DNA of 64,000 bases from Paenibacillus sp. FSL R10-2782 (GTDB taxonomy: Bacteria > Bacillota > Bacilli > Paenibacillales > Paenibacillaceae): contig NZ_CP151951.1 of assembly GCF_038592985.1 (NCBI RefSeq), positions 4,145,001-4,209,000 on the forward strand, in the 5' to 3' direction. The notes under the pieces are model-generated. The model did no database searches, was not told the DNA's origin, and saw nothing but the letters and a program-made list of their open reading frames with translations. Every line of letters starts with the position of its first letter. The first letter of the stretch is position 1. A program made the position numbers and the translations under genes. This document shows positions 1 to 64,000 of the stretch, in pieces.

Positions 1-3000
1 AATCTGATCGTAATGATTCCATTGCTCCTTATCTCGCTCCTCCACCTCGTTAATATAAGAGGTCTGGAGGATTTGGGAGGCCTTATTCAAAAAAATAACC
101 TTCATATGCCTGCTTCCAATTTGTTCTGACCGCGCATCCAGTTGTACGGCATACTCTTGTAGTGGCTCAGCCTTCATCTTCTTCGACGCATAGATATTCC
201 AATCACATGAATAGCTCGGTGCGTAACGAATGGACAACCCCTCGCCATCTGAGGACAGACTCGTCTTGCCAGGCTGAATATCCGCCACGCAGCCTACATC
301 ATTGCTTAAAGATTCCTTCGTATTTTCCTCTGGCTTAACCGTCATTTCCTGCGCAGCCATCCGATGAATATCTCCATACCCGCTCATGGACGGCACCTGA
401 CTGTCCAACGCCAGCGTTAAGCGATACTTCCCCTTGGTCAAAAAGAGTTTCTTGAATTCTACTCGTCCATAATCGTTTAGCAGACCGGGAATTTGAATGA
501 TTTGTTTGGCAAAGCCATCCTGATTCGGCACCGTTTCAATAACCTGATCTTCGGAAGAAGAAGTAACGGGCAACCGCTTATACGACTCACCTGTATAAAT
601 CGTTCTTGTAAGCACCTTGCCTGTCTCTTCATTCGTCCACTTCATTGTCAATACGCCATGGTAACCCGCAGGTAAATCAGCCAGAATAGCTGTGGAATAG
701 GTGCCGGTTTTGGCGATCTCCACATCCCTGCTTAATGTACCTTTCTGATAGCTGATTCCCCGTCCCATGCTGAGCCTCGGCAGAGCACGCTCTGACTGTA
801 CATTTCCTTGGACGTTAAAATCGCTCTCGGCCTCCAGAGTGAAAAAGAGCTTGCCTCGCTTCAATGCCTGCTCCACCGGAAAAGATAGCTCATCCAGTTG
901 GTCTACAGGCACAATCGCAAATTGGTTGACCGCATTAAAGCCTTGCAGGTTATTCACCGTAATCGGGGTATCCCCTTTGGGAAAAGCATGCTCTCCCAGG
1001 TCAACCCATTGGAACTGATTCAAGCCTTCATCACGGGTCTTGATGTCGACCACTCCACCTGGCAGCGTAACTTGTAGCTTCCCGCCTGCCTTATTCATAA
1101 ACACTCTCGCATATACATGCGAGGCTTGCGGCTGTTCCAGCTTTTTGTGCATCATAAACGCGTTGGGCCTACTATATTGTCCCAAATCACGTAATTGGAT
1201 ATCATGAATCCACCAGTAGTTCTTTTGCTGCGGGCGTTGCAGGGTTAACAAATCCATTCGCATCCAATAGCTGCCCGGCGGGGACACATATTCCCCGTAA
1301 AATTTCACACCGTCAAAATCATGTCCCTCCGAAGGAGCTACGACATAGCTAACCCCCAGCTCACGCATCTGCTTATCATAAAATCTCATTTTAACATGCA
1401 TTTTGTTCGTGCCGCGTCCAGAGACAGTGATCTGAAACTGGTACGGGTTATTTTCCTTGGCTTCCAGTAAACCGGATCTGGCGACCTGCCATATATTGCT
1501 TGGGTCTCCCTTCATAATCTCGCCGTGCAGGGTCGGCACGTCATTCAATTCCTCACGCGGGTTAGCCTCCACGCTGAACAACTGCGGATTATCCGGTTTG
1601 AAAAAGGTTTCGGTCCGCAGCATGGAATCAAAATCCACGACGGTTTTCCCCTCAATACTGCTCATCTGATAAGGGGCCACATCCAGCTTCTTACTGGCAA
1701 AGGTGACAGCAATTCCAGCGTCCATTTCCATATCAAAAGGGAAATTTCGTATATTTTGGGACGATAAGTACCATAGCCATTCGCTGGTCGAGGCAAAGGT
1801 TTTGGACCATTTTAAAAAGGCGTTGCCGTCTTCAATGACATCAAACGGACGCAAATAATCCTCTGCCGGAAGCTGTGACAACAGCAAATCGTTAAAGGAG
1901 GCCGCTTCCACATAATCCCCCTTTTTGACCGTCTGAATGGTTTTTAGCTCAGGCTTTAACGCACTGAACAATACGCCGAAGCGACTAAAATCAAATCCAG
2001 GCAGATGGCTGTAACTCTCCAGTCGGTTAAAGCCGTAAGGTGTCACAATTTTGCTCGTTAATATGTTCATATAAGACGGGGCCTGATCCAAATTAAATAT
2101 GGAAAAAATTCCGTTCTTGTATGTGCGTTTCAGCCCGGTCTGGCCTTCCAGCTGAGACAGATGGAAATCCTGCCGCTTCTCCTGCCCCTCATATTCGTCA
2201 TGGTAGACTAGCTGATTAGCCCCAAAAGTGGAGAATAACGAGCCTAACCGCGAGCTTAGTCCATTGTCCAGCAGATACTCCAGAAAGTTCATATAGTATG
2301 TAATACCAGGATCGTTGCCTTCATGATGAAAGATCGTATTTTTGGGCGAAGAATATACCTGAAAATCTCCGGTTGCCTTTTCGTTCGCGGTCTTACCCTT
2401 ATTCCATTTGGGTGTGGCTACGCCGTTGAAACTCTGAATCATATTGTCGGCAATCGGAAAATACAAGGCTTTGCTGTCAAAGCGATCCGGGTCTGTCAGC
2501 TTTTCAGCCAATTGACTGTAAGCCTCCGGTACTTGAACAGGCTTGTAATACCCCTCAATGAACTGGGTGCGCAGAGGAGCAAAATACACGCCAAGGCACA
2601 GGACCACAATGACAAGCGCCAGCCTTTTATATACTCGTTGCAGCCGCGATGATCCAAACCATTCCATAAACTGAATCACACCGAAGGTCAGCAGTACCCC
2701 GAAATTAAGGGCAATCAGCCCGATAAACTTGTTGGGATCACGGAAAACCGAGCCAATCACAGGGGTCTTCGTCACCAGAATGACAAACCACTTGGCAATG
2801 GATGGAAAGGTTGTCCCGGTGGCGGCGACGAGAAATAATAACGTAAGCAGCGAAAAAATCAGAATGATCGGATTTTTGTGTGAGCGTGTCACCATCGCAT
2901 AGCCAATCAAGAGCAGTAAAAATCCTCCGCCCACATAAAACATTGCAGGCAGTGAGGAAAAGGAAAACATAGGCCACCAATAGCTCAGTAAATAGCCCAC

Positions 3001-3918
3001 ATTATATAAGCTGCTGTTGCGGCTGAACAGGGACAAGGTATCAACGACGTTGATATTATGCTGCGACGCTTGGGCATCCATCACCATACTGCCGAGATAC
3101 AGGGACAACCAGTAAAAACTGAGCAGGCCGAAGAATACGCCAAAAATGATCCCTTTACGCAAAAAATTGCCGTATAACGGCTGTAAATAGGTGCGACCGG
3201 CCTTGCGGTGCGTCCAGGTCAGCTTGATCAGCAAAAGCATGGTGAACAATCCCAAATAAATCATGCCGAAGAAAAAATAATGAATCGCAGCGGCACTGAC
3301 GGTAAATACCGCAGCCAATAGAAACAAGTCTATCCAGTTCCGCTGGTACAGCTTGTGAGGATTATAGTTTTTAATTTGCTGAATTTGAAATTTGGGATCA
3401 ACCGCGCTGAAAAAGAAGCGCAGCATTAACGGGAACAAGCTATATCCACAGAGCAAGTAGATATGCTGAATGCGAAAAATAACCCACGGATTCAGTGCAT
3501 AAAACAGTGCGCCAATCATGATGGCAAAAATGCGAGTTTTCGTAAAGCTCGGTGAATAATATACACTGACCAGCCGCTTGGCAAAGGCATACATCGAAAA
3601 TGCCGAAACAAACAGCAAACCCGTGATAAACGACTTGAGCAAGACCGGTCCGCTTTCTCCGAATAGCAACGAAAATCCATAGAAGGGCAAAATATAAAGG
3701 ATACGGGGGGCATTGAACATGGTAGAGGTAGACCACCGTTCGTTCCATACCCCCATAATTTCCTCCAGGTACCGATGAGAGGTGGCACCAAAGGCAATAT
3801 CACTAAATACGATTTGCCCCGGTCCATAGATAGGCGCAAGATAAACGCCAATCGCAGCCAGCATTAGCAAGATTGCTGCCATATCATAGCGGTATCGAAA
3901 CATCCATTTTCTCACCAT
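1..3918 (-). CDS. Very large GT-C-like multi-spanning membrane protein (partial, runs off left edge)
   Basis: An uninterrupted reading frame of 1306 codons runs from an ATG at 3918 to the left edge with no stop, so the C-terminus is missing. The ATG follows a strong GGAGGGGG ribosome site. The first ~600 residues read as about a dozen hydrophobic segments. An acidic motif FSDIAF (Asp40) lies in the first extracytoplasmic loop, and an NPWVIFR...GYSLFPL segment follows near residue 140. This layout resembles GT-C glycosyltransferases of the AftD/DUF3367 type, which use lipid-linked sugar donors outside the membrane. The remaining ~700 residues look like a soluble, beta-rich extracytoplasmic region. 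It is the last visible gene of a leftward block of glycosyltransferases, a flippase and signalling proteins, so assembly or modification of a surface glycan is the likely role. The GT-C call is by pattern only; a YfhO-like membrane protein is the alternative. Confidence 0.7.
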   Translation of the reverse strand, partial: MVRKWMFRYRYDMAAILLMLAAIGVYLAPIYGPGQIVFSDIAFGATSHRYLEEIMGVWNERWSTSTMFNAPRILYILPFYGFSLLFGESGPVLLKSFITGLLFVSAFSMYAFAKRLVSVYYSPSFTKTRIFAIMIGALFYALNPWVIFRIQHIYLLCGYSLFPLMLRFFFSAVDPKFQIQQIKNYNPHKLYQRNWIDLFLLAAVFTVSAAAIHYFFFGMIYLGLFTMLLLIKLTWTHRKAGRTYLQPLYGNFLRKGIIFGVFFGLLSFYWLSLYLGSMVMDAQASQHNINVVDTLSLFSRNSSLYNVGYLLSYWWPMFSFSSLPAMFYVGGGFLLLLIGYAMVTRSHKNPIILIFSLLTLLFLVAATGTTFPSIAKWFVILVTKTPVIGSVFRDPNKFIGLIALNFGVLLTFGVIQFMEWFGSSRLQRVYKRLALVIVVLCLGVYFAPLRTQFIEGYYKPVQVPEAYSQLAEKLTDPDRFDSKALYFPIADNMIQSFNGVATPKWNKGKTANEKATGDFQVYSSPKNTIFHHEGNDPGITYYMNFLEYLLDNGLSSRLGSLFSTFGANQLVYHDEYEGQEKRQDFHLSQLEGQTGLKRTYKNGIFSIFNLDQAPSYMNILTSKIVTPYGFNRLESYSHLPGFDFSRFGVLFSALKPELKTIQTVKKGDYVEAASFNDLLLSQLPAEDYLRPFDVIEDGNAFLKWSKTFASTSEWLWYLSSQNIRNFPFDMEMDAGIAVTFASKKLDVAPYQMSSIEGKTVVDFDSMLRTETFFKPDNPQLFSVEANPREELNDVPTLHGEIMKGDPSNIWQVARSGLLEAKENNPYQFQITVSGRGTNKMHVKMRFYDKQMRELGVSYVVAPSEGHDFDGVKFYGEYVSPPGSYWMRMDLLTLQRPQQKNYWWIHDIQLRDLGQYSRPNAFMMHKKLEQPQASHVYARVFMNKAGGKLQVTLPGGVVDIKTRDEGLNQFQWVDLGEHAFPKGDTPITVNNLQGFNAVNQFAIVPVDQLDELSFPVEQALKRGKLFFTLEAESDFNVQGNVQSERALPRLSMGRGISYQKGTLSRDVEIAKTGTYSTAILADLPAGYHGVLTMKWTNEETGKVLTRTIYTGESYKRLPVTSSSEDQVIETVPNQDGFAKQIIQIPGLLNDYGRVEFKKLFLTKGKYRLTLALDSQVPSMSGYGDIHRMAAQEMTVKPEENTKESLSNDVGCVADIQPGKTSLSSDGEGLSIRYAPSYSCDWNIYASKKMKAEPLQEYAVQLDARSEQIGSRHMKVIFLNKASQILQTSYINEVEERDKEQWNHYDQI

Positions 3919-3949
3919 GCCTGGCCCCCTCCTCTCTTGAAATTTCCGA

Positions 3950-5683
3950 TTATCTTCTCAAACGAACAATTGCCTGCAAGCCTTTATCCGTATTACGCAG
4001 CTTTAAGCGGCCACTGATTGTTTTTAGATAGGCATCCATATGATACAGGCTGAACGTATGCTCCTGCGAATTTTGCGAATATTCAGGCTGAAAATAGCTC
4101 CAACGCATCTTGTCATCAATACCGCCGCCCGTATCCTCAATGGTAATAACGATTTCTCCTTCTTCCAGCCGCGAGCTGACCTTAAGCACTTGAGTCTGTC
4201 GCTTGGAGCGCAGACCCGTACGACCTCGCTCCTGAACCTCCGATAGCTCATCCACTTGTCCCATCGCCTTCACGGCATTTTCCAGCAGTCCCTGAATCGT
4301 CTTGTACAGCATTGGTGCTTGGGCTGCAATGGACGGAACAGGCTCTTGCCGCAAGATGACCTGAATTTCCTTCATGTTCATCGAACGGTTCGCCCATTTC
4401 AGCGACTCTGACAATACCACGTTCATATCCGTGAAGCTGATTCCGCTATTGTCGTGCATCTTCTCTTCCAGCTCATTACGCAAGGTGCGGACTCCGGTCA
4501 GCAGCCCTCCCAGTGAGGATTCCTGTTTGAGACGTCCCTGAATGAAATTTTCATTTAGCTCACGGAAATATTCCAATTCCTCATGGGATGCTCCCTTCCC
4601 CTGACTGGAAGCTGCTTCAAAGCGGTTCGCCAGATCATGATAAAAGCCTAACAGCTTCAAGTCATCTCCGCCAGTCAGGCGGGCAGTCTGCTCTTGCAAC
4701 TCTTGTAGCCGCTGCTCAATCGTCTGCATTAACGGCAAGTAATACGTATCCTGCTGCTGACGCATATCTTCATCCCGCCGTTGGTCCCGCACCTGATTAT
4801 TCACGAGCGTATCCTTCACGATCTGTTTGCGAAACTGTACGAGCATGGCCCATAGTATCAACAATAGCAGAGCCATGACCAGCCGCACCTTTTTGCGAAA
4901 AGAGCTAATTCGCTGGGCAGCGTCCTGATCAACATCCTCAACTGAAATGTAAAGAGCCTCTTCCCCAACGCGGCTGAACCCTATGCCATGTTTCACTCCC
5001 TGATCTTCAACAACACCCGTATTGCCCTCCAGCAACCTGCGGGTTACACCCGTAATGTCTGTCCGATTGATATCCGATGTGTTGAGGGAAGCTACGACCT
5101 TAAATTGATCATTATAAAATAAAGTCTCGTGCGGATTGATCGGTTTACTCTTGATGATACCGCTGAGCATACCGGAGTCAATGGTACGCACCATAAAGCC
5201 ACCAGTCTGCGCCCCTTGAATCCTGCACACGATATACTGCGCAGGCTGATGATCCTCCGTCACAAAGGAGCTTACGGCACAGCCATTTTGCAGCAATTTA
5301 ATTTGCTGTACCGCGCTTTTCATCTCACGGTTATCACGTCCGGCAATCACACGATACTGTTCATCCAGCACATAAAATGCCCCGCTTTTACGCTTAAAGC
5401 CCTCGGTATACTGACGTGTCCCCTGATTCAGTATATTTCTGCCGAGGCTGGAGGCCAGCTCATTCAGTTCAGCCTGCCATGCCGCGTAGTGCTCGGATAT
5501 ACGACTGGACAAATCCTGCACCTCATACCGGAGCTGCTCGTCCTGAATGTCCGCCAATTGACCGCTGAACTCCCGAACGATAAACCATTGAATCGCAATC
5601 GCCAGAAGCACGGTCGCGCCCAGAACAAGCAGGTACAGGATCAGCTTTTGCCAACCCGGTTTCAACAACGCCCATCGCTTCAT
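3950..5683 (-). CDS. Membrane sensor histidine kinase, divergent GHKL ATPase
   Basis: 577 residues. Membrane helices at about 15-35 and 266-283 enclose a ~230-residue extracytoplasmic sensor region, which suggests a Cache-like fold. A long charged coiled-coil-like linker follows (about 285-335). His349 in the motif HDLANR is the best candidate phospho-acceptor, as H-D/E-x-x-N is known in Spo0B-like and HisKA_3 kinases. The ATPase domain shows an N-box (LLENAVKAM, ~467-475) and a G1 box (DTGGG, 517-521). The usual second glycine-rich GLGL box is replaced by HTFSLYHM, so ATP handling may be unusual. The start ATG overlaps the stop of the upstream gene by 4 bases (ATGA), which implies translational coupling. 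The only receiver gene nearby lies on the opposite strand at 6175-6879 and is a plausible partner. Family confidence is good; the signal is unknown. Confidence 0.8.
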   Translation of the reverse strand: MKRWALLKPGWQKLILYLLVLGATVLLAIAIQWFIVREFSGQLADIQDEQLRYEVQDLSSRISEHYAAWQAELNELASSLGRNILNQGTRQYTEGFKRKSGAFYVLDEQYRVIAGRDNREMKSAVQQIKLLQNGCAVSSFVTEDHQPAQYIVCRIQGAQTGGFMVRTIDSGMLSGIIKSKPINPHETLFYNDQFKVVASLNTSDINRTDITGVTRRLLEGNTGVVEDQGVKHGIGFSRVGEEALYISVEDVDQDAAQRISSFRKKVRLVMALLLLILWAMLVQFRKQIVKDTLVNNQVRDQRRDEDMRQQQDTYYLPLMQTIEQRLQELQEQTARLTGGDDLKLLGFYHDLANRFEAASSQGKGASHEELEYFRELNENFIQGRLKQESSLGGLLTGVRTLRNELEEKMHDNSGISFTDMNVVLSESLKWANRSMNMKEIQVILRQEPVPSIAAQAPMLYKTIQGLLENAVKAMGQVDELSEVQERGRTGLRSKRQTQVLKVSSRLEEGEIVITIEDTGGGIDDKMRWSYFQPEYSQNSQEHTFSLYHMDAYLKTISGRLKLRNTDKGLQAIVRLRR

Positions 5684-6129
5684 GCTTCCCTGTCCCCTCC
5701 AGTCGGTTCAATTCGGCCCAGAATGGCCTGCATCAGACACTCCAGCTCGTAGCTGACCAGCGGCAGCCGTGCACACAGCAACCGGGGAGTCCGGCGCTGG
5801 AGTGCGGCAAACCTTGCAGCGGTTTCCGTTGCCCCATCCGTCAGCAGCAGCAACTCGCAGGTTTTTGCAATATATAAACGATCCAGCTCTTCTTCGCTGT
5901 ACTCGCGCAGATCAACAATGTAAATATCATGACGATCGTCCATATGCTGAAGTGCGCTGGAGACGGTCAGGGTTACTCCTGCATGTCGTGCAGCATGGTA
6001 CTGGTGAAGCAGACGCATTCCTTTTTCCCAGAGCGCATGTTCAGCCGAGTCGAATCGTTCACAAAAAAGACGCAACGCCCGTTCTGTATTGACATCTTTC
6101 AAAAATGCCAAAACGCTGATATTATACAT
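5680..6129 (-). CDS. Small unknown protein coupled to the sensor kinase, possibly receiver-like
   Basis: 149 residues from the ATG at 6129, which has AGGA five bases upstream. An alternative ATG at 6141 has a weaker ribosome site. No family is recognised. The predicted strand-helix order contains short hydrophobic strands ending in acidic residues (IYIVDL, LLLLTD), reminiscent of a degenerate response-regulator receiver, but no phospho-acceptor pocket can be assigned. It overlaps the kinase start by 4 bases, so the two proteins are probably made in step. It lies in a leftward glycan and signalling block. A regulatory or adaptor role is inference from position only. Confidence 0.6.
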   Translation of the reverse strand: MYNISVLAFLKDVNTERALRLFCERFDSAEHALWEKGMRLLHQYHAARHAGVTLTVSSALQHMDDRHDIYIVDLREYSEEELDRLYIAKTCELLLLTDGATETAARFAALQRRTPRLLCARLPLVSYELECLMQAILGRIEPTGGDREA

Positions 6130-6174
6130 GTAGTTCCTCATTTCTTACTTCATGATTGGAGTTGCGCAGTTCTT

Positions 6175-6879
6175 ATGACACCCCAAAACATTCTATTTGT
6201 TGACGACAGTCCTATGGTTTTATCCCTGCTTGAACGGACATTGTCGGAAGAAAGGTTCACCTTACATACCGCTCATACCACCAAAGAAGCCTTGCAGGTG
6301 CTGGAGCAGCACCCGATTGATGTCGTGGTTTCCGATTTGCTTATGCCTGGTTTGGACGGAATTACCTTTCTTCGTATGATCAAGGAGGACTATCCCCATA
6401 TCGTGCGGATCATTTTGTCAGGTCACCTGCATACGCAAACCATTTTATCCGCGATTAATCAAGTGGGCGTATTCCGCTTTTTGACGAAACCACTGGAGTT
6501 GGATGATGACACGCTGAAAACGATACTGTACGAGGCGCTTGATGAAGCCAAGCTCAATCGAACACATCTGAACACAGACCAGAGCATCGCTCCTGCCCTG
6601 TCGGTATTTATAGACAGCATTCTGAATGCTCCATACCGACCCTATGTGCTGCTGAATGAGCAAGATATCGTAACTGCTGTACACGTTGCACTGGCTGAAC
6701 TGTATCCTGTAGGCAGCTCGCTTCGTCATCCTGCACAGGAAGGCATTCAGTTAACTGCACACTCACTGTATATACCGTATGATGAGTCGGAATCTTCCGA
6801 TCCCGACCTGTACACGGTGGATACGCTGACCTTGGGCCGTTCATCCTTACGCCTTGTCCGCCTTAGCGAGATCGCCTGA
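6175..6879 (+). CDS. Response-regulator receiver protein with unrecognised C-terminal domain
   Basis: 234 residues starting at MTPQNILFVDDS. Residues 1-120 form a clear receiver domain: acidic pair Asp10-Asp11, phospho-acceptor Asp54 in VVVSDLLMPGLDG, ILSG at ~80-83 and the conserved Lys105 in LTKP. No HTH or other DNA-binding output domain follows. The C-terminal ~100 residues are not recognised, so output is probably by protein-protein contact. The frame stays open upstream, but the receiver fold begins right at this ATG. The gene is transcribed against its neighbours, and its 3' end overlaps the end of the leftward GT2 gene by 33 bases. Its position beside the kinase at 3950-5683 suggests they form one two-component pathway that controls surface glycan production; this is inference. 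Confidence 0.8.
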   Translation: MTPQNILFVDDSPMVLSLLERTLSEERFTLHTAHTTKEALQVLEQHPIDVVVSDLLMPGLDGITFLRMIKEDYPHIVRIILSGHLHTQTILSAINQVGVFRFLTKPLELDDDTLKTILYEALDEAKLNRTHLNTDQSIAPALSVFIDSILNAPYRPYVLLNEQDIVTAVHVALAELYPVGSSLRHPAQEGIQLTAHSLYIPYDESESSDPDLYTVDTLTLGRSSLRLVRLSEIA

Positions 6880-7758
6880 GTGACGGCCGCCGCCCTTCAA
6901 CACGGCGGCTGCCCCAATCACGGTCAGGCATGCATACATCCACAGCATCCCCGCCGTTAGCAGCGGGTGACGAATGTAGCTTTTCAGATTGCTCCATGTA
7001 TATAGCACCGGACGGAAAAAGTACCACCGTTCCAGCGCCTTCCGCAATCCCCCCTCCTCAGACGACAGCGTACGATCCATCACCGAGAAGTAGTAAGCTT
7101 TTTTACGTAATACATCACGCAGATAGACTTGTTTTTCATCATGATATACACGGGTAAACACCGCCCGCCGGATGACTCCGCCAGACTCTATATAACGCAG
7201 GGTCGGCTGTATTTCTTCAAAAGCAATCTGCTCCGCGTTAAATCCGCCCGTCGATTCATAAGCGCTCATTCGCCAGAAGCGTGCCGCTTCAATCGAACGT
7301 TTTCCCAAGCTCTCACCCGCGTTGTTAATCACATTCCGCTCAAAGACTTTGACTTTGGAAAAAAAGTTGGCCGCCTCCGAATAGGCCTCCTCGGGAACGA
7401 CCAATGCGCCGATGTCCTGATGATGGTCAAAAAAGTCGATGCTCTGCTGAATCAAATGCTCGGCTAAAATCATATCCGAATCCAATACAAGTATGTATTC
7501 GGCACCCAAACGTCCAGCTTCCTCAACCGCCTTGACTCTGGCAACTCCCCGCTCTCCATGAGGAAGCTCCAATATCGTTACGGGTACTGGACTCCCTGCG
7601 GCTAGGGTACGAATCGTCTCCACCGTCTGATCCTCCGAGCCGTCATCGGCAATCACGATATGCAGATCCTTGTAATTTTGCCACATACAGCTCCGCAAAC
7701 AAGGCTCTATCGTCCGTTCATTGTTGTACGTGGAGAAGAGAATGACCACTTTGTCCAC
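6847..7758 (-). CDS. Family 2 glycosyltransferase with C-terminal membrane segment
   Basis: 303 residues from a GTG start with GGAGGCGG upstream. The N-terminal GT-A fold is clear: FSTYNNE for nucleotide-sugar binding, ADDGSEDQT, and the DxD-type metal motif LDSDM near residue 97. A hydrophobic helix near the C-terminus (LLTAGMLWMYACLTVIGAAAV) anchors it to the membrane. It overlaps the upstream GT4 gene by 41 bases in another frame, so they are in one operon. It probably adds a sugar to a lipid-linked glycan at the cytoplasmic membrane face; donor and acceptor cannot be told from sequence. Confidence 0.87.
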   Translation of the reverse strand: MDKVVILFSTYNNERTIEPCLRSCMWQNYKDLHIVIADDGSEDQTVETIRTLAAGSPVPVTILELPHGERGVARVKAVEEAGRLGAEYILVLDSDMILAEHLIQQSIDFFDHHQDIGALVVPEEAYSEAANFFSKVKVFERNVINNAGESLGKRSIEAARFWRMSAYESTGGFNAEQIAFEEIQPTLRYIESGGVIRRAVFTRVYHDEKQVYLRDVLRKKAYYFSVMDRTLSSEEGGLRKALERWYFFRPVLYTWSNLKSYIRHPLLTAGMLWMYACLTVIGAAAVLKGGGRHSGDLAKADKA

Positions 7759-8944
7759 TCTGTTCCGCCTCCTTTACCCAATCTCCCATTAACTGCTCAA
7801 ATGCAGCCGCCGTATGATCAAAATGAAATCCCAGCGCATACTGATACGCCCGCTCACGCATGGCCATATAGTCTTCACCGCCGTTGGCTGCTCTTTCCAT
7901 TTGTTCAGATAATCCCCGGACGTCGCCGTGGAAGCACAGGTATCCGCTTTTCCCAAAATCCGTCGCATCCACCAGTCCGGGTGAATTACTGACGATGCTG
8001 GGAGTCCCCACAGCCGCTGCTTCAGTAATCGTCAAGCCCCAGCCTTCACGCAGGGAAGGGAATACGAGCGCGTGGGCGCGGCTCATCAGCTCCAGCTTAT
8101 GCTCTGCTGAAACGAATCCGTAAAAGGTAATATCCGCTTGGGATTGTCCCTGTTCATCCGGTTCTCCGTAGGTCAATCCATACCGTTTCATAATCGGCAA
8201 TAATTGTTCTGCCACATAGGTTTTATCGGTTTTTCCAGCGATCCATAACATAGCCTGCGGGAATTTTTTCTTAAGCTCTCCAAAAGCTTCAACCACCAGA
8301 TCAATGCCTTTATATTTTACAAAGCGTCCGGCGTACATAAAGGTCGGATTGGACTCCTTGGTTAAAAATTGTTCCCGAGGCCAGTGTTCAAACTCGATGC
8401 CTTCAGGCAGTAGATGAACACGATCCGGGTGAAAGCCCAGCTTGAGCAGATCATAACGGGTAGATGGGGATACGGTAATTGTCCGATCCTTACGAGCAAG
8501 CTTGAGCATCAATGGCTCCAAGCGATATCCGATATGATTTAGCGGGAATCCAGCATTTTCAAACCATATTTCCCTTGTTAGCTGATGTATAAAGAAAATT
8601 CGCTTGGGCGCCTCCACCCAGAAACGGGTGAAAAACTGATGCGTGTTCGCCTGATTAATCACATAATCAATATACTTACGATGATGGCGATAATAGCGCA
8701 TGGCATAATAAATAACGCTATAGATGTTTCCTTTTCGGATATACGTAATTCCGTCTATGATTTCTTCCTCGGGCATCCCCTCGAACCTGGGCGAAAAATG
8801 AATAAACTGAAAACGGTCTTGCTGCGAGCGTTTGAGCATTTCGTGGGTGAAAATTTCGGCTCCCCCGCTTTTAGGTGAACGAATGTCACGCCAGGAGAGC
8901 AACAGAACTACGGTTTTACCATCCTGTTCAGGCATTGTATTCAC
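7718..8944 (-). CDS. Family 4 glycosyltransferase
   Basis: 408 residues from a GTG start. The protein has the two-Rossmann GT-B layout of family 4, with SGGAEIFTH near residue 26 and the donor-binding motif SLREGWGLTITEAAAVGTP (about 300-318). The two glutamates of the E-x7-E retaining signature are visible in it. The start lies inside the end of the flippase gene (17-base overlap) and the end overlaps the next GT2 gene, so these are parts of one leftward transcription unit. It likely extends or branches the repeat unit that the neighbouring flippase moves. Confidence 0.88.
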   Translation of the reverse strand: MNTMPEQDGKTVVLLLSWRDIRSPKSGGAEIFTHEMLKRSQQDRFQFIHFSPRFEGMPEEEIIDGITYIRKGNIYSVIYYAMRYYRHHRKYIDYVINQANTHQFFTRFWVEAPKRIFFIHQLTREIWFENAGFPLNHIGYRLEPLMLKLARKDRTITVSPSTRYDLLKLGFHPDRVHLLPEGIEFEHWPREQFLTKESNPTFMYAGRFVKYKGIDLVVEAFGELKKKFPQAMLWIAGKTDKTYVAEQLLPIMKRYGLTYGEPDEQGQSQADITFYGFVSAEHKLELMSRAHALVFPSLREGWGLTITEAAAVGTPSIVSNSPGLVDATDFGKSGYLCFHGDVRGLSEQMERAANGGEDYMAMRERAYQYALGFHFDHTAAAFEQLMGDWVKEAEQSGQSGHSLLHVQQ

Positions 8945-10193
8945 GGGTTGAATCCCCCCTTAGCTTTATTTTGAACAAATATACATAGGCATCTACCACA
9001 AAGTAGAAAGACATGGCGCCGTAAACAATCAATTCAGATAGCAGAAAGTCAGACGGGTTTTGATGCGCAATATGAAAGGCTGCCAATAAAGTTGCAGCTC
9101 CGGCCAGCAGCCCGAACATAAATTTGCGCCTGCCCACCAACACATGCACATGAACAAAGAACAGCACGATAGAAAACAGCCAATACACCCATCCCCCTAG
9201 CGGAATATAGGCTTCTGCCGACTGGTATGAAGACCCGAATAGTGCGGGAATAGAGGGCGGGAATACAAAGGTGGTGCCTACATATACACAGATCGCTGCA
9301 ACAGCCATTAATCCGGCATAGACGGCAACCAGCTTGCCCAGGGCTTGGCGATCATGACCCTGCGCACCGAGCTTTGGTATAAAGGCGGCAATCAGGCTGT
9401 ACGACACGTAATAGACCAACTGGCTATATTTCAGCGCAATCGCATAGCCACTGGCCTGTTCGGGAAAATAATGCTGCACATACAGCATGTCAATGGAAAT
9501 GCAGAACAAAATAAATAAATTCGTAATAAGACTATCCGTAAAATCCTGGCCTAGTGATTTCCATAGCCCGGAAGGTATACGTTCCCTGGCATGACCGAGT
9601 AAGGATAAGCCTCGAACCGAAACAGCCCAGCCGTGAAGCAGCGACAGCAGCATTCCCCCACAGCTTGCCAGCAGCAAAGCCTCCAGTTTAAGCCCTGACG
9701 CAGCCAGTATAAAAAACAGGCTCAGCTTTCCTAAAACCTCAATGTAATAGTTGATATTGAGAGCCAGCATGCGTTCCCTGCCCTGTAAATCTCCACGGCA
9801 CGAGCTGACGAGAATATGCAGCCCTACCAAGCCATACAGCATGAACAGCGGGCCAGAATCCACGCCTAATAGCGAGCGCAGCAGCGGATGAAACGCCAGC
9901 AAAATGACTATGGCAAGCGCGGTTAGCAACAGTGGTGCTTTTAGCAATAGGGAACCAAGTGGCAAGCTGCTCAATGGAAGCTTCTTGTCTCCCTTGGAGA
10001 CCAGCTTGGCTGTTAATAGCTGAATGGACAGACCCAAAACGGACAAAAGTGCAAAGAGGGCCAGCAGCGCATTCGCCTGACCATAAGCTTGTCCGGTAAG
10101 ATACCAGCTCGCTGCAATATGGAAGAAAAAATTAAAGCCGTTCAGCAGCACATTAAATAGAGGAAACATCAACGTTCGCAGGCGGTTTGTCAC
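8928..10193 (-). CDS. Wzx-like polysaccharide flippase (MOP superfamily)
   Basis: 421 residues, GTG start. The protein is almost wholly hydrophobic, with about 12 predicted membrane helices and short charged loops, the length and layout of MATE/MOP-type lipid-linked oligosaccharide flippases. It ends LFKIKLRG..., a basic cytoplasmic tail. It lies 4 bases after the receiver-like GT2 gene and overlaps the GT4 gene, which supports one operon for making and exporting a lipid-linked glycan. No polymerase of the Wzy type is visible nearby, although the large membrane protein at the left edge could act on the exported product. Confidence 0.82.
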   Translation of the reverse strand: MTNRLRTLMFPLFNVLLNGFNFFFHIAASWYLTGQAYGQANALLALFALLSVLGLSIQLLTAKLVSKGDKKLPLSSLPLGSLLLKAPLLLTALAIVILLAFHPLLRSLLGVDSGPLFMLYGLVGLHILVSSCRGDLQGRERMLALNINYYIEVLGKLSLFFILAASGLKLEALLLASCGGMLLSLLHGWAVSVRGLSLLGHARERIPSGLWKSLGQDFTDSLITNLFILFCISIDMLYVQHYFPEQASGYAIALKYSQLVYYVSYSLIAAFIPKLGAQGHDRQALGKLVAVYAGLMAVAAICVYVGTTFVFPPSIPALFGSSYQSAEAYIPLGGWVYWLFSIVLFFVHVHVLVGRRKFMFGLLAGAATLLAAFHIAHQNPSDFLLSELIVYGAMSFYFVVDAYVYLFKIKLRGDSTREYNA

Positions 10194-10197
10194 GTAC

Positions 10198-11319
10198 TTA
10201 TCTCACCCGCCGATCCAGTCGCCAAATATCAATGATGGAGCGCAAAAAACGAATAGAATCCTTCCAGACATGGATGTGCGATCCGTCCCGGTCAATACAC
10301 TTGACAGGTAATTGCAGCACTCGAAGCTGGAGTCGCTTGGCGATAAACATCATTTCCAGATCCAGCGCCAGTCCGAGCTGTTCCTTCAAATGCGGGAACA
10401 TCCTCTTCACAGCGACCGAACTCATCACTTTAAGCCCTGTTTGGGAATCTACCACGCCTGTCGGTAAAAACGGCCGCGAAATGACACGTTTGCCGAAACT
10501 GACTACAGATCGTAATAAGGAACGGTTTTCAGCCGTCATGTCCTTGGTTCCAATCACCACATCATAGTAGCCCTGCCGAACGACATTAATCATTTTGGCA
10601 ATATCCTCAATAAAAAAGGAATCGTCCGCGTCCACAAATACATAGTAATCCGCGCCGATGGTACGCATCCCTTCCAGATACGTTCCTGCCTTGCGGGTAT
10701 TGCGTCCCAGTTCCCTGGTTTGAAGCAGCGGACTCAGATTCTGATTAATCCGGTTCACGGACAGGTCTGTCGCTGCCTCCAGCGCTTTGATCAAGGCATT
10801 CGTCCCATCGTGACTGCCATCATCAATGAGATAAATGGAGCCCTCTACAATATGGCTGCGGATAAAGGCTTGCAGCCGTTCAGCAAACTTCTTGACATGC
10901 ACAAAACGCTGCTCCTCGTTATACACAGACAAGATAAAAGCAATATGCCGACTTTTGGCTGAATACTCGGGATAGAGCAAGCTTTGAATTTCGGAAAGCA
11001 ATTCTTCGTTGTCATGGGCTTGCCAAAACAGCAGGCGCAAACGGCCTATTCCGGTAATCTGCACCATATGCTGATCACTGAACGGATGCGATACATCCGT
11101 CACCAGCAACAGCGGCATCTGCGGAAATCGGCTACGAATCTGATTGGCTACCCATACAGCCTGTCCAGGCTCCCTGTAATCAATCAGGCAGCAGCATGCG
11201 TCTTCATAGACTGAAGTAGCCTCCTGATCCTCACACTGTATATACTCGTAAAAATAAATCACGTTGGGATAATCAATAGCCCTGTGGTTATCGCTAAAAA
11301 TGGCTATAGGTCCCTGCAC
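10198..11319 (-). CDS. GT2 glycosyltransferase with a receiver-like N-terminal domain
   Basis: 373 residues from a GTG start (AAAGGAG upstream). Residues ~125-373 are a DPM1-like GT2 domain: ILSVYNEEQR, IDDGSHDGTN and the DxD motif FVDADDSF. The C-terminal IDRDGSHIHVWKDSIRF motif is usual for polyprenyl-phosphate glycosyltransferases. Residues 1-~120 do not belong to the catalytic fold. They show alternating strands and helices (AIFSDN, CCLIDYREP, LLLVTDVS, LRLLFWQAHDNEELLSEI) like a degenerate receiver domain, with Asp-Tyr where the phospho-acceptor would sit. It is the first gene of the leftward glycan block. A phospho-sensing or scaffold role for the extension is inference. Confidence 0.82.
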   Translation of the reverse strand: MQGPIAIFSDNHRAIDYPNVIYFYEYIQCEDQEATSVYEDACCCLIDYREPGQAVWVANQIRSRFPQMPLLLVTDVSHPFSDQHMVQITGIGRLRLLFWQAHDNEELLSEIQSLLYPEYSAKSRHIAFILSVYNEEQRFVHVKKFAERLQAFIRSHIVEGSIYLIDDGSHDGTNALIKALEAATDLSVNRINQNLSPLLQTRELGRNTRKAGTYLEGMRTIGADYYVFVDADDSFFIEDIAKMINVVRQGYYDVVIGTKDMTAENRSLLRSVVSFGKRVISRPFLPTGVVDSQTGLKVMSSVAVKRMFPHLKEQLGLALDLEMMFIAKRLQLRVLQLPVKCIDRDGSHIHVWKDSIRFLRSIIDIWRLDRRVR

Positions 11320-11717
11320 ACAAACATCTCCTTTCCCTCCGGGTAGTTCTATTTTGTTGAAAAGGATTTAAAAATGTTCGCTTATAGGGATTAAACATAG
11401 CTGCAAATCCTTCATATTTTTTTAATAAAATAGCTCACACATCTTGATATATATGGATAATGTCGAAATGAGACTGATATTTCACATTTATCAGAAAACA
11501 AGTATTTAGACCTACTTTTCCCTGTAAAAATAAGTGTAAAAAGACCTTGTACCCCATTCTCATATATAGTTCTTTTTGATCAAAAACAGAATACATTATG
11601 GTTATTTTGTCATAGAAAACTAGGCGAATAAATCAGATTCACGCGTCCATACTATGGATAACATGTCATCTTTCATCACAAATGGTCATCAATACGAAGT
11701 GAAAGAAGGTTATTTCT
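11320..11717. promoter_or_regulatory. AT-rich divergent intergenic region between glycan block and malic enzyme
   Basis: About 400 bases without a gene. It must hold the promoters for the leftward glycan operon and the rightward malate operon. Ribosome sites are visible on both sides. A near-palindrome, GATAACATGTCATC at 11657-11670 (12 of 14 positions symmetric), sits about 50 bases before the malic enzyme start and could be an operator. No confident -35/-10 pair or riboswitch was recognised. Confidence 0.45.
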
Positions 11718-13439
11718 ATGGAAGCATTTTATGTGAATAAGGACGGGTCATTATCCACCCCGCTACGGGGTAAGGATGTATTAGCCAATCCTCTTTTGAA
11801 CAAGGGGGTCGCTTTTACCGAAGAGGAACGCAAAGAACTGGGGCTTGAAGGAATTCTTCCGCCAACCATCCTTTCTCTGGAAAAACAGAGCGTTCGGGCG
11901 TACCAGCAATTTTTGGCACAACCGACCATGCTGCGCAAAAACGCTTCCCTAAACGACCTTCACAATCGAAATGTCGTGCTGTACTATCGGCTGCTAACCG
12001 ACCATTTGAGTGAGATGCTGCCTGTAGTCTACACTCCTACGGTTGGGACCGCGATTCAGGAATATAGTCATGAGTATAATCGCCCCGGCGGCGTCTATTT
12101 GTCGATTGATAACCCGAACGGCATCGGACAAGCATTCTATAATTCTGGCCTGAGCGGTGAGGATGTAGATCTGATTGTCGTGACGGATTCCGAAAGTATT
12201 TTGGGGATTGGTGACTGGGGTGTGGGAGGCATTAATATTGCCATCGGCAAGCTGGCTGTATATACGGCTGCGGCAGGAATACACCCGGGGCGGGTGCTGC
12301 CGATTGTGCTGGATGTGGGCACGAACAATGAAAAACTGCTGAATGATCCGCTGTATATCGGAAACCGCCATAAACGGGTTCGCGGAGAGGCTTATAACCA
12401 GTTTATTGATACCTTTATCAGCAAAACGTTAGCTCAATTCCCAAAGGCGCTTTTGCATTGGGAAGACGTGGGTAGTGTGAATGCACGCCATATTATCGGA
12501 AAATACGGTCAAAGTATTCTCACGTTTAACGATGACATTCAGGGTACGGGAGCCGTAACCTTGGCTGCAATTCTTTCGGCGGTAGGCGTCACCAAGGTTC
12601 CGCTGCGTGAGCAACGAATACTGGTCTTCGGCCCGGGAGCAGCGGGAATCGGCAACGCCGACCAAATTCGCGGGGCCATGATCGTGGACGGCCTTGCAGA
12701 AAAGGATTCCTTCAAGTCCTTTTGGGCCTTTGATTATCGAGGTCTGCTAACGGACGATATGGAGGATGTATTGGATTATCAGAAGCCGTATGTGCGCAGC
12801 AAGGAAGAAGTCAGCTCCTGGACCCGGTCTGATGACGGCAAAATATCGCTGCTGGAGGTCATCCGACAGGTGAAGCCTACGATATTGATCGGAACTTCCG
12901 GTGTAGCGAGTGCCTTTACCGAAGAGATGATCAAGGAAATGGCCAAGCATGTGGAGCGTCCCATTATTATGCCGATGTCTAACCCTACGAACCTGGCGGA
13001 AGCCGTGCCGGAGGATTTGATTCGATGGACAGATGGCAAGGCCTTAATCGCTACCGGAAGCCCCTTTGAACCTGTTAGCTATAACGGAACGAAATTTGAA
13101 ATTGGACAGGCGAATAACGCCTTTGTTTTTCCGGGGCTTGGTCTGGGCGCAATTGTGGTCCGAGCAAAAAGAATTACACCCGCCATGTTTACCGCTGCGG
13201 CAGACGCTGTTGCCAATGGGGTGGATACCGATCAACCCGGAGGCGCATTGCTTCCCAACATCCGAAAATTACGGGATGTATCGTTTGCCGTTGCTGTTGC
13301 AGTAGGAAAAGCTGCGATTCAGGATCAGGTGGCTCAGGCACGCATTTCAGATATCGAGCAAGCCGTTCGGGATGCGATGTGGAAGCCGGAATATGCGAAG
13401 GTAAAAGCAGTGGAAAACGTAATACACCACCCGCATTAA
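11718..13439 (+). CDS. NAD-dependent malic enzyme / malolactic enzyme family
   Basis: 573 residues. The protein has the long bacterial malic enzyme layout: malate-binding [15 protein letters not shown] near residue 104, the metal-binding [13 protein letters not shown]...FNDDIQGTG block (about 245-275), the Rossmann nucleotide site [11 protein letters not shown] near 310, and [10 protein letters not shown] near 420. Members convert malate to pyruvate and CO2 with NAD, or malate directly to lactate (malolactic enzyme). The two cannot be separated by eye. It is followed after 24 bases by a carrier of the AEC family that includes malate permease MleP, so the pair looks like a malate uptake and use operon. 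Confidence 0.9.
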
Positions 13440-13463
13440 GAGGGCTTTCAGGAGGAACAATCC

Positions 13464-14417
13464 ATGAGTGTCGGACATATCTTTTACATTTTGGTGCCTA
13501 TTTTCTTCGTTATTATTTTAGGGTGGTTGGCAGGCCATTACAAAAGCTTCGATGCCTCTTCCTCGAAAGCCCTAAATTCACTGGTTACCAAATTTGCGCT
13601 ACCCGCGCATTTATTTATCGGCATTACGACCACCAGCAGGAAATCTCTTATCGAGCAATGGCCTTTCTTGCTGGCTCTGTTCATCGGTATTGTCGGCTTT
13701 TATGCCGTCCTCCTGCTGGTGGGTCGGTTTGCGGTGAAGCAATCGGTAAAGGATGCATCCATGTTTGCTTTGAACTCGGCCCAGCCGACGTTTGCCTTTA
13801 TGGGCATTCCGGTGCTGGGTGCCATCTACGGTTCCTCTGCTGTAGCTATCCCGATTGCGATTACGGGGATTGTAGTCAATGCTGTTCTTGATCCAGCGGC
13901 TACCATTATAGCTACCGTCGCCAGCCGGAACTCAGGCAAAGAGCGGAATGGTCACCTCGGAAAGCTTATTGGGGACTCCATTCTCCACGGTTTAAGAGAA
14001 CCGCTGGCGCTGGTGCCGCTTATTGGTGTTATTTTGACCTTGTTCGGCTTCCACTCCCCGGATTTACTGAACAAATCGTTCAATCAAATCGGGGATATTA
14101 CATCCGGGGCCGCTTTATTCGCGGTCGGTGTGACCATAGGTGTGCGCAATATCAGTTTCAGCATAACCGCCATTGCCATCGCGCTGTTAAAAACGGTAGT
14201 ACAACCTCTATTGATGCTACTGCTTGCCTACCTGTGCGGTCTTTCGTCTGCCGATACGGTAAAAGCCGTATTGCTCGTTTCCTTCCCTGGCTCAGCCGTC
14301 GCTGCCATGATTGCTACGCGTTTTGAAAGTCTGGAATCGGAAACGGCCTCTGCTTTCGTCATTAGTGCGGTCATTTCTCTTGCTACACTGCCCGTGCTTA
14401 TTTCACTGCTGGTGTGA
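13464..14417 (+). CDS. AEC-family transporter, malate permease-like
   Basis: 317 residues with about ten hydrophobic helices arranged as two fives, the size and pattern of the auxin efflux carrier (AEC) family. A GGAGGAAC ribosome site precedes the ATG. In lactic acid bacteria the AEC member MleP imports malate and is encoded beside malolactic enzyme; here the same pairing occurs with the malic enzyme gene 24 bases upstream. Malate uptake is therefore the best guess, from context. No terminator hairpin was identified directly after the stop. Confidence 0.85.
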   Translation: MSVGHIFYILVPIFFVIILGWLAGHYKSFDASSSKALNSLVTKFALPAHLFIGITTTSRKSLIEQWPFLLALFIGIVGFYAVLLLVGRFAVKQSVKDASMFALNSAQPTFAFMGIPVLGAIYGSSAVAIPIAITGIVVNAVLDPAATIIATVASRNSGKERNGHLGKLIGDSILHGLREPLALVPLIGVILTLFGFHSPDLLNKSFNQIGDITSGAALFAVGVTIGVRNISFSITAIAIALLKTVVQPLLMLLLAYLCGLSSADTVKAVLLVSFPGSAVAAMIATRFESLESETASAFVISAVISLATLPVLISLLV

Positions 14418-14468
14418 ATTCATGCGTATAGATAGAGCTGACTTTCTCCAGAAATAGATAAAGATACG

Positions 14469-14663
14469 TTATTCTTCAATTCCAAGCAATTCGGATACTT
14501 GCTTTCTATATCTCGTAGCCTTACGTGTCCCGTGAATGAGTTTGGACAATCTGGAGGCCGGAATATGATATGTAGTACAAAACGTTTTTTGATCCATTCT
14601 TTTCTCGATCAGTTTTTGTTTGATCTCCCACCCAAAAGGGGTTACAGCATTTCGTCGATTCAA
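14469..14663 (-). CDS. Small XRE-like helix-turn-helix protein
   Basis: 64 residues from a TTG at 14663 that lies 8 bases after GGAGG; a TTG at 14678 also opens the frame but sits on the ribosome site itself. The sequence WEIKQKLIEKRMDQKTFC...IPASRLSKLIHGTRKATRY fits a short lambda-repressor/XRE fold: two helices, a turn and a recognition helix. The fold is preceded by a basic N-terminus. Proteins of this size are often phage-derived or small autonomous regulators. The target is unknown. Confidence 0.65.
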   Translation of the reverse strand: MNRRNAVTPFGWEIKQKLIEKRMDQKTFCTTYHIPASRLSKLIHGTRKATRYRKQVSELLGIEE

Positions 14664-14729
14664 TTTTATTACCTCCAAGCCTGGTTTTTGAAATCATAGT
14701 ATGATACAACACGTAATACACCCATTAAC

Positions 14730-14897
14730 TTAATGCTCTGATTTGCCCGTTTGGTAATGATTCAGCAGATCATCCAGCTTCTTGGATTGTTCAATCACTT
14801 TGGGATGTGTTAAAAATCCGTACTTTTTCTGAACTTGATACAGTTTCCTCATGGCTCTCTCGACACGAAGTAAAGTCACACCTTGATTCATCAGCAT
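14730..14897 (-). CDS. Spo0E-like aspartyl-phosphate phosphatase
   Basis: 55 residues. The start ATG at 14897 has AGGAGG five bases upstream (a second ATG at 14891 is possible). The sequence contains the Spo0E-family signature in HPKVIEQSKKLDDLLNHY: a Ser-x-x-Leu-Asp core within the second of two predicted antiparallel helices. Spo0E proteins remove phosphate from Spo0A~P and so delay sporulation. Family members are typically 50-85 residues, which fits. It lies directly upstream of the small HTH gene on the same strand, though the two are about 65 bases apart. Confidence 0.8.
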   Translation of the reverse strand: MLMNQGVTLLRVERAMRKLYQVQKKYGFLTHPKVIEQSKKLDDLLNHYQTGKSEH

Positions 14898-15021
14898 GAC
14901 CTCCTCCTATATGTCATATTTTATAATAAAAAGACTTTTTTGGATTTATGAATGATGATCCCAGCAAAAAAAGAGCAGTTCCAAAAGTTCGCATAAACTG
15001 GGAAGTCCCCAAGTTTTACGC

Positions 15022-15068
15022 AAAGGAACCTCCGTCTCCACTACTAAAGTGGGGACAGAGGTTCCTTT
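15022..15068. repeat. Long inverted repeat (about 21-bp imperfect stem)
   Basis: AAAGGAACCTC at 15022-15032 is matched by GAGGTTCCTTT at 15058-15068. The stem continues inward with GTCTCCACT against AGTGGGGAC. There is no uridine run on either side, so it is not a typical intrinsic terminator. It lies in a stretch without a convincing gene between the Spo0E-like gene and the exported-protein operon. It could be a small structured RNA or the relic of a mobile repeat. Confidence 0.5.
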
Positions 15069-15120
15069 GGTTTGGATAACAACCCTTTTACAGTTTGATC
15101 TCTTTTCATAAATAATGAGA

Positions 15121-15154
15121 AAAAATCCCTTGATTTTTAATGCAATCAAGGGAT
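15121..15154 (-). terminator. Intrinsic terminator of the 15980-15163 operon
   Basis: TCCCTTGATT and AATCAAGGGA form a perfect 10-bp stem with an 8-base loop. On the minus strand it is followed by TTTTTCTC, just downstream of the stop of the small membrane protein. Confidence 0.8.
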
Positions 15155-15162
15155 AGACCGAT

Positions 15163-15333
15163 TCATTTCTCTCGTTTTGACAATGCAAAATTGATTATCT
15201 CTCCAGTTACAGTTCCAGTCAAAATAATATAAAACATCATAGCATGAAACTTATACCCCAGTGCATAAAATATTCCCAAACCTATTGCATAGCCTAGCAA
15301 AATACTAGCATAACGTTTTAAAAATTTGTTCAT
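15163..15333 (-). CDS. Small two-helix membrane protein, coupled to the exported protein
   Basis: 56 residues: basic start MNKFLKRY, then two hydrophobic segments (about 9-28 and 31-50) and a basic tail SKREK. Its ATG overlaps the stop of the upstream exported-protein gene (ATGA), so it is probably translated by re-initiation. No family is recognised. A gene for an exported protein followed by a coupled small membrane protein is an arrangement seen for bacteriocin or toxin immunity pairs, but that role here is inference. Confidence 0.65.
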   Translation of the reverse strand: MNKFLKRYASILLGYAIGLGIFYALGYKFHAMMFYIILTGTVTGEIINFALSKREK

Positions 15334-15980
15334 GGAGTACATCCGATAGGGTATGGTTGCGAACTAAAGAACTTTGCAGAGTCAGTCGTACCAGTTACTT
15401 TGTTTCGTGATGCATCTTGATAGAACACCGTATGATTAGCGTAAGGGATAGCTTCACACTTTCTAGGATACGAATATTGATAAATAGTGTAATAAGATAC
15501 GGTATTCAAACTTGCTCCAACGCCTATAATTGCAAGAATCGTTGATACAGGTGCTTTAGTAATAGTTGCTATTGCCGCTGCTGCATAAGTTATTCCTACG
15601 TTCACCCAATCATAGGAGTAATCAAACTTGCCTACAAAGGTTCCACCTGAAGGAACAGCATTTAACGAAAAATCAGAACGGCTCTCTTTAACATTAAAGT
15701 TCTCCTGTTTTACACCGTCAATCAGCAAAGTTTGATCTTGTGGGAAATACTCAATTTTAGTTGTTTTTCCATTCTCAACAACAGTCGTTATTCTATGATT
15801 GCCATCATTAAAGTTTGTTGTTACAGTGGCCTCTCCACGATCAGTCTGAATAACTTCTATTTGAACTAGGTTTACCTCTGGCTTAGTGACTTGTTCAGCA
15901 TTACTCACCGAAGGTAAAACAGTCGCGCAGAGTAATACTGATGCCAATAAAGGAACGAACACTTTCTTGAAAATTTTCAT
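15330..15980 (-). CDS. Exported protein of unknown function
   Basis: 216 residues from the ATG at 15980, preceded by AGGAGAAG. The frame stays open further upstream, but the signal peptide decides the start: KIFKK, a hydrophobic core VPLLASVLLCATVLP, and a likely signal peptidase I site after SNA. The mature part is a polar beta-rich region (~30-110), then a hydrophobic Ala/Ile-rich stretch (ITYAAAAIATITKAP...ILAIIGVGASL) and a C-terminal part with two cysteines. A hydrophobic segment in an otherwise secreted protein recalls membrane-active bacteriocins, but no family is recognised. It is co-transcribed with the small membrane protein downstream. Confidence 0.7.
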   Translation of the reverse strand: MKIFKKVFVPLLASVLLCATVLPSVSNAEQVTKPEVNLVQIEVIQTDRGEATVTTNFNDGNHRITTVVENGKTTKIEYFPQDQTLLIDGVKQENFNVKESRSDFSLNAVPSGGTFVGKFDYSYDWVNVGITYAAAAIATITKAPVSTILAIIGVGASLNTVSYYTIYQYSYPRKCEAIPYANHTVFYQDASRNKVTGTTDSAKFFSSQPYPIGCTP

Positions 15981-16235
15981 AATAATTCTTCTCCTATACA
16001 AATATTTCAAACAGTTAAAAATATTACACTTTGTATAGTGAGAAGTAAGGGGAATTTTGTCGAACATTAAATCAATTAAAAAAGTCAACCTCATTTTAGA
16101 AAAAGTATTTAATTAACAATAAATTAAACTTACGTTCTGTTCGGATACTCTTCCAGCTTATGACCTACCCAACTACCAGCTCCTCAGTTATCACTAGGGG
16201 TTATGTAGCGAATCTACTTACTTCCTTAAGATAAG

Positions 16236-16504
16236 ATGGTTATGATTGATTTAGGCACAGATAGAACTATTGATTCATATAAGCTTAAAAGTGATTCAAA
16301 GAATATGAGAATAAGCTTTTATAATCGGGGTGTAGGTTATGAAGGTGCATTTGCAACGAATGTAGGGGATGGAGATCTCAAAACGCTTCCTGATGAAAAA
16401 AAGTTTATAATGTAATCGAACCAACATAACTAACTGGTGAGCGCGCTGTTCTGACTGTAACAATGGACAATGGATTTGATAATTCCTTTAATTACTGTGA
16501 TTAA
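16236..16504 (+). pseudogene. Decayed gene fragment with frameshift in an A-run and an in-frame stop
   Basis: An ATG at 16236 opens a 59-codon frame with protein-like composition (ISFYNRGVGYEGAFATNVGDG) that ends at 16415. Just before its end, in a run of seven A, the shifted frame continues as VYNVIEPT, meets a TAA, then goes on LTGERAVLTVTMDNGFDNSFN to a stop at 16504. The smooth continuation across the A-run suggests one ancestral reading frame broken by an indel and a nonsense change. No homolog is recognised and no good ribosome site precedes it. Confidence 0.45.
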
Positions 16505-16527
16505 CAACGACGAATAATGGAGGAAGA

Positions 16528-16773
16528 ATGAAAAGAAAGTGGTATTTAAGACCAATGGTCATAATTTTAATGATCATTATAACCCCGCCGATAGGCTATT
16601 TGAATGTATTCTTCAATAGGAAGAAATTTGAACCCAATGAACGATTAGGCTATCTGGCAATAACTACAGTATTTGCTGCCCTATGGTTAACTAAATTTCT
16701 ACCGCATTCATGGCGAATTCTCGCTATAATAGTTGTTGCACTTATCGGGATATTCATATTCAGAAAAAAGTAA
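16528..16773 (+). CDS. Small membrane protein
   Basis: 81 residues with a GGAGGAAG ribosome site. Three hydrophobic stretches are visible (about 10-28, 42-57 and 63-78), and both ends are basic (MKRKWYLR and FRKK). No family is recognised. It lies after the decayed gene and before a bidirectional hairpin, and converges on the pheromone gene of the AloR/AloP-like pair. Confidence 0.6.
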   Translation: MKRKWYLRPMVIILMIIITPPIGYLNVFFNRKKFEPNERLGYLAITTVFAALWLTKFLPHSWRILAIIVVALIGIFIFRKK

Positions 16774-16782
16774 ATAATAAAA

Positions 16783-16823
16783 TAAATCCCCGTTACCTTA
16801 ATTGGTTGGCGGGGATTTTTTTG
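16783..16823. terminator. Bidirectional terminator between small membrane protein and pheromone gene
   Basis: AATCCCCG pairs with CGGGGATT around a 17-base loop. A T7 run follows on the plus strand and an AT-rich tract on the minus strand, so it can end transcripts from both converging genes. Confidence 0.75.
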
Positions 16824-16834
16824 TTCCTATCCGT

Positions 16835-16957
16835 TTAAGAACCTCCAATTTGCACTTGAGGCTGAATTTTTTGATTATCGCTATGCGATAGAACAGGCAT
16901 AGCTAAGATAAACAAAAAGCTAGTTGTGATGACCAGTAGAACTACTTTTTTCAACAT
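16835..16957 (-). CDS. aloP: AloP/Phr-like pheromone precursor peptide
   Basis: 40 residues. The layout is that of exported signalling pro-peptides: a basic start MLKK, a hydrophobic export core VVLLVITTSFLFILAM, then a short polar tail ending IQPQVQIGGS. In Phr, arbitrium and Alo systems the mature signal is cut from the C-terminal tail and re-imported by oligopeptide permease to bind a TPR receptor. The gene starts inside the last 38 bases of the TPR receptor gene in a different frame, the tight receptor-peptide linkage usual for these systems. The exact mature peptide cannot be told from sequence; a C-terminal 6-10 residue product is likely. Confidence 0.75.
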   Translation of the reverse strand: MLKKVVLLVITTSFLFILAMPVLSHSDNQKIQPQVQIGGS

Positions 16958-18179
16958 TGCTTACCCACACCTTTTCAATAAGATTGAAATACTCCGCTTT
17001 GGTTTCAGGAACCGCATGGACTTGGAAACGAACAAACAATCCCATACAATTTATAAAATATGTCTCATTATTTAGTATATTCGCTTTTATCGATGCATTC
17101 TTCAAATGTTTAAAGCCATTACTGTACATCCCTTGGTTTAAATAATAGTGAGCCAGTTCGTAGCCAAACCACGCGAAATAATCTGGCATCACTTGCTGAG
17201 AATACATATCATTAGATGCTGGCAATAGATCAAAAGAATCAATTTCCAATTTGAACCGCTGGAGTATATCATCTACATTCAGTTGATATCGATTAGCCGC
17301 TATCATAACGTTTAACAGCTTTGAGAGTTTTTCATTTTCGGCTGTGACTGAAGCTGCTGCAATATACTCAACATAATCCAGAAGCACACTTATATCTCCA
17401 GACAGGAGTTTATTTACATAGGTATTACCTTCTGCCCAATGTTGATACAGTTTGATCCAATGCAGGGTATCCTCGTCCGTCTCTTTGACCCAATCTAAAT
17501 TAGCGTAGGCGTATGTATAATCTAGAGCTTGTTGATAATCGCCTTGGGCTTCACAAACACCTGCACACAACAAATCGGCATAGGTGATGTACACAAACAT
17601 GGGACGACTCAGCCTTCTATCAGGCTCCACGCGCTTTTGCTTCTTCTGCTGATGTTTCAAAGTATATTGGATTTCCGCTTTATCTCTCATTTTTCTAGCC
17701 GTTTCATCCAGCTTGTCCCATTCACGCAATGAACGATACACATTCGCCAAATCTTTCAACGCATCAAGCTGGTCTATTTCATCCAGACGTTCGACAAAGG
17801 GCTCAAATAGCGTAGCTGCCCTGAGATTTCGGTTTTGATCGTCTCCAACCTGAATCGTAAACATACGATACTGACAGATGGCCAAGCGTTCAGAATGCTG
17901 GTACTTCTCTCCTTCCGCAACCCCCTCATAGAGCAACAACGCAGCAGCATGTCGACCTTGTGCGAATAATATTTCCGCTGTATCAAATAGCTTCGGGGAA
18001 TATAGCAGCTTGTCCATGATATGACCAACTACACGCTGAATCGCTTCCAGCTTATCCAGCTCAGCACAGCGATACAATACTGGCTCAATTCGCCGCCAAT
18101 CCGGGGAACGTTCGATAATGTAATGATCTATGTATCGTTCGTAAAAAGAGCCTTCTGGTAATCCCATAGCCAGCGTCAT
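16920..18179 (-). CDS. aloR: AloR-like TPR peptide receptor, apparently short of its N-terminal HTH
   Basis: 419 residues, nearly all helical, with repeated helix pairs typical of TPR receptors of the RRNPPA group (Rap, NprR, PlcR, AimR, AloR). The residues at the start (MTLAMGLPEGSFYERYIDHY) resemble the last helix of the HTH in related Paenibacillus and Brevibacillus regulators, which usually have ~60 more residues before it. Upstream, the frame continues in protein-like sequence for 19 codons (ILKHRPVAIHQLDR) but meets TAA without an ATG, GTG or TTG. So either the DNA-binding part has been lost, or the protein works without it as Rap proteins do. It overlaps the pheromone gene at its 3' end. 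The Alo naming follows the P. polymyxa literature and is by architecture. Confidence 0.75.
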   Translation of the reverse strand: MTLAMGLPEGSFYERYIDHYIIERSPDWRRIEPVLYRCAELDKLEAIQRVVGHIMDKLLYSPKLFDTAEILFAQGRHAAALLLYEGVAEGEKYQHSERLAICQYRMFTIQVGDDQNRNLRAATLFEPFVERLDEIDQLDALKDLANVYRSLREWDKLDETARKMRDKAEIQYTLKHQQKKQKRVEPDRRLSRPMFVYITYADLLCAGVCEAQGDYQQALDYTYAYANLDWVKETDEDTLHWIKLYQHWAEGNTYVNKLLSGDISVLLDYVEYIAAASVTAENEKLSKLLNVMIAANRYQLNVDDILQRFKLEIDSFDLLPASNDMYSQQVMPDYFAWFGYELAHYYLNQGMYSNGFKHLKNASIKANILNNETYFINCMGLFVRFQVHAVPETKAEYFNLIEKVWVSNVEKSSSTGHHN

Positions 18180-18243
18180 TCGATCAAGCTGATGTATAGC
18201 AACAGGACGATGCTTAAGAATCCAAATTTTATAAACTTATCTC

Positions 18244-18274
18244 ATATAATTGTCCAAATATTGGCATGTGTCAA
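18244..18274 (-). promoter_or_regulatory. Putative promoter and inverted repeat upstream of the TPR receptor gene
   Basis: On the minus strand a perfect TTGACA (18269-18274) is followed after 18-19 bases by ATTATA/TTATAT. The spacer holds CCAAATATTGG (plus strand, 18254-18264), an inverted repeat that could be an operator. The position is about 65 bases before the receptor start. It is a pattern match only. Confidence 0.45.
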
Positions 18275-18323
18275 TATGCTTTTTCTCTATATTCGCATAT
18301 CAACTCAAAGCTCTTTCCCAAAA

Positions 18324-19292
18324 TCAGGTGGTCGCTCTCTCCACTAATCTAAACTCCAAATGATGCAGCGCTTCCTCTAGTCCTTCAAGGGTGTTGCGAA
18401 TCATGATGAACGCGTTCTCAGCCTGTTTATCAATCGGGTAATGAATCGTTGTTAAATCAAGCAAATGCGAAATTTCTGTGTTATCAAAGCCGACCACCGC
18501 AAATTGATCCGGCACAGAAACGTCGAGCCTGCGTGCTTCGGTCAGCAGCCCTGCTGCCAAATAATCTGTAGAACAAGCAAACGCATCCGGCTTGTTAGGT
18601 TGTTCTACCCACCAGTGAGCGATTTGTTCACCCTCTGCTATTGAATTTAAACCATAAAAATGCGGGAAGGCCTCAGCGTCCAGATCATATTTTTCACAAA
18701 AATCATGATAGGCCCGAATGCGTTCCTTCGTATTAAGTCCCCGCATATTGCCATACACGTTTACAATTTTCCGGTATCCTCGGGAATACAAATGCTCCAG
18801 CGCCAGCGTATAGCCCTGATACTGATCCATGAATACAGACGGGATTGCCTCTATGGTCACACGCTGCCATGTCACAATCGGACCGTATTTTGTATAATGC
18901 TCGATCACACTCCACTCATTGACGCGAATCATACAAACCAAGGCATCCAACTGCTTTCTCCGCAACATTTCCAGTGCTTCAAGCTCCCGCTCCTTATCCC
19001 CATTCGTAATAAAAAGCGCTATATTAAAACCATGCTCCTGAGCATACATCGTAAAACCACGCACAAATAAATTTAATGAATCATTAAATGAAACTGAAAC
19101 AATTCCAATGAGCTTTGTCATGCCTGTTTTTAAAGAAATCGCATTCAAATTAGGAACGTAATCCAGTCGGTTTATGACCTCCTGCACACGCTGTCTTGTC
19201 GGTTCACTCACATACGGGTGGTTATTAATGACACGGGACACCGTTGCCGAGGATACACCCGCAAGCTTTGCAATCTCATGAATATTCGCCAT
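18324..19292 (-). CDS. LacI-family transcriptional regulator
   Basis: 322 residues from the ATG at 19292 (GAGGTGAGG upstream). The N-terminal helix-turn-helix is a clear LacI type (MANIHEIAKLAGVSSATVSRVIN), with the hinge helix region following, then a periplasmic-binding-protein-like sugar domain (LIGIVSVSFND..., DAFACSTDYLAAGLL, FAVVGFDNTEISHLL). It diverges from the GH4 glucosidase gene and is likely its local repressor. The effector would be a phosphorylated or free beta-glucoside; this follows from context. Confidence 0.88.
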   Translation of the reverse strand: MANIHEIAKLAGVSSATVSRVINNHPYVSEPTRQRVQEVINRLDYVPNLNAISLKTGMTKLIGIVSVSFNDSLNLFVRGFTMYAQEHGFNIALFITNGDKERELEALEMLRRKQLDALVCMIRVNEWSVIEHYTKYGPIVTWQRVTIEAIPSVFMDQYQGYTLALEHLYSRGYRKIVNVYGNMRGLNTKERIRAYHDFCEKYDLDAEAFPHFYGLNSIAEGEQIAHWWVEQPNKPDAFACSTDYLAAGLLTEARRLDVSVPDQFAVVGFDNTEISHLLDLTTIHYPIDKQAENAFIMIRNTLEGLEEALHHLEFRLVERATT

Positions 19293-19379
19293 AGTCCTCA
19301 CCTCGTTCTTTCTATTTTAGCATGTTCGTGTCCCTCGTCCTATAATGTCATCCTTTCAAAATAAGTTTTTTAAAAGCTC

Positions 19380-19408
19380 TTGACCTGTAATGCATTACAG
19401 AGATTACA
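19380..19408 (+). promoter_or_regulatory. Promoter of GH4 gene with a perfect palindrome in the spacer
   Basis: TTGACC (19380-19385), a 17-base spacer and ATTACA (19403-19408) form a plausible promoter about 57 bases before the GH4 start. The spacer carries CTGTAATGCATTACAG (19385-19400), a perfect 16-bp palindrome placed where a bound repressor would block RNA polymerase. The divergent LacI regulator is the obvious candidate. Confidence 0.6.
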
Positions 19409-19424
19409 GTGAAACAGAAGCTTG

Positions 19425-19438
19425 AGAAAGCGGTTTAA
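19425..19438 (+). promoter_or_regulatory. cre-like site upstream of GH4 gene
   Basis: AGAAAGCGGTTTAA matches 12 of 14 positions of the CcpA cre consensus TGNAANCGNWNNCW. It lies just downstream of the putative promoter and 27 bases before the GH4 start, a typical place for catabolite repression. Confidence 0.4.
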
Positions 19439-19464
19439 AAAAATGTACTCAGGAGGCAACAATC

Positions 19465-20808
19465 ATGAAAAAAGGCTTAAAGATAGCAACCATCGGTGGC
19501 GGCTCCAGCTATACTCCGGAATTAGTAGAAGGCTTCATCAAACGTTATGCAGAACTTCCCATTCGGGAATTGTGGCTGGTAGACATTGAGGCAGGACGCG
19601 AAAAGCTGGAAATCGTAGGGGCCATGGCCAAACGAATGGTGAAAGCGGCAGGCATTGATTGTGAAGTACATTTGACGTTGGATCGTCGTGAAGCCTTGAA
19701 GGATGCCGATTTTGTAACAACACAGTTTCGGGTAGGCTTGCTCGAAGCCCGGATTAAGGATGAAAGTATTCCGTTAAAACACGGTATGATCGGTCAGGAA
19801 ACCAACGGTGCCGGAGGAATGTTCAAGGCCTTCCGTACCATTCCTGTCATCCTCAGTATCGTCGAGGATATGAAAGAGCTGTGTCCGAATGCGTGGTTGA
19901 TTAATTTCACCAACCCTGCGGGTATGGTCACCGAAGCCGTGCTTCGCTATGGTCAATGGGACAAAGTCATCGGATTATGTAATGTCCCCATCGGAGCGAT
20001 CAAAAGTGCATCAGCGGTGCTGGACAAACCGGAAGAAGAGCTGTTCTTTAAATTTGCAGGGATTAACCATCTTCACTGGCATAAAGTTTATGACAAAACC
20101 GGGGCCGAATTAACGGAGCAGGTGATTGAAGGGCTGTACGCACCCGGCGCAAAACCGGAAAAGGTCGTTGAAAATATTAGAAACATGCGTTTCCTGTATG
20201 ATCAGGTTCGTCAATTGAAAATGCTGCCGTGTCCATACCATCGGTATTACTACATGACAGACAACATGCTGAAGGAAGAATTAGAGGAAGCCAAAACCGA
20301 AGGAACTCGGGGTCAAGTCGTCAAGCGTCTCGAAGAAAGCCTGTTTGAACTGTATAAAGATCCGAATCTGGATTACAAACCCGAGGAATTATCCAAACGT
20401 GGCGGTGCCCATTATAGTGATGCAGCCTGTGAAATTATTAATTCCATCTATAACAACAAAGGCACGCTGATGGTGGTTAGCACACGTAACAATGGTGCAA
20501 TTGATGATGTTCCTTATGACAGCGCGATTGAAATTACCAGTGTAATCCGTGCGCATGGTGCTGAACCTGTAAACTTTGGCAAATTCCCGCCTGCACAGCG
20601 CGGCTTGCTGCAAGTGATGAAGGCGATGGAAGAATTGACGATTGAAGCGGCGGTTACTGGTGACTACGCAACAGCGCTGCAAGCCTTCACCCTGAATCCG
20701 CTTGTACCAAGCGGTGACATCGCCCAAACGGTGCTGGATGAGCTGCTGGAAGCGCATAAAGAGCATTTGCCACAATTTTTTGCGCATAAGGCGAAGGCGA
20801 CAGTGTAA
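19465..20808 (+). CDS. licH: GH4 6-phospho-beta-glucosidase
   Basis: 447 residues, the usual length for glycoside hydrolase family 4. The NAD-binding start is IATIGGGSSYTPELV. The family hallmarks NFTNPAGMVTEA, LCNVPIG (metal-binding Cys) and GINHLHW (metal-binding His) follow. GH4 enzymes hydrolyse phospho-glycosides by a redox mechanism with NAD and a divalent metal. The sequence is most like the 6-phospho-beta-glucosidase branch (LicH/CelF), which acts on phosphorylated cellobiose or lichenan fragments. No PTS genes are adjacent, so the phospho-sugar must come from elsewhere. A GGAGG site precedes the ATG. Confidence 0.88.
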   Translation: MKKGLKIATIGGGSSYTPELVEGFIKRYAELPIRELWLVDIEAGREKLEIVGAMAKRMVKAAGIDCEVHLTLDRREALKDADFVTTQFRVGLLEARIKDESIPLKHGMIGQETNGAGGMFKAFRTIPVILSIVEDMKELCPNAWLINFTNPAGMVTEAVLRYGQWDKVIGLCNVPIGAIKSASAVLDKPEEELFFKFAGINHLHWHKVYDKTGAELTEQVIEGLYAPGAKPEKVVENIRNMRFLYDQVRQLKMLPCPYHRYYYMTDNMLKEELEEAKTEGTRGQVVKRLEESLFELYKDPNLDYKPEELSKRGGAHYSDAACEIINSIYNNKGTLMVVSTRNNGAIDDVPYDSAIEITSVIRAHGAEPVNFGKFPPAQRGLLQVMKAMEELTIEAAVTGDYATALQAFTLNPLVPSGDIAQTVLDELLEAHKEHLPQFFAHKAKATV

Positions 20809-20845
20809 ATTTATAAAGTAGTTTGTTCATGCTGGATGTATGACA

Positions 20846-20892
20846 GAACGGTCGTCTCCCTCAGCCTCGGATGGGATCACGACCGTTTTTTC
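20846..20892 (+). terminator. Terminator after GH4 gene
   Basis: AACGGTCGT pairs with ACGACCGTT and is followed by a T run. It lies 38 bases after the GH4 stop. Confidence 0.75.
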
Positions 20893-21035
20893 ATTGCACA
20901 TCCACGTAGATTGTAGATGAACCTGCTACTATACGTCGTAAGAGGAATATTCTCCCAACGATTGAGGCTGCGAAATTTATGCTAGCACTGCTTGTGCTCC
21001 GACACTCCCCAAGGAGTTCTCATCCCACTACAACA

Positions 21036-21062
21036 CAAAAAAAGCTCCTGCACAGGAGCTTT
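21036..21062 (-). terminator. Terminator after tRNA-Arg
   Basis: AAAGCTCCTG and CAGGAGCTTT form a tight hairpin. On the minus strand it is followed by a T run, 16 bases after the tRNA 3' end. Confidence 0.85.
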
Positions 21063-21077
21063 GAACTTCTAGCTATA

Positions 21078-21151
<74 letters not shown>

Positions 21152-21321
21152 AAAATGTATTTCGTAAAACCTTATGTATTCAGCGCATTGATTATTATAT
21201 CACATCCATGTTCACTGTCACAAGCATTTTTTTCATTCGTACAGTAAACAGCCTGCAAAAGGAATCATTTGGACGCTGTCAGGGTATTATGTACAAAAGG
21301 GCCATGCTACGAAGGAGGTGT

Positions 21322-21621
21322 ATGTCCGTGAGAGGTCTATTGTCATCACTTTGTTATTTCAGTATTTTTTTCGCCCCATTTCTGTTGCCTGTCATTGTAT
21401 GGATTGCGGTACGGGACGAGTATGTTCGGGAACATGCAAAAAAGGCCATTTTATCGCACATTTTCCCCATGATCGCGGCGATTCCGCTATTTTATTTTAT
21501 TGCAACGGCGAATCATGCAGGCTCTGTAATCGGGTTTGTGCTGCTATTCGCTGTGGTCTATCTCGGGGTATTTGTCTACAACATCTACAAAGGAATTATG
21601 ACGCTCCGTGAAGCCGCATAA
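21322..21621 (+). CDS. DUF4870-like small membrane protein
   Basis: 99 residues from an ATG placed after GAAGGAGGTGT. The frame stays open upstream through the tRNA, which cannot be coding. Three hydrophobic segments are seen (about 9-29, 44-60 and 65-84), with a basic loop VRDEYVREHAKKA between the first two. This layout, with His-Ala-Lys before the second helix, is that of the DUF4870/Tic20-like family of unknown function. A strong bidirectional hairpin follows. Confidence 0.7.
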   Translation: MSVRGLLSSLCYFSIFFAPFLLPVIVWIAVRDEYVREHAKKAILSHIFPMIAAIPLFYFIATANHAGSVIGFVLLFAVVYLGVFVYNIYKGIMTLREAA

Positions 21622-21629
21622 ATCTAAAG

Positions 21630-21690
21630 AAGAAGCCTCCTGCATCCCGCGAGTTAAACGGGATACGGAGGCTTCTTTAAAAATTTTTAA
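21630..21690. terminator. Bidirectional terminator hairpin
   Basis: AAGAAGCCTCC pairs with GGAGGCTTCTT, with a second inner pairing ATCCCG/CGGGAT. T-rich tracts lie on both sides. It separates the DUF4870-like gene from the leftward small ORF. Confidence 0.75.
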
Positions 21691-21699
21691 TGGACAAAT

Positions 21700-21834
21700 T
21701 TATTTATTACCGAAGCGTCTAGGACTTTTTGGCACTTCATGCCTTACGTTTTTCTCAAGCACTTCTTCCGCAAATTCATTGTTATGAATATAACTGCTGC
21801 CCTTGTTCTTCTTGTATTTCGCTTTGCCGTCTAT
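21700..21834 (-). CDS. Small basic protein with probable AUA start codon
   Basis: 44 codons: basic and polar, with an amphipathic middle (GSSYIHNNEFAEEVLEKN) and a basic tail ending SPRRFGNK. A strong AGGAGG site lies 8 bases before ATA at 21834, the ideal spacing. A TGA closes the frame only 18 bases upstream of it. Within that interval there is no ATG, GTG or TTG, so initiation must use ATA (or ATC just before) if the gene is real. It follows the gene at 21917-22276 on the same strand. The family is not recognised. Confidence 0.45.
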   Translation of the reverse strand: MDGKAKYKKNKGSSYIHNNEFAEEVLEKNVRHEVPKSPRRFGNK

Positions 21835-21916
21835 GATTTCCCCCTCCTTTCACGCGGATTCCGCGATGGTGCTGGAGCCCAAATCAACAAAAGCCGAGGC
21901 ATGGCGCATCCTATTC

Positions 21917-22276
21917 TCATACGCCGAACTCCTTGGCAAATTCCGTGCTAAGCTGCCCATAGGAAAGCAGCTCCCTTTTAAACTTTTCCCGTTCTTCCCC
22001 AGCCGTAATGTGAGTGGAGTCGGTAAAAGCCTTATCCGTCACTTCCTCAAACGCGGAATGCAGGTTATTGTCGTACCAATCCAGCGCTAGATCGGCATCA
22101 TTACGAATGATGCGTATCATGTCATAGCCTGCCTGACTGTCCTGCTGATTGGTGGCGGTAATGTAGACCAGCAGTTCCGGGTCATCTGCTGCACCAGGCC
22201 GCACCTCTACCTCTGCGCAGCGCACGCCGTCAAGCTCGGTGAAGCGGCGTATTTTAGCATCCTTGATGTAGTACAT
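21917..22276 (-). CDS. Conserved-looking hypothetical protein
   Basis: 119 residues from the ATG at 22276, which follows GGAGGAAGGC. The frame is open further upstream without a ribosome site. The start is rich in strands (MYYIKDAKIRRFTELDGVRCAEVEV), followed by an acidic helical C-terminal half. No domain is recognised. It may be co-transcribed with the small basic protein 82 bases downstream. Confidence 0.6.
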   Translation of the reverse strand: MYYIKDAKIRRFTELDGVRCAEVEVRPGAADDPELLVYITATNQQDSQAGYDMIRIIRNDADLALDWYDNNLHSAFEEVTDKAFTDSTHITAGEEREKFKRELLSYGQLSTEFAKEFGV

Positions 22277-22438
22277 TGCCTTCCTCCTTCCTTGCGAATA
22301 CACGGGTCGCCCCATTTGTAGTTTTCGGAACGGACAGACATTTTATGCTCCTTTTCGGCATATATACTGATGAACTGGGGATTTAGTTTGGTTTCATCCC
22401 AACACTGGATGAACACGACAAAGAGAGGATGAACATAC

Positions 22439-24283
22439 ATGTGCGGAATTACTGGTTTCATACAGTGGAACGGGGACTTAATGCATCAATCGGAGCTGCT
22501 GCTTAATATGACACAAACGCTCTCCGATCGTGGACCGGATGCTGCTGGCACCTGGATATCCAACCCGTGTGCCTTCGGACACAGAAGACTGAGCGTCATG
22601 GACCCGGACAACGGCGCCCAACCCATGATCCGCCAGCTTGAGGATATCACTTATACGATTGTATATAACGGGGAAATATATAACGCGCCTGAGCTGAAAA
22701 AAGAGCTGCAACAGCGAGGGCATATTTTCCGTACACAATGCGACACAGAGGTATTGCTTGAAGCCTACATGGAGTGGGGCCCTGATTGTGTGGATCGGCT
22801 GAACGGCATATTTGCCTTTGCGGTCTGGGACAGTGAGCGGGAGCAGGTATTTCTCGCACGGGATCGGCTAGGCGTAAAGCCGTTATTTTACAGCCAAGTC
22901 GGAGACGTATTCGTATTTGGCTCCGAGCCCAAAGCGCTGCTCCAGCATCCTGCGGTAGAAGCCGCAGTCGACGCCGAGGGATTGGCCGAAATTTTCATCA
23001 TCGGACCTGCACGCACCCCCGGACACGGCGTCTATTCGTCCATGAAGGAGCTGCGCCCCGGACATACGCTAACGTACAGCCGAGACGGTGTGCGCATTCA
23101 AGCCTACTGGAAGCTGGAAAGCTTTGCGCATGAGGATAACACCGAAGAAACTGCACTCAAGGTGCGCGAGCTGCTGCTGGATACGGTGGAGCGGCAGTTG
23201 ATTTCAGACGTTCCGGTATGCACCCTGCTGTCGGGTGGTCTGGATTCAAGTGCGCTGTCTGCGCTGGCTGTCGAGTATTACAAGCGTACCGGGCAGGGAC
23301 AAGTTCATACGTATTCGGTCGATTATGTGGATAACGACAAGCATTTTAAAGCCCATGCGTTCCAGCCCGGAGCCGATGCCCCATGGATTCAGCGGATGGT
23401 CGATGAGCTAGGCACGAACCATCACTGGATCGAATTCGATACGCCCGAGGTCGTAGCAGCGCTGAACAACTCCACGCTAACGCGGGATTTGCCCGGTATG
23501 GCGGATGTGGATTCGTCGCTGTATCTCTTTTGCAGGGAAATTAAAAAGGGGGCTACCGTCGCTATTTCCGGCGAAGCAGCCGATGAAGTGTTTGGCGGAT
23601 ATCCGTGGTTCCATCGTGAGGAAATGCTCAATTCGGGTACATTCCCGTGGTCAGTTGCTCCCGACATGAGAGCCAGTCTGCTGTCTCCCGAGGTGCGGGA
23701 CTGGATCAAGCCCTTGGAATATTTGAACGACCGCTACTCGGAAGCGGTAGGAGAAGTGCCGAAGCTGCCGGGGGAAACAGATAAAGCCGCGCAAATGCGC
23801 GTCATGTCCTATTTGAACATCACCCGCTTTATGCCTACTCTGCTGGACCGTAAGGATCGGATGAGTATGGGGGCTGGACTGGAAGTACGGGTGCCATATT
23901 GCGATCATCGGCTGGTACAGTATGTATGGAACATTCCGTGGAGCATTAAAATGACGGGCGGACGTGAAAAAGGTATTTTGCGCAAAGCGCTGGAGGGCGT
24001 ATTGCCGGATGATGTGCTGTATCGCAAGAAAAGCCCCTATCCCAAAACGCATAATCCTTCCTATCTTGCTGCTGTGAAAAAGCAGGCGCTGGATCTATTG
24101 GATGATTCCTCCTCCCCGCTGCTCAAGCTGATTGATGCCCAAAAAGTACGGGATATCGCGGCCTCGCCGGAGGCATCCAGCAATCTGCCCTGGTTCGGTC
24201 AATTGATGTCAGGGCCTCAATTGTTTGCGTATTTGACTCAAGTGGATAACTGGCTGCGCACTTACAAGGTAGCGATTCGGTAA
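22439..24283 (+). CDS. asnB: Asparagine synthase (glutamine-hydrolysing)
   Basis: 614 residues. Cys2 right after the start Met (MCGITGF) is the glutaminase nucleophile of the class II amidotransferase domain (1-~210), with DRGPDAAG and YNGEIYN as expected. The synthetase domain carries the ATP pyrophosphatase loop LLSGGLDSSALSAL near residue 257 and ISGEAADEVFGGYPW near 375. It converts aspartate, glutamine and ATP to asparagine, glutamate, AMP and PPi. It stands alone with its own ribosome site and about 120 bases of upstream sequence. A role in amidating cell-wall or peptide intermediates is possible for paralogs, but the housekeeping role is the simplest reading. Confidence 0.92.
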   Translation: MCGITGFIQWNGDLMHQSELLLNMTQTLSDRGPDAAGTWISNPCAFGHRRLSVMDPDNGAQPMIRQLEDITYTIVYNGEIYNAPELKKELQQRGHIFRTQCDTEVLLEAYMEWGPDCVDRLNGIFAFAVWDSEREQVFLARDRLGVKPLFYSQVGDVFVFGSEPKALLQHPAVEAAVDAEGLAEIFIIGPARTPGHGVYSSMKELRPGHTLTYSRDGVRIQAYWKLESFAHEDNTEETALKVRELLLDTVERQLISDVPVCTLLSGGLDSSALSALAVEYYKRTGQGQVHTYSVDYVDNDKHFKAHAFQPGADAPWIQRMVDELGTNHHWIEFDTPEVVAALNNSTLTRDLPGMADVDSSLYLFCREIKKGATVAISGEAADEVFGGYPWFHREEMLNSGTFPWSVAPDMRASLLSPEVRDWIKPLEYLNDRYSEAVGEVPKLPGETDKAAQMRVMSYLNITRFMPTLLDRKDRMSMGAGLEVRVPYCDHRLVQYVWNIPWSIKMTGGREKGILRKALEGVLPDDVLYRKKSPYPKTHNPSYLAAVKKQALDLLDDSSSPLLKLIDAQKVRDIAASPEASSNLPWFGQLMSGPQLFAYLTQVDNWLRTYKVAIR

Positions 24284-24378
24284 GGATAAGGCAAAAGCTA
24301 AAGTAGCAGGCTTCGAGGCAAAGAACGGCGGTGTTTTCTCGTCGTATATGGGAAATAAAGACGGGAAATAGTGAATGT

Positions 24379-24417
24379 CAAAAAGGCTATCCGCAGCTCA
24401 TGACTGGCGGATAGCCT
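24379..24417 (-). terminator. Terminator after the gerM-rph-rdgB group
   Basis: AGGCTATCCGC pairs with GCGGATAGCCT. On the minus strand TTTTTGAC follows. It lies about 40 bases after the rdgB stop. Confidence 0.75.
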
Positions 24418-24455
24418 CTTGATCGTTATGTGTCTGGCCTGTTACTTATATCAAA

Positions 24456-25088
24456 CTATGCCTGCGGATTCCCCAGCTTTTTCGCCAAGTCACGCAATGC
24501 TACGCCTCGGTGGCTAATGGCTTGCTTTTGTTCCAGCGTCAGCTCGGCCATCGTCTTTTCAAACTCCGGCAAATAAAACAACGGATCATAGCCAAATCCC
24601 CCGCTGCCTGCAGTTTCCGTTGTAATCCAGCCCTCCACCGAGCCAGTCGATTCCAAGGTCTCCCCTGTCTGCGGATTATACAGAATCAAGGTGCAGACAA
24701 ATTGAGCCGGGCTTAGCAAAGGCTGTCCGGTATCATCACCAAGCTGCTTCGATTCCAGAACGTCAAGCAGCTTGATATTGTTTTCGTGATCGCTGGCACC
24801 TTCTCCGGCATAACGGGCCGAGTATACGCCCGGCGCACCGTCCAGCAAATCCACGCACAGGCCGGAATCATCAGCCAGCACAGGCAATCCGAGCACATCT
24901 CCGACCGCTTTGGCCTTTTTCAAGGCATTCTCGGCAAAGGTTTTACCATCCTCAACGACATCAGGAATGTCGGGGTAATCGTACATGCTTTTGACCTCCT
25001 TGCCAAACGGAGCAAAGGCATGTGCGAATTCACGCACTTTTCCCTTATTCTTCGTAGCGACAATAACAACCGGACCCTCCAGCAACAT
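24456..25088 (-). CDS. rdgB: RdgB/HAM1 XTP/dITP pyrophosphatase
   Basis: 210 residues. The N-terminus VVIVATKNKGKVREF matches the nucleotide-binding start of the HAM1 family. LADDSGLCVDLLDGAPGVYSARYAG and GFGYDPLFY carry the family's catalytic acidic and aromatic residues. The enzyme clears inosine and xanthosine triphosphates so they are not built into DNA. Its ATG overlaps the rph stop by one base, the same rph-ysnA order as in Bacillus subtilis. Confidence 0.93.
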   Translation of the reverse strand: MLLEGPVVIVATKNKGKVREFAHAFAPFGKEVKSMYDYPDIPDVVEDGKTFAENALKKAKAVGDVLGLPVLADDSGLCVDLLDGAPGVYSARYAGEGASDHENNIKLLDVLESKQLGDDTGQPLLSPAQFVCTLILYNPQTGETLESTGSVEGWITTETAGSGGFGYDPLFYLPEFEKTMAELTLEQKQAISHRGVALRDLAKKLGNPQA

Positions 25089-25849
25089 CAGACCCCAGCC
25101 CCCGCACGTCCTGCTCCGATCTTGTCTGCAATCGGTCCGAGCACCTCTTTTTGGCGCTCGATCATTTGCAGAATTCCTTGTTCACCCAAGCTGAGCAGTT
25201 GATCCAGCTCCTGACGGTCGAACGGACTTTCTTCACCCGTACCTTGCAGCTCAACATACTTGCCGCCGCCCGTCATCACGAGGTTCATGTCTACTTTGGC
25301 CTTGGAATCCTCTTCATAGTTCAGGTCGAGCAGCGCTTTGCCGCCAACAACCCCCACGCTGACGGATGCCAAAAAATCGGTAATTGGAAAAACAGGCAGC
25401 TTGTGCTGTAGCGCAATTTTATTCACAGCAATCGCCAGCGCTACGAAGGAACCGGTAATTGAAGTCGTGCGTGTGCCGCCATCCGCCTGAATCACGTCAC
25501 AGTCCAGCGTAATCGTACGCTCACCCAGCGCCTGCAAATTTACAACCGAACGCAGCGCTCTTCCGATCAGACGTTGAATCTCCATTGTCCGGCCTGTCAG
25601 CTTTCCACGTGCAGCCTCGCGCTGATTACGCGTATGAGTCGCCCTCGGAAGCATGGAATACTCTGCCGTTACCCAGCCCTTTCCTTGTCCCTTCATAAAG
25701 GGTGGAACGCGTTCTTCCACGGTAGCCGTACAGATGACTTTCGTCTCGCCAACCTCTATAAAAACAGAGCCCTCCGCATACTTATTTACTCCTGCTGTCA
25801 ATTTCATCGGGCGCAGCTCATCACCGTTTCGTCCGTTAGATCTACTCAT
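25088..25849 (-). CDS. rph: Ribonuclease PH
   Basis: 253 residues, phosphorolytic 3' exoribonuclease of the PNPase/RNase PH fold. Hallmarks seen: [14 protein letters not shown], the phosphate and RNA-binding [32 protein letters not shown] region (the family arginines), and [18 protein letters not shown]. It trims tRNA 3' ends. It lies downstream of gerM and upstream of rdgB, as in Bacillus. Confidence 0.95.
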
Positions 25850-25942
25850 GCTTTTTCCTCCTACGTCGTATGCAACCTGTTCTTATACGTTTATTTTACC
25901 AAAGTGTGCAGGCAAAAGCACCCCAAGGACGATTCGTCGCCC

Positions 25943-27001
25943 TTAAAGAGGAATTTCGTTAATGTGCTGGGGCTTGGCTACAGGCTCTCCATAATTCTGA
26001 TTATTTTGTCCAATCACGCTTTTTTCACCGTTCAGCTCAATCCGGATTTTGGTTTTAACCGCATCCTCTGAATTGTCTGCCGCCGTCAGTACGACCGATT
26101 CCAGAAACTCGGCAGGCACCGCTTCTCCCTTGGCAAACATATCATCCGAGAGCGATACCGTAATCACGTTATCCTTGGAGCGTTCCACAGATTTCAGAGC
26201 CGTCTCCCCTGTCATGACTTCCTGTAGTCCATCCTGGGTCTGCGGCCCCTGGATCAACTGATGCAGCGCGGACTGAACACGATCTTTTTCCGGGGTGACC
26301 AGCCGTGTTACCGGCACATAATATTGAACTCCAGCGGGAGATGAAGATGAAAAATATACCGTAACCGGACTGGAATCCAGCGGCGTAACGCCATGACCTA
26401 CCTCCAGATTAATGCCTACTGCACGGGTCAGGGGATGATCCAGCGGTGTGCCGCCAACAGGCATTTCGTTCAGCTTTTTGCCATCCACCCAGATTTGTAC
26501 GCTTTGAATATCGGGACGGTCAGTCAGGGTCCAGGTCAAGCTCTCCATTAATTTGCGTTCTTCCTGTGCCTTGTAGCTGCCGAACGATTTGTTGAATTCG
26601 ACGACTGCCAGCTTGTTCTTCTTGTCCACCGTCACACTCTTCACTTCTGTACCTTGGGGCAGCACGCCCTTGAAACCCTCCGGCAATAATCCGGCATACG
26701 GACCGCCCTCCACCAGCGTTTCCAGCGCCGACTTGGCATCCGCCTGCACATCACCTGTAGCAATCGGTAAGGATACCGGGGCCAGCAAACCGTTATGATC
26801 CTGTAAAAATACAGCTCTCAGTTGTCCAGTGCTGACGGGGGCTTTTCCGGTCACCGCTTTGATCATAGACTGCTCCGTCGTGGATGGCGGGGGATCAATA
26901 GACGCCGATTCATTGCCAAAAAGGCTACAGCCTGACAACAACAACGGCAGGGTCAGCAGCCCTACTACGGACGTCACGCGCAATGGATGTTTTATGTTCA
27001 T
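25943..27001 (-). CDS. gerM: Spore germination/sporulation lipoprotein GerM
   Basis: 352 residues. A lipoprotein signal is present (lipobox LLLSGC, lipidated Cys25), so it is attached to the outer face of the membrane. Two similar ~130-residue GerMN modules follow, at about 60-190 and 210-330, each with the repeating VYF/V-T-LVE-GP pattern. GerM is needed for sporulation and spore cortex or septum peptidoglycan assembly in Bacillus. The linkage gerM-rph-rdgB is conserved in spore formers and supports the call. A linker rich in Ser, Pro and Thr follows the lipid anchor. Confidence 0.9.
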   Translation of the reverse strand: MNIKHPLRVTSVVGLLTLPLLLSGCSLFGNESASIDPPPSTTEQSMIKAVTGKAPVSTGQLRAVFLQDHNGLLAPVSLPIATGDVQADAKSALETLVEGGPYAGLLPEGFKGVLPQGTEVKSVTVDKKNKLAVVEFNKSFGSYKAQEERKLMESLTWTLTDRPDIQSVQIWVDGKKLNEMPVGGTPLDHPLTRAVGINLEVGHGVTPLDSSPVTVYFSSSSPAGVQYYVPVTRLVTPEKDRVQSALHQLIQGPQTQDGLQEVMTGETALKSVERSKDNVITVSLSDDMFAKGEAVPAEFLESVVLTAADNSEDAVKTKIRIELNGEKSVIGQNNQNYGEPVAKPQHINEIPL

Positions 27002-27153
27002 AAATGAAGTTCCTCCCTAACAATTTTGTACAGATTGTACTAATATGTATACGAGCCTCGCGTAAAAAATAACTACTTTTTCATCCGATTGGACACACTG
27101 GTCATAATTGCAGTAACAATCAGGAACGATACGAGGAGGGGAACTTCAACTTT

Positions 27154-27711
27154 ATGGACAAGAAAAAAGTGCCTTATAGCCTGAATAGTAAAAAGGTAGC
27201 CGATGCCACCCGCGAATGGCTGCACAAGCGTGGTGTAAACATTACGGAAATCGCAGAGCTGGTCATGCTTTTGCAAAAAAAATATTACCCGAATTTAACG
27301 ATGGAGGAATGTATTGAGAATGTGGAAAAGGTACTGATGAAACGCGAAGTCCAAAATGCGGTGCTTACGGGCATCCAACTGGATATCCTTGCCGAGCAAG
27401 GCGCTCTCCTTCCCCCATTGCAGGATATGATCGAAAATGATGAAGGGCTGTACGGAGTGGATGAAATCTTGGCCTTTTCCATTGTAAATGTATACGGCAG
27501 CATTGGATTTACGAATTACGGTTATGTGGACAAGCTTAAACCGGGCGTGCTGGAACGACTGAACGATAAAAGCCTGGGACCGATCCATACGTTTCTGGAC
27601 GATATTGTCGGGGCCATCGCTGCTTCGGCCAGCAGTCGTATCGCGCATCGCAAGCAGGCAGAACGCGAGCAGGAGCTTGGGGAGGAAAGCGCCCCGAATA
27701 CAACCCGTTAA
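27154..27711 (+). CDS. PgpA-like phosphatidylglycerophosphatase (YutG family)
   Basis: 185 residues. The middle of the protein carries GVDEILAFSIVNVYGSIGFTNYGYVDK and HTFLDDIVGAIAASASSR, which fit the soluble PgpA domain seen in Firmicutes (YutG). In that family acidic residues bind metal for dephosphorylating phosphatidylglycerophosphate. The N-terminal ~60 residues are helical and polar, as in YutG. It is divergent from gerM and has a good ribosome site (GAGGAGGGG). The catalytic activity of the Firmicute branch is less certain than that of E. coli PgpA. Confidence 0.75.
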   Translation: MDKKKVPYSLNSKKVADATREWLHKRGVNITEIAELVMLLQKKYYPNLTMEECIENVEKVLMKREVQNAVLTGIQLDILAEQGALLPPLQDMIENDEGLYGVDEILAFSIVNVYGSIGFTNYGYVDKLKPGVLERLNDKSLGPIHTFLDDIVGAIAASASSRIAHRKQAEREQELGEESAPNTTR

Positions 27712-27819
27712 ATAATAACTCGCTAAATAACGACGGTTAGAATACAACAGATATATGCAGGGTGAGAGGAGAACAAGACATGGCTGGAGTAGCGTCTGTG
27801 CGCTTGACCTGTATATAAG

Positions 27820-27866
27820 CAAAAATGCCGGGTCTGATCTTCAAATGAGAAGCGATCAGACCCGGC
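27820..27866 (-). terminator. Terminator after the SDR gene
   Basis: GCCGGGTCTGATC pairs with GATCAGACCCGGC (13 bp). On the minus strand TTTTTGC follows. Confidence 0.85.
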
Positions 27867-27902
27867 GCATGGGGAAAACTAACGTAATGGTTACAATCTG
27901 AT

Positions 27903-28688
27903 TTATTTTTGTGGGCGCAGTGCACGTTCTACAATTCCCAGCGTGGATTGACGAGAGAAGAACCGGGACACCTGAGCTACCCAATAGTTTTGACGACCGG
28001 AAATGATGTGACTACGCCCCTTTTCAAATGCTCTCAGCGCGTTCTTCACAACGGTTTGGGGAGTTTCCCTAACTCCAATTGACGCTTCACTTGCGCCAAC
28101 AATATCAAAAAACGGCGTTTCTGTTGAGCCTGGACAAAGCGCCAGAACTTTAAGCCCCCGTTTCCGATTTTCTGCCCATAGCGCTTCAGTAAAAGAAAGC
28201 ACAAATGCTTTGGTTGCTCCATACACCGCCATATACGGATCGGGCTGAAATGCGGCTGTGGAAGCCACATTGATTAATCCGCCATCCCGGTTACGCAATA
28301 AATCAGGCATAAATGCATGGGTGATATCGACTAAAGCAGCCACATTGAGCATGACTTCCTCATGCTGCCGTTCTCCTGAAACCTGCTCGAAGTATCCATA
28401 GGTGGCAAAGCCGGCATTGTTAATCAAGAGATCCACCTTTAGTTGATGTTTTTGAACCTCCTGATGTAATGTTTGCGGCGCTCCTGTCGCGGAAAGATCA
28501 AGTGCGATGACTGTTGTCTTTACATTGTATTTAGCAGAGAGCTCCTCAGCCAACGCCTTCAACTTCGTTTCATTACGTGCCACCAAAATGAGATTGCATT
28601 TTTGAGCTGCCAGCGAATAGGCAAAGGCTTCCCCAATACCGGATGATGCACCTGTGATCAGAGCTGTTTTGTTTGCGTACATAAACAT
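27903..28688 (-). CDS. Short-chain dehydrogenase/reductase
   Basis: 261 residues from the ATG at 28688, nine bases after GGAGG. The classic SDR layout is seen: TGASSGIG cofactor loop, NNAG near residue 88, catalytic Ser (VAST), and YGATK as the YxxxK pair. The C-terminal RSHIISGRQNYWVAQVSRFF resembles the YqjQ/DltE-type membrane-associated reductases. The substrate is unknown. A TetR gene lies directly upstream on the same strand and the two promoters share a 15-base motif, so the regulator probably controls this enzyme. Confidence 0.87.
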   Translation of the reverse strand: MFMYANKTALITGASSGIGEAFAYSLAAQKCNLILVARNETKLKALAEELSAKYNVKTTVIALDLSATGAPQTLHQEVQKHQLKVDLLINNAGFATYGYFEQVSGERQHEEVMLNVAALVDITHAFMPDLLRNRDGGLINVASTAAFQPDPYMAVYGATKAFVLSFTEALWAENRKRGLKVLALCPGSTETPFFDIVGASEASIGVRETPQTVVKNALRAFEKGRSHIISGRQNYWVAQVSRFFSRQSTLGIVERALRPQK

Positions 28689-28724
28689 GATTATTAACCT
28701 CCGTAGTATCATTGTTTTATATAA

Positions 28725-28739
28725 GAAACATTGTTACCA
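28725..28739. promoter_or_regulatory. Putative TetR operator before the SDR gene
   Basis: GAAACATTGTTACCA is found again with one change (GAAACGTTGTTACCA, 29490-29504) before the TetR gene. A shared motif in both promoters of a regulator-target pair suggests an operator. Confidence 0.5.
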
Positions 28740-28795
28740 TTGCTACAAAATGAGCTGAAGTCATCCACTATGACGACCTCAGTACACTTCATATT

Positions 28796-29434
28796 TTAAG
28801 ATTGGGATGAGGGTGTTTTAAATGCTGGGAGCGTATTCTTTAGTGTAAATGCATACACCTCTTGAGCCATGTCTATATCTGAAAAATGACCAGCAAACTG
28901 AAGATGTATGACTCCGTGTAAAGCAGACCAAAACATCCGGACAACCAGCAGCGGATCATGTTCTTCCAGTTCACCCTGCTCCATACCGTGTATGATGGTT
29001 TGCAGGATTTGAGACAGGGCCGTTGTCGTGCCCTCCAGACTCTGTTCATCCGGCTTAAAATCAGATAAAGCCCCACCAAACATCATTTTGTAATAGGCCG
29101 AATGAAGCTGCGCAAATTGCCAATACGCCCAGCTTAGAGCTTCCAGATCAGCGAGTACGTTATCGGTCTTCGGAACTTGTTGAAAGGTTTCGGCCAATAG
29201 CCGACATCCATCCAGATACATCTCATTGGCGAGACCATCCTTGCTGCCGAAAATACTATAAATAATTTTGGTGGAGCAGCTTAATTTCTGGGCAACTCGT
29301 CGTACAGTCACAGCCTCTGGCCCTTCTTCCGCAAGAAGGATACATGCCGCATCAATGACATTTTTACGAAGCAATTGCTGCTGCTGTAGCTTCACTTCCG
29401 AATAGGTTTTATAGGGATGCGATGGCTCGGACAT
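28796..29434 (-). CDS. TetR/AcrR-family regulator
   Basis: 212 residues. The N-terminal HTH is typical: IDAACILLAEEGPEAVTVRRVAQKLSCSTKIIYSIFGSKDGL. A helical ligand domain of the WHG/TetR_C type follows. The gene is next to, and transcribed toward, the SDR gene. Its own upstream region holds the same motif as that of the SDR gene, so it is probably self-regulating and controls the reductase. The inducer is unknown. Confidence 0.87.
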   Translation of the reverse strand: MSEPSHPYKTYSEVKLQQQQLLRKNVIDAACILLAEEGPEAVTVRRVAQKLSCSTKIIYSIFGSKDGLANEMYLDGCRLLAETFQQVPKTDNVLADLEALSWAYWQFAQLHSAYYKMMFGGALSDFKPDEQSLEGTTTALSQILQTIIHGMEQGELEEHDPLLVVRMFWSALHGVIHLQFAGHFSDIDMAQEVYAFTLKNTLPAFKTPSSQS

Positions 29435-29489
29435 TTTTTAATGCACTTCCTTACTATTTTTAACATAGAGTTTGAACATGGTCTTTCCG

Positions 29490-29504
29490 GAAACGTTGTT
29501 ACCA
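29490..29504. promoter_or_regulatory. Putative TetR operator before the TetR gene
   Basis: GAAACGTTGTTACCA, 14 of 15 bases identical to the copy before the SDR gene. Here it extends into the inverted repeat TTGTT-ACC-AACAA (29496-29508), a half-site spacing plausible for a TetR dimer. Confidence 0.5.
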
Positions 29505-29562
29505 ACAAGAATCATAGTATTCTAAATCTGATTTTTTGTCAAATCCTAAAATCGCTACAGCA

Positions 29563-30198
29563 TCAATAGGCAATGCCTACCCGTGTGTGTAGAAAGTCAG
29601 TGCTACTCAACTGACGATAGGTAAAATCGGCCGTGTCAGCGGTGGAAATTTGTGTGCCCCCCTCGGGCAGCAGATCCTTTTCCACGCGATATATGCCCGT
29701 CCGCGCTCCGTCCGGCAGATAGGTTGGGCAGACTATCGTCCAGTCCAGCGCTGAATCGCGCAGCAGTTCGTACACCCAGCGGTGTTCCTCAGCCGCACGG
29801 GTGCTGCGCCGCCGGGTCTCGGAGGATTCATACCGATACAAGCATGGCTCCGTCCGACTCTGCAAAATCCCTGCCGTCCCTACTGTAATGAGCCGGGAAA
29901 CGGACTGCTCCTGCATAAGCCGGATCAGCAAACGCATATTCACGGATAAGGTCGTGGTTCCGTCCGTATTCAGCGCGCTGATGACTGCTGTCGTCCTGCC
30001 CTCCAGCGCTTGTGCTACATCCTCAGCATGGGTCGCATCTCCTTCTACGATCTGAAGCTGCGTTCCATATCTTAATTTGTATGCCTCCAGCTTGTCCGAT
30101 GAACGAACAAGGGCTGTAACGGTATGACCGTCTGCCAACGCGTATTCCAGGATAAAACGCCCCACGCGACCGGTAGCCCCCAGCAGCAATAAATTCAT
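29563..30198 (-). CDS. NAD(P)-binding atypical SDR (NmrA/YwnB-like)
   Basis: 211 residues from the ATG at 30198 (AAAGAGG upstream). The start MNLLLLGATGRVGRFILEYAL is the GxxGxxG cofactor loop of atypical SDRs, followed by VTALVRSSDKL and VEGDATHAEDV. The typical Tyr-x-x-x-Lys pair is not obvious, which is usual for NmrA-like and flavin-reductase-like members. It may be a redox sensor or a reductase; the substrate is unknown. It stops about 130 bases before the TetR gene on the same strand. Confidence 0.8.
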   Translation of the reverse strand: MNLLLLGATGRVGRFILEYALADGHTVTALVRSSDKLEAYKLRYGTQLQIVEGDATHAEDVAQALEGRTTAVISALNTDGTTTLSVNMRLLIRLMQEQSVSRLITVGTAGILQSRTEPCLYRYESSETRRRSTRAAEEHRWVYELLRDSALDWTIVCPTYLPDGARTGIYRVEKDLLPEGGTQISTADTADFTYRQLSSTDFLHTRVGIAY

Positions 30199-30252
30199 AT
30201 CAGCCTCTTTCCCGGCTTGGATGCCGTTGGTCCTTCTGTTAACTTTCCGCAA

Positions 30253-31275
30253 TTATTTCCCGCAAAGTGGATAGAAACGCGCGGTATGGTTCGTCTCGCT
30301 CATCGAGGCCCGACCACGTCGCTCCAGTTCCACCAGATGGGCCAGTGTTTCAGACATGGCAAACCGCAACTGGTGAATACCCAGCTTGTCACTGAATACA
30401 GCGATACACAGCTCATAGGCTGTACTGCCCTCTGGCTGGATCAACTCATGGAACTTGTCCAGCCGTTCTTCATGATGCTCCAGCAGCGCCTGCGTCCGTT
30501 CACGAAAGTACCCAAACGGATTACGATGCCCCGGATATGCCCACGCTACCTCCAGCTCGCCAAGACGCTGCAAGCCGTCTAAAAAAGACTGCAAGGGCTG
30601 GGCATCGCTCCCTGGCAACAGACTGATATTAGGCGAAATCCTCGGTAAAACCGCGTCACCGCACAAAATAACGCCGCTATCCGGCTCATACAAAGAGACA
30701 TGTCCAGGCGCATGCCCCCCTGTCTCAATGGGCAGCCAGCTACGTCCACCCCATTCCAGACGGGCAGCCTGCCCGACAGGAATAACAGTGATGTCAGGCT
30801 GTGGATTCACTTGCAGATGAGCCTGCTGCATGTGCAGCTCCAAGGCCGCTACCTGCTCCACAGGAAAGCCGTGACGGACAAAAAAGCTTGGCAGCCTCTG
30901 CTCCATCGGCATAGAGATATCCGCTTGTAAATCTGGGCGACCCCACATCATCATCGCTTCCTTATGGCTCCGCGCTGACATATGTACACGAGCCTGACCT
31001 TGCTGCTGCATCCAGCCCGCCAAGCCGTAATGATCCGGGTGATGATGAGTCACGACAATGTCCGAGATATCACCGAAGGACATCCCCAGCTCCTGGAAGA
31101 CATGCTCCCATTCCTCCTCCGTATCCGTACTGCGCGGGCCGGGGTCTACGATCGTAAATCCGTCCTGTCCCTTCAGCACATAGCTGTTCACCCACCGCAG
31201 CGGAAAGGACATGGATATTTTGACCTGAAAGCCTCCATCTATTCGTTCACACGGCGTCAGCTCCGGCATCCTCAT
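30253..31275 (-). CDS. Metallo-beta-lactamase-fold hydrolase
   Basis: 340 residues. The metal-binding motif THHHPDHYGL near residue 76 is the HxHxDH signature, followed by IETGGHAPGHVSLY (third His) and ILCGDAVLP (bridging Asp). A ~100-residue helical C-terminal extension is present, as in glyoxalase II-like or YqgX-like hydrolases. The substrate cannot be told. It lies between the atypical SDR and the methyltransferase on the same strand, with gaps of 54 and 23 bases, so co-transcription is likely. Confidence 0.85.
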   Translation of the reverse strand: MRMPELTPCERIDGGFQVKISMSFPLRWVNSYVLKGQDGFTIVDPGPRSTDTEEEWEHVFQELGMSFGDISDIVVTHHHPDHYGLAGWMQQQGQARVHMSARSHKEAMMMWGRPDLQADISMPMEQRLPSFFVRHGFPVEQVAALELHMQQAHLQVNPQPDITVIPVGQAARLEWGGRSWLPIETGGHAPGHVSLYEPDSGVILCGDAVLPRISPNISLLPGSDAQPLQSFLDGLQRLGELEVAWAYPGHRNPFGYFRERTQALLEHHEERLDKFHELIQPEGSTAYELCIAVFSDKLGIHQLRFAMSETLAHLVELERRGRASMSETNHTARFYPLCGK

Positions 31276-31298
31276 GGCTTCCCATCCGCCTTTCCGTA

Positions 31299-32042
31299 TT
31301 AAGCACGCACGCCGACAAAAATCATTCGGGGCGATGCATTTTCGATATATTTATCTTCATTATAGCTTCCATGTACCTGCTCTACAGACAGTCCGGCTTC
31401 CTCCAGCAAAGCACGAAATTTTTCATACGGGTACAGCTTGACACGTTCATGATACACGCGTGCAGGCTCTTCATCCGCTAATCCTATTGAACGAATGGCG
31501 ATCTGTTTTTTTACAAATCCGTCCTCGATAACCCGATGCTCCTCAATCTGATTTCCTTCATCCTCCCGTGATGAATGCGGCACCAGATGAGCAGCTACGT
31601 ACGCAGGATTCAAATAATCTATAATAAAACGTCCGCTCGGCTTCAACAGCCGATAAATTTCTTTTAATACTTTAAGCTGCTCCGTGTCCTCCTCAAAGTA
31701 ACCGAAGGAAGTAAACAAATTCACCACCGCATCAAAGCTTTCCTCCAGCGGCACCTCTCTCATATCGCCCTGATGCCAGCTTACCCGTCCTTCGGGATCG
31801 GAAGCATGTGCCTCACGCAGCAGCACACCGGACAAATCCACGCCCGTTACCTTATAGCCGGCATCGGCGAGCGCAAGCGAATGACGTCCCATGCCACAGC
31901 ACAGATCCAATACGCTGGATCCCTGCGGTAATTTGAGCCAAGAGATCATTTTCTGCACTTCCTGATAGGCCCCCTGAAAATCGCGATGCTTGTATACTAA
32001 TAAATAATCTTCCCCAAAGCTCTGCTCATACCATTCTGCCAT
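31299..32042 (-). CDS. Class I SAM-dependent methyltransferase
   Basis: 247 residues from the ATG at 32042 (GGAGGAG upstream). The SAM-binding motif VLDLCCGMGRHSLALADAGY is followed by VTGVDLS, WHQGDMREVPLEESFDAVVNLFTSFGYF and FIIDYLN, the standard motifs I-IV of the Rossmann-fold methyltransferases. The C-terminal part resembles YlxH/YodH-type small-molecule methyltransferases. The acceptor is unknown. Confidence 0.85.
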   Translation of the reverse strand: MAEWYEQSFGEDYLLVYKHRDFQGAYQEVQKMISWLKLPQGSSVLDLCCGMGRHSLALADAGYKVTGVDLSGVLLREAHASDPEGRVSWHQGDMREVPLEESFDAVVNLFTSFGYFEEDTEQLKVLKEIYRLLKPSGRFIIDYLNPAYVAAHLVPHSSREDEGNQIEEHRVIEDGFVKKQIAIRSIGLADEEPARVYHERVKLYPYEKFRALLEEAGLSVEQVHGSYNEDKYIENASPRMIFVGVRA

Positions 32043-32275
32043 ATTGTTTCTCCTCCATGAACTCATTTCACTCTATTACATACTATATTAGCTTTTTAAA
32101 GCTGGAACTCAAAAACATTACGATTAAGGCTTTTGCAAAAATCCACAAAGCGACTTATATTAAATATTCGTAGGAACTTCATACCAGCTTCATGCGATTC
32201 ATCCCATTTTATCATTAAAATGAATCAAGGGAACGCCTTTTGATGCTATTCATGAAGGAATGGAGCGGCAACGTT

Positions 32276-33154
32276 ATGATTCAAATCGGACTTACGGGTT
32301 GGGGCGATCACGATGATCTGTATCCGGTCGGCACCAAAGCCAATCAAAAATTAAGCGTCTATGGAAGCCATTTTTCAGTGGTGGAGATGGATAGTTCTTT
32401 TTATGCCGTGCAGCCCACAGATCGTATGGCACGCTGGGCGACCGAAACCCCTGACTCATTTTCATTTCTCGTCAAAGCCTATCAGGGCATGACCGGGCAT
32501 ACGCGCGGCAAACAGCCTTATTTCAAAACAACTGATGCCATGTACGAAGCATTGCATACCTCCATACACCCTCTCCGCGAAGCGGGCAAGCTCAAGGCTG
32601 TGCTGTTTCAATACCCGCCCTGGTTCGACTGTACACGCGAGAACGTCGCCGTACTGCGGGACACGAAAAAAAGGATGGGAGAGGTCCCATCCGTACTTGA
32701 ATTCAGACATCAAAGCTGGTTCACACCTGAATTTCGAAAGCAAACGCTAGCATTTATGCGTGAGGAAGGCTGGATACACAGCGTATGCGACGAGCCGCAG
32801 GCGGGACTGGGGTCCGTCCCGATTGTGCCGCAGGCTACGGACAGCAATCTGACAGTGGTACGTCTCCACGGACGCAATGTGTCCGGCTGGAATCAAAGCT
32901 CCGCACCCAACTGGCGAGAGATTCGTTACCTGTATCGGTATAATGAGAGTGAGTTGGCCGAATGGAAGGACCGATTGCTGGAGCTAGAGCAGCAAAGCCG
33001 CGAGGTGTGCGTTATGTTCAACAACAATTCAGGTGGAGATGCCGCCGCTAACGCCAAGCAGCTCATGACCATGCTCGGCATGGAGCCTAAACCCTTTCCA
33101 CCCCGCAAGCCACCGGAAGAGGACAATGGACCGGAACAGCTCGAACTATTTTGA
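32276..33154 (+). CDS. DUF72-family protein (YunF-like)
   Basis: 292 residues starting MIQIGLTGWGDHDDLYP, the characteristic opening of the Firmicute DUF72 branch; two upstream ATGs are possible but less like the family. The protein is a TIM-barrel: IGLTGW at the first strand, FSFLVKAYQGMTGH, FQYPPWF, EFRHQSW, VRLHGRN and the end VMFNNNSGGDAAANAKQL. Molecular function is unknown in the family. Its 3' end overlaps the 3' end of the convergent GT2-TPR gene by 9 bases. Confidence 0.85.
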   Translation: MIQIGLTGWGDHDDLYPVGTKANQKLSVYGSHFSVVEMDSSFYAVQPTDRMARWATETPDSFSFLVKAYQGMTGHTRGKQPYFKTTDAMYEALHTSIHPLREAGKLKAVLFQYPPWFDCTRENVAVLRDTKKRMGEVPSVLEFRHQSWFTPEFRKQTLAFMREEGWIHSVCDEPQAGLGSVPIVPQATDSNLTVVRLHGRNVSGWNQSSAPNWREIRYLYRYNESELAEWKDRLLELEQQSREVCVMFNNNSGGDAAANAKQLMTMLGMEPKPFPPRKPPEEDNGPEQLELF

Positions 33155-34312
33155 AGGGCGGGCTGAGGATGAAAGGTTTTGAATAGCACTCCTTAGCTTG
33201 CGCTCGTTATCCAGCAAATACGGGTCCTCAGGCAAATATCGCAAAGCTTTTTGGTTATGCTCATATGAAGCGTCCAGCTTGCCCAGATTGGCGCAGCAAT
33301 GACTAAGTCGTACATGCGGCAGCCAGGAGTAGCAGGGCAGCGGAACAGCTCTCAAACCAGACACACCCTGCTGCTCCAGTGCTTTTTCGTACCAATAGGC
33401 GGCTATGCTCCACTCTTTTCGTGTAAAAAACCAGTCACCGATCATGCAGCACAGGTCCGCTTGCGGCACATCATATCGGAAGGAACGCAGCAGAATATCC
33501 AGTTGTTGCTCTGGCTCCCCGAGATGAAGATAGCATTCCGCCAACCTTACGCAAGCGGTAATCCGGTCCTCCCGGTAGCCGCTCGGCTCACCCAGCAGGC
33601 GATTGAACGCCTCTGCCGCCTCGGCATATTCCTTGCGATCAAAGCACTCATTTGCGTGAAAATACAGCAGTCGTCCCTCCAGCTTGTCGGTCTCGCTGAT
33701 CCAGCGGGCAAGAATACGTTGATTACGGAGCGTGTGATCTTCCATGCGGCGGTGCGTTACAGCCACATCTGAATGGACGATTCGCCCCTCGGGTATCACC
33801 AGATCCTCATGCAGACGCCCTGCCCAGCGGTATTGGCGCTCCCTCTTTACGAGACGAATACGGCGCGAGGTGAACAACGGCTCACCCTGCTCACCTTCCG
33901 CCAGATGGAGTGGCATCATCACCGCGTCGATGTCCGTAGCCGTAGACAAATGCCGCTTCAAGGAACGCAGGCGCTCCCGATCTGGCTCCAGCAGCACATC
34001 GTCCGCATCCAGCCACAGGATATAGGAACAAGTGGCCTTGTCGAACGATTCGTTGCGGGCGGAGGCAAAATCGTCGTTCCAGTCGAATGTATACAGCCGA
34101 TCCGTATAACGGGCTGCAATGGTCTTCGTCTGATCCGTGGAACCAGTATCCACAATGATCATTTCATCCATCAGGTCCGCCACCGAATCCAGACACCGGG
34201 CAAGCGTCTGCTCCTCGTTTTTCACAATCATACACAAGCTGATGGTGACGGGAGGTTTAGTTATAGAGCCTTCCGCGCTACAGCTATGCGTCTTGGGCAT
34301 TTCCGTCGTCAT
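33146..34312 (-). CDS. GT2 glycosyltransferase with C-terminal TPR repeats
   Basis: 388 residues. Residues 20-~230 are a GT2 domain (SLCMIVKNEEQTLARCL, MIIVDTGSTDQT, metal motif LWLDADD). The C-terminal part is helical repeats with TPR spacing, ending in a predicted helix pair (LPEDPYLLDNERKL). This GT2-TPR layout is common in Firmicutes next to genes for protein or spore-surface glycosylation (SunS-like family). It is the last gene of a leftward block of methyltransferase, dehydrogenase, dehydratase and transferase, so it probably works on the same glycan. Confidence 0.87.
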   Translation of the reverse strand: MTTEMPKTHSCSAEGSITKPPVTISLCMIVKNEEQTLARCLDSVADLMDEMIIVDTGSTDQTKTIAARYTDRLYTFDWNDDFASARNESFDKATCSYILWLDADDVLLEPDRERLRSLKRHLSTATDIDAVMMPLHLAEGEQGEPLFTSRRIRLVKRERQYRWAGRLHEDLVIPEGRIVHSDVAVTHRRMEDHTLRNQRILARWISETDKLEGRLLYFHANECFDRKEYAEAAEAFNRLLGEPSGYREDRITACVRLAECYLHLGEPEQQLDILLRSFRYDVPQADLCCMIGDWFFTRKEWSIAAYWYEKALEQQGVSGLRAVPLPCYSWLPHVRLSHCCANLGKLDASYEHNQKALRYLPEDPYLLDNERKLRSAIQNLSSSARPSK

Positions 34313-34353
34313 GACTTCAACCCATCCCCTTTACCGTTGGCTGTATTCCCGGT

Positions 34354-35205
34354 CTATTTCCCAGTAGACCCGCCATCAGTATATGCACCTTTCCCTTCAC
34401 CCTGCGCCTTGCCTACCTGTTCAGGACGTGCAGTCCTCTCCGCTGGCAAAGCCCGTTCCTCCATATGCCGGATTCGCTGTACCGCCTTGTCAAGCGCTGC
34501 CTTGCGCTGATTCATTTTGCGAACATGCTGCTGCTCCACCAGCCGGAATTGTTCCTCGTCTAGCTCCATCCAACGGGCCAAATGCTCTGCCCCCGGATTG
34601 ACTTCGCGCATATCTTTCGATTTTTTGCGGCCTGCGAAGCACAAATATTTGTGATGCACTTCCAGCGCTTGTTCATCAACATAAGGATATAGCACACGGG
34701 ACAGGCTCCCGGCATAGTAGGTCCGCTTGTGATCGTGAAACGGATGATATCCGTAGGGTACGGAAAGGACGAGCGTCCCTTTTTTATGAAGCAAACGGTA
34801 GGCTTGTGCAAGCAATGTATGAGGGTGTGCGTAATGCTCCAAAATCTCGCCTAAAATAATCGTGTCAAATCCGCCGGGAGGACGTTCGAATAGAGAAATA
34901 TCCTTTAAATGAAAATGAACCCTTCCCCGAACAGGTGCAGATTCCTGACGAAGTTCTTTTTTTGCATATGAAATACTTCCCTCTTCCAAATCAATGGCCG
35001 TTACCTCAAAACCTTCACGCCCGAGCAAAATAGACGTTATCCCCTGACTACATCCAGCATCCAGCACAGTATGACCCTGCACATGGCGGCAAATCCAGTG
35101 GATTCGGCTACGGGTAGCCTCATGGGATTCCTCCGAGTTAATCTGCCCGTAATAACGCTCATTCACTTGATCACGGTTAGCCAACAGCGGTGGCCCCCCC
35201 TGCAT
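34354..35205 (-). CDS. SAM-dependent methyltransferase with helical C-terminus
   Basis: 283 residues. HTVLDAGCSQGITSILLGREG is the SAM-binding loop; VTAIDLE and DTIILGEILEHYAHP follow, as in methyltransferase families 11/23 often found in glycan clusters. The last ~70 residues are charged and helical, ending in a Gly/Lys-rich tail. It overlaps the UDP-sugar dehydrogenase gene by 29 bases, so both are in one operon. The substrate is probably a sugar or glycan of this cluster. Confidence 0.83.
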   Translation of the reverse strand: MQGGPPLLANRDQVNERYYGQINSEESHEATRSRIHWICRHVQGHTVLDAGCSQGITSILLGREGFEVTAIDLEEGSISYAKKELRQESAPVRGRVHFHLKDISLFERPPGGFDTIILGEILEHYAHPHTLLAQAYRLLHKKGTLVLSVPYGYHPFHDHKRTYYAGSLSRVLYPYVDEQALEVHHKYLCFAGRKKSKDMREVNPGAEHLARWMELDEEQFRLVEQQHVRKMNQRKAALDKAVQRIRHMEERALPAERTARPEQVGKAQGEGKGAYTDGGSTGK

Positions 35206-36526
35206 CGGGTTGTCCCAGAATCACGACATGCCCACCTGTGCAATGCACCGTCGCATTGCGTGTATCGAACACCAGTGGCGCATGGTCGACCAGTTGCTGG
35301 TAATCCAGCACCGAATGATCCGTCGTGATTACGACGATATCTGCACTTTCCCACAGTCGGGAATCCGCCACACGAGATGGGATGACCTCGCTGTTCAGCT
35401 TAAAGCTCTTTACATACGGGTCGGTGAAGCTCACCACAGCACCCATCTCCTTTAGGCGCTCAAACAGGACAAGAGCAGGGGATTCCCGAACATCATCAAT
35501 GTCTTTTTTGTAGGCAACGCCCGCTAAAATGATCTCGGCCTTGTTCATGGCTTTGCCCTCCTTGGCAAGCAGAGCTTCAATTCGCTCCGCTATATACAGT
35601 GGCATACGCCGATTCATACGGTCTGCCAAGTCCACAAATTCCAGCGGAAACCCATGCTGTTCGGATTTCCATGACAAATACAGCGGATCGATCGGAATAC
35701 AGTGCCCCCCGATACCAGGCCCCGGATAGAACGGCATATAGCCGAAGGGCTTCGTTGCTGCCGCATCCAGTACCTCCCATATGTTGATGCCGATTTTCTC
35801 ACAGGCCGACGTCAGCTCATTGACCAATCCGATGTTAACGCTGCGGAACGTATTCTCGAATAGCTTCGCGGCTTCCGCAACGGTTGTCGAGCTGACCGGA
35901 ACCATTTGCTCCAGAAAGGAGCCGTAAAAGGCTACTCCTGCTGCCAAGCAATCCGACGTACAGCCACCGATCACCTTGGGCGTGTTCCGAATGTTAAAAT
36001 AAACACTGCCCGGATCGACGCGCTCCGGTGAAAAACACACGTAAAAATCCTGACCTATCGTCCAGTCCCTGCGCTGTTCAATCACTGGACGGATCAGTTC
36101 CTCCGTTGTTCCCGGATACGTCGTGCTTTCCAAAATGATTAGCGTCTGTTTACGCAAATAGGGGATTGCCTGGTCGATAGCCGTTTCAATATAAGAAGTA
36201 TCCGGCTGATGCTCATCCGTCAGTGGCGTAGGCACACAGATGACAACGATATCCGAATGCTCCAGCACCTTAACATCCGTAACCGGATACAGACGCTGCC
36301 CGATCAGCCCCTCCAACGCATCATCGCCAATATCTATGATGTACGATTGTCCTTGAAGCAGCTTGGCTACTTTGGCCGGATCTGAATCCACACCGTACAC
36401 CTCATAACCAGCTCGTGCCATTTCCACAGCCATCGGCAGTCCCACGTAACCAAGGCCGATCACCGCAACCTTTACCGTGCCTTTGCTTATTTTATCTATA
36501 AGTTGCAAAATACCCACCTCTCTCAT
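35177..36526 (-). CDS. UDP-sugar dehydrogenase (UDP-ManNAc/UDP-Glc dehydrogenase family)
   Basis: 449 residues. The NAD-binding VAVIGLGYVGLPMAVEMARAGY, the middle-domain NTFRSVNIGLVNEL and the catalytic cysteine motif PGPGIGGHCIPIDP (about 265-278) are all present. Such enzymes oxidise the C6 hydroxyl of a UDP-sugar to an acid using two NAD. The motif set is nearest to the WecC/VipA/TuaD-like enzymes that make UDP-ManNAcA or similar. The next gene upstream is a dehydratase-like SDR, three bases away, so the pair would produce an acidic or modified amino sugar. Confidence 0.9.
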   Translation of the reverse strand: MREVGILQLIDKISKGTVKVAVIGLGYVGLPMAVEMARAGYEVYGVDSDPAKVAKLLQGQSYIIDIGDDALEGLIGQRLYPVTDVKVLEHSDIVVICVPTPLTDEHQPDTSYIETAIDQAIPYLRKQTLIILESTTYPGTTEELIRPVIEQRRDWTIGQDFYVCFSPERVDPGSVYFNIRNTPKVIGGCTSDCLAAGVAFYGSFLEQMVPVSSTTVAEAAKLFENTFRSVNIGLVNELTSACEKIGINIWEVLDAAATKPFGYMPFYPGPGIGGHCIPIDPLYLSWKSEQHGFPLEFVDLADRMNRRMPLYIAERIEALLAKEGKAMNKAEIILAGVAYKKDIDDVRESPALVLFERLKEMGAVVSFTDPYVKSFKLNSEVIPSRVADSRLWESADIVVITTDHSVLDYQQLVDHAPLVFDTRNATVHCTGGHVVILGQPDAGGATAVG

Positions 36527-36528
36527 CG

Positions 36529-37509
36529 TTACTCCATGCCTCGCAATAGCTCGGCAATGCCTGCGCGGTCCATTAACTCATCGTCCGAGCGGTATTGATC
36601 AAAGCTCACACGCTCCAGCCCTCCGTACTGGCTCAGTAATCGCTTGTCTGCCTGCTGTGGGAGAATGACAAAATAACGATCATCATAGCGGTATGTGTAC
36701 GGCACCTCATAAGGAGAAATCAGCACTTCGTGCAGCTTTTCCCCACTACGTATGCCGATACCCTTCAACTTCAGCGCTGGCTGACCTGCCTGCTCCTTCA
36801 TCACTTCCGCCAGATCTGCAATGTTGCAGCCTTTCATTTTCATAACCAGCGTCTCTCCACCAATCGCCGCCACAGAAGCCTTCAGCAGCAAGCCAATAGC
36901 CTCTCCAAGCGTGAGGAAAAAACGGGTCATATCAGGACTGGTCAGCGTCAAATCCTGCCCTTCCGCAATCTGGCGCTTGAACAGCGGAACAACACTTCCG
37001 CTCGTACCCAGCACATTGCCGCCGCGAATGCACACAAAACGGGTGCGCTCACTCAGATCGTTGGCACGAATCATTAGCCTTTCGCCAATCGCCTTCGTCA
37101 TGCCATATACATTCACCGGGTCAACTGCCTTGTCGGTAGAGACGTCAATAACCTTGGTGACTCCCTGCTCAATGCTGGCCCGAATTACATTTTGCGTACC
37201 GTGTACGTTCGTCTTGAAAGCCTCTTCCGGCTGTCTCTCGCACACGGGGACATGCTTCAACGCCGCCAGATGGAACACATAGTCCACCCCGCGACATGCC
37301 TCTTGTAATGCTTGTAGATCCCGAATATCACCAATAACGAAATTCAACCGGGGATCAGACTGGAATTGACGCTGCATGGCAATCTGTGCAAATTCACCTC
37401 GTGAAAAAATACGAATTTCCGCTGGCCCCTCCTTGAGCAATTCCGTCGTCAGACGTTGCCCCCAAGATCCCGTTCCTCCGGTCACCAGCAGTTTTTTTCC
37501 TTTGAACAA
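36529..37509 (-). CDS. UDP-sugar 4,6-dehydratase-like SDR (CapD/PseB type)
   Basis: 326 residues. LLVTGGTGSWGQRLTTELL is the cofactor loop, VIGDIRDL the acidic adenine contact, VFHLAALKHVPVCERQPEEAFKTN the substrate region, and VYGMTKAIGER the catalytic Tyr-x-x-x-Lys pair. LALKHVP and KHVPVCE are typical of soluble UDP-GlcNAc 4,6-dehydratases and 5-epimerases (PseB, CapE, FnlA). It likely makes a 4-keto-6-deoxy or mannosamine precursor for the glycan made by this cluster. Confidence 0.88.
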   Translation of the reverse strand: MFKGKKLLVTGGTGSWGQRLTTELLKEGPAEIRIFSRGEFAQIAMQRQFQSDPRLNFVIGDIRDLQALQEACRGVDYVFHLAALKHVPVCERQPEEAFKTNVHGTQNVIRASIEQGVTKVIDVSTDKAVDPVNVYGMTKAIGERLMIRANDLSERTRFVCIRGGNVLGTSGSVVPLFKRQIAEGQDLTLTSPDMTRFFLTLGEAIGLLLKASVAAIGGETLVMKMKGCNIADLAEVMKEQAGQPALKLKGIGIRSGEKLHEVLISPYEVPYTYRYDDRYFVILPQQADKRLLSQYGGLERVSFDQYRSDDELMDRAGIAELLRGME

Positions 37510-37528
37510 TACAATCTCCTCCTGACCG

Positions 37529-38236
37529 TTACGAATTTGCAGTGCCTGTTCCCAGAAATTCAGCCAGCACAGCCTTCATTTCATCCTCTGTCAGCCGATC
37601 CTTTGCCGGTACTTTTTTCACCGAGGTATTCGCGGCATGAATGACGTTTACATAGTTGCGAAGCGGAATGACCTCATGTGGCAGCTCCGTTACATAGCCA
37701 TGCGTACCCTTACCGGGAATGACAATACGATAATCATCCAGATAATCCTTCGCTTGATAGCGGAACACATAAAAGGAGGGCGAACGGTGAAATACCGGTG
37801 CCATCTGACCTTCTACGGCATCCCACAGGTAACCCATCTGGTTCACCAGCGCGACCGTATCCGGCTGAAATTCGTAATCATGCAACTGCTGTACAAACGA
37901 TTGGTGATACAAATCGTCGGAATCAATTCGGGCAATTAGCAGTTCGTCCGTGCCTTCGATATATGCGTGAATGCGACGCTTGCTTTCGATGCTCGTACCG
38001 AAGCGGATGTGGCCGGGGATTGGCTCACGCTCGGCCAGTTCCTCCTCCACGATGTCGCTGCATCCACCTGCCAGCTTGACGACAGACAAGAAATCCGCAT
38101 TCGTCTGACTAAGCAAGCTGCGCAGTGTAAAGGTTCTGAATACATCCAACCGCTCGCTGATCCACTCCCGTGTCAGCCGATTGGGATTCATCCCGTAGTT
38201 ATTAAAATTAATCTCTATGACAATCTTGCGATTCAT
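37529..38236 (-). CDS. Putative glycosyltransferase (rhamnosyltransferase-like)
   Basis: 235 residues. NRKIVIEINFNNYGMNP opens the protein; RTFTLRSLLSQTNADFLSVV and LLIARIDSDDLYHQSFVQQLHD follow, the last an acidic metal motif (RIDSDD) typical of the small putative rhamnosyl/GT2-like transferases. It is the first gene of the leftward block, and its start lies 238 bases from the divergent GT-D gene, so promoters for both lie in that gap. Donor and acceptor are not known. Confidence 0.7.
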   Translation of the reverse strand: MNRKIVIEINFNNYGMNPNRLTREWISERLDVFRTFTLRSLLSQTNADFLSVVKLAGGCSDIVEEELAEREPIPGHIRFGTSIESKRRIHAYIEGTDELLIARIDSDDLYHQSFVQQLHDYEFQPDTVALVNQMGYLWDAVEGQMAPVFHRSPSFYVFRYQAKDYLDDYRIVIPGKGTHGYVTELPHEVIPLRNYVNVIHAANTSVKKVPAKDRLTEDEMKAVLAEFLGTGTANS

Positions 38237-38474
38237 TCATCTTCCTCCCTTTCAACCGTCTCTTCACAAGTTATGGAACTGCTGGGGAAACGGCACGTAC
38301 AAATGCATCAACTCTTTCAAAAATAGGTAGAATCCAAAAATGAATAGCCGATCATACAAAAATCTTGCTGCTTTCGACATATGATAGAATACAGAGTTTT
38401 GTACCATTGAGCATTTTGCAGCAATCCCAAGAGCGATTTCAAATCAGCAATAGATAGACAGGGAGGAAGCATAT

Positions 38475-39188
38475 ATGACTAAGCCAAAGTATCTGGAGAT
38501 CGATGAGGTACTGAATCACCTAAAACTGGCACTGGATCAACAGCAGCCCTTCTCATTCATTCGTATCGGGGATGGCGAAAATTTGATTTTGTCTCAGGAT
38601 ACCGTATGGCCGATGGGAAAGGTGTTGCAGGAACGATGGGCAATCAAAGCCAATCTTGGGCAAAAAGGACTGTTCCTGCCGAATACGGAATTGCGAGATG
38701 AGGTGGCAGAGGCAGTACGTAAAGCCGATATTGCTGGCATCCTGCCATACGATGACGTATCTATTAAAGCGCCATCCTATATGAAGCGAGAGCTGACTGA
38801 CCAGGTTTTTACTCACTACGGCCTCTCTCCCGCGCTGACCTGCCATGCCTGCCTGAACCGGTATTTGGCTGAGACACCCGCTTTCTGGGACATGCTGAAA
38901 CATCGACGCATACTGCTCGTCACCCGAACAGCCGCCGAAGTGAAGCCCGTCCTTGAAGCTGAGCCGTATCAACTGCATATCTCGCACACACTTGCATTTC
39001 ATCAATATGAACAAATGGATGAAACGCTCCAGTGGATCACAGAGCATAAAGATGACTTTGATATTGGGCTATTCTCCTGCGGGGTCAATGCGGTCGTACT
39101 GGCACAAAAAACGGCAGAACTCACTGGCAAAGTAGGGATAGACTTCGGCAAGGCGATTAACATCGTGATGTTCGGCAAAGCGAATTAA
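38475..39188 (+). CDS. GT-D fold glycosyltransferase-like protein
   Basis: 237 residues after a strong GGGAGGAAG site. The sequence FSFIRIGDGENLIL near residue 28 is the hallmark of the GT-D fold (DUF1792-like) glucosyltransferases. FLPNTELRDEVAEAV, ILPYDDVS and RILLVTRTAAEVKPVL follow, as in the family. These enzymes transfer glucose in streptococcal serine-rich adhesin glycosylation. It diverges from the leftward glycan block and probably acts on the same acceptor. A hairpin terminator follows. Confidence 0.8.
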   Translation: MTKPKYLEIDEVLNHLKLALDQQQPFSFIRIGDGENLILSQDTVWPMGKVLQERWAIKANLGQKGLFLPNTELRDEVAEAVRKADIAGILPYDDVSIKAPSYMKRELTDQVFTHYGLSPALTCHACLNRYLAETPAFWDMLKHRRILLVTRTAAEVKPVLEAEPYQLHISHTLAFHQYEQMDETLQWITEHKDDFDIGLFSCGVNAVVLAQKTAELTGKVGIDFGKAINIVMFGKAN

Positions 39189-39212
39189 TGGATAGCCTCT
39201 GCTTCTCATATC

Positions 39213-39252
39213 AAAAAAAGCACCAGCAAATTCAAGATTTGCTGGTGCTTTT
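39213..39252 (+). terminator. Terminator after the GT-D gene
   Basis: AAAGCACCAGCAAAT pairs with ATTTGCTGGTGCTTT and a short T run follows. The A run upstream would let it work in both directions. Confidence 0.8.
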
Positions 39253-39412
39253 GGCTATCACAAACCGTCCTAAAATCCGGGGCGCATGGAATATCTATAT
39301 AAAGCCTCGAAACCTTACTTGCTTAAAAATAGACTTTGAGATTTCACGTCACTTATTTTACAATATTATAGAAACAAGCATTAAATTGGAGATCATGAGG
39401 AGGATATCGTAA

Positions 39413-40540
39413 ATGACACATAACAATAAATTGAAGACATATCCACTTCCAAAAGCTAAGCATGTAAAGGTTCATGGTCGAACTACGCAAGCACTTAAAC
39501 CACTAACTCTGTTTTGGACAGGCAGCGGCATTGAATTGAATATGAAGGGCTCGGAGCTGTGGATTGAAATTGAGGCCGATTACCAGGTGTATGAGCACTG
39601 GATCAGTATTGTCATCAATGGTGCCCCGATGAGTCGCTTGATGGTGACCGCAGGACGGCATTGGATTTGTCTTTTGAGAGGAATGAATCCTGACAGGGTT
39701 AAAAATGTCCGGGTGGTCAAGGACGTCCAGCCTATGAGTTTTGACTCGCGCATCTTGCTGCAAATTCATGCCCTGAGGATTGACGGAGAATTGTTGCCGG
39801 TCACCGATAAGCCCTACAAGGTGGAATTTATCGGTGACAGCATTACCTCGGGAGAAGGAGCAATTGGAGCAAGGGAGGAGACAGACTGGGTTCCCATGTT
39901 GTTCACGGCACTACATAATTATTCTGCCATAACTGCCGAAGCACTGAATGCCGATTACCGAGTATTGTCACAAAGCGGATGGGGTGTCCTGACGAGTTGG
40001 GATAATAATCCGCATGCGAACATACCCGCATATTATGAGCAGATATGTGGTATGCTCACCGGGGAGAGAAATGAAGCATTAGGGGCACTTTCCGATCATG
40101 ATTTTACCTCATGGCAGCCGGATGTGGTCGTGGTGAATTTGGGGACTAATGACGGGGGCGCCTTCTATTCTCCCGCATGGACGGACCCAGCAAGCGGGAA
40201 AGTGTACAAGCAACGCTTGAACGAGGACGGAACATTCAATGAAGAAGATTTACAAGCTTTTGAAAACGCTACCAAAAATTTTCTTGTCAAGCTTCGGGCC
40301 TGTAATCCTGCTGCCCATATTGTGTGGGCCTATGGGATGCTTGGTACTCCGATGATGCCAGCGATCTACCGGGCGGTAGACGCGTACAAGAAAAGAACGA
40401 GGGATCGGAATGTGTCCGTGTTCCAACTGCCTAACACGACGGAAGAAACGTTAGGGTCTCGCAGCCATCCAGGGCTTCTCGCCCATACCAAAGCGGCAAA
40501 TGAGTTGACAGGGTATTTGCGAGAAATTTTAAAGAATTAG
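39413..40540 (+). CDS. SGNH hydrolase, CE2-like carbohydrate esterase
   Basis: 375 residues, no signal peptide visible, so probably cytoplasmic. The N-terminal ~130 residues are a beta-sandwich-like domain (TLFWTGSGIELNMKGSELWIEIEA). The C-terminal SGNH domain has GDSITSGEG (nucleophile Ser), LGTNDGGAF (block III Asn) and SRSHPG (catalytic His). The two-domain order matches carbohydrate esterase family 2, which removes acetyl groups from sugars. It has its own GGAGG site. The substrate may be an acetylated oligosaccharide. Confidence 0.83.
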   Translation: MTHNNKLKTYPLPKAKHVKVHGRTTQALKPLTLFWTGSGIELNMKGSELWIEIEADYQVYEHWISIVINGAPMSRLMVTAGRHWICLLRGMNPDRVKNVRVVKDVQPMSFDSRILLQIHALRIDGELLPVTDKPYKVEFIGDSITSGEGAIGAREETDWVPMLFTALHNYSAITAEALNADYRVLSQSGWGVLTSWDNNPHANIPAYYEQICGMLTGERNEALGALSDHDFTSWQPDVVVVNLGTNDGGAFYSPAWTDPASGKVYKQRLNEDGTFNEEDLQAFENATKNFLVKLRACNPAAHIVWAYGMLGTPMMPAIYRAVDAYKKRTRDRNVSVFQLPNTTEETLGSRSHPGLLAHTKAANELTGYLREILKN

Positions 40541-40597
40541 AATCCATGAAGCAGAATCAACTCTGTTGAACCACGCTCATGAAGTAAACATAACGTC

Positions 40598-40635
40598 ACA
40601 ACACCCAGGATATTTGTGTTCTGGGTGTTGTTGTT
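40598..40635. terminator. Hairpin after the SGNH hydrolase gene
   Basis: ACAACACCCAG pairs with CTGGGTGTTGT (11 bp). The run of T after it is interrupted by G, so termination may be weak. It lies between two convergent genes. Confidence 0.6.
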
Positions 40636-40700
40636 GACCATCATAGGAGAACCATGAACAGGCGGCAAGGTCTTAATAAGGAAATACTCGTCTGATATAT

Positions 40701-41117
40701 TTAGAAAAATGGAGTCGAAGCGATGCCAGTAAATACCTCCGGACCATTACGAACCGTCGTCGATACACCGGAAATATAAGAGGAATACACCGTTTGTATC
40801 ACCCATGGCGCGGAAAGATCCTGTGCATTAAAAGCTTGCGTTTCATTAACCCCTGTAGCTCCCAATACCCCTTCGGCTCGATAGACTACCTCGCTCGGAT
40901 TATAATCGGTGCCACGTACGATTTCAACCGCATACGTATCACCCAGTTCACCAATCAGCCCAATGGAACCGCTAAAAGTCACAATCGGACTCGGTACAAG
41001 AAAAGTTCGCAGGGTAATCAAACCAAACCGCTCCGGTTCAGGACCCAGCTGGATATCGGGACCCTCACCTGTTTTGGATGAATTTGTGGAACTTCTCATA
41101 TCCAGAAAAAAACCCAT
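40701..41117 (-). CDS. Hypothetical beta-rich protein, possibly a spore-surface protein
   Basis: 138 residues after GGAGGGATT. The sequence is rich in Val, Thr, Ser, Gly and Ile with regular strand pattern (RTFLVPSPIVTFSGSIGLIGELGDTYAVEIVRGTD). It has no signal peptide, cysteines or charged helices. This composition recalls self-assembling exosporium or spore-coat proteins (for example ExsC-like), but no family can be named. It lies upstream of and divergent from a chemoreceptor gene. Function is unassigned. Confidence 0.55.
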   Translation of the reverse strand: MGFFLDMRSSTNSSKTGEGPDIQLGPEPERFGLITLRTFLVPSPIVTFSGSIGLIGELGDTYAVEIVRGTDYNPSEVVYRAEGVLGATGVNETQAFNAQDLSAPWVIQTVYSSYISGVSTTVRNGPEVFTGIASTPFF

Positions 41118-41282
41118 TGTTTAATCCCTCCAAATTGCAAGATACTCCATACTATGCAAGCAATTCTTCTTTGACTTGGACAAATTAGTAATAAATCTAT
41201 CAAATCCGCTTAAAATAACCGATAGTAAATACATACATTATGCATTTTAGAAATGAAATGCACATAGAAAGCAGGGGGTTTG

Positions 41283-43262
41283 ATGAAACAACTGAAACGA
41301 CTGAAAACTTTAACACTACGCAAAAAATTGACTGCGGCATTCCTGCTGGTCATGCTTGTTCCTAGCATTATTGTCAGCTCTTTTTCTTATCAGGCAGCGT
41401 ATAATCAGACAGACCAACAATTAATGGACAGTGCGACAACTAGCGTTACCGCAGCCGACCGTGCGGTGGCTCAGACGATTCAAGCTAAAATTGCAGATAT
41501 CGAATATTACGCTACTACGATGACAGCTAGTAACAGCAGTCCAGAAGCAGATGCAGCCATTCTGACAGAACTGCAAATCTATTTGAAAATGCATGCGGAA
41601 GCCCTCGATATGTTCGTAGGAACTCCCGAAGGAAAACTCATTATTGGCAAAGCCGTAGGCTCCACAAACGATCCTCGTGAGCGTCCGTGGTACAAACAGG
41701 CCATGGAGAAACCCGGACAAACTGTAATCAGCCCTGTCGGACTCAATACGACTAAGGTCGCCGTTGTGTATATTTCACGTACGCTTCCTGACAATAGCGG
41801 TGTTCTCGGTCTTTCCCTGAACCTGAATAATTTAAAGGAAATTACGAATTTAAAAATCGGGCAGCAGGGCTATGTCATGATATTGGATACCACCAAGCGT
41901 ATCGTTACTCACCCGACAGAAGTCAGCGGAAGTACCCAATTGGGGGAAAAACTGTCGCAACTGTTTGCCTCCAAGGAAGGCAGCTTTAATTATGATCTGA
42001 ATGGCGTATCCAAAAGCCTGATTTTTAAAACTAATGCTCTGACCGGCTGGAAAATTGCTGGAACGATGGACAAGTCGGAAACAAGTGCCTCCGCCAAACC
42101 GATCCTCATCACGACCATCGTGGTGCTGGTCATTTCAGCTATCGTCATCGGTGTGCTGGCGCTGTGGCTAATCAGCAGTATACTCAAACCGATCCAAAGA
42201 TTGCGTAATTCTATGGATGCTATCAGCCAAGGCAATCTTTCCATCAATGTCGCTACGAACAGCACAGATGAAATCGGCGAATTATCGAGATATTTTCAAA
42301 AAACGGTGGATAGCCTGCGTAACATGATCAGAGAAATCCAAGCCATGACTGGCAATCTGTCGGCCTCCTCGCAAGAGCTCGCCGCAGGTGCAGAACAAAC
42401 AACCCGCGCGATTGAGCATGTGACCGAAGCCATTCAGGATGTGGCCGCAGGCAGCGAGAGACAGGCCAACAGCGCCAAAGAAAATCAGGATCGTGTGTCA
42501 GGCATGTCAACAGATATCACGGCTATGACCGAGGCCATGACTGAAATGACCACGTTCTCTTCTCAGGCCATTCAGGCGTCGGATACAGGCAGTGAACATA
42601 TCGGCAATAGTGTCGTCTCCATTGACGGCATTCGCACAACAGTGGAAGAACTGGATACGATTATCGGCGCATTGAGTGAGAGATCTGGACGGATCGGAAC
42701 CATTGTCACCGTCATTACAGAAATCGCCAGCCAGACCAATTTGCTTGCCCTGAACGCTTCTATTGAAGCAGCACGCGCCGGGGAGCATGGTAAAGGCTTT
42801 GCTGTCGTAGCAACTGAAGTCCGCAAGCTGGCGGAAAACTCCGCTCATTCGGCACAACAAATCCGTGAGCAAATTCAAGGTATTCAAAACGGCGTATCCG
42901 AGGCCCTGACCGCAATGGAATCTGCCAAAGAACGCGTAAGCGAAGGCACCAATTCGGTTGACCTGTCCGGCCGCTCCTTCTCCCGTATTCGTAGAGCGAT
43001 CGTTAAATCGGCGAAGCAACTCGACAACGTCTCAGCTTCTACAGCAGGAGTAGCACAAGGAACAAGTGCAGTAGTCGGAAGTATGGAGGAAATTACACGT
43101 ATTGCCGAAGAAGCCGCATCCCATACCGAGACGGTATCTGCGGCTGCAGAGGAACAGCTCGCCTCCATGGAAGAGATCGGTTCCTCTGCCGCAGAATTAA
43201 CCCGGCTGGCAGAACAGCTCCAGGATTTGCTGGCACAATTCCAATTGGATGAAATAAAATAA
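41283..43262 (+). CDS. Methyl-accepting chemotaxis protein
   Basis: 659 residues from the ATG at 41283 (AGGGGG upstream). Membrane helix ~18-36, an extracellular dCache_1-like sensor (~40-275), a second helix (~280-302), a HAMP linker ([20 protein letters not shown]), and a long cytoplasmic signalling coiled coil with the hairpin tip [21 protein letters not shown] and [17 protein letters not shown]. It directs flagellar motility. A YjfB-like motility gene follows after 53 bases, probably in the same transcript. Confidence 0.93.
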
Positions 43263-43315
43263 CAGTTCTGACCGATAAATAGTAAGAGTCTTCACGACAA
43301 AGGAGGAATGAAAAC

Positions 43316-43492
43316 ATGGATATCGCAGCATTATCAACGGGTATGAGCCAGGCCAGCTTGGCGCAAGCCGTAAGCGTGAAGGTATTGAGTATGGCTAAGG
43401 ATCAAGCTGGTGAACAGGGACAAGCACTGATCCAGATGATGGAGAAAAGCGTACAGCCTCATCTCGGGGGTCAACTGGACCTTCGAGCGTAG
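43316..43492 (+). CDS. YjfB-family putative motility protein
   Basis: 58 residues with an AGGAGG site. MDIAALSTGMSQASLAQAV at the start and SVQPHLGGQLDLRA at the end match the YjfB (putative motility protein) family, small proteins whose genes often follow flagellar or chemotaxis genes in Bacilli. The exact role is unknown. Its place after the chemoreceptor gene and before a strong terminator suggests a two-gene operon. Confidence 0.82.
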   Translation: MDIAALSTGMSQASLAQAVSVKVLSMAKDQAGEQGQALIQMMEKSVQPHLGGQLDLRA

Positions 43493-43510
43493 CTTTACCG
43501 CTATTGGATG

Positions 43511-43557
43511 GGCGATCTGTTCGGGTCTAAACGGACCGGAGCAGATCGTCTTTTTTT
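43511..43557 (+). terminator. Terminator after the yjfB-like gene
   Basis: GGCGATCTG pairs with CAGATCGTC around a loop that itself contains a small stem, followed by seven T. Confidence 0.88.
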
Positions 43558-43681
43558 ATCACATCGACCATCATGATTTTTCGTTCGACGCAAAACGTAG
43601 TAAACTATACATATTATCCACGGCCTTGATTCGGAGGATATAGCAAAAAAATGCACATTGAAAGAGGAGGATACATAAATC

Positions 43682-45037
43682 ATGAGTTATTCTGCATATT
43701 TTGAAAAGGTCAGAGAGCAGCAGCTTGATGAGCTGAAGGAATGGTTGTCCATTCCAAGTATTTCCGCATTATCCGAGCACAAAGGTGACATTAACAAAGC
43801 AGCCGATTGGCTTGCTGCCAAACTGACGTCTGCCGGGCTGGAGAACGTTGAAATTATTCCGACTAAAGGCCATCCGCTGGTGTACGCGGATTATCTGCAT
43901 GCGCCTGGCAAACCGACGATCCTCGTGTACGGCCACTATGATGTACAGCCGGTCGATCCCCTTCACCTGTGGGAAACTCCACCGTTCGAGTCGTCGATCC
44001 GTGATGGAAAGCTGTATGCTCGCGGAGCTACAGACGATAAGGGCCAGGTATTCTTGCACATTAAGGCGGTCGAAGCCATTTTGAAGCAGGAAGGCAAGTT
44101 GCCGCTGAACATCAAATTTTGCATCGAAGGCGAAGAAGAAGTGTCCAGTCCAAACCTGCTTGAGTTTTTGCAGACAAGTGCCGACCGTCTGACTGCCGAC
44201 GCTGTACTGGTATCCGACACCTCCCTGATCGAAAAAGGCAAGCCTGCCATTTGCACAGGTCTGCGCGGATTGTGCTCACTGGAAGTTGCGATCCACACCG
44301 CCAATACGGATTTGCATTCCGGCTCCTTTGGCGGCGGTGTACCGAACGCGCTGCATGCTCTGGTGTCCTTGCTGGCAACGCTGCATGACGACAAGGGACG
44401 CGTCAGCATCGACGGCTTCTACGATGATGTCGCGCCGCTATCGGCGGAGATGAGAGCAGAGTTCATGAAGCAAGATTTTAATGAGAGCAAGCTGCAAAAG
44501 GATCTTGCGCTTGATTCCCTCTACGGCGAAGAAGGATTCAGCTTCGTCGAGCGTGTCGGGGCACGTCCGACGCTGGAGCTGAACGGCGTGTATGGCGGCT
44601 TCCAGGGTGAAGGCACGAAGACGGTCATTCCGAAGGAAGCTCATGCGAAAATTACGTGCCGCCTGGTTGCCAACCAGAATCCGCAGGACATTCTGGACAA
44701 AATCGAGCGCCATCTGCGCGCCCATGTTCCGACAGGTGCCACGGTGAACATCCAGCAGGGTGAAAAAGCAAACGCCTTTAACATCGACCCGTCACACGCA
44801 TTTCTGCAAGCAGCGGCGGATGCTTTTGAAAAGGTATATGGTGTACGCGCCCTGTTTACCAAGGACGGCGGCTCCATCCCTATCGTGGAAACCTTCTCCC
44901 GTGTGCTAACCGCACCCGTCGTATTGATGGGCTTCGGCTTGCCGGATGAGAACTTACACGCGCCGAATGAGCATTTTAATTTGGAAAATTTCGATAAGGG
45001 TTTGCTAACCATCGTGGAGTTTTTGAAATCTGTGTAA
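43682..45037 (+). CDS. M20-family dipeptidase
   Basis: 451 residues, cytoplasmic. Metal ligands and catalytic residues are in VYGHYDVQPVDPL (His), RGATDDKGQ (bridging Asp), CIEGEEEVSSPNL (catalytic Glu pair) and near the end GLPDENLHAPNEHF (His). The lid domain lies between (~190-340). The length and motifs fit M20 dipeptidases (PepV/CNDP-like), which split dipeptides with two zinc ions. A good ribosome site GAGGAGG precedes the ATG. Confidence 0.9.
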   Translation: MSYSAYFEKVREQQLDELKEWLSIPSISALSEHKGDINKAADWLAAKLTSAGLENVEIIPTKGHPLVYADYLHAPGKPTILVYGHYDVQPVDPLHLWETPPFESSIRDGKLYARGATDDKGQVFLHIKAVEAILKQEGKLPLNIKFCIEGEEEVSSPNLLEFLQTSADRLTADAVLVSDTSLIEKGKPAICTGLRGLCSLEVAIHTANTDLHSGSFGGGVPNALHALVSLLATLHDDKGRVSIDGFYDDVAPLSAEMRAEFMKQDFNESKLQKDLALDSLYGEEGFSFVERVGARPTLELNGVYGGFQGEGTKTVIPKEAHAKITCRLVANQNPQDILDKIERHLRAHVPTGATVNIQQGEKANAFNIDPSHAFLQAAADAFEKVYGVRALFTKDGGSIPIVETFSRVLTAPVVLMGFGLPDENLHAPNEHFNLENFDKGLLTIVEFLKSV

Positions 45038-45046
45038 GCTGATACC

Positions 45047-45096
45047 AAAAAAGCATTCACGGCATGTGATCAACCATGCTTCGTGAATGCTTTTTT
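45047..45096. terminator. Terminator after the dipeptidase gene
   Basis: AAAAGCATTCACG pairs with CGTGAATGCTTTT and an inner GCATG/CATGC stem adds to it; runs of A and T lie on both sides, so it also serves the convergent gene at 45114. Confidence 0.85.
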
Positions 45097-45113
45097 ACAT
45101 TGGCTGCCGTCGC

Positions 45114-45509
45114 CTAAGAAAAACGGGTGTAGCGCAACAGATGAACCAGCCGATTCAACCGCTCTATTTCCCGATCCAACTCGTGAAGCGGTTGCCCGGC
45201 CAAAGCAGCGTTCGCTCTCAGATCACGCAGCGGGTTCATTTTCCGACCCATAAGTTTCAACACCGTGGCCTTCCCCATGTTGTTCACCACCGCATATTGC
45301 GTTAGCGGGTCAAGCTCGATCCACAATACATGATGCTGTTGAAAAAACGACAATAGTTGCTTTTTCAGTTCTTCCAGCTTTTTCGGATCTTCAAGCTCAC
45401 CTGTAATTTGCGGATGATGATGAAAAGCCACATAGCCCATCACCCGCAGGTCACTTATCATTTGTTCCAAATGAAGTGTTTCGTTTATGTACACACTGTT
45501 CGTGCTCAT
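45114..45509 (-). CDS. Hypothetical protein
   Basis: 131 residues from the ATG at 45509, with AAGGAA upstream; an upstream GTG in the same frame has no better site. The sequence is mixed alpha/beta with an acidic/basic helix PKKLEELKKQLLSFFQQHH and a helical C-terminus. No motif or family is recognised. It lies between the dipeptidase gene and the tandem zinc-ribbon genes, on the same strand as the latter. Confidence 0.6.
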   Translation of the reverse strand: MSTNSVYINETLHLEQMISDLRVMGYVAFHHHPQITGELEDPKKLEELKKQLLSFFQQHHVLWIELDPLTQYAVVNNMGKATVLKLMGRKMNPLRDLRANAALAGQPLHELDREIERLNRLVHLLRYTRFS

Positions 45510-45616
45510 GCGATTCCTTGCGCCGTTCGTATGATGTTCCCGGATGACGTTCACCACCTGACTATCGTTATCTTTTTATCGAGTATGCTTCAATCATATA
45601 CAAAAAAACAACCGGC

Positions 45617-46108
45617 TTATACGCCAGTTGTTTCCCGCTCCACAAAATACTTATTGGTCATATAATGAGCCTTGCCTCTGGAAGTGTCAACCATTCCCTT
45701 TTTGTTGTCGAGAAAAACAATTTCCCGGCATTTGGTGCAGTACCACTTGGTCCGCTTAAATGGAGATTCCGTTACATACGAGGTGCCGCATTTGCAATCT
45801 ACTTTGATCAAGGTTTCTGTCGATTTGTAAGCTTGGGAGAGCTCTTTCAAGCCCGTATCAGGCTGCTGAACCGGGATAATGACTTCCTGATAGCTTGAAT
45901 ATTGATTATGAACTTTAAAATCAGCCACCAGTTCCGCATGCAGCCCAAAGTACTCTTTGCCAATCTCGGTTACAAATTTCTTGCCGATTCTGTAACACTC
46001 AAGCCATTCCTGTATCTGTTGATTAGACAAAGGCACCGTGCCCTTGATACCGCTATTTAATGTGTAAGTCATGATGTATAAAGTATCATCTTGTCTATGT
46101 CCGTACAT
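45617..46108 (-). CDS. Zinc-ribbon protein, tandem paralog A
   Basis: 163 residues after AAGGAGG. It is a close paralog of the gene at 46245-46727; both share TYTLNSGIKGTV near the start, VADFKVHN in the middle and the C-terminal KKGMVDT...KA-YMTNKY-VER. Four cysteines in CKCG and CTKC, about 17 residues apart, form a zinc-ribbon site. A DNA- or protein-binding role is possible, but no family is recognised. Both genes may come from one recent duplication. Confidence 0.68.
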   Translation of the reverse strand: MYGHRQDDTLYIMTYTLNSGIKGTVPLSNQQIQEWLECYRIGKKFVTEIGKEYFGLHAELVADFKVHNQYSSYQEVIIPVQQPDTGLKELSQAYKSTETLIKVDCKCGTSYVTESPFKRTKWYCTKCREIVFLDNKKGMVDTSRGKAHYMTNKYFVERETTGV

Positions 46109-46244
46109 GGGAAGCCTCCTTATAATACACTTGATAATGTACTACAAAGCGCAAAAAACATCAATTTTATTATTTGGCAAAAGGTTAAAGCTGAATTATA
46201 AAGCTCAGGGAATGGACATATAGAATAAAAGCAACTGACAGATG

Positions 46245-46727
46245 TCAGTTGCTTTGTCTTTCCACATAGTATTTGTTGGTCATGTACCACGCCTTGCCTT
46301 TTTCCGTATCCACCATACCCTTTTTACGATCCAGGAACACAATGTTATTGCATTCCTTGCATGACCACTTGGTCCTTTTATGCGGCGACTCTTCTATATA
46401 GGAAGCTCCGCATTTGCACTCTACCTGAATCAACGTTTTATACTGACTGTATGCCTCTGCCAACGGGTCTACGTCTACAGCTTTACTTACCACTGCAGGC
46501 TGTATCATGGATATATGATCCCGCTGCTCCGAGTATTCATTATGTACCTTAAAATCTGCTACCAATTCAGGATTCAAACCAAAATACTGTTTACCAACTA
46601 CCGTTACAAACTTGCTGCCAATTCGATATGCTTTTATCCATTCCTGAACCTGCTTATTGGATAGGTCGACTGTTCCCTTTATGCCGCTGTTCAGCGTATA
46701 GGTCATCAAATGTTCGTTTTGTGTCAT
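46245..46727 (-). CDS. Zinc-ribbon protein, tandem paralog B
   Basis: 160 residues with GGGGAG upstream. Paralog of the preceding gene, with CKCG and CKEC in the same positions and the same N- and C-terminal blocks. The two differ most in the linker before the cysteines. It lies about 136 bases upstream of paralog A, long enough for its own promoter. Function is unknown. Confidence 0.68.
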   Translation of the reverse strand: MTQNEHLMTYTLNSGIKGTVDLSNKQVQEWIKAYRIGSKFVTVVGKQYFGLNPELVADFKVHNEYSEQRDHISMIQPAVVSKAVDVDPLAEAYSQYKTLIQVECKCGASYIEESPHKRTKWSCKECNNIVFLDRKKGMVDTEKGKAWYMTNKYYVERQSN

Positions 46728-46831
46728 ATGTCTCCCCGTTCACCTCCGATCAAGAATATACCACAGGTAGACCTAAGCAAAAGCCACTTACTGCTACCTG
46801 GAGCAACAAGCTTTTCTGAATTGTGATCCTT

Positions 46832-46909
46832 TTAATACAAGTATAACTCAAAACCCGAGTCACCTTCCATTTTGTCTATATCCTGATCAGTGATTTCGCA
46901 GGGATCTAT
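46832..46909 (-). CDS. Possible 25-codon peptide with AUA start
   Basis: A full AGGAGG lies 5 bases before ATA at 46909, and the frame reads IDPCEITDQDIDKMEGDSGF and on to a TAA. A TAG closes the frame upstream and no ATG, GTG or TTG is available near the ribosome site; the first ATG is at codon 14. The coding look is weak, so this is a low-confidence call. The rest of 46728-47110 shows no other gene. Confidence 0.2.
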   Translation of the reverse strand: MDPCEITDQDIDKMEGDSGFELYLY

Positions 46910-47110
46910 ACTCGCCTCCTTAAACTATCACAAAATGCATTTTTATCTTTTTATCACTTTGTGGTACAGCCTTCTATATTAATCATTCATGTGGGCGAAT
47001 GATCTAATGGTAGTTTCTTCCTTCCCTATATATTACAACACTTTTGCACAAATTCCTACATATTTCAGCGGTGTAATCATTTTTTTCGTCACCTTGCCAG
47101 AGTATGCCGT

Positions 47111-47224
47111 TTATTTCTTTTTGTTTTGGTTCAGTGCAATAACAATGGTGACGATTAATCCGATTAACGTAACTAATAACGTACCGAACAACATCATTAA
47201 TGTCAGAGCATCTTTAACCTCCAC
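47111..47224 (-). CDS. Small holin-like type I toxin (TxpA/BsrG-like)
   Basis: 37 residues from a GTG: MEVKDALTLMMLFGTLL, then a hydrophobic helix VTLIGLIVTIVIAL and a basic tail NQNKKK. This is the layout of the putative holin-like toxins of Bacilli: a short acidic/polar start, the TLM..FG..L motif, one membrane helix and a Lys-rich end. It overlaps the last 11 bases of the gene at 47214-47852. In such systems an antisense RNA normally blocks translation, but no antitoxin RNA could be assigned by eye. Confidence 0.68.
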   Translation of the reverse strand: MEVKDALTLMMLFGTLLVTLIGLIVTIVIALNQNKKK

Positions 47225-47852
47225 AAGCTTGATCTTCTGCTCTTTCAACAGCTTGAATGAGAGTCATGTCTAGTTGATCTCGTTTATACTCAATAGCCTT
47301 TTCATATGTACCACCAGCGTCACGCCACTCCCAAAAAGTATGCACATCAACAGTCTCAAGGAAATAAACAGACAATGCCTCCACTGGGTTCGCAACATAC
47401 ATTTTGATGAATTCTTCATTAGGGAGTTGAGCGTACCGGAGATACTGGCTTTTCATTTTATAGAGTACATTAGCAATATCATGTAAGTTTATATTTTTAA
47501 TTTTGCTGATGAATTCATTGCGTCTTTCAACCGTATTCAGTATGATTTGGATAGCATTACGAATACTCCAATCATCAGGTCCGATTTCGAGGATATTGAT
47601 TAAATCGTTAGCAGTAAGATTAAAGTTAAATGGAGCTGGCTTAATAATACGTGTCCACACGTCATCATTTCCGTTTTCAAACACTTGAATGGCGTCTGAT
47701 ACGTTTAACCCGATGGTCTGCCATTTTCGGTTAAGGACATCTGTAATATGGTAGTAGTATAAGCCTGTGTCATCGTTTTCTTCTTCCCAAACCTGCTCCA
47801 TACGTACAATGTCCTTGATGGCTAATTTGTTGACCTTTGTTTTATTCGTCAT
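47214..47852 (-). CDS. Unknown protein, AT-rich accessory gene
   Basis: 212 residues from the ATG at 47852, eight bases after AAGGA (an ATG at 47861 is also possible). The protein is soluble and mostly helical, rich in Asn, Asp and Ile (LTANDLINILEIGPDDWSIRNAIQIIL). No domain is recognised. Its base composition is lower in GC than its surroundings, which suggests acquisition. Its end holds the start of the holin-like toxin gene. It is divergent from a ribbon-helix-helix-like gene; the gap carries repeated TTGAATTCATT motifs. Confidence 0.6.
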   Translation of the reverse strand: MTNKTKVNKLAIKDIVRMEQVWEEENDDTGLYYYHITDVLNRKWQTIGLNVSDAIQVFENGNDDVWTRIIKPAPFNFNLTANDLINILEIGPDDWSIRNAIQIILNTVERRNEFISKIKNINLHDIANVLYKMKSQYLRYAQLPNEEFIKMYVANPVEALSVYFLETVDVHTFWEWRDAGGTYEKAIEYKRDQLDMTLIQAVERAEDQACGG

Positions 47853-47913
47853 ATGGCTCATCCTTCATTTTAATTTATAAAAAATAATTTCCAGAGGCCA
47901 TTTCTATATATAT

Positions 47914-47924
47914 TTGAATTCATT
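47914..47924. repeat. Direct repeat TTGAATTCATT, copy 1
   Basis: Identical 11-base copy at 48019-48029; a third imperfect copy (TTCAATTCATT) lies near 47999-48009. The repeats lie between two divergent genes, where an operator for the nearby ribbon-helix-helix-like protein could be expected. Confidence 0.4.
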
Positions 47925-48018
47925 TATACCTATTATGCATTCATAATAACCATTTTAGAATACATAGTCAATTGTTTTTGAACACAAAAATGTCCTTTTT
48001 CAATTCATTTTCGTTTTT

Positions 48019-48029
48019 TTGAATTCATT
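48019..48029. repeat. Direct repeat TTGAATTCATT, copy 2
   Basis: Second identical copy, 105 bases from the first and about 38 bases before the ribbon-helix-helix-like gene. Confidence 0.4.
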
Positions 48030-48066
48030 CGTGTGATATATTTTCTCTTAGGGAGGCGAATCCATT

Positions 48067-48243
48067 TTGGAAAGAAAAAGTGTTATGGTGTATGAAGATA
48101 TAAAAGAAAAATTACAATCCATAAAAACAGAGTTAGGTTTAAGTAATGAAAATGATGTTGTCAGTTATTTGATCAGTGTATATGAACACTCCGATTCTCT
48201 GCCCAAACAATCTCAAATTCAACTCATTAAACTTATAAAATAG
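48067..48243 (+). CDS. Small ribbon-helix-helix-like protein
   Basis: 58 residues from a TTG, with GGGAGG ten bases upstream. The sequence RKSVMVYEDIKEKLQSIKTELGLSNENDVVSYLIS has the pattern of a ribbon-helix-helix fold: a short basic strand, a helix, a turn at GLSNEND and a second helix. Such proteins are often antitoxins or small regulators. It is closed by a terminator directly after. The partner gene, if any, could be the divergent unknown gene; this is inference. Confidence 0.55.
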   Translation: MERKSVMVYEDIKEKLQSIKTELGLSNENDVVSYLISVYEHSDSLPKQSQIQLIKLIK

Positions 48244-48250
48244 AGAAATA

Positions 48251-48287
48251 AAAATCCTTGAGCGTATAAGTGCTCAAGGATTTTTTG
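48251..48287 (+). terminator. Terminator after the ribbon-helix-helix-like gene
   Basis: AATCCTTGAGC pairs with GCTCAAGGATT and six T follow. Confidence 0.88.
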
Positions 48288-48559
48288 ATTTTTGGTAACG
48301 TGATTCGATCAACGGTGTTTGAAAGGAAATGGATTATATTTTATCTGTGAATCGTTCTTAACATCAGCCGTTAACGGTTTACACTGAAGCCTCATTGCAG
48401 CTATCACTGTGATATAATGGCCTAAGAGTATAAAAAGCTGTACCCTACACGTGAGTTGTATGTCTTTCATACCAATCGAACCGATGTACAAACAAGTCGT
48501 TGAATAATTTTTTTCTGGGTTCCACTTTCACCTTTAAAATAACTCCAAGCAGGTGACTC
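48288..48559. other. Gene-poor interval with a candidate promoter
   Basis: No convincing gene is seen in this stretch. The only signal is an extended -10 motif, TGATATAAT (48410-48418, plus strand), about 140 bases before the short upstream ORF at 48560. It may be the promoter of the structured leader and the small CxCxxC protein gene; a matching -35 is not clear. Confidence 0.35.
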
Positions 48560-48604
48560 ATGCCTAATCAATTAAATCAGATGACCATCACGCTCAGCCC
48601 GTAG
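48560..48604 (+). CDS. Candidate 14-residue upstream leader peptide
   Basis: MPNQLNQMTITLSP, with an AGCAGG ribosome site four bases before its ATG. Its last codons form the left arm of the stem that covers the ribosome site of the next gene, so a ribosome translating or stalling here would change the folding. Confidence 0.4.
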   Translation: MPNQLNQMTITLSP

Positions 48605-48667
48605 AAGTATTGATTATACCCTTGGTTTCTCCTGCGGGCTGAGCCTTTGCCCAAGGGAGCGTGATGG
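48585..48667 (+). promoter_or_regulatory. Structured leader masking the ribosome site of the small CxCxxC protein
   Basis: CCATCACGCTC (48585-48595) is an exact complement of GAGCGTGATGG (48657-48667), which contains part of the ribosome site and the start codon of the next gene. The stem continues with AGCCCG (48596-48601) against CGGGCT (48635-48640). Between the arms, CCCTTGG and CCAAGGG (48653 area) could pair instead, giving an alternative fold. This looks like translation-controlled attenuation rather than a terminator, as no T run follows. Confidence 0.5.
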
Positions 48668-48918
48668 TAATGAAGCCTAACCGAAAAAAACGTAATCAAG
48701 CCTATTTTAGACACCACAGAAAGCGAGTTATTCAGCGTAAGAAGCGACTTTCAGCACACCTGGGATGGGTCGCCAAATTCGACGGTGCATTCTCCAAAGG
48801 GAAAATTCATTGTTCCTGCTGGATGTGCAGTGAAAAAACAAACCGACTTGGGCATCCCAAATCGGAGTTATCAAGAATAGCTAACTGTCAGGAACAGCTT
48901 CTGGATTATAATTTTTAA
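48664..48918 (+). CDS. Small basic CxCxxC zinc-binding-like protein
   Basis: 84 residues. A highly basic N-terminus (NRKKRNQAYFRHHRKRVIQRKKR) is followed by GAFSKGKIHCSCWMCSEK, a pattern seen in a small family of bacterial proteins with an HCSCWMC core that would bind zinc. Starts at 48661 (GTG), 48664 (ATG) and 48670 (ATG) are all possible; the GGGAG site favours 48664 or 48670. Function is unknown; the charge suggests RNA or DNA binding. Its translation may be controlled by the leader stem just upstream. Confidence 0.65.
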   Translation: MVMKPNRKKRNQAYFRHHRKRVIQRKKRLSAHLGWVAKFDGAFSKGKIHCSCWMCSEKTNRLGHPKSELSRIANCQEQLLDYNF

Positions 48919-48931
48919 ACTACAAATGATC

Positions 48932-48974
48932 AAAACAAGCGAATGTCCTTTTCTGTGACAATCGCTTGTTTTTA
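48932..48974 (+). terminator. Terminator after the CxCxxC protein gene
   Basis: AAAACAAGCGA pairs with TCGCTTGTTTT and a T run follows. Confidence 0.82.
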
Positions 48975-49082
48975 CGTTGGGTCACTTGGCAAGGTCATCC
49001 CACAAAAACAAAAGCCTTCCCGACCATCCTTCACTGTTGAAAGATTATCGAGAAGACTTTGCACCCCGCAAGGAACAAGAGG

Positions 49083-49310
49083 TCAGATTTTTAATTCTCC
49101 AAGCCTGATTAATTCCACGACCGCCTGTGAACGACCTTTTACGTTCAGTTTCTGCATTACATTGGAAATATGGTTACGCACCGTCTTCTCACTAATAAAT
49201 AGTTGTCCGGCGATGTCACGTGTTGTTTTGTCCTGCACAAGCAGTTCAAATACTTCACGCTCACGGTGAGTTAACAAAAACTTGTTTTTGTGGTCGTTAC
49301 CCTTCGTCAA
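49083..49310 (-). CDS. gerE: Spore regulator GerE
   Basis: 75 residues from a TTG seven bases after AAGGAGG (a GTG six bases upstream sits on the site). The LuxR-type HTH fills the protein: LTHREREVFELLVQDKTT, ISEKTVRNHISNVMQKL and KGRSQAVVELIRLGEL. This is nearly the same as Bacillus GerE, a 74-residue late mother-cell regulator of spore coat genes with no receiver domain. It would be made under SigK control; no promoter match was attempted. It is divergent from the efe operon. Confidence 0.93.
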   Translation of the reverse strand: MTKGNDHKNKFLLTHREREVFELLVQDKTTRDIAGQLFISEKTVRNHISNVMQKLNVKGRSQAVVELIRLGELKI

Positions 49311-49480
49311 TTTCACCCCTCCTTGCTCGGGTTTTGTGTGGTGTAACAAGGTTAAGGGATACAGTCAACACATTTTATGTCATGTACTCAGGTATGGTTC
49401 AATATGCGTATAAAAATGGGCCTGGGCACTTATTTTCTGCCTTTGCTGAATCGTTAAACTCTGCGTCTAATTTTATGTAT

Positions 49481-49508
49481 TGACAGGCATATGGGGCAGC
49501 CTTATGAT
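49481..49508 (+). promoter_or_regulatory. SigA-type promoter of the efe operon
   Basis: TTGACA (49481-49486), a 16-base spacer and TATGAT (49503-49508). A Fur box follows 15 bases later, so the start of transcription would be under iron control. Confidence 0.7.
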
Positions 49509-49523
49509 AAGAAAAACCGCGAC

Positions 49524-49538
49524 TGATAATCATTATCA
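49524..49538. promoter_or_regulatory. Fur box
   Basis: TGATAATCATTATCA is a perfect 7-1-7 inverted repeat, the classic Fur site of Bacilli. It lies downstream of the promoter and 77 bases before efeO, so iron-bound Fur should repress the operon. Confidence 0.9.
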
Positions 49539-49615
49539 AATAATAATTCGATATAGATATCTCGCTACAGATTATTGTTCATGGCCTGCTTGGCCAGAAA
49601 GGGTGTTCATTGATT

Positions 49616-50494
49616 ATGAAATTACGTTACGCTGTACCAGCCGGAGTGCTGGTTTCTTCTATTCTGTTCGCAGGCTGCGGACAAACTGGAACTGCTAATC
49701 AGCAGCCCGCTGCAACGACCAAGGATGCGGGAGCAACTACACAGACAACGACTCCTGCGGCCTCTGCCCCCAATTTTGATCAAGCGGTAGCAGCTTACCG
49801 TGCCTATGCTACCCAGCAATGCGATACGTTTGTGAAAAAGACAGAAGAATTCACCAATGCGGTCAAAGCTGGCGAACTGGACAAAGCCAAGGCGCTGTAT
49901 GCTCCTGCACGTATGTACTATGAACGGATTGAACCAATTGCGGAAGCACTGGGCGACCTCGACCCTAATATTGATGCGCGTGACGGTGATGTGGATGCAG
50001 CGGACTGGCGCGGCTTTCACCGGCTTGAAAAAACGTTGTGGGAAGAAAACACCACCAAAGGGTTGGACGAGTTTTCCGACCGCCTGTTGAGTGATGCAAA
50101 GCTGCTGCGTGCCAAGGTGGAGACGGTCAACATTGACGCCAGCCTGATGGTAACGGGTGCAGTCGAGCTGCTGAACGAAGTATCCACCTCCAAGGTGACG
50201 GGTGAAGAGGAACGGTATTCCCACACGGATTTGTACGACTTTGCAGCCAATGTAGAGGGCGCACAAAAAATATATGAGATTTTGAAAACAGATCTGAATC
50301 AAAAAGATGCGGCGCTGGAAAAGCAAATTGGCGAGCGCTTTGAGGCATTGCAGCAGGAATTGGCTCCTTTCAAGAAAGGCGAAGGCTATGTATCTTATAC
50401 GAAGCTGAAACCGGAAGAAATTAAAAAGCTGAGCCAAAACCTCGATGCCCTGGCAGAGCCGTTGTCCCAAATGGGAAAATTGTTAGGAGTGTAA
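49616..50494 (+). CDS. efeO: EfeO-like iron uptake lipoprotein (imelysin domain)
   Basis: 292 residues. Lipoprotein signal with lipobox LFAGC and a Thr/Gln/Pro-rich linker, then an M75 (imelysin) domain of two helix bundles with the metal motif GFHRLEK (GxHxxE, near residue 133). A TTG six bases upstream is also in frame. EfeO binds iron outside the membrane and passes it to the EfeU channel. It is the first gene of an operon under a Fur box. Bacillus subtilis orders the genes U-O-B; here the order is O-B-U. Confidence 0.9.
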   Translation: MKLRYAVPAGVLVSSILFAGCGQTGTANQQPAATTKDAGATTQTTTPAASAPNFDQAVAAYRAYATQQCDTFVKKTEEFTNAVKAGELDKAKALYAPARMYYERIEPIAEALGDLDPNIDARDGDVDAADWRGFHRLEKTLWEENTTKGLDEFSDRLLSDAKLLRAKVETVNIDASLMVTGAVELLNEVSTSKVTGEEERYSHTDLYDFAANVEGAQKIYEILKTDLNQKDAALEKQIGERFEALQQELAPFKKGEGYVSYTKLKPEEIKKLSQNLDALAEPLSQMGKLLGV

Positions 50495-50498
50495 CGAT

Positions 50499-51884
50499 AT
50501 GAAAGGCTTCAAGTGGCAAAAGGGAACGAGACAGGAACAGCAGCAGCGTACAGATACCCGTGAAGAACAGGTTGATCTGGTCCAAAAGGATGCTAAGTCA
50601 GAGGATGTTCTGCTAGAAAATGATGTGCGTTCAGCAAAGAGTAAATCTGTATCACGCCGGGATCTATTGAAGCTGGCCGGGGTCGGGGGACTGGGTCTTC
50701 TGCTCGGCGGCGGTGGTGTGGGAGCTGTGCTGACAGCCAGCCAACGGCTTGAAAGCATGATGACGGACGCAGATACCAAGGATGTGGTTCCTTTTTACGG
50801 GAAACATCAGGCTGGTATTGTGACTCCGGCACAGGATTTCATCTGCTTCGCCGCCTTTGATCTAACGACGAGTGACAAGGAACGGGTGCGCAGCCTGTTT
50901 AAAGCCTGGACAGAAGCCACCGCTACGATGACTTCCGGCGCGCTGATCGGCAACGATAACGAAAACCTCAACCTGCCTCCATCCGATACGGGCGAAGCGG
51001 CGGGATTATCGCCGTCACGGACGACGATTACCTTTGGTGTGGGTCCGTCCTTTTTTGATGGGCGCTACGGCCTGGCAGGGCTTAAACCTGCGGGACTTCG
51101 TGAGCTGCCCCGTTTTCAAGGGGATGCGCTGGACGACCAATGGTGTGGCGGCGATATTGGGGTACAGGTATGCGCCAATGATTTGCAGGTAGCTTTCCAT
51201 GCCCTGCGTAATTTGGCGCGTATCGCCAGAGGAACGGCGGTGCTTCGCTGGACACAGGAAGGCTTCCAGCGGACAGCACAGGCCGATCCGGCGGGAAGCA
51301 CGCCGCGCAATTTACTCGGCTTCAAGGACGGTACGGGGAACCCGGATACCTCCAAGGCTGACGAGATGAACCGTCTGGTATGGACACAGGCGAGTGATGG
51401 CCCCGCGTGGATGGGCGGCGGCAGCTATATGGCTGTGCGCCGTGTACGCATGCGGATTGAGGTATGGGATCGCTCGACACTGGGCGACCAGGAGGATACC
51501 TTTGGACGCCATCGCAGCAGCGGGGCCCCGCTGGGCAAGGCCAAGGAGTTCGACAAGCTTGATCTGGCGGCCACAAGTCCGGAAGGCAAGCCGATTACGC
51601 CCCCCACCTCTCATGTGGCATTGGCTCATGGGGACGGGAGCATTAATATTTTGCGACGGTCTTATTCTTATTCAAGCGGATTGGATAAGCAAACAGGACA
51701 GCTGGATGCCGGGCTGCTGTTCATCAGCTACCAGCGTGATCTGTTCAAGCAGTTCGTCCATATTCAGGAGAAGCTTGCACGCAATGACAAGCTGAACGAA
51801 TACATTGTACACAAAGGCAGTGCGGTGTTCGCCTGCTTTCCGGGTGTATCGCAAGGCGGCTACATCGGGGATACGTTATTTTAG
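50499..51884 (+). CDS. efeB: EfeB, Tat-exported DyP-type haem peroxidase
   Basis: 461 residues. A twin-arginine export signal is visible after an extended charged N-terminus: SRRDLLKLAGVGGLGLLLGG (near residue 51). The DyP-fold domain carries the signature GFKDGTGNP (the catalytic Asp of GxxDG) and the proximal His region near ASP...HVALAHGDGS. EfeB oxidises ferrous iron or recovers iron from haem outside the cell for EfeU. The gene starts 4 bases after efeO. The ~50-residue N-terminal cytoplasmic extension is longer than usual. Confidence 0.92.
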   Translation: MKGFKWQKGTRQEQQQRTDTREEQVDLVQKDAKSEDVLLENDVRSAKSKSVSRRDLLKLAGVGGLGLLLGGGGVGAVLTASQRLESMMTDADTKDVVPFYGKHQAGIVTPAQDFICFAAFDLTTSDKERVRSLFKAWTEATATMTSGALIGNDNENLNLPPSDTGEAAGLSPSRTTITFGVGPSFFDGRYGLAGLKPAGLRELPRFQGDALDDQWCGGDIGVQVCANDLQVAFHALRNLARIARGTAVLRWTQEGFQRTAQADPAGSTPRNLLGFKDGTGNPDTSKADEMNRLVWTQASDGPAWMGGGSYMAVRRVRMRIEVWDRSTLGDQEDTFGRHRSSGAPLGKAKEFDKLDLAATSPEGKPITPPTSHVALAHGDGSINILRRSYSYSSGLDKQTGQLDAGLLFISYQRDLFKQFVHIQEKLARNDKLNEYIVHKGSAVFACFPGVSQGGYIGDTLF

Positions 51885-51908
51885 CAGCAGGCAAGGAAGG
51901 GGATTTAT

Positions 51909-53723
51909 ATGAATCGGCGCAATAAAAGCTTGGGATGGGTATTTCTGCTGGTGGCTCTGCTGCTGACAGCAACTCCGTTCATATCCGGCTCCGGGTCGGT
52001 CGCTTTCGCACAAACAGATGCCAAAGCTGCTTCCAATGATCAGCTCATGCCTGTGGTGGGTGGCGCACTGGTGGAGGCGGGACAAGCCCAATGGACGGAA
52101 GCCTCCAGGGACGTCAAAGAATTCCGTACGCTGTGGGAAGCTGCCAAAACAAACGGTGGTGATGCAGCCCATATCGCAGCGGTAGACAAGGCTCTCGCGG
52201 AGGCAGAGCAGGCACTTGCCAGCGGCGGCGGAGAACCAGCAAAAGCTGCACTGTCCGTGCTGGCTCGTTCGGCCAACGAATTTGTGACTGCTGCGGAAGG
52301 CGACAAGCCCGCCCCGGCTGGAGCCAAAGCAGCGGAAAAGCTGCTCCCCATGGCGAAGGGCAGTCTGGCTGCCATGCAAAAAGGCGATTGGACTGCGGCC
52401 CGCGCTGATTACGACCGGATCGTAAAAGCATGGTATCAGGTGGAGACACCGATTCGTTCGGACCATTTTCCGGTATATAGTGCGCTGGAAACTAAAATTA
52501 GCCTGATTCGCATCTCCATGCAAGCCGAGCCCATACGACAAGAGCAGGCTCTCAAGGAAATGCAGGAGCTAACGGCCTTGTTGTCGGATTACAGTCAAGG
52601 CAAGTTGGTGAACACGGGTCAAGAAGCTGGTGCAAACAACGCGGCTAATGGCTCATTAGCCTCGCTAAGTGATGCGGTCAAGCTCCTCGAATCCGCACGG
52701 CAGGATGCGGTAGCCAATCAGCCTGAGCAAGCGGCTGACAAGGTAGGGCGGTACATCGCCCTGTGGCCTTCGGTGGAAGGTCATGTGCAAATTTCCGATC
52801 CGGCGTCCTATACCGCGATTGAAAATGAAATGGCCGAGACTTCCGGTTATCTGCTGTCTTCTCCACCGAACACGGCCAAAGCCATCCAGACGCTGGATCA
52901 GATGCTGGAAAGGCTCCGTCCGTTGACGGAAGAGCGTTCCTACACCGCTTGGGATGCGGCACTGATTTTGCTGCGTGAGGGGCTGGAAGCCATTCTCGTG
53001 CTCGCGGCTCTGCTGGCGTATGCCAAAAAAAGCGGCGAAGCTGTGGCTGGTCGCTGGATATGGGCCGGTGCCGGAACAGGGCTGGTACTGAGCGGAATCC
53101 TGGCAGTGCTGTTCACTACACTGGTCGCGGCTGCCGCATCGGGCAGCATGCGTGAACTGCTAGAGGGTGTGACCGGACTGGTCGCGGTCGTGCTTATGCT
53201 GACTGTCGGTAGCTGGCTACATTCCAAATCCAATGCTGCCGCATGGAACCGCTTTGTCGAGAACAGCGTAGACAGCGCGCTGGCACGTGGTAGCCTGTGG
53301 TCGCTGTTCGCAGTTTCTGCGCTTGCGATTTTGCGTGAAGGCGCCGAGACGGCTATCTTTTATATCGGTATGGCCCCGGCCATCGAAACCTCTCAATTGC
53401 TGATTGGTATTGGCTCGGCAACTGTCATATTGGTTGTGCTGGCATTTGCGATCATCAAGTTTAGCGTACGATTGCCGATTCGCGCCTTTTTCCTGACAGC
53501 CACCATACTGATTTACTATCTCGTATTTCGCTTTCTCGGCGAAAGTATTCATTCGCTTCAGGTGGCTGGCAAGCTTCCGGGGCACACGGCCTCCTCGCTG
53601 CCATCCATTAGTTGGCTGGGCATGTATCCGACTTGGGAAACGTTCATCCCACAGGCCGCTGTGCTGATCTTCATGGTGTGGCAGCTTGTGCGTCAGGAAA
53701 TGCGCAGCTCCAAGCAGCGTTAA
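51909..53723 (+). CDS. efeU: EfeU-type FTR1 iron permease with large N-terminal extracellular domain
   Basis: 604 residues. After a signal-like hydrophobic segment (~8-28) come ~310 residues of helical extracytoplasmic domain, Ala/Glu-rich, then seven membrane helices of the FTR1 family. Two iron-carrying motifs are seen, LREGLEAILVL (about 355) and LREGAETAIF (about 475), as in the REGLE repeats of yeast Ftr1 and EfeU. The N-terminal part, absent from E. coli EfeU, resembles helical modules that some Firmicute and archaeal FTR1 proteins carry. It completes the efeO-efeB-efeU operon. Confidence 0.9.
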   Translation: MNRRNKSLGWVFLLVALLLTATPFISGSGSVAFAQTDAKAASNDQLMPVVGGALVEAGQAQWTEASRDVKEFRTLWEAAKTNGGDAAHIAAVDKALAEAEQALASGGGEPAKAALSVLARSANEFVTAAEGDKPAPAGAKAAEKLLPMAKGSLAAMQKGDWTAARADYDRIVKAWYQVETPIRSDHFPVYSALETKISLIRISMQAEPIRQEQALKEMQELTALLSDYSQGKLVNTGQEAGANNAANGSLASLSDAVKLLESARQDAVANQPEQAADKVGRYIALWPSVEGHVQISDPASYTAIENEMAETSGYLLSSPPNTAKAIQTLDQMLERLRPLTEERSYTAWDAALILLREGLEAILVLAALLAYAKKSGEAVAGRWIWAGAGTGLVLSGILAVLFTTLVAAAASGSMRELLEGVTGLVAVVLMLTVGSWLHSKSNAAAWNRFVENSVDSALARGSLWSLFAVSALAILREGAETAIFYIGMAPAIETSQLLIGIGSATVILVVLAFAIIKFSVRLPIRAFFLTATILIYYLVFRFLGESIHSLQVAGKLPGHTASSLPSISWLGMYPTWETFIPQAAVLIFMVWQLVRQEMRSSKQR

Positions 53724-53771
53724 GGTCCAAGCCTCACACATATAATTGAGGATTTTGCAAAATCCTGAATG

Positions 53772-53828
53772 CAAAAAAACGTCAAAACACAGGCCGATCT
53801 CTATCGGCCGACGGTTTTGGCGTTTTTT
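53772..53828. terminator. Bidirectional terminator between efeU and the biosynthetic cluster
   Basis: AAAAAACGTCAAAAC pairs (imperfectly) with GTTTTGGCGTTTTTT; an inner GGCCGAT/ATCGGCC hairpin adds stability. It serves the convergent efe operon and the leftward cluster. Confidence 0.85.
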
Positions 53829-53858
53829 AGTCCTGAAAACGGAGTGCTGTTTTTACGA

Positions 53859-55247
53859 TTAGAAAATGTCCTCCAACAACGGAATCATACGCTGATGATG
53901 CAGCAAGTCCGTACGGTCACCATGCTCACGAATTATGTGTACCTCACCGCGAAAATCCAGCAGCTCCGCCGGCGTAGCATGTCCCAGAAAATGCACCGGA
54001 CTATAGCTTAGTCCATAAGCTCCTGCATTCGGAATGACAATATAATCGCCCTCCTGAATCGAAGGAAGCAGCGCTTTTTTCACAAGACAATCCTCGGGTG
54101 TACAAAGCGGTCCGACGATGCTCACGGTTTCCAGATCCACGGTTGCTTCTGGCTGAGGCTCCCCGATCCGGTCTGCGGCCTTCCCTAATGTTAGCTCGAC
54201 AGCAGCAGCCTCTTGAACAGGCATGTCCTTCCCCTGTCCCATCTGAATCACCACTTCCTGTCCCTCTTGTCTACGCATAATTCGCAATGGATAGTTGTCC
54301 CTAATCCGACGTCCTCGAAAAGCAGCCGAGGCATAATGATTCATACCGCCATCAGCCACGACGAACTTCTCGCCCTTGGATTCCTTGGTGTACAACGCCC
54401 GACAGACGTACATACCCGCCTGAGCAACCAGATATCTGCCGCTTTCGATGATCAGCATAACACCTGGCAGACGGGATCGAGTTTGCTCGGCCATTGCGTT
54501 CAGTCCGTCAATCACTTGCCCCATATCCAACGGCTGCTCATGAGTAAAATAAGGAACACCAAACCCGCCGCCCAAATTTACCGTATGCATCGCCACACCA
54601 TACTGATCCTGTATCCGTTCTGCCAATTGAAGAGTATTCGCAAATGAAGCTAAAATCTGATCCGCTTTCAGCATTTGCGTACCTGTATACACCTGAATGC
54701 CCTGGAAAAATACATGTGGACAATCTTCCAGCACCGTAAAAAAGTGATCCAATTGCCCCTCGTCCACACCAAAGGGACGAGGAACGCCGCCCATTTTGAT
54801 CGTCGATCCCGACAAATCGTTATCGGGATTCACACGAACCGCAGCGCGGACAAACAAGCCTGCTCGGGCAGCAATATCCTCCAGCAGGTGCAGTTCCCGC
54901 ACCGACTCGACATGAATGCAGCCGATTCCACAGGCTACCGCCTCACTCAGTTCGGCTACCGTTTTTCCCGGCCCGGCGTACAACACATCTTCTGGGGCAT
55001 ACCCGGCCTCCATCGCAACGAACATTTCTCCGGCCGAAGCGATTTCGACGCCACAGCCTAACGAGCGAAGCAATCCCGCCAAGGCTACGTTGCCATTGGC
55101 CTTGAGTGCGTAATGCACACGCACAGCCGGGTGCAGCCGGGATAGTAGCGAGCTGACATGAGCATACAGCGCGTCGCCATCGTAATAATAAAATGGCGTC
55201 GGATGTTCGCCGAAGCGTTCCAGCAAGGCTTCGTCCTTTTTATCCAT
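53859..55247 (-). CDS. BtrK-like PLP-dependent carrier-protein-linked amino acid decarboxylase
   Basis: 462 residues from the ATG at 55247 (GGAGGAG upstream; the frame stays open further 5'). Fold type III decarboxylase: PLP lysine Lys49 in HYALKANGN, the glycine loop NLGGGFGVPYF (224-234), IIESGRYLVAQ, and the active-site cysteine motif GPLCTPEDC (379-387) plus GAYGLSYSPVHFLGH. STIKMGGVPRPFG and FSPVHFLGH-type motifs are nearest to butirosin BtrK, which decarboxylates gamma-glutamyl-carrier protein, rather than to lysine-making LysA. A ~45-residue insert at ~325-370 is not in BtrK. The nearby carrier protein and ATP-grasp genes support the BtrK-like role. It is the last gene of the leftward cluster. 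Confidence 0.82.
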   Translation of the reverse strand: MDKKDEALLERFGEHPTPFYYYDGDALYAHVSSLLSRLHPAVRVHYALKANGNVALAGLLRSLGCGVEIASAGEMFVAMEAGYAPEDVLYAGPGKTVAELSEAVACGIGCIHVESVRELHLLEDIAARAGLFVRAAVRVNPDNDLSGSTIKMGGVPRPFGVDEGQLDHFFTVLEDCPHVFFQGIQVYTGTQMLKADQILASFANTLQLAERIQDQYGVAMHTVNLGGGFGVPYFTHEQPLDMGQVIDGLNAMAEQTRSRLPGVMLIIESGRYLVAQAGMYVCRALYTKESKGEKFVVADGGMNHYASAAFRGRRIRDNYPLRIMRRQEGQEVVIQMGQGKDMPVQEAAAVELTLGKAADRIGEPQPEATVDLETVSIVGPLCTPEDCLVKKALLPSIQEGDYIVIPNAGAYGLSYSPVHFLGHATPAELLDFRGEVHIIREHGDRTDLLHHQRMIPLLEDIF

Positions 55248-55276
55248 CTGCTGAATCTCCTCCCTTCTTCTTTTTC

Positions 55277-56323
55277 CTATTCCGCATAGATCGTCTGGCC
55301 TGAACGGGCGGCCTGATGAATAGCTGCCAGCAATCTGACGCGCTCGGCGGCCTCGTGGAACGGAACAGGCTCCGCGACTCCCCGGATGATATTGCAAAAC
55401 GCCTCCAACTGATTGACGTAATAGTTCATGGGCTCGAAAACGGTTTTCATTTTGGAGACTGCCATGGTATCCTTCGTTATTTCCGTCTTGAGCGTTATTT
55501 TATAAAAGCCCAGATTCGCCCGAAAGCAGTCCTGCAAAGTAACTACCGCCGAATCAAAGGTTAATACATGAGCGCAGCGGTATGGCCGCTCAAATGAAAA
55601 GAGGGCGGATGCCTCCAATCCCCCCGGATAGCGGGCCTGTGCACGAAATGTCCAGTCACAGCCGTTAGGACCGTCGAAATCCGATTGACTGCGGAACTCC
55701 GCCTGCTCCAGTCCAGCGACTGCCTGAAGAAACTGGAGCCAATACACGCCCAAATCCCAAAAGCATCCCCCGCCCTGCTCCGGTCGGGATCTATAATTCT
55801 CCGCATGCCCATCCTTTGCGGGAATGCACAGGCTGGTTGTTATGGAGCGCAAACAACCATAGCGACCGGAATCCACGATATTGCGCAGCTCGCGCTGCCA
55901 AGGATGATGCTGCACCATGACTCCTTCCAGCAGGTGAACGCTGCTCTGCCCGACTGCCGCTTCCAGGGGAGCCAGCTCCGCCGTATTCAGACATAACGGC
56001 TTCTCCACAAGCACATGCTTGTGAGCCTGTAATGCTTTACCGATCCACTCCGCATGCAGATCGTTACTCAGCGCAATATACACGGCGTCAATCTCCGGGT
56101 CGCTCAGCATATCCTCGGCATGCCGATAAACGACACTAACGCCGAAACGGTCCGCCAAATCTCCTGCCTTGGCAACGGTTCGGTTCGCAAGCGCGGTTAC
56201 ACGGGCCCCGGTAACGTAACGGATCGGCTCCAGCAGCGCACGAGGGGCAATGGCTGAACAGCCAATGAGGCCAAAGCGAATATCCCGTACCGCAGGCTCT
56301 TGTGCGGCGGCAGCGGTGTTCAT
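55277..56323 (-). CDS. Gfo/Idh/MocA-family NAD(P)-dependent oxidoreductase
   Basis: 348 residues. RFGLIGCSAIAPRALLEPIRYV is the nucleotide loop; AVYIALSNDLHAEW and VLVEKPLCLN (catalytic Lys of EKP) follow, and a C-terminal alpha/beta domain with FWDLGVYWLQFL. Family members oxidise or reduce sugars and related polyols. It overlaps the glycosyltransferase gene by 4 bases and lies 30 bases before the decarboxylase gene. It may supply or modify a sugar or keto group in the product of this cluster. Confidence 0.87.
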   Translation of the reverse strand: MNTAAAAQEPAVRDIRFGLIGCSAIAPRALLEPIRYVTGARVTALANRTVAKAGDLADRFGVSVVYRHAEDMLSDPEIDAVYIALSNDLHAEWIGKALQAHKHVLVEKPLCLNTAELAPLEAAVGQSSVHLLEGVMVQHHPWQRELRNIVDSGRYGCLRSITTSLCIPAKDGHAENYRSRPEQGGGCFWDLGVYWLQFLQAVAGLEQAEFRSQSDFDGPNGCDWTFRAQARYPGGLEASALFSFERPYRCAHVLTFDSAVVTLQDCFRANLGFYKITLKTEITKDTMAVSKMKTVFEPMNYYVNQLEAFCNIIRGVAEPVPFHEAAERVRLLAAIHQAARSGQTIYAE

Positions 56324-57480
56324 GACCCTTTCTCCAATCCCGTTGAGCTTACTTGCACTTGGGCGTTCCTTACATATGACTCCACGTAGCGTGGTGTCTG
56401 ACTACGCAACTCCACGATCTTCCGGTGCATGTCCTCCAGAATCTCAGCGCCGCCACCATAGATTTGCATCCACGTATCGTACCGTATCCCCAGTCCCAGC
56501 CGTTCCCACAGATCCGCATTATGCATTTCATGCACACCGAACGGCTCCAGCATAATGAGTGGAGTGGCTGTGGCGAACGAATCTGCCAGACTACCCCCGC
56601 CGGGCTTGCTGACAATGGCCTGGACATGACATGCCTGGTCTAGCATGCTATGGTAATCTGGCCTGGCCTCATACAACGTCTCCTCGCCTGCCTTCACCTC
56701 ACCAAAAGGCGGAAAGGTATGCTCCCCGGCTTCATTCCGCTGCCATGTTCTCCACTGCGGGTCCATTCGGAAATAGCGTATACCGTCCCGCTGCTCATCT
56801 GGCTGATCCTGATCATACAGCAGCAAATCCAGCTCCCAGCCCGCCTCTTCCAGCCGTCCGACCTTTTCACGGTACGTGCCCATACCCCAACCGCCGCCAT
56901 GCACAAATAAGCGGGATTTCCGGGCCTCAAAGGGAACATGCTCTACAGCCGGGACATCAATATAGTGGCTGACTTTATTTTGGTCACTTTCAAAAAATGT
57001 CATTTCTCCACACCCATCGGCAAAATGCGGGTTGTGCTTGGCTAGATTTTTCCATGAAGGAGAAGGCGTGGAATCCATATACACAATGTCCACATGTACT
57101 GATCCCGGCTCCCTGCGCTTGCGATACTCCTCCAGCACATACATCCAATGGCCGGACAAGCATATAAAATGCCGCCGATCTTCCTCTATCCATCGGGTCA
57201 GCAGCACTTCCATGGCAGCGAGATCAAGCGAATTGCGCATATCCTGGGGAACCTTCTGTGACATTAAGGCCACAGCGAAATTATCATGGTACGCTTTGCG
57301 GCTTTTGTCCACCTTGAGACGGGCCGACTCAGGCAGCACATTTTCAAATACATGAATCGCCGTCTCCACACCCAACCTGCGAAGACCCGCTTGCATAAGC
57401 AAGCCGGGAGTATAAAAGCCCAATCCAAAACCGGAACACAAAATCGTTACCTTCATACTCTTGTGCATACTCATGCTCAT
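56320..57480 (-). CDS. MGT/UDP-glycosyltransferase-like enzyme
   Basis: 386 residues. KVTILCSGFGLGFYTPGLLMQAGL opens a GT-B fold (N-terminal acceptor domain); the C-terminal donor domain has VSKPGGGSLADSFATATPLIMLEPFG near residue 290, the pattern of macrolide/UDP-glucuronosyl and MurG-like glycosyltransferases. A start either at 57480 or at the second in-frame ATG is possible. It suggests a glycosylated product. The substrate is unknown. Confidence 0.78.
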   Translation of the reverse strand: MSMSMHKSMKVTILCSGFGLGFYTPGLLMQAGLRRLGVETAIHVFENVLPESARLKVDKSRKAYHDNFAVALMSQKVPQDMRNSLDLAAMEVLLTRWIEEDRRHFICLSGHWMYVLEEYRKRREPGSVHVDIVYMDSTPSPSWKNLAKHNPHFADGCGEMTFFESDQNKVSHYIDVPAVEHVPFEARKSRLFVHGGGWGMGTYREKVGRLEEAGWELDLLLYDQDQPDEQRDGIRYFRMDPQWRTWQRNEAGEHTFPPFGEVKAGEETLYEARPDYHSMLDQACHVQAIVSKPGGGSLADSFATATPLIMLEPFGVHEMHNADLWERLGLGIRYDTWMQIYGGGAEILEDMHRKIVELRSQTPRYVESYVRNAQVQVSSTGLEKGS

Positions 57481-57491
57481 ACGCCTCCCGT

Positions 57492-58985
57492 TTAATTCAG
57501 CACTGTAAAATGATGCTCCGCCAAAAAATGCTCCAGCTTCGTAGTCAGACGCATTTTTTCCTTATCACCCGCGGCAACCAGTTCCAAATAAAGACGACCT
57601 TTTCCACGTGCTACGCCTTCAGGCCCACCAGACACGGAAGGACCGTCACCACTGCTAATCCCGCTAACACGAGCCTGCTTGGCAGACAACCTGCCCCCGC
57701 GCTCCGTTGTATTTCTGCTTGGGGTGCTCTTAGGACCTGCATTCCTGTTTTCGCCATCTCGTCCGCCCGTGTTCACATACAGCGTATTGGCACCCAGCGG
57801 CATCACGCCTTCTTCACTCTCGCCTGTGAACAGCAGTCCCTCACATTCCAGCCCTTCCAGCAATTCTTCATAGGACAAACTGCCGTCATGGGACAACGAA
57901 TAATTCGTCAGCGTGCCACGCATATTTTTCCCAGCTAAAAAGGTGTCCAATTGGTGCTTGATCAGACTCATGGATTTACGGGCGTTAATTTCGATAATAG
58001 GCTCCAGCTTCCCACCCCGAAGTGTCATCGAGTCAATGCAGACGTCGCCGTAATAACCGTCCTGATACAACTGCTTCCCTACATCCTGCATTAAGCGAAA
58101 ATAGCCCTCACGCTCCAGCCGCTCCATAAAAGCCTCATCCGGCGACAACGATTCCCGGTAGGCGAATTGGGTGTTAGCCAGCCACTGCACAGACAGGATA
58201 TCGACACTTCCGTTATCACCAATCGTAAATTGGCATGAAAAATCCTGCTCCTTCTCCAGAAAAGGCTCCAGAAGGAACAGTACGCGTTTGCCTTTTCGTT
58301 CCTGTCCACGTAAATACGATACAATCCGGTCCAGCATCTGTGTTGAGGTAATGTGCAGGTTTCCTTTGCCCGATACGCCAAAATCATCCTTGATTAAAAA
58401 GCTTCCATCCCGCAGCAGCTTGCGTCCCGCCTCGGCTACATCCGCAAACGAAGTCACAATATAGCCGGGATGACGCAGACCGAGACTGCGTTTTAAATCG
58501 GAAGAATAGGTTTTGGCATTCACCTTGCGGATCGTTTCCAGCGGCGGCTGATGCAGCGTAATACCCCAGGCGCGTGCGGCCTCCTCCACATGAGGCAAAC
58601 CCGCAAACGGGCTAAGCACACATCCCTCCAGTTGCGGAAAACCCGTACTGGTATCGGCCTTGCGACTGCCCAGCAGTTCAAAAACAGAAGCCGCCGACAC
58701 ATTCCCCGCCTGCTCCGTTCCGTCAGTCAAATCCCGTTCATTCACAGCCGGGCGAAAGCCCAACTGCGCGATATACTGACGATGTACAGGCGAAATCGCA
58801 TAGCGGGTCAACAACGCATCTCCCGGCTGGCAAAAGCTGAACAGCAGCTCATCCATTGCCGCCACAATCGCAGAAGAAGCCCGGTCAGGAATGGCGGGCA
58901 AGGAGGCTAGCTGGGCATCACGCCAGTAAGCCTCCGCCTCGAACGTTCCCATATACAAATGACGCTGGTTCGGTATCGCGTTCAT
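57492..58985 (-). CDS. ATP-grasp ligase (BtrJ-like), with a low-complexity insert
   Basis: 497 residues from the ATG at 58985 (AGGAAG eight bases upstream). The ATP-grasp core is residues ~150-340: FLIKDDFGVSGKGNLHI (ATP lysine and glycine loop), LLEPFLEKEQDFS and the magnesium motif IIEINARKS (331-338). Its domain order and the C-terminal region EEGVMPLGANTLYV parallel the second ATP-grasp of the cluster (63148 onwards). BtrJ of butirosin joins glutamate to a carrier protein. Residues ~407-463 are a Gly/Ser/Arg-rich stretch not expected in an enzyme core, perhaps an expanded repeat. The substrate is not known. Confidence 0.75.
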   Translation of the reverse strand: MNAIPNQRHLYMGTFEAEAYWRDAQLASLPAIPDRASSAIVAAMDELLFSFCQPGDALLTRYAISPVHRQYIAQLGFRPAVNERDLTDGTEQAGNVSAASVFELLGSRKADTSTGFPQLEGCVLSPFAGLPHVEEAARAWGITLHQPPLETIRKVNAKTYSSDLKRSLGLRHPGYIVTSFADVAEAGRKLLRDGSFLIKDDFGVSGKGNLHITSTQMLDRIVSYLRGQERKGKRVLFLLEPFLEKEQDFSCQFTIGDNGSVDILSVQWLANTQFAYRESLSPDEAFMERLEREGYFRLMQDVGKQLYQDGYYGDVCIDSMTLRGGKLEPIIEINARKSMSLIKHQLDTFLAGKNMRGTLTNYSLSHDGSLSYEELLEGLECEGLLFTGESEEGVMPLGANTLYVNTGGRDGENRNAGPKSTPSRNTTERGGRLSAKQARVSGISSGDGPSVSGGPEGVARGKGRLYLELVAAGDKEKMRLTTKLEHFLAEHHFTVLN

Positions 58986-59076
58986 ATGATTCGCTTCCTT
59001 TCCTACTTCGCTTGTACAGCACCATCCCAATAATCCGCTTTCCATGTATATTTTCAACTCATATATGGCAGTACCG

Positions 59077-59889
59077 CTACTGGCTTGCACTTGTATAATC
59101 ACGCAAGGCAAACTGCCATATAAAGCGGATCACCGCCAGTAGCCAGATCGGGGCGAGGAATGCCCATATGATCAAACCGGGTTCCATTTTGCCCAGAATA
59201 AACATGGGTGGAAAATTACAAATCACAAACACTGGAAGCACAAACAAGCCGATACGCTGGATCAGGTTACTATATACCGCCATCGGCACATAGTTCGTCT
59301 CGAAAATGCTGTTGGACAGCTCCGTCACCCCGTTCGTGCGGATGATCCAGAAGGCTAGCAGTTGGGGCAGCAAAAACACAGAATAGGCCGTCAACACTCC
59401 GCAACCGAGCAACACAGTAAAGCCCCCGACCGTTTCAAAATTAAACGGCAGACCGAGCTTATACCAGCCAATGCCCGTCATGATTCCGCCGCCGACTACG
59501 TTTGGAATGGTGTAGCCCAGCTCAAATTGCCGCAGCGTCACCATAAATTGCAGGGACACCGGCTTGGTCATGAGCACATCCAATGAACCGGTACGGATTT
59601 TGTCAGGCAGACTTGTAAAATTGCTGTAGAACAAGCCGCTGTAAAACCCGCTCATCATCGTAAATACGCCGATATATAGCAGCACCGCGTCAGGAGACCA
59701 GCCGTTAATATCCGTCCCGGCCCGGTATGGAACCGAGGCGTACAGCAGCTTGATGAGCAAATAAGCAGTTTCAACCAGAAAAGCAGTAATGAAATTAATG
59801 CGGTATTCCATCTGCGACATGACGGAAAACTGGACGAACTTCCAGTACAGTCGGATATAACGCCCAGCGTTTCGGAAAACATTTTTCAT
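59077..59889 (-). CDS. ABC-2-type transporter permease
   Basis: 270 residues, about six membrane helices, in the pattern of ABC-2/DUF990-type permeases (LIKLLYASVPYRAGTDINGWSPDAVLLYIGVFTM, SLDVLMTKPVSLQFMVTLRQFE). It stands next to a second permease gene (one base apart) and an ATPase gene, giving a two-permease exporter. It probably exports the product of the cluster, or its lipid-linked precursor. Confidence 0.87.
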   Translation of the reverse strand: MKNVFRNAGRYIRLYWKFVQFSVMSQMEYRINFITAFLVETAYLLIKLLYASVPYRAGTDINGWSPDAVLLYIGVFTMMSGFYSGLFYSNFTSLPDKIRTGSLDVLMTKPVSLQFMVTLRQFELGYTIPNVVGGGIMTGIGWYKLGLPFNFETVGGFTVLLGCGVLTAYSVFLLPQLLAFWIIRTNGVTELSNSIFETNYVPMAVYSNLIQRIGLFVLPVFVICNFPPMFILGKMEPGLIIWAFLAPIWLLAVIRFIWQFALRDYTSASQ

Positions 59890-59890
59890 G

Positions 59891-60697
59891 TTAACCTCCT
59901 ACCGAGACAAAGCGTTTGACCCCGGCTTGCCACACCCGGCGCGATACGGCCGCCAGCACTACAATCCAGAGCCATTGCACGCCAATGCCTTCAGCGGCTT
60001 CCAGCATGGTCAGCTTGCCCGTTAATGCGTTCACCGGAAAAAATACGGTGTAGCTAAACGGGAGCAAACTGAACATGCGGGCCAAAACGTCTCCAAAAAT
60101 CGTCAGCGGAAACACGGTGCCACTAGCTACATAAATGACGAGCGACAGCGTGTAAAATAGTCCCCCCGATTCCGTCACCCAAAAGGCTATGCCGCTCAGC
60201 GCGTAATAGACCACAAAATTGAGCACCAGCGCCCCTGGCAACGCCAATATGTAAAGCAGGATATACGACAGCCCGAAGCTGATTCGTCCTTCCAGGCTAA
60301 GGCACAGCAGTAGAATTGCAGCCGCCAGCAGCACTACTGCGGACTGTACCGCCTTGCCTCCAATAAACCGACAAAAACGGTAAGCAAAATAATGTACAGG
60401 CTGCACCATGAATTTGGCCAGTCCGCCTTCCTTGATGTCTGTAGCAATTTCGTATTCAAAACCCGTAGCGATCAGCTTCCCGGTTACCCCTGCCATGACT
60501 ACATACACCAGCATTTCCGGCAAAGAGTAGCCCAGCACCCTTGCTTGTCCCGAAGAACCGAATACCGCAAGCCAGAGAAAAATTTGGGTCATGATCGGCA
60601 GCATGAACCCCGCCATCTGGAGCCAGTAATTGGCCCGGTATTCCATTTCGTTTTGCATACCAAGCTGGAGCACCTTCATATATTTGTTATTTCGCAT
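59891..60697 (-). CDS. ABC-2-type transporter permease
   Basis: 268 residues, six membrane helices with YRANYWLQMAGF and GGLAKFMVQPVHYFAYRF, the same family as its neighbour. It starts inside the last 11 bases of the ATPase gene. Together with that ATPase and the other permease it should form a heteromeric exporter of the ABC-2 (DUF990) type. Confidence 0.87.
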   Translation of the reverse strand: MRNNKYMKVLQLGMQNEMEYRANYWLQMAGFMLPIMTQIFLWLAVFGSSGQARVLGYSLPEMLVYVVMAGVTGKLIATGFEYEIATDIKEGGLAKFMVQPVHYFAYRFCRFIGGKAVQSAVVLLAAAILLLCLSLEGRISFGLSYILLYILALPGALVLNFVVYYALSGIAFWVTESGGLFYTLSLVIYVASGTVFPLTIFGDVLARMFSLLPFSYTVFFPVNALTGKLTMLEAAEGIGVQWLWIVVLAAVSRRVWQAGVKRFVSVGG

Positions 60698-61679
60698 CAG
60701 CTAGCCTGCCTCCATCGTACAAATTGGCTATCCCCTCTTCCAACGGGACGTCCTCAATCGTAAAATCAATGACAGACAGCGCATCCAATATCTTTTTGGA
60801 CCAGGTCAGAGTATCTTCTGCATCCAGCTCAAATACCGCCTCCAGCTCCGAGTTGGAGCGCAGCTTGCCAAGTCCCGCCAACGTCAGGTTAGGCACAGGG
60901 CTCTCCAGTCGAACCTTGAGCAGCTTGCGGGCACCGATCACCTCATTCACCTTTTTCAAATCCCCGTCATACACCAGTCTTCCCCCGCTGATAATGATGG
61001 ATCTGCTGCACAAGTCCTCAATATCCTTCATGTAATGGCTTGTCAGCAGGATGGTCGTCCGGTGTGTGCGGTTATAGGCTTTGAAAAACTCGCGAATGCG
61101 CCGCTGGGAAACCAGATCCAGTCCAATGGTCGGCTCGTCCAGCAAGATGACCCGTGGGCGATGCAGCAGCGCGGCAATCAGCTCCATTTTCATACGCTCG
61201 CCGAGAGATAAGCGCCGAACCTGAACATGAAGCTGCTCCTCCACCCCAAGCAGGGTAACCAGCTCGTCCAGCGCCTCCTTGTAATGACTTTCATCTATCT
61301 CGTAAATAAGCTTGTTCAGTTCGAACGACTCGCTGGCAGGCAAATCCCACCAGAGCTGGTTTTTCTGTCCCATCACGATGGAAAACTGCCGTTTAAACTC
61401 CTTTTGCCGCTTCCACGGGGTAAAGCCAAGTACAGATGCCTCCCCGTCACTGGGATGGAGAATGCCGGACAGCATTTTGAGCGTCGTTGTTTTGCCAGCC
61501 CCGTTTGGACCGAGAAATCCGACAATTTCGCCTTCCTCAATGGTGAAGCTGACATCCCGTACGGCCTCCTTGGTCAGCTTTTCCCGCCTGAACAGGTTTT
61601 GTAATGATTTGCGCACGCCCGGCTCCTTTTTATAGTACGTAAACGTTTTCGACAAGTGATTCAATGTAATGGACGGCAT
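60687..61679 (-). CDS. ABC transporter ATP-binding protein
   Basis: 330 residues after GGAGGAG. Walker A GPNGAGKTTTLKMLSG, ABC signature LSLGERMKMELIAALLH, Walker B VILLDEPTIGLD and switch His (TSHYMKDIE) are intact. The ~100-residue C-terminal domain after residue 230 is usual for exporter ATPases of the DrrA/NatA type. It powers the two permeases encoded downstream. Confidence 0.92.
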   Translation of the reverse strand: MPSITLNHLSKTFTYYKKEPGVRKSLQNLFRREKLTKEAVRDVSFTIEEGEIVGFLGPNGAGKTTTLKMLSGILHPSDGEASVLGFTPWKRQKEFKRQFSIVMGQKNQLWWDLPASESFELNKLIYEIDESHYKEALDELVTLLGVEEQLHVQVRRLSLGERMKMELIAALLHRPRVILLDEPTIGLDLVSQRRIREFFKAYNRTHRTTILLTSHYMKDIEDLCSRSIIISGGRLVYDGDLKKVNEVIGARKLLKVRLESPVPNLTLAGLGKLRSNSELEAVFELDAEDTLTWSKKILDALSVIDFTIEDVPLEEGIANLYDGGRLADAK

Positions 61680-61761
61680 TCAATTCTCCTCCTCTTTCAT
61701 CTGTCCGTGACACCTTGGTGAGCCGTTTCCTGATATGATTTACCTGATACGTTATGCCTAA

Positions 61762-62892
61762 TTACTCGGTTGCTTGCTCAGCTAAAATCATCAATTCCTC
61801 CAGCATGTGCCGCTGTTTGTCAATCAAGCTGAGGGCGCGTTCGGTAATGTCAGGCATCCGTTGCTTACGCAGTTGAAGACCTGTTTTGTAAATATGCAGG
61901 TTGAGCTTATGCCATTCCGCATGCAATGACTGCGCTAATTCCACCACATGCTGCGCTCGCGGTCCCAATGTCTCTTCATGCAGCATGCAATAATCCGCTG
62001 TGTAATCGGTCAGATGAAGGGCGCTGCCCAAACGCAGATTGTAATAGATTTCATGGCAGTACGTACGGAAGTCCGTATCCTCCATGTCTGTCAGCAGGCG
62101 GAAATCCTCGACAAAGGCACGATAGCCCTCATCTCCCCGCTTGACCTGTTTGCCAACTGCGACATCTCCGGGGTTATTTCCCGGGTCATCGGACGAGGGC
62201 ACACCTCTCCAGATCGCTTCATGTCCAGTAACATATTGACGAATATGGTATGCACACGCCGCATGCAATTCGCCTGGCGAAAGGGGCGCGGGCTGTTCCA
62301 CCAGCCAGGCATATTCAATAATGCCCTGCATCAGATCGTCGAGCCGGGCGGAACCGACGTAAGTCATGGCATGGCCCGAGGAATCCAGCAGGAAGCTGTC
62401 ATTTACCTGTGCTGTTCGCCGCTGCAAGTCCAGTCCAGACAGCTCAATGACATGGCCCCTTGGGTAATTTTTCACATACACGTCGTGGTAGGTTAAAGCG
62501 GTACTCGATGTGTGTAGCATCGTACCGTAGCCTGTAGTCAGCGCCAGCAGCAGATCGGTTTCATTGCTTACGCCAGCAATCCACGGCTCGACCCGAATTA
62601 CCGGACCGCCGCTGGCTGCCATTTCCTGAAGCTGCTCCGGATATTTCTCGGGACCGAAGCGCTTCAAATCGCCGCTATACTCCGCGCACATGCTGCCGCA
62701 CAGCATGAACAGCTCGGATTCGGCCATGTTCACGCCATATCGCCGTAGCGAGGTGCGCAGGGAAGAATATACACAATGCTTCCCTGGAGCAGCATCTATC
62801 GATTCTTCAGCAGCGTAGTCGACAACGGACTCATGAACGTTCTCCATGCCCGATGCCTGCACAGGTCTGATCTCTGCCGCCCCCTTATGCAT
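61762..62892 (-). CDS. BtrH-like carrier-protein acyltransferase
   Basis: 376 residues. GKHCVYSSLRTSLRRYGVNMAESELFMLCGSM (catalytic-type Cys40) matches the N-terminal domain of the BtrH family, cysteine-protease-like enzymes. BtrH moves the aminoacyl side chain from carrier protein BtrI to the aminoglycoside in butirosin synthesis. FLLDSSGHAMTYVG follows near residue 165. The C-terminal half is helical. The start at 62892 overlaps the carrier-protein gene by 8 bases, so the two are translationally coupled. It probably transfers the carrier-bound acyl group to an unknown acceptor. Confidence 0.78.
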   Translation of the reverse strand: MHKGAAEIRPVQASGMENVHESVVDYAAEESIDAAPGKHCVYSSLRTSLRRYGVNMAESELFMLCGSMCAEYSGDLKRFGPEKYPEQLQEMAASGGPVIRVEPWIAGVSNETDLLLALTTGYGTMLHTSSTALTYHDVYVKNYPRGHVIELSGLDLQRRTAQVNDSFLLDSSGHAMTYVGSARLDDLMQGIIEYAWLVEQPAPLSPGELHAACAYHIRQYVTGHEAIWRGVPSSDDPGNNPGDVAVGKQVKRGDEGYRAFVEDFRLLTDMEDTDFRTYCHEIYYNLRLGSALHLTDYTADYCMLHEETLGPRAQHVVELAQSLHAEWHKLNLHIYKTGLQLRKQRMPDITERALSLIDKQRHMLEELMILAEQATE

Positions 62893-63130
62893 ATTTGCTC
62901 AGCAGACGTTCAATGCCTTGAAGTGTAGAAAGATGCTCCAGCACCAGATCGTCGTCCTCCATCGTAATATCAAGCTCATTTTCCAGCTCTACAATCAATT
63001 CAACAGCGGATAGGGAATTCAGCCCCAAGGTTCGCAAATCCTGCTCCGGCGTCAATTGTTCCAGTTCACCTGGAGCCAGCTTCAATACCTTTTCCAGCAA
63101 AGGTACTACGTGGTACACATCTGTCTTCAT
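62885..63130 (-). CDS. Acyl carrier protein (BtrI-like)
   Basis: 81 residues after GGGAGG. The four-helix carrier fold carries the phosphopantetheine motif LGLNSLSAVELIVELE, where Ser39 would be modified. It is acidic, as usual for carrier proteins. Together with the BtrH-, BtrK- and ATP-grasp-like genes it points to aminoacyl-carrier chemistry. It overlaps the BtrH-like gene and lies 17 bases after the ATP-grasp gene. Confidence 0.9.
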   Translation of the reverse strand: MKTDVYHVVPLLEKVLKLAPGELEQLTPEQDLRTLGLNSLSAVELIVELENELDITMEDDDLVLEHLSTLQGIERLLSKYA

Positions 63131-63147
63131 CCTAAATTCCTCCCGGT

Positions 63148-64000
63148 TTATGAGCTTCCCAATCCCGCAATGATACCTTCCAGCCTGTGCGCATAGGCTT
63201 CGGCTTCCTGCCAGCTATCTGCCATAATCAGCGTGAAAATCCGATTCACATACCCCCGCTTCACCGGCGTACCGGACAACGTACCTGCCGTATAAACAAA
63301 CACCCCTTCGGGGCGCTCGGGCGTGTAGAGTAAGCCTTCCTCTGCCAGCAAGCCGCATAAGCGACTGTAGGTCAGCGGTGTGGCGGTAACGTTGCGGTAG
63401 TAGCGGGACAGCGTTTTATGCTGCTCTCCCAAGACCGACGACAGGAACGAAATATAGGTAGACAGGGTAAACCTGCCGTTAATCTCGATCACCGGAACCA
63501 GCAAGCCTCCTTCATCGACAAAACCGTCAATGGAAGCCATGCCTGTATAACCGATGGAATACAGATACGTTCCCAACTGGTAAGCGCAGCGCCTCACTTC
63601 TTCTTCCAGCGCAGCGCCAAGCTCAGCCGGAACGCGGGACCCGGTGTACACCGTGCCGTCCACATTTTGCCTTTTCAGCGAAAACATCGTCACCCCACCG
63701 CCCTCGTCAATACAGAGCTGGTAGTTCAGATCCATCTGCTTGTTATGCCAGCGCTCCACCAGCCAGCCTCCCGAAGAAGGAGATGAGCCGCCAAAGCGTT
63801 TCATCACACTTAACAGCGTATCCAACTTGGACAGCTCGTCCAGCATATACATGCCTTGCCCCGATGCGCCATGCGGCTGCTTGATGATCAGCTTCACAGG
63901 CCCGTCCGACAAGTCGGCCAGTCTGCCGCATTCCCTGCGGATCGCCGCTTCGTCTGCGCATACGGCTCCCTCACTGACGGCAAAACCGAGCTTTTGCGCA
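63148..64000 (-). CDS. ATP-grasp ligase (BtrJ-like), partial, runs off right edge
   Basis: 284 residues are visible. The frame is open through the right edge, so the start is missing. KLIIKQPHGASGQGMYML is the ATP-binding lysine and glycine loop, WLVERWHNKQMDLNYQL the next motif, and VPVIEINGRF the magnesium site. Its end, EEGLLYTPERPEGVFVYTAGTL, parallels the other ATP-grasp of the cluster (57492-58985). It lies upstream of the carrier-protein gene and would load an amino acid onto it, as BtrJ does with glutamate on BtrI. The donor amino acid is not known. Confidence 0.78.
   Translation of the reverse strand, partial: AQKLGFAVSEGAVCADEAAIRRECGRLADLSDGPVKLIIKQPHGASGQGMYMLDELSKLDTLLSVMKRFGGSSPSSGGWLVERWHNKQMDLNYQLCIDEGGGVTMFSLKRQNVDGTVYTGSRVPAELGAALEEEVRRCAYQLGTYLYSIGYTGMASIDGFVDEGGLLVPVIEINGRFTLSTYISFLSSVLGEQHKTLSRYYRNVTATPLTYSRLCGLLAEEGLLYTPERPEGVFVYTAGTLSGTPVKRGYVNRIFTLIMADSWQEAEAYAHRLEGIIAGLGSS

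Follow-up and report, generated by a model that had tools for sequence, protein, structure and literature searches.

What does the leftward gene cluster at the right end of this 64,000-nucleotide stretch of the genome of the soil bacterium Paenibacillus sp. FSL R10-2782 (the window) make, and is it a cluster of butirosin type, as the first-pass annotation proposed? That annotation held that the cluster runs past the right edge, and extension recovered the rest of the ATP-grasp 1 gene, a radical SAM gene and the gene of a second acyl carrier protein (ACP-A). Beyond the right end of the cluster lies a divergent MurR-nagB-nagA block, and we therefore conclude that the cluster is one 12-gene operon with two carrier proteins (Table 1); its intergenic gaps are at most 91 nt and its flanks are an FTR1-type operon and the MurR/nagB/nagA-like genes. 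The 9 genes within the window and the edge-cut ATP-grasp 1 gene are all intact and of the families named, and these matches bear out the earlier description of BtrI/J/K/H-type carrier genes beside a glycosyltransferase and an exporter. Both hexamers of a promoter-like site were identical in 11 of 11 aligned polymyxa-group loci; the site was not seen aligned in L040-L042, L074 and L124. The small first gene of the operon, considered as a possible RiPP precursor, proved to encode a carrier protein, though a smaller open reading frame may yet encode such a peptide.

Table 1. Features of the operon in window coordinates; positions beyond 64,000 are window equivalents and lie outside the window.
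Feature	Position	Strand	Remarks
PLP decarboxylase (DC), BtrK-like	53859..55247	-	462 aa, start ATG 55247
Gfo/Idh/MocA NAD-dependent sugar/cyclitol dehydrogenase	55277..56323	-	GFO_IDH_MocA 79.7 bits
GT-B glycosyltransferase (core)	56320..57480	-	
ATP-grasp ligase 2 (core)	57492..58985	-	homologous to ATP-grasp 1
ABC exporter permease 2	59077..59889	-	ABC2_membrane_6 146 bits
ABC exporter permease 1	59891..60697	-	ABC2_membrane_6 92 bits
ABC exporter ATPase	60687..61679	-	ABC_tran 94.5 bits
BtrH_N-type papain-like acyltransferase	61762..62892	-	BtrH_N 22.4 bits; Cys-His-Asp
Acyl carrier protein B (ACP-B, side module)	62885..63130	-	PP-binding 46.8 bits
ATP-grasp ligase 1, BtrJ-like	63148..64000, on to 64524 (L004:10149-11525)	-	458 aa
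Radical SAM (core)	64574-65767 (L004:11575-12768)	-	Radical_SAM 68.9, SPASM 55.4
ACP-A (core)	65817-66095 (L004:12818-13096)	-	PP-binding 33.7 bits
Promoter-like site TTGACT-19-TATAAT	66190-66220		

The decarboxylase, whose start codon has GGGAGGAG upstream, scored 408 bits against BtrK in a ranking of PDB entries, versus 158 bits against the next solved diaminopimelate decarboxylase. Its loop reads CTPEDC, a motif common to L126-L129 and L131-L134 (L130 differs), of which L126-L129 and L133 are butirosin-like loci, and the genome's own LysA-type enzyme, L154, carries CESGD in place of CTPED. Judged by ranking and loop, it is predicted to be a BtrK-like enzyme of the aminoacyl-ACP type, and identity as LysA or an ornithine decarboxylase was ruled out on the same two grounds. 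A tree agrees with a placement away from LysA, so that the expectation that the enzyme would not group there held in ranking, loop and tree alike; two relatives from the same genome sit in it on long branches (7.4 and 9.5) that make their position unsure. Of these relatives, L153 fell inside the types III/IV group; by its loop L154 is a LysA and L153 is not.

ATP-grasp 1 matches both the PreAtp-grasp and the PGM1_C domain. Against a BtrJ-like set it gave a profile probability of 100% at 26% identity over 403 columns, yet it is nearer to PGM1-type ligases of other clusters, at 44-48%, than to BtrJ-like ones, at 26-29%. Its gene lies 17 nt from that of ACP-B, whose attachment site, GLNSLS, was read directly, and from such sequence features the two are classed as a BtrJ/BtrI-like pair. 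The BtrH-like acyltransferase retains its Cys-His-Asp triad; its own BtrH_N score of 22.4 bits is under the cut-off of 29.7, and the orthologues in L124 and L078 (36.6 and 42.5 bits) are over it. Compared with the control copies of L133 type it gave a very weak profile match (probability 1.8%), and no match to it was found on plasmids at E <= 1e-5. One locus of Gorillibacterium type (L043), drawn in by the BtrH-like query, was dropped as a PKS/NRPS locus by eye.

Among the remaining genes, ACP-A has the ribosome site AGGAGGAG, and K199, E332, N334 and R336 of ATP-grasp 2 are invariant in all 16 ligases aligned (11 ATP-grasp 2 and 5 ATP-grasp 1). The radical SAM protein has the CxxxCxxC motif and auxiliary-cluster cysteines, seven Cys being invariant in 13 of 13 sequences, and belongs to the twitch/SPASM branch. 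Its identity to the twitch/SPASM enzymes BtrN, BlsE, DesII and SkfB is 13-17%, its structure fits sugar- and peptide-acting enzymes equally well, and the fold does not tell the reaction. The best NCBIfam model for the Gfo/Idh protein is IolG, at 83 bits and far under the cut-off of 355. With AmcB, the cispentacin carrier protein, ACP-B scored 36.3 bits and ACP-A 32.3 against a cut-off of 80; of the closthioamide, tunicamycin and cispentacin systems considered as candidates, only cispentacin's AmcB surfaced in the searches.

We think it moderately likely that the operon encodes a twin-carrier line, neither NRPS nor PKS, which puts a decarboxylated aminoacyl group on a glycosylated, radical-SAM-modified core and then exports the product. 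From the gene families, key residues, operon layout and co-inheritance observed here, we infer every substrate, the order of the steps and the pairing of carriers with enzymes. In the core line, ATP-grasp 2 would activate a carboxylic acid that is probably an amino acid and load it on ACP-A, the GT-B enzyme would add a sugar taken from a house-keeping NDP-sugar, and the twitch-type radical SAM and Gfo/Idh enzymes would use radical and NAD-dependent redox chemistry to alter either the sugar or the acyl portion. In the side line, ATP-grasp 1 would load an acidic amino acid on ACP-B via its distal carboxyl and the BtrK-like enzyme would strip the alpha-carboxyl from the thioester-bound amino acid, giving an omega-aminoacyl-ACP (GABA if the amino acid is Glu, beta-alanine if it is Asp). 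The BtrH-like cysteine acyltransferase may then move this group onto the core product, at an amine, and the acylated product would leave the cell through the ABC exporter. Counting against this reading are the closeness of ATP-grasp 1 to PGM1-type ligases, the very weak profile match of the BtrH-like protein to the control copies, and a radical SAM structure that fits two kinds of substrate.

How these genes are distributed bears on which of them belong together. ACP-A, ATP-grasp 2, the glycosyltransferase and the radical SAM gene form a core that recurs across the order, with one case in another class of the phylum. A radical SAM gene lies within 12 kb at 125 of the 139 best ATP-grasp 2 places (from at least 150, of which 11 with E values of 7e-49 or weaker were left out), and ATP-grasp 2 at 125 of 150 radical SAM places among the matches listed, there being at least 150. 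The 14 ATP-grasp 2 places without a nearby radical SAM gene include 10 in one genus (g19), where the radical SAM match is on another contig. Across 392 genomes sampled from the order, the radical SAM protein was found at E <= 1e-60 in 128, and 145 had ATP-grasp 2 at E <= 1e-8, although some of these matches are distant ATP-grasps that do not belong to the core. We then compared 44 core loci, a non-random choice from the hits with presence thresholds of our own setting; L026-L029 were not counted again, being apparently the same genomes as G045, G037, G014 and G004. ACP-A is present in 41 of the 44 (missed in L092, L093 and L125, in the last as lying outside the stretch), and the radical SAM gene was missed in L037 (decayed), L092, L125 (stretch edge) and L149.

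A different reading of the operon, which we consider unlikely, is cell-surface decoration: the ligases, together with the glycosyltransferase, would aminoacylate a glycolipid or a sugar of the wall, and the ABC transporter would flip the product out. ABC2-type exporters also move glycans, and the glycosyltransferase has a GT-B fold that is nearest to MurG in an alignment of its model, with MGD1, a galactolipid synthase of plants, also scoring high; at 22 bits it further gave a weak NCBIfam match to a diglucosyl diacylglycerol synthase. A passage of PMC4000134 proposes that another ATP-grasp/ACP/sugar cluster transfers acyl groups to amino sugars. However, no polymerase or membrane-anchoring family was found among the 12 proteins scanned, the ABC ATPase is present in only 32 of the 44 core loci (within the stretches fetched), and a decayed copy of the cluster in P. 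farraposensis speaks against an essential envelope role.

The same loci bear on how the two halves of our twin-carrier line are related. DC and ATP-grasp 1 are present together in 21 of the 44, all 21 of which also have ACP-B and the BtrH-like gene; 22 have neither, and one has DC alone. Thus the BtrJ/I/K/H-like genes accompany the core in a nearly all-or-none manner, as an accessory module on it and not as the heart of the cluster. The 21 module loci represent far fewer independent lineages, since a single species group supplies 11 of them, one in a decayed state. Nor is the module strictly indivisible, as L080+L158, L082+L157 and L164 lack both DC and ATP-grasp 1 yet have ACP and BtrH-like genes; the BtrH-like transferase also accompanies the core alone, in L074-L077, which keep just ACP-A, radical SAM, BtrH-like, ATP-grasp 2, glycosyltransferase and Gfo genes. 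That core and module belong to separate pathways sharing merely an exporter and a promoter is, in our view, rather improbable: the frequent core without DC and ATP-grasp 1, the BtrK-like/ATP-grasp pairs that exist elsewhere without the core, and the decayed L037, which keeps module genes and has lost most core genes, speak for it, but the core is accompanied by the same four module genes in two layouts, and in the window these are interleaved with it in one operon. The operon is collinear in 12 further Paenibacillus loci, plus L124 and L125 (in L125 the radical SAM gene is at the edge of the stretch and ACP-A was not seen). The second layout, with the core followed by DC-ATP-grasp 1-ACP-BtrH, has the same gene set in L081+L160, L083+L159 and L163, and is also that of L078 and L162, whose exporter genes are absent or broken.

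The first-pass annotation's butirosin-type cluster is supported as to BtrI/J/K/H-like chemistry and revised as to its place in the whole. The two absences that it noted were borne out: the best BtrO match in the genome, about 1.8 Mb away, has 19.5 bits, and aminoglycoside core or 2-deoxystreptamine genes, sought near the cluster and rightward, were not found, MurR/nagB/nagA-like genes lying just to the right instead. The genome also has no match to the BtrG family (GGACT, gamma-glutamyl cyclotransferase), for which 9 of 14 controls were positive in the same search, and of its DHQ-synthase-type matches only one exceeds 30 bits, which scores 117 bits, lies about 1 Mb from the cluster and was taken as AroB; the control locus L133 has BtrO, GGACT and DHQ-synthase-type genes adjoining its BtrI/J/K genes. 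Despite the BtrK-, BtrJ-, BtrI- and BtrH-type genes and a Gfo/Idh protein whose closest NCBIfam models, if far under cut-off, are those of inositol dehydrogenases, these results make very improbable a cryptic butirosin/AHBA-type aminoglycoside pathway, in which an aminocyclitol of other origin would receive a gamma-amino acyl side chain built by the module. Within the twin-carrier line, the lack of a BtrG family means that the protect-deprotect step cannot run as in butirosin. GABA-thioesters are prone to cyclisation, and one would be left exposed to it here, which counts against the proposed line. GABA, earlier suggested as the transferred group, is therefore one option only; beta-alanine derived from Asp, or a gamma-glutamyl group that is retained, would fit equally well.

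The operon shares with butirosin (BtrI/J/K/O/H/G) a free-standing ACP, a BtrJ-family ATP-grasp and a predicted BtrK-type aminoacyl-ACP decarboxylase, and may share a BtrH_N-type acyltransferase; unlike butirosin, it has no BtrO match, BtrG family or aminoglycoside core, with a second ACP/ATP-grasp pair, a radical SAM protein, a GT-B enzyme and an exporter instead. ATP-grasp 1 also resembles the pheganomycin-type ligase PGM1, its best PDB match (32 bits), in having both Pfam domains, but here its partners are a carrier protein and a decarboxylase, and no ribosomal peptide partner was noticed. In passages of PMC11284099, vicenistatin VinL/VinN/VinO are described as placing an acidic amino acid on a stand-alone ACP, where a PLP enzyme decarboxylates it before it is passed on; the proposed side line resembles this starter-unit loading in its carrier-bound decarboxylation, whereas in vicenistatin an adenylation enzyme loads and the acyl group goes into a polyketide synthase. 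The titles, abstract openings and passages searched, among them PMC10318531, PMC2922099 and PMC11405602, hold no description of cluster or core. In passages of PMC10269915 and PMC10560198, "butirosin" is a label that a cluster finder gave at low similarity in Bacillus genomes, and a passage of PMC8939145 states that ATP-grasps in the company of dehydrogenase and radical SAM genes had already been noticed, in a survey by Iyer et al. (2009) that may touch on the core. Since the core has no NRPS or PKS gene, signature-based cluster finders may miss it.

These findings suggest that the carrier chemistry of BtrI/J/K/H forms a portable module, complete here beside a non-aminoglycoside scaffold, and they bring to notice an orphan assembly-line family that about a third of the sampled genomes of the order carry. 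As the cluster is present in named Paenibacillus strains, its product is reachable by deletion and metabolomics. We tentatively suggest that the core, usually with Gfo/Idh and exporter, makes glycosyl amino acids of an undescribed class, borne on a carrier and tailored by radical SAM chemistry, in many bacteria of the order and some Clostridia, this operon being among its most elaborate forms, with a butirosin-type carrier line grafted on to acylate the product. If so, the substrate of the radical SAM enzyme would be tied to a carrier protein or glycosylated on one.

The first-pass annotation had described a leftward cluster that runs past the right edge of the window. The genes it named are real and all lie on one strand, and extending the locus rightward in the host genome (5.60 Mb, one contig) completed ATP-grasp 1, which is 458 aa long, and added a radical SAM/SPASM protein (rSAM, 397 aa); comparison with relatives revealed one more carrier protein, ACP-A, of 92 aa. 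Past ACP-A, translations inspected by eye point to a divergent MurR-type regulator, nagB and nagA, and an oppositely oriented FTR1 iron-permease operon flanks the cluster on the left; the cluster is therefore one 12-gene operon, ordered ACP-A, rSAM, ATP-grasp 1, ACP-B, BtrH-like protein, ABC ATPase, permease 1, permease 2, ATP-grasp 2, glycosyltransferase (GT), Gfo/Idh and decarboxylase, with intergenic gaps of -11 to 91 nt. A promoter-like TTGACT-19-TATAAT site is identical in 11/11 polymyxa-group loci. Elsewhere in the window, two similar adjacent proteins with a four-Cys zinc-finger-like end had no Pfam match at the limits used, and a low-GC stretch (0.38-0.40) contains two ORFs, 254 and 419 aa long, without any such match at E <= 1e-5.

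Coordinates of features in window numbering (the first four lie beyond the right edge)
Feature	Coordinates
ATP-grasp 1, remainder	up to 64524
rSAM	64574-65767
ACP-A	65817-66095
Promoter-like site	66190-66220
Zinc-finger-like protein, 163 aa	45617-46108
Zinc-finger-like protein, 160 aa	46245-46727
Low-GC stretch	14001-18000

ACP-A, ATP-grasp 2, GT and rSAM, usually with Gfo/Idh and the exporter, form a co-inherited core. Among 392 genomes of the order, searches were positive for ATP-grasp 2 in 145 (E <= 1e-8, distant ATP-grasps counted in) and for rSAM in 128 (E <= 1e-60); rSAM lay <=12 kb from ATP-grasp 2 at 125 of 139 places (the best 139 of 150 matches listed), and ATP-grasp 2 stood beside rSAM at 125 of 150 rSAM places among the matches listed. 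An excerpt of one paper (PMC8939145) states that ATP-grasp/radical SAM gene pairs had already been observed. Tabulating 44 core loci, chosen from the matches and not random, gave ACP-A in 41, rSAM in 40, GT in 43, ATP-grasp 2 in 43, Gfo/Idh in 34 and the ABC ATPase in 32. A phylum-wide sample of 398 genomes yielded rSAM in 4 (E <= 1e-50, own genome included); one of these belongs to another class, and the core recurs there at locus L148. Additional rSAM relatives were named from Clostridium and Acetivibrio. Certain core loci carry extra nucleotide-sugar genes (nucleotidyltransferase, epimerase/dehydratase, UDP-glucose dehydrogenase) or added methyltransferase genes, which supports a sugar-bearing product. 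Conservation is highest for rSAM (88-89% identity at L040-L042), compared with 84-85% there for the ABC ATPase, 59-68% for ACP-B, both ligases and the decarboxylase, and 50-53% for the BtrH-like gene. At L080, L087, L088, L090, L137, L148, L164 and L165, the core rSAM has another radical SAM gene immediately before it, a divergent one with 23-27% identity.

The remaining four genes form a module that is also co-inherited. Decarboxylase and ATP-grasp 1 are both present in 21 of the 44 core loci, with ACP-B and the BtrH-like gene in 21/21 of these; 22 loci have neither, one has the decarboxylase without ATP-grasp 1 (L137, ~10 kb off), and none has the reverse. The full-module loci are 11 of the polymyxa group, L040-L042, L124-L125 and five of another layout (L078, L081+L160, L083+L159, L162, L163), with the four genes as a block after the core; L078 and L162 have no intact exporter genes. 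Counting against a strict unit, decarboxylase and ATP-grasp 1 are missing at L080+L158, L082+L157 and L164, where an ACP and a BtrH-like gene are present, and L074-L077 (genus g25) keep the BtrH-like gene with ACP-B, ATP-grasp 1 and decarboxylase absent. In P. farraposensis, of the polymyxa group (L037, G037:C41:153500-173400), the core has decayed: rSAM, Gfo, ATP-grasp 2 and exporter are just fragments, GT and ACP-A partly so, and the four module genes are retained at 81-94% identity. On balance, we lean towards a twin-carrier line that joins the core to a butirosin-type side line, with export. That core and module are two separate pathways is improbable; the partial modules and decayed L037 count for it, and because of them we gave the twin-carrier line slightly less weight and this rival slightly more.

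BtrK-like genes with ATP-grasp partners were also found elsewhere without the core. At L138, L139, L140 and L151, the four loci where this pairing was checked, an ATP-grasp (27-31% identical) accompanies a BtrK-like decarboxylase, and many genomes of the genus hold similarly scoring decarboxylases. At L130, L135 and L141, a BtrK-like decarboxylase and a PGM1-type ATP-grasp have as neighbours a protein of 880-961 aa and the product of an AMP-ligase-like gene, by eye a further system type; L130 and L135 further hold a core-family GT, an ACP and a BtrH-like protein (also by eye).

The decarboxylase scored 408 bits against BtrK (two PDB entries) versus 158 bits against the best diaminopimelate decarboxylase, and TIGR03099 (390 bits) exceeded lysA (264 bits), both under their cut-offs; the BtrK-like protein of L133, a butirosin-like control, gave the same pattern (366 and 270, likewise under cut-offs). 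In a 33-row tree, nine decarboxylases of this cluster type formed one group (support 98/96) and the butirosin-like ones of L126-L129 and L133 a separate group (100/99); the host's two other relatives sat on very long branches with unsure placement. The active-site loop GPLCTPEDC, of which the CTP part is more widely spread, is the same in L126-L129 and L131-L134, and the genome's own LysA-type protein (L154) has CESGD there. ATP-grasp 1 aligned with a BtrJ-like set over 403 columns (profile alignment; 26% identity, probability 100%). The BtrH-like protein has its closest named copy in Paenibacillus terrae PIC167 (98% identical), a match that places the host near the P. terrae/polymyxa group. 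It reached 22.4 bits against BtrH_N, under the 29.7 cut-off, and its orthologues at L124 and L078 reached 36.6 and 42.5 bits. Its C40, H147 and D165 are invariant in 7/7 core-type copies, and H147 and D165 in 9/9 once two control copies are included. When its profile was matched directly to three control-type sequences, the similarity was very weak (probability 1.8%), suggesting at best a distant BtrH_N family member.

At L133, from a different genome of the family, BtrI/J/K/H-like genes adjoin a luciferase-type BtrO and a GGACT-type BtrG, and a DHQ-synthase-type protein, a PIG-L deacetylase and a GMC oxidoreductase are additionally present. Family scans found none of these five families among the cluster's 12 proteins, in agreement with the first-pass annotation, which had seen neither an aminoglycoside core gene nor a BtrO/BtrV-like hydroxylase. 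Genome-wide, the best BtrO match was just 19.5 bits, and the GGACT family had 0 matches in a search that was positive in 9/14 controls; the DHQ-synthase query drew one 117-bit match ~1 Mb away, which at 32% identity was read as AroB, while two more matches reached 25-27 bits. On these results the cluster was not classed as a butirosin pathway. Butirosin-like ACP/ATP-grasp/BtrK clusters were seen at L126-L129 and L133, in five genomes of the order; the two read through, L127 and L133, have BtrO-like and cyclitol-synthase-like genes too, and L133 a BtrG-like gene.

One half of the proposed twin-carrier line would work like the butirosin side-chain line, in which a gamma-glutamyl group shields the GABA unit and is taken off by BtrG. 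Butirosin is described as using protection-deprotection in an excerpt of PMC11284099. Since BtrG is missing here, the acyl group may either need no protection, as with beta-alanine, or keep its protecting group. Judging from the protein families, ATP-grasp 2 would load ACP-A, GT would attach a sugar, and rSAM and Gfo/Idh may perform redox or radical tailoring. ATP-grasp 1 would load ACP-B, the BtrK-like enzyme would decarboxylate an ACP-bound acidic amino acid, and the BtrH-like enzyme would move the decarboxylated acyl group onto an amine, with the ABC proteins predicted to carry out export. In the literature searched, we found no described pathway for the non-butirosin half. The cluster is a real and conserved, uncharacterised 12-gene pathway.
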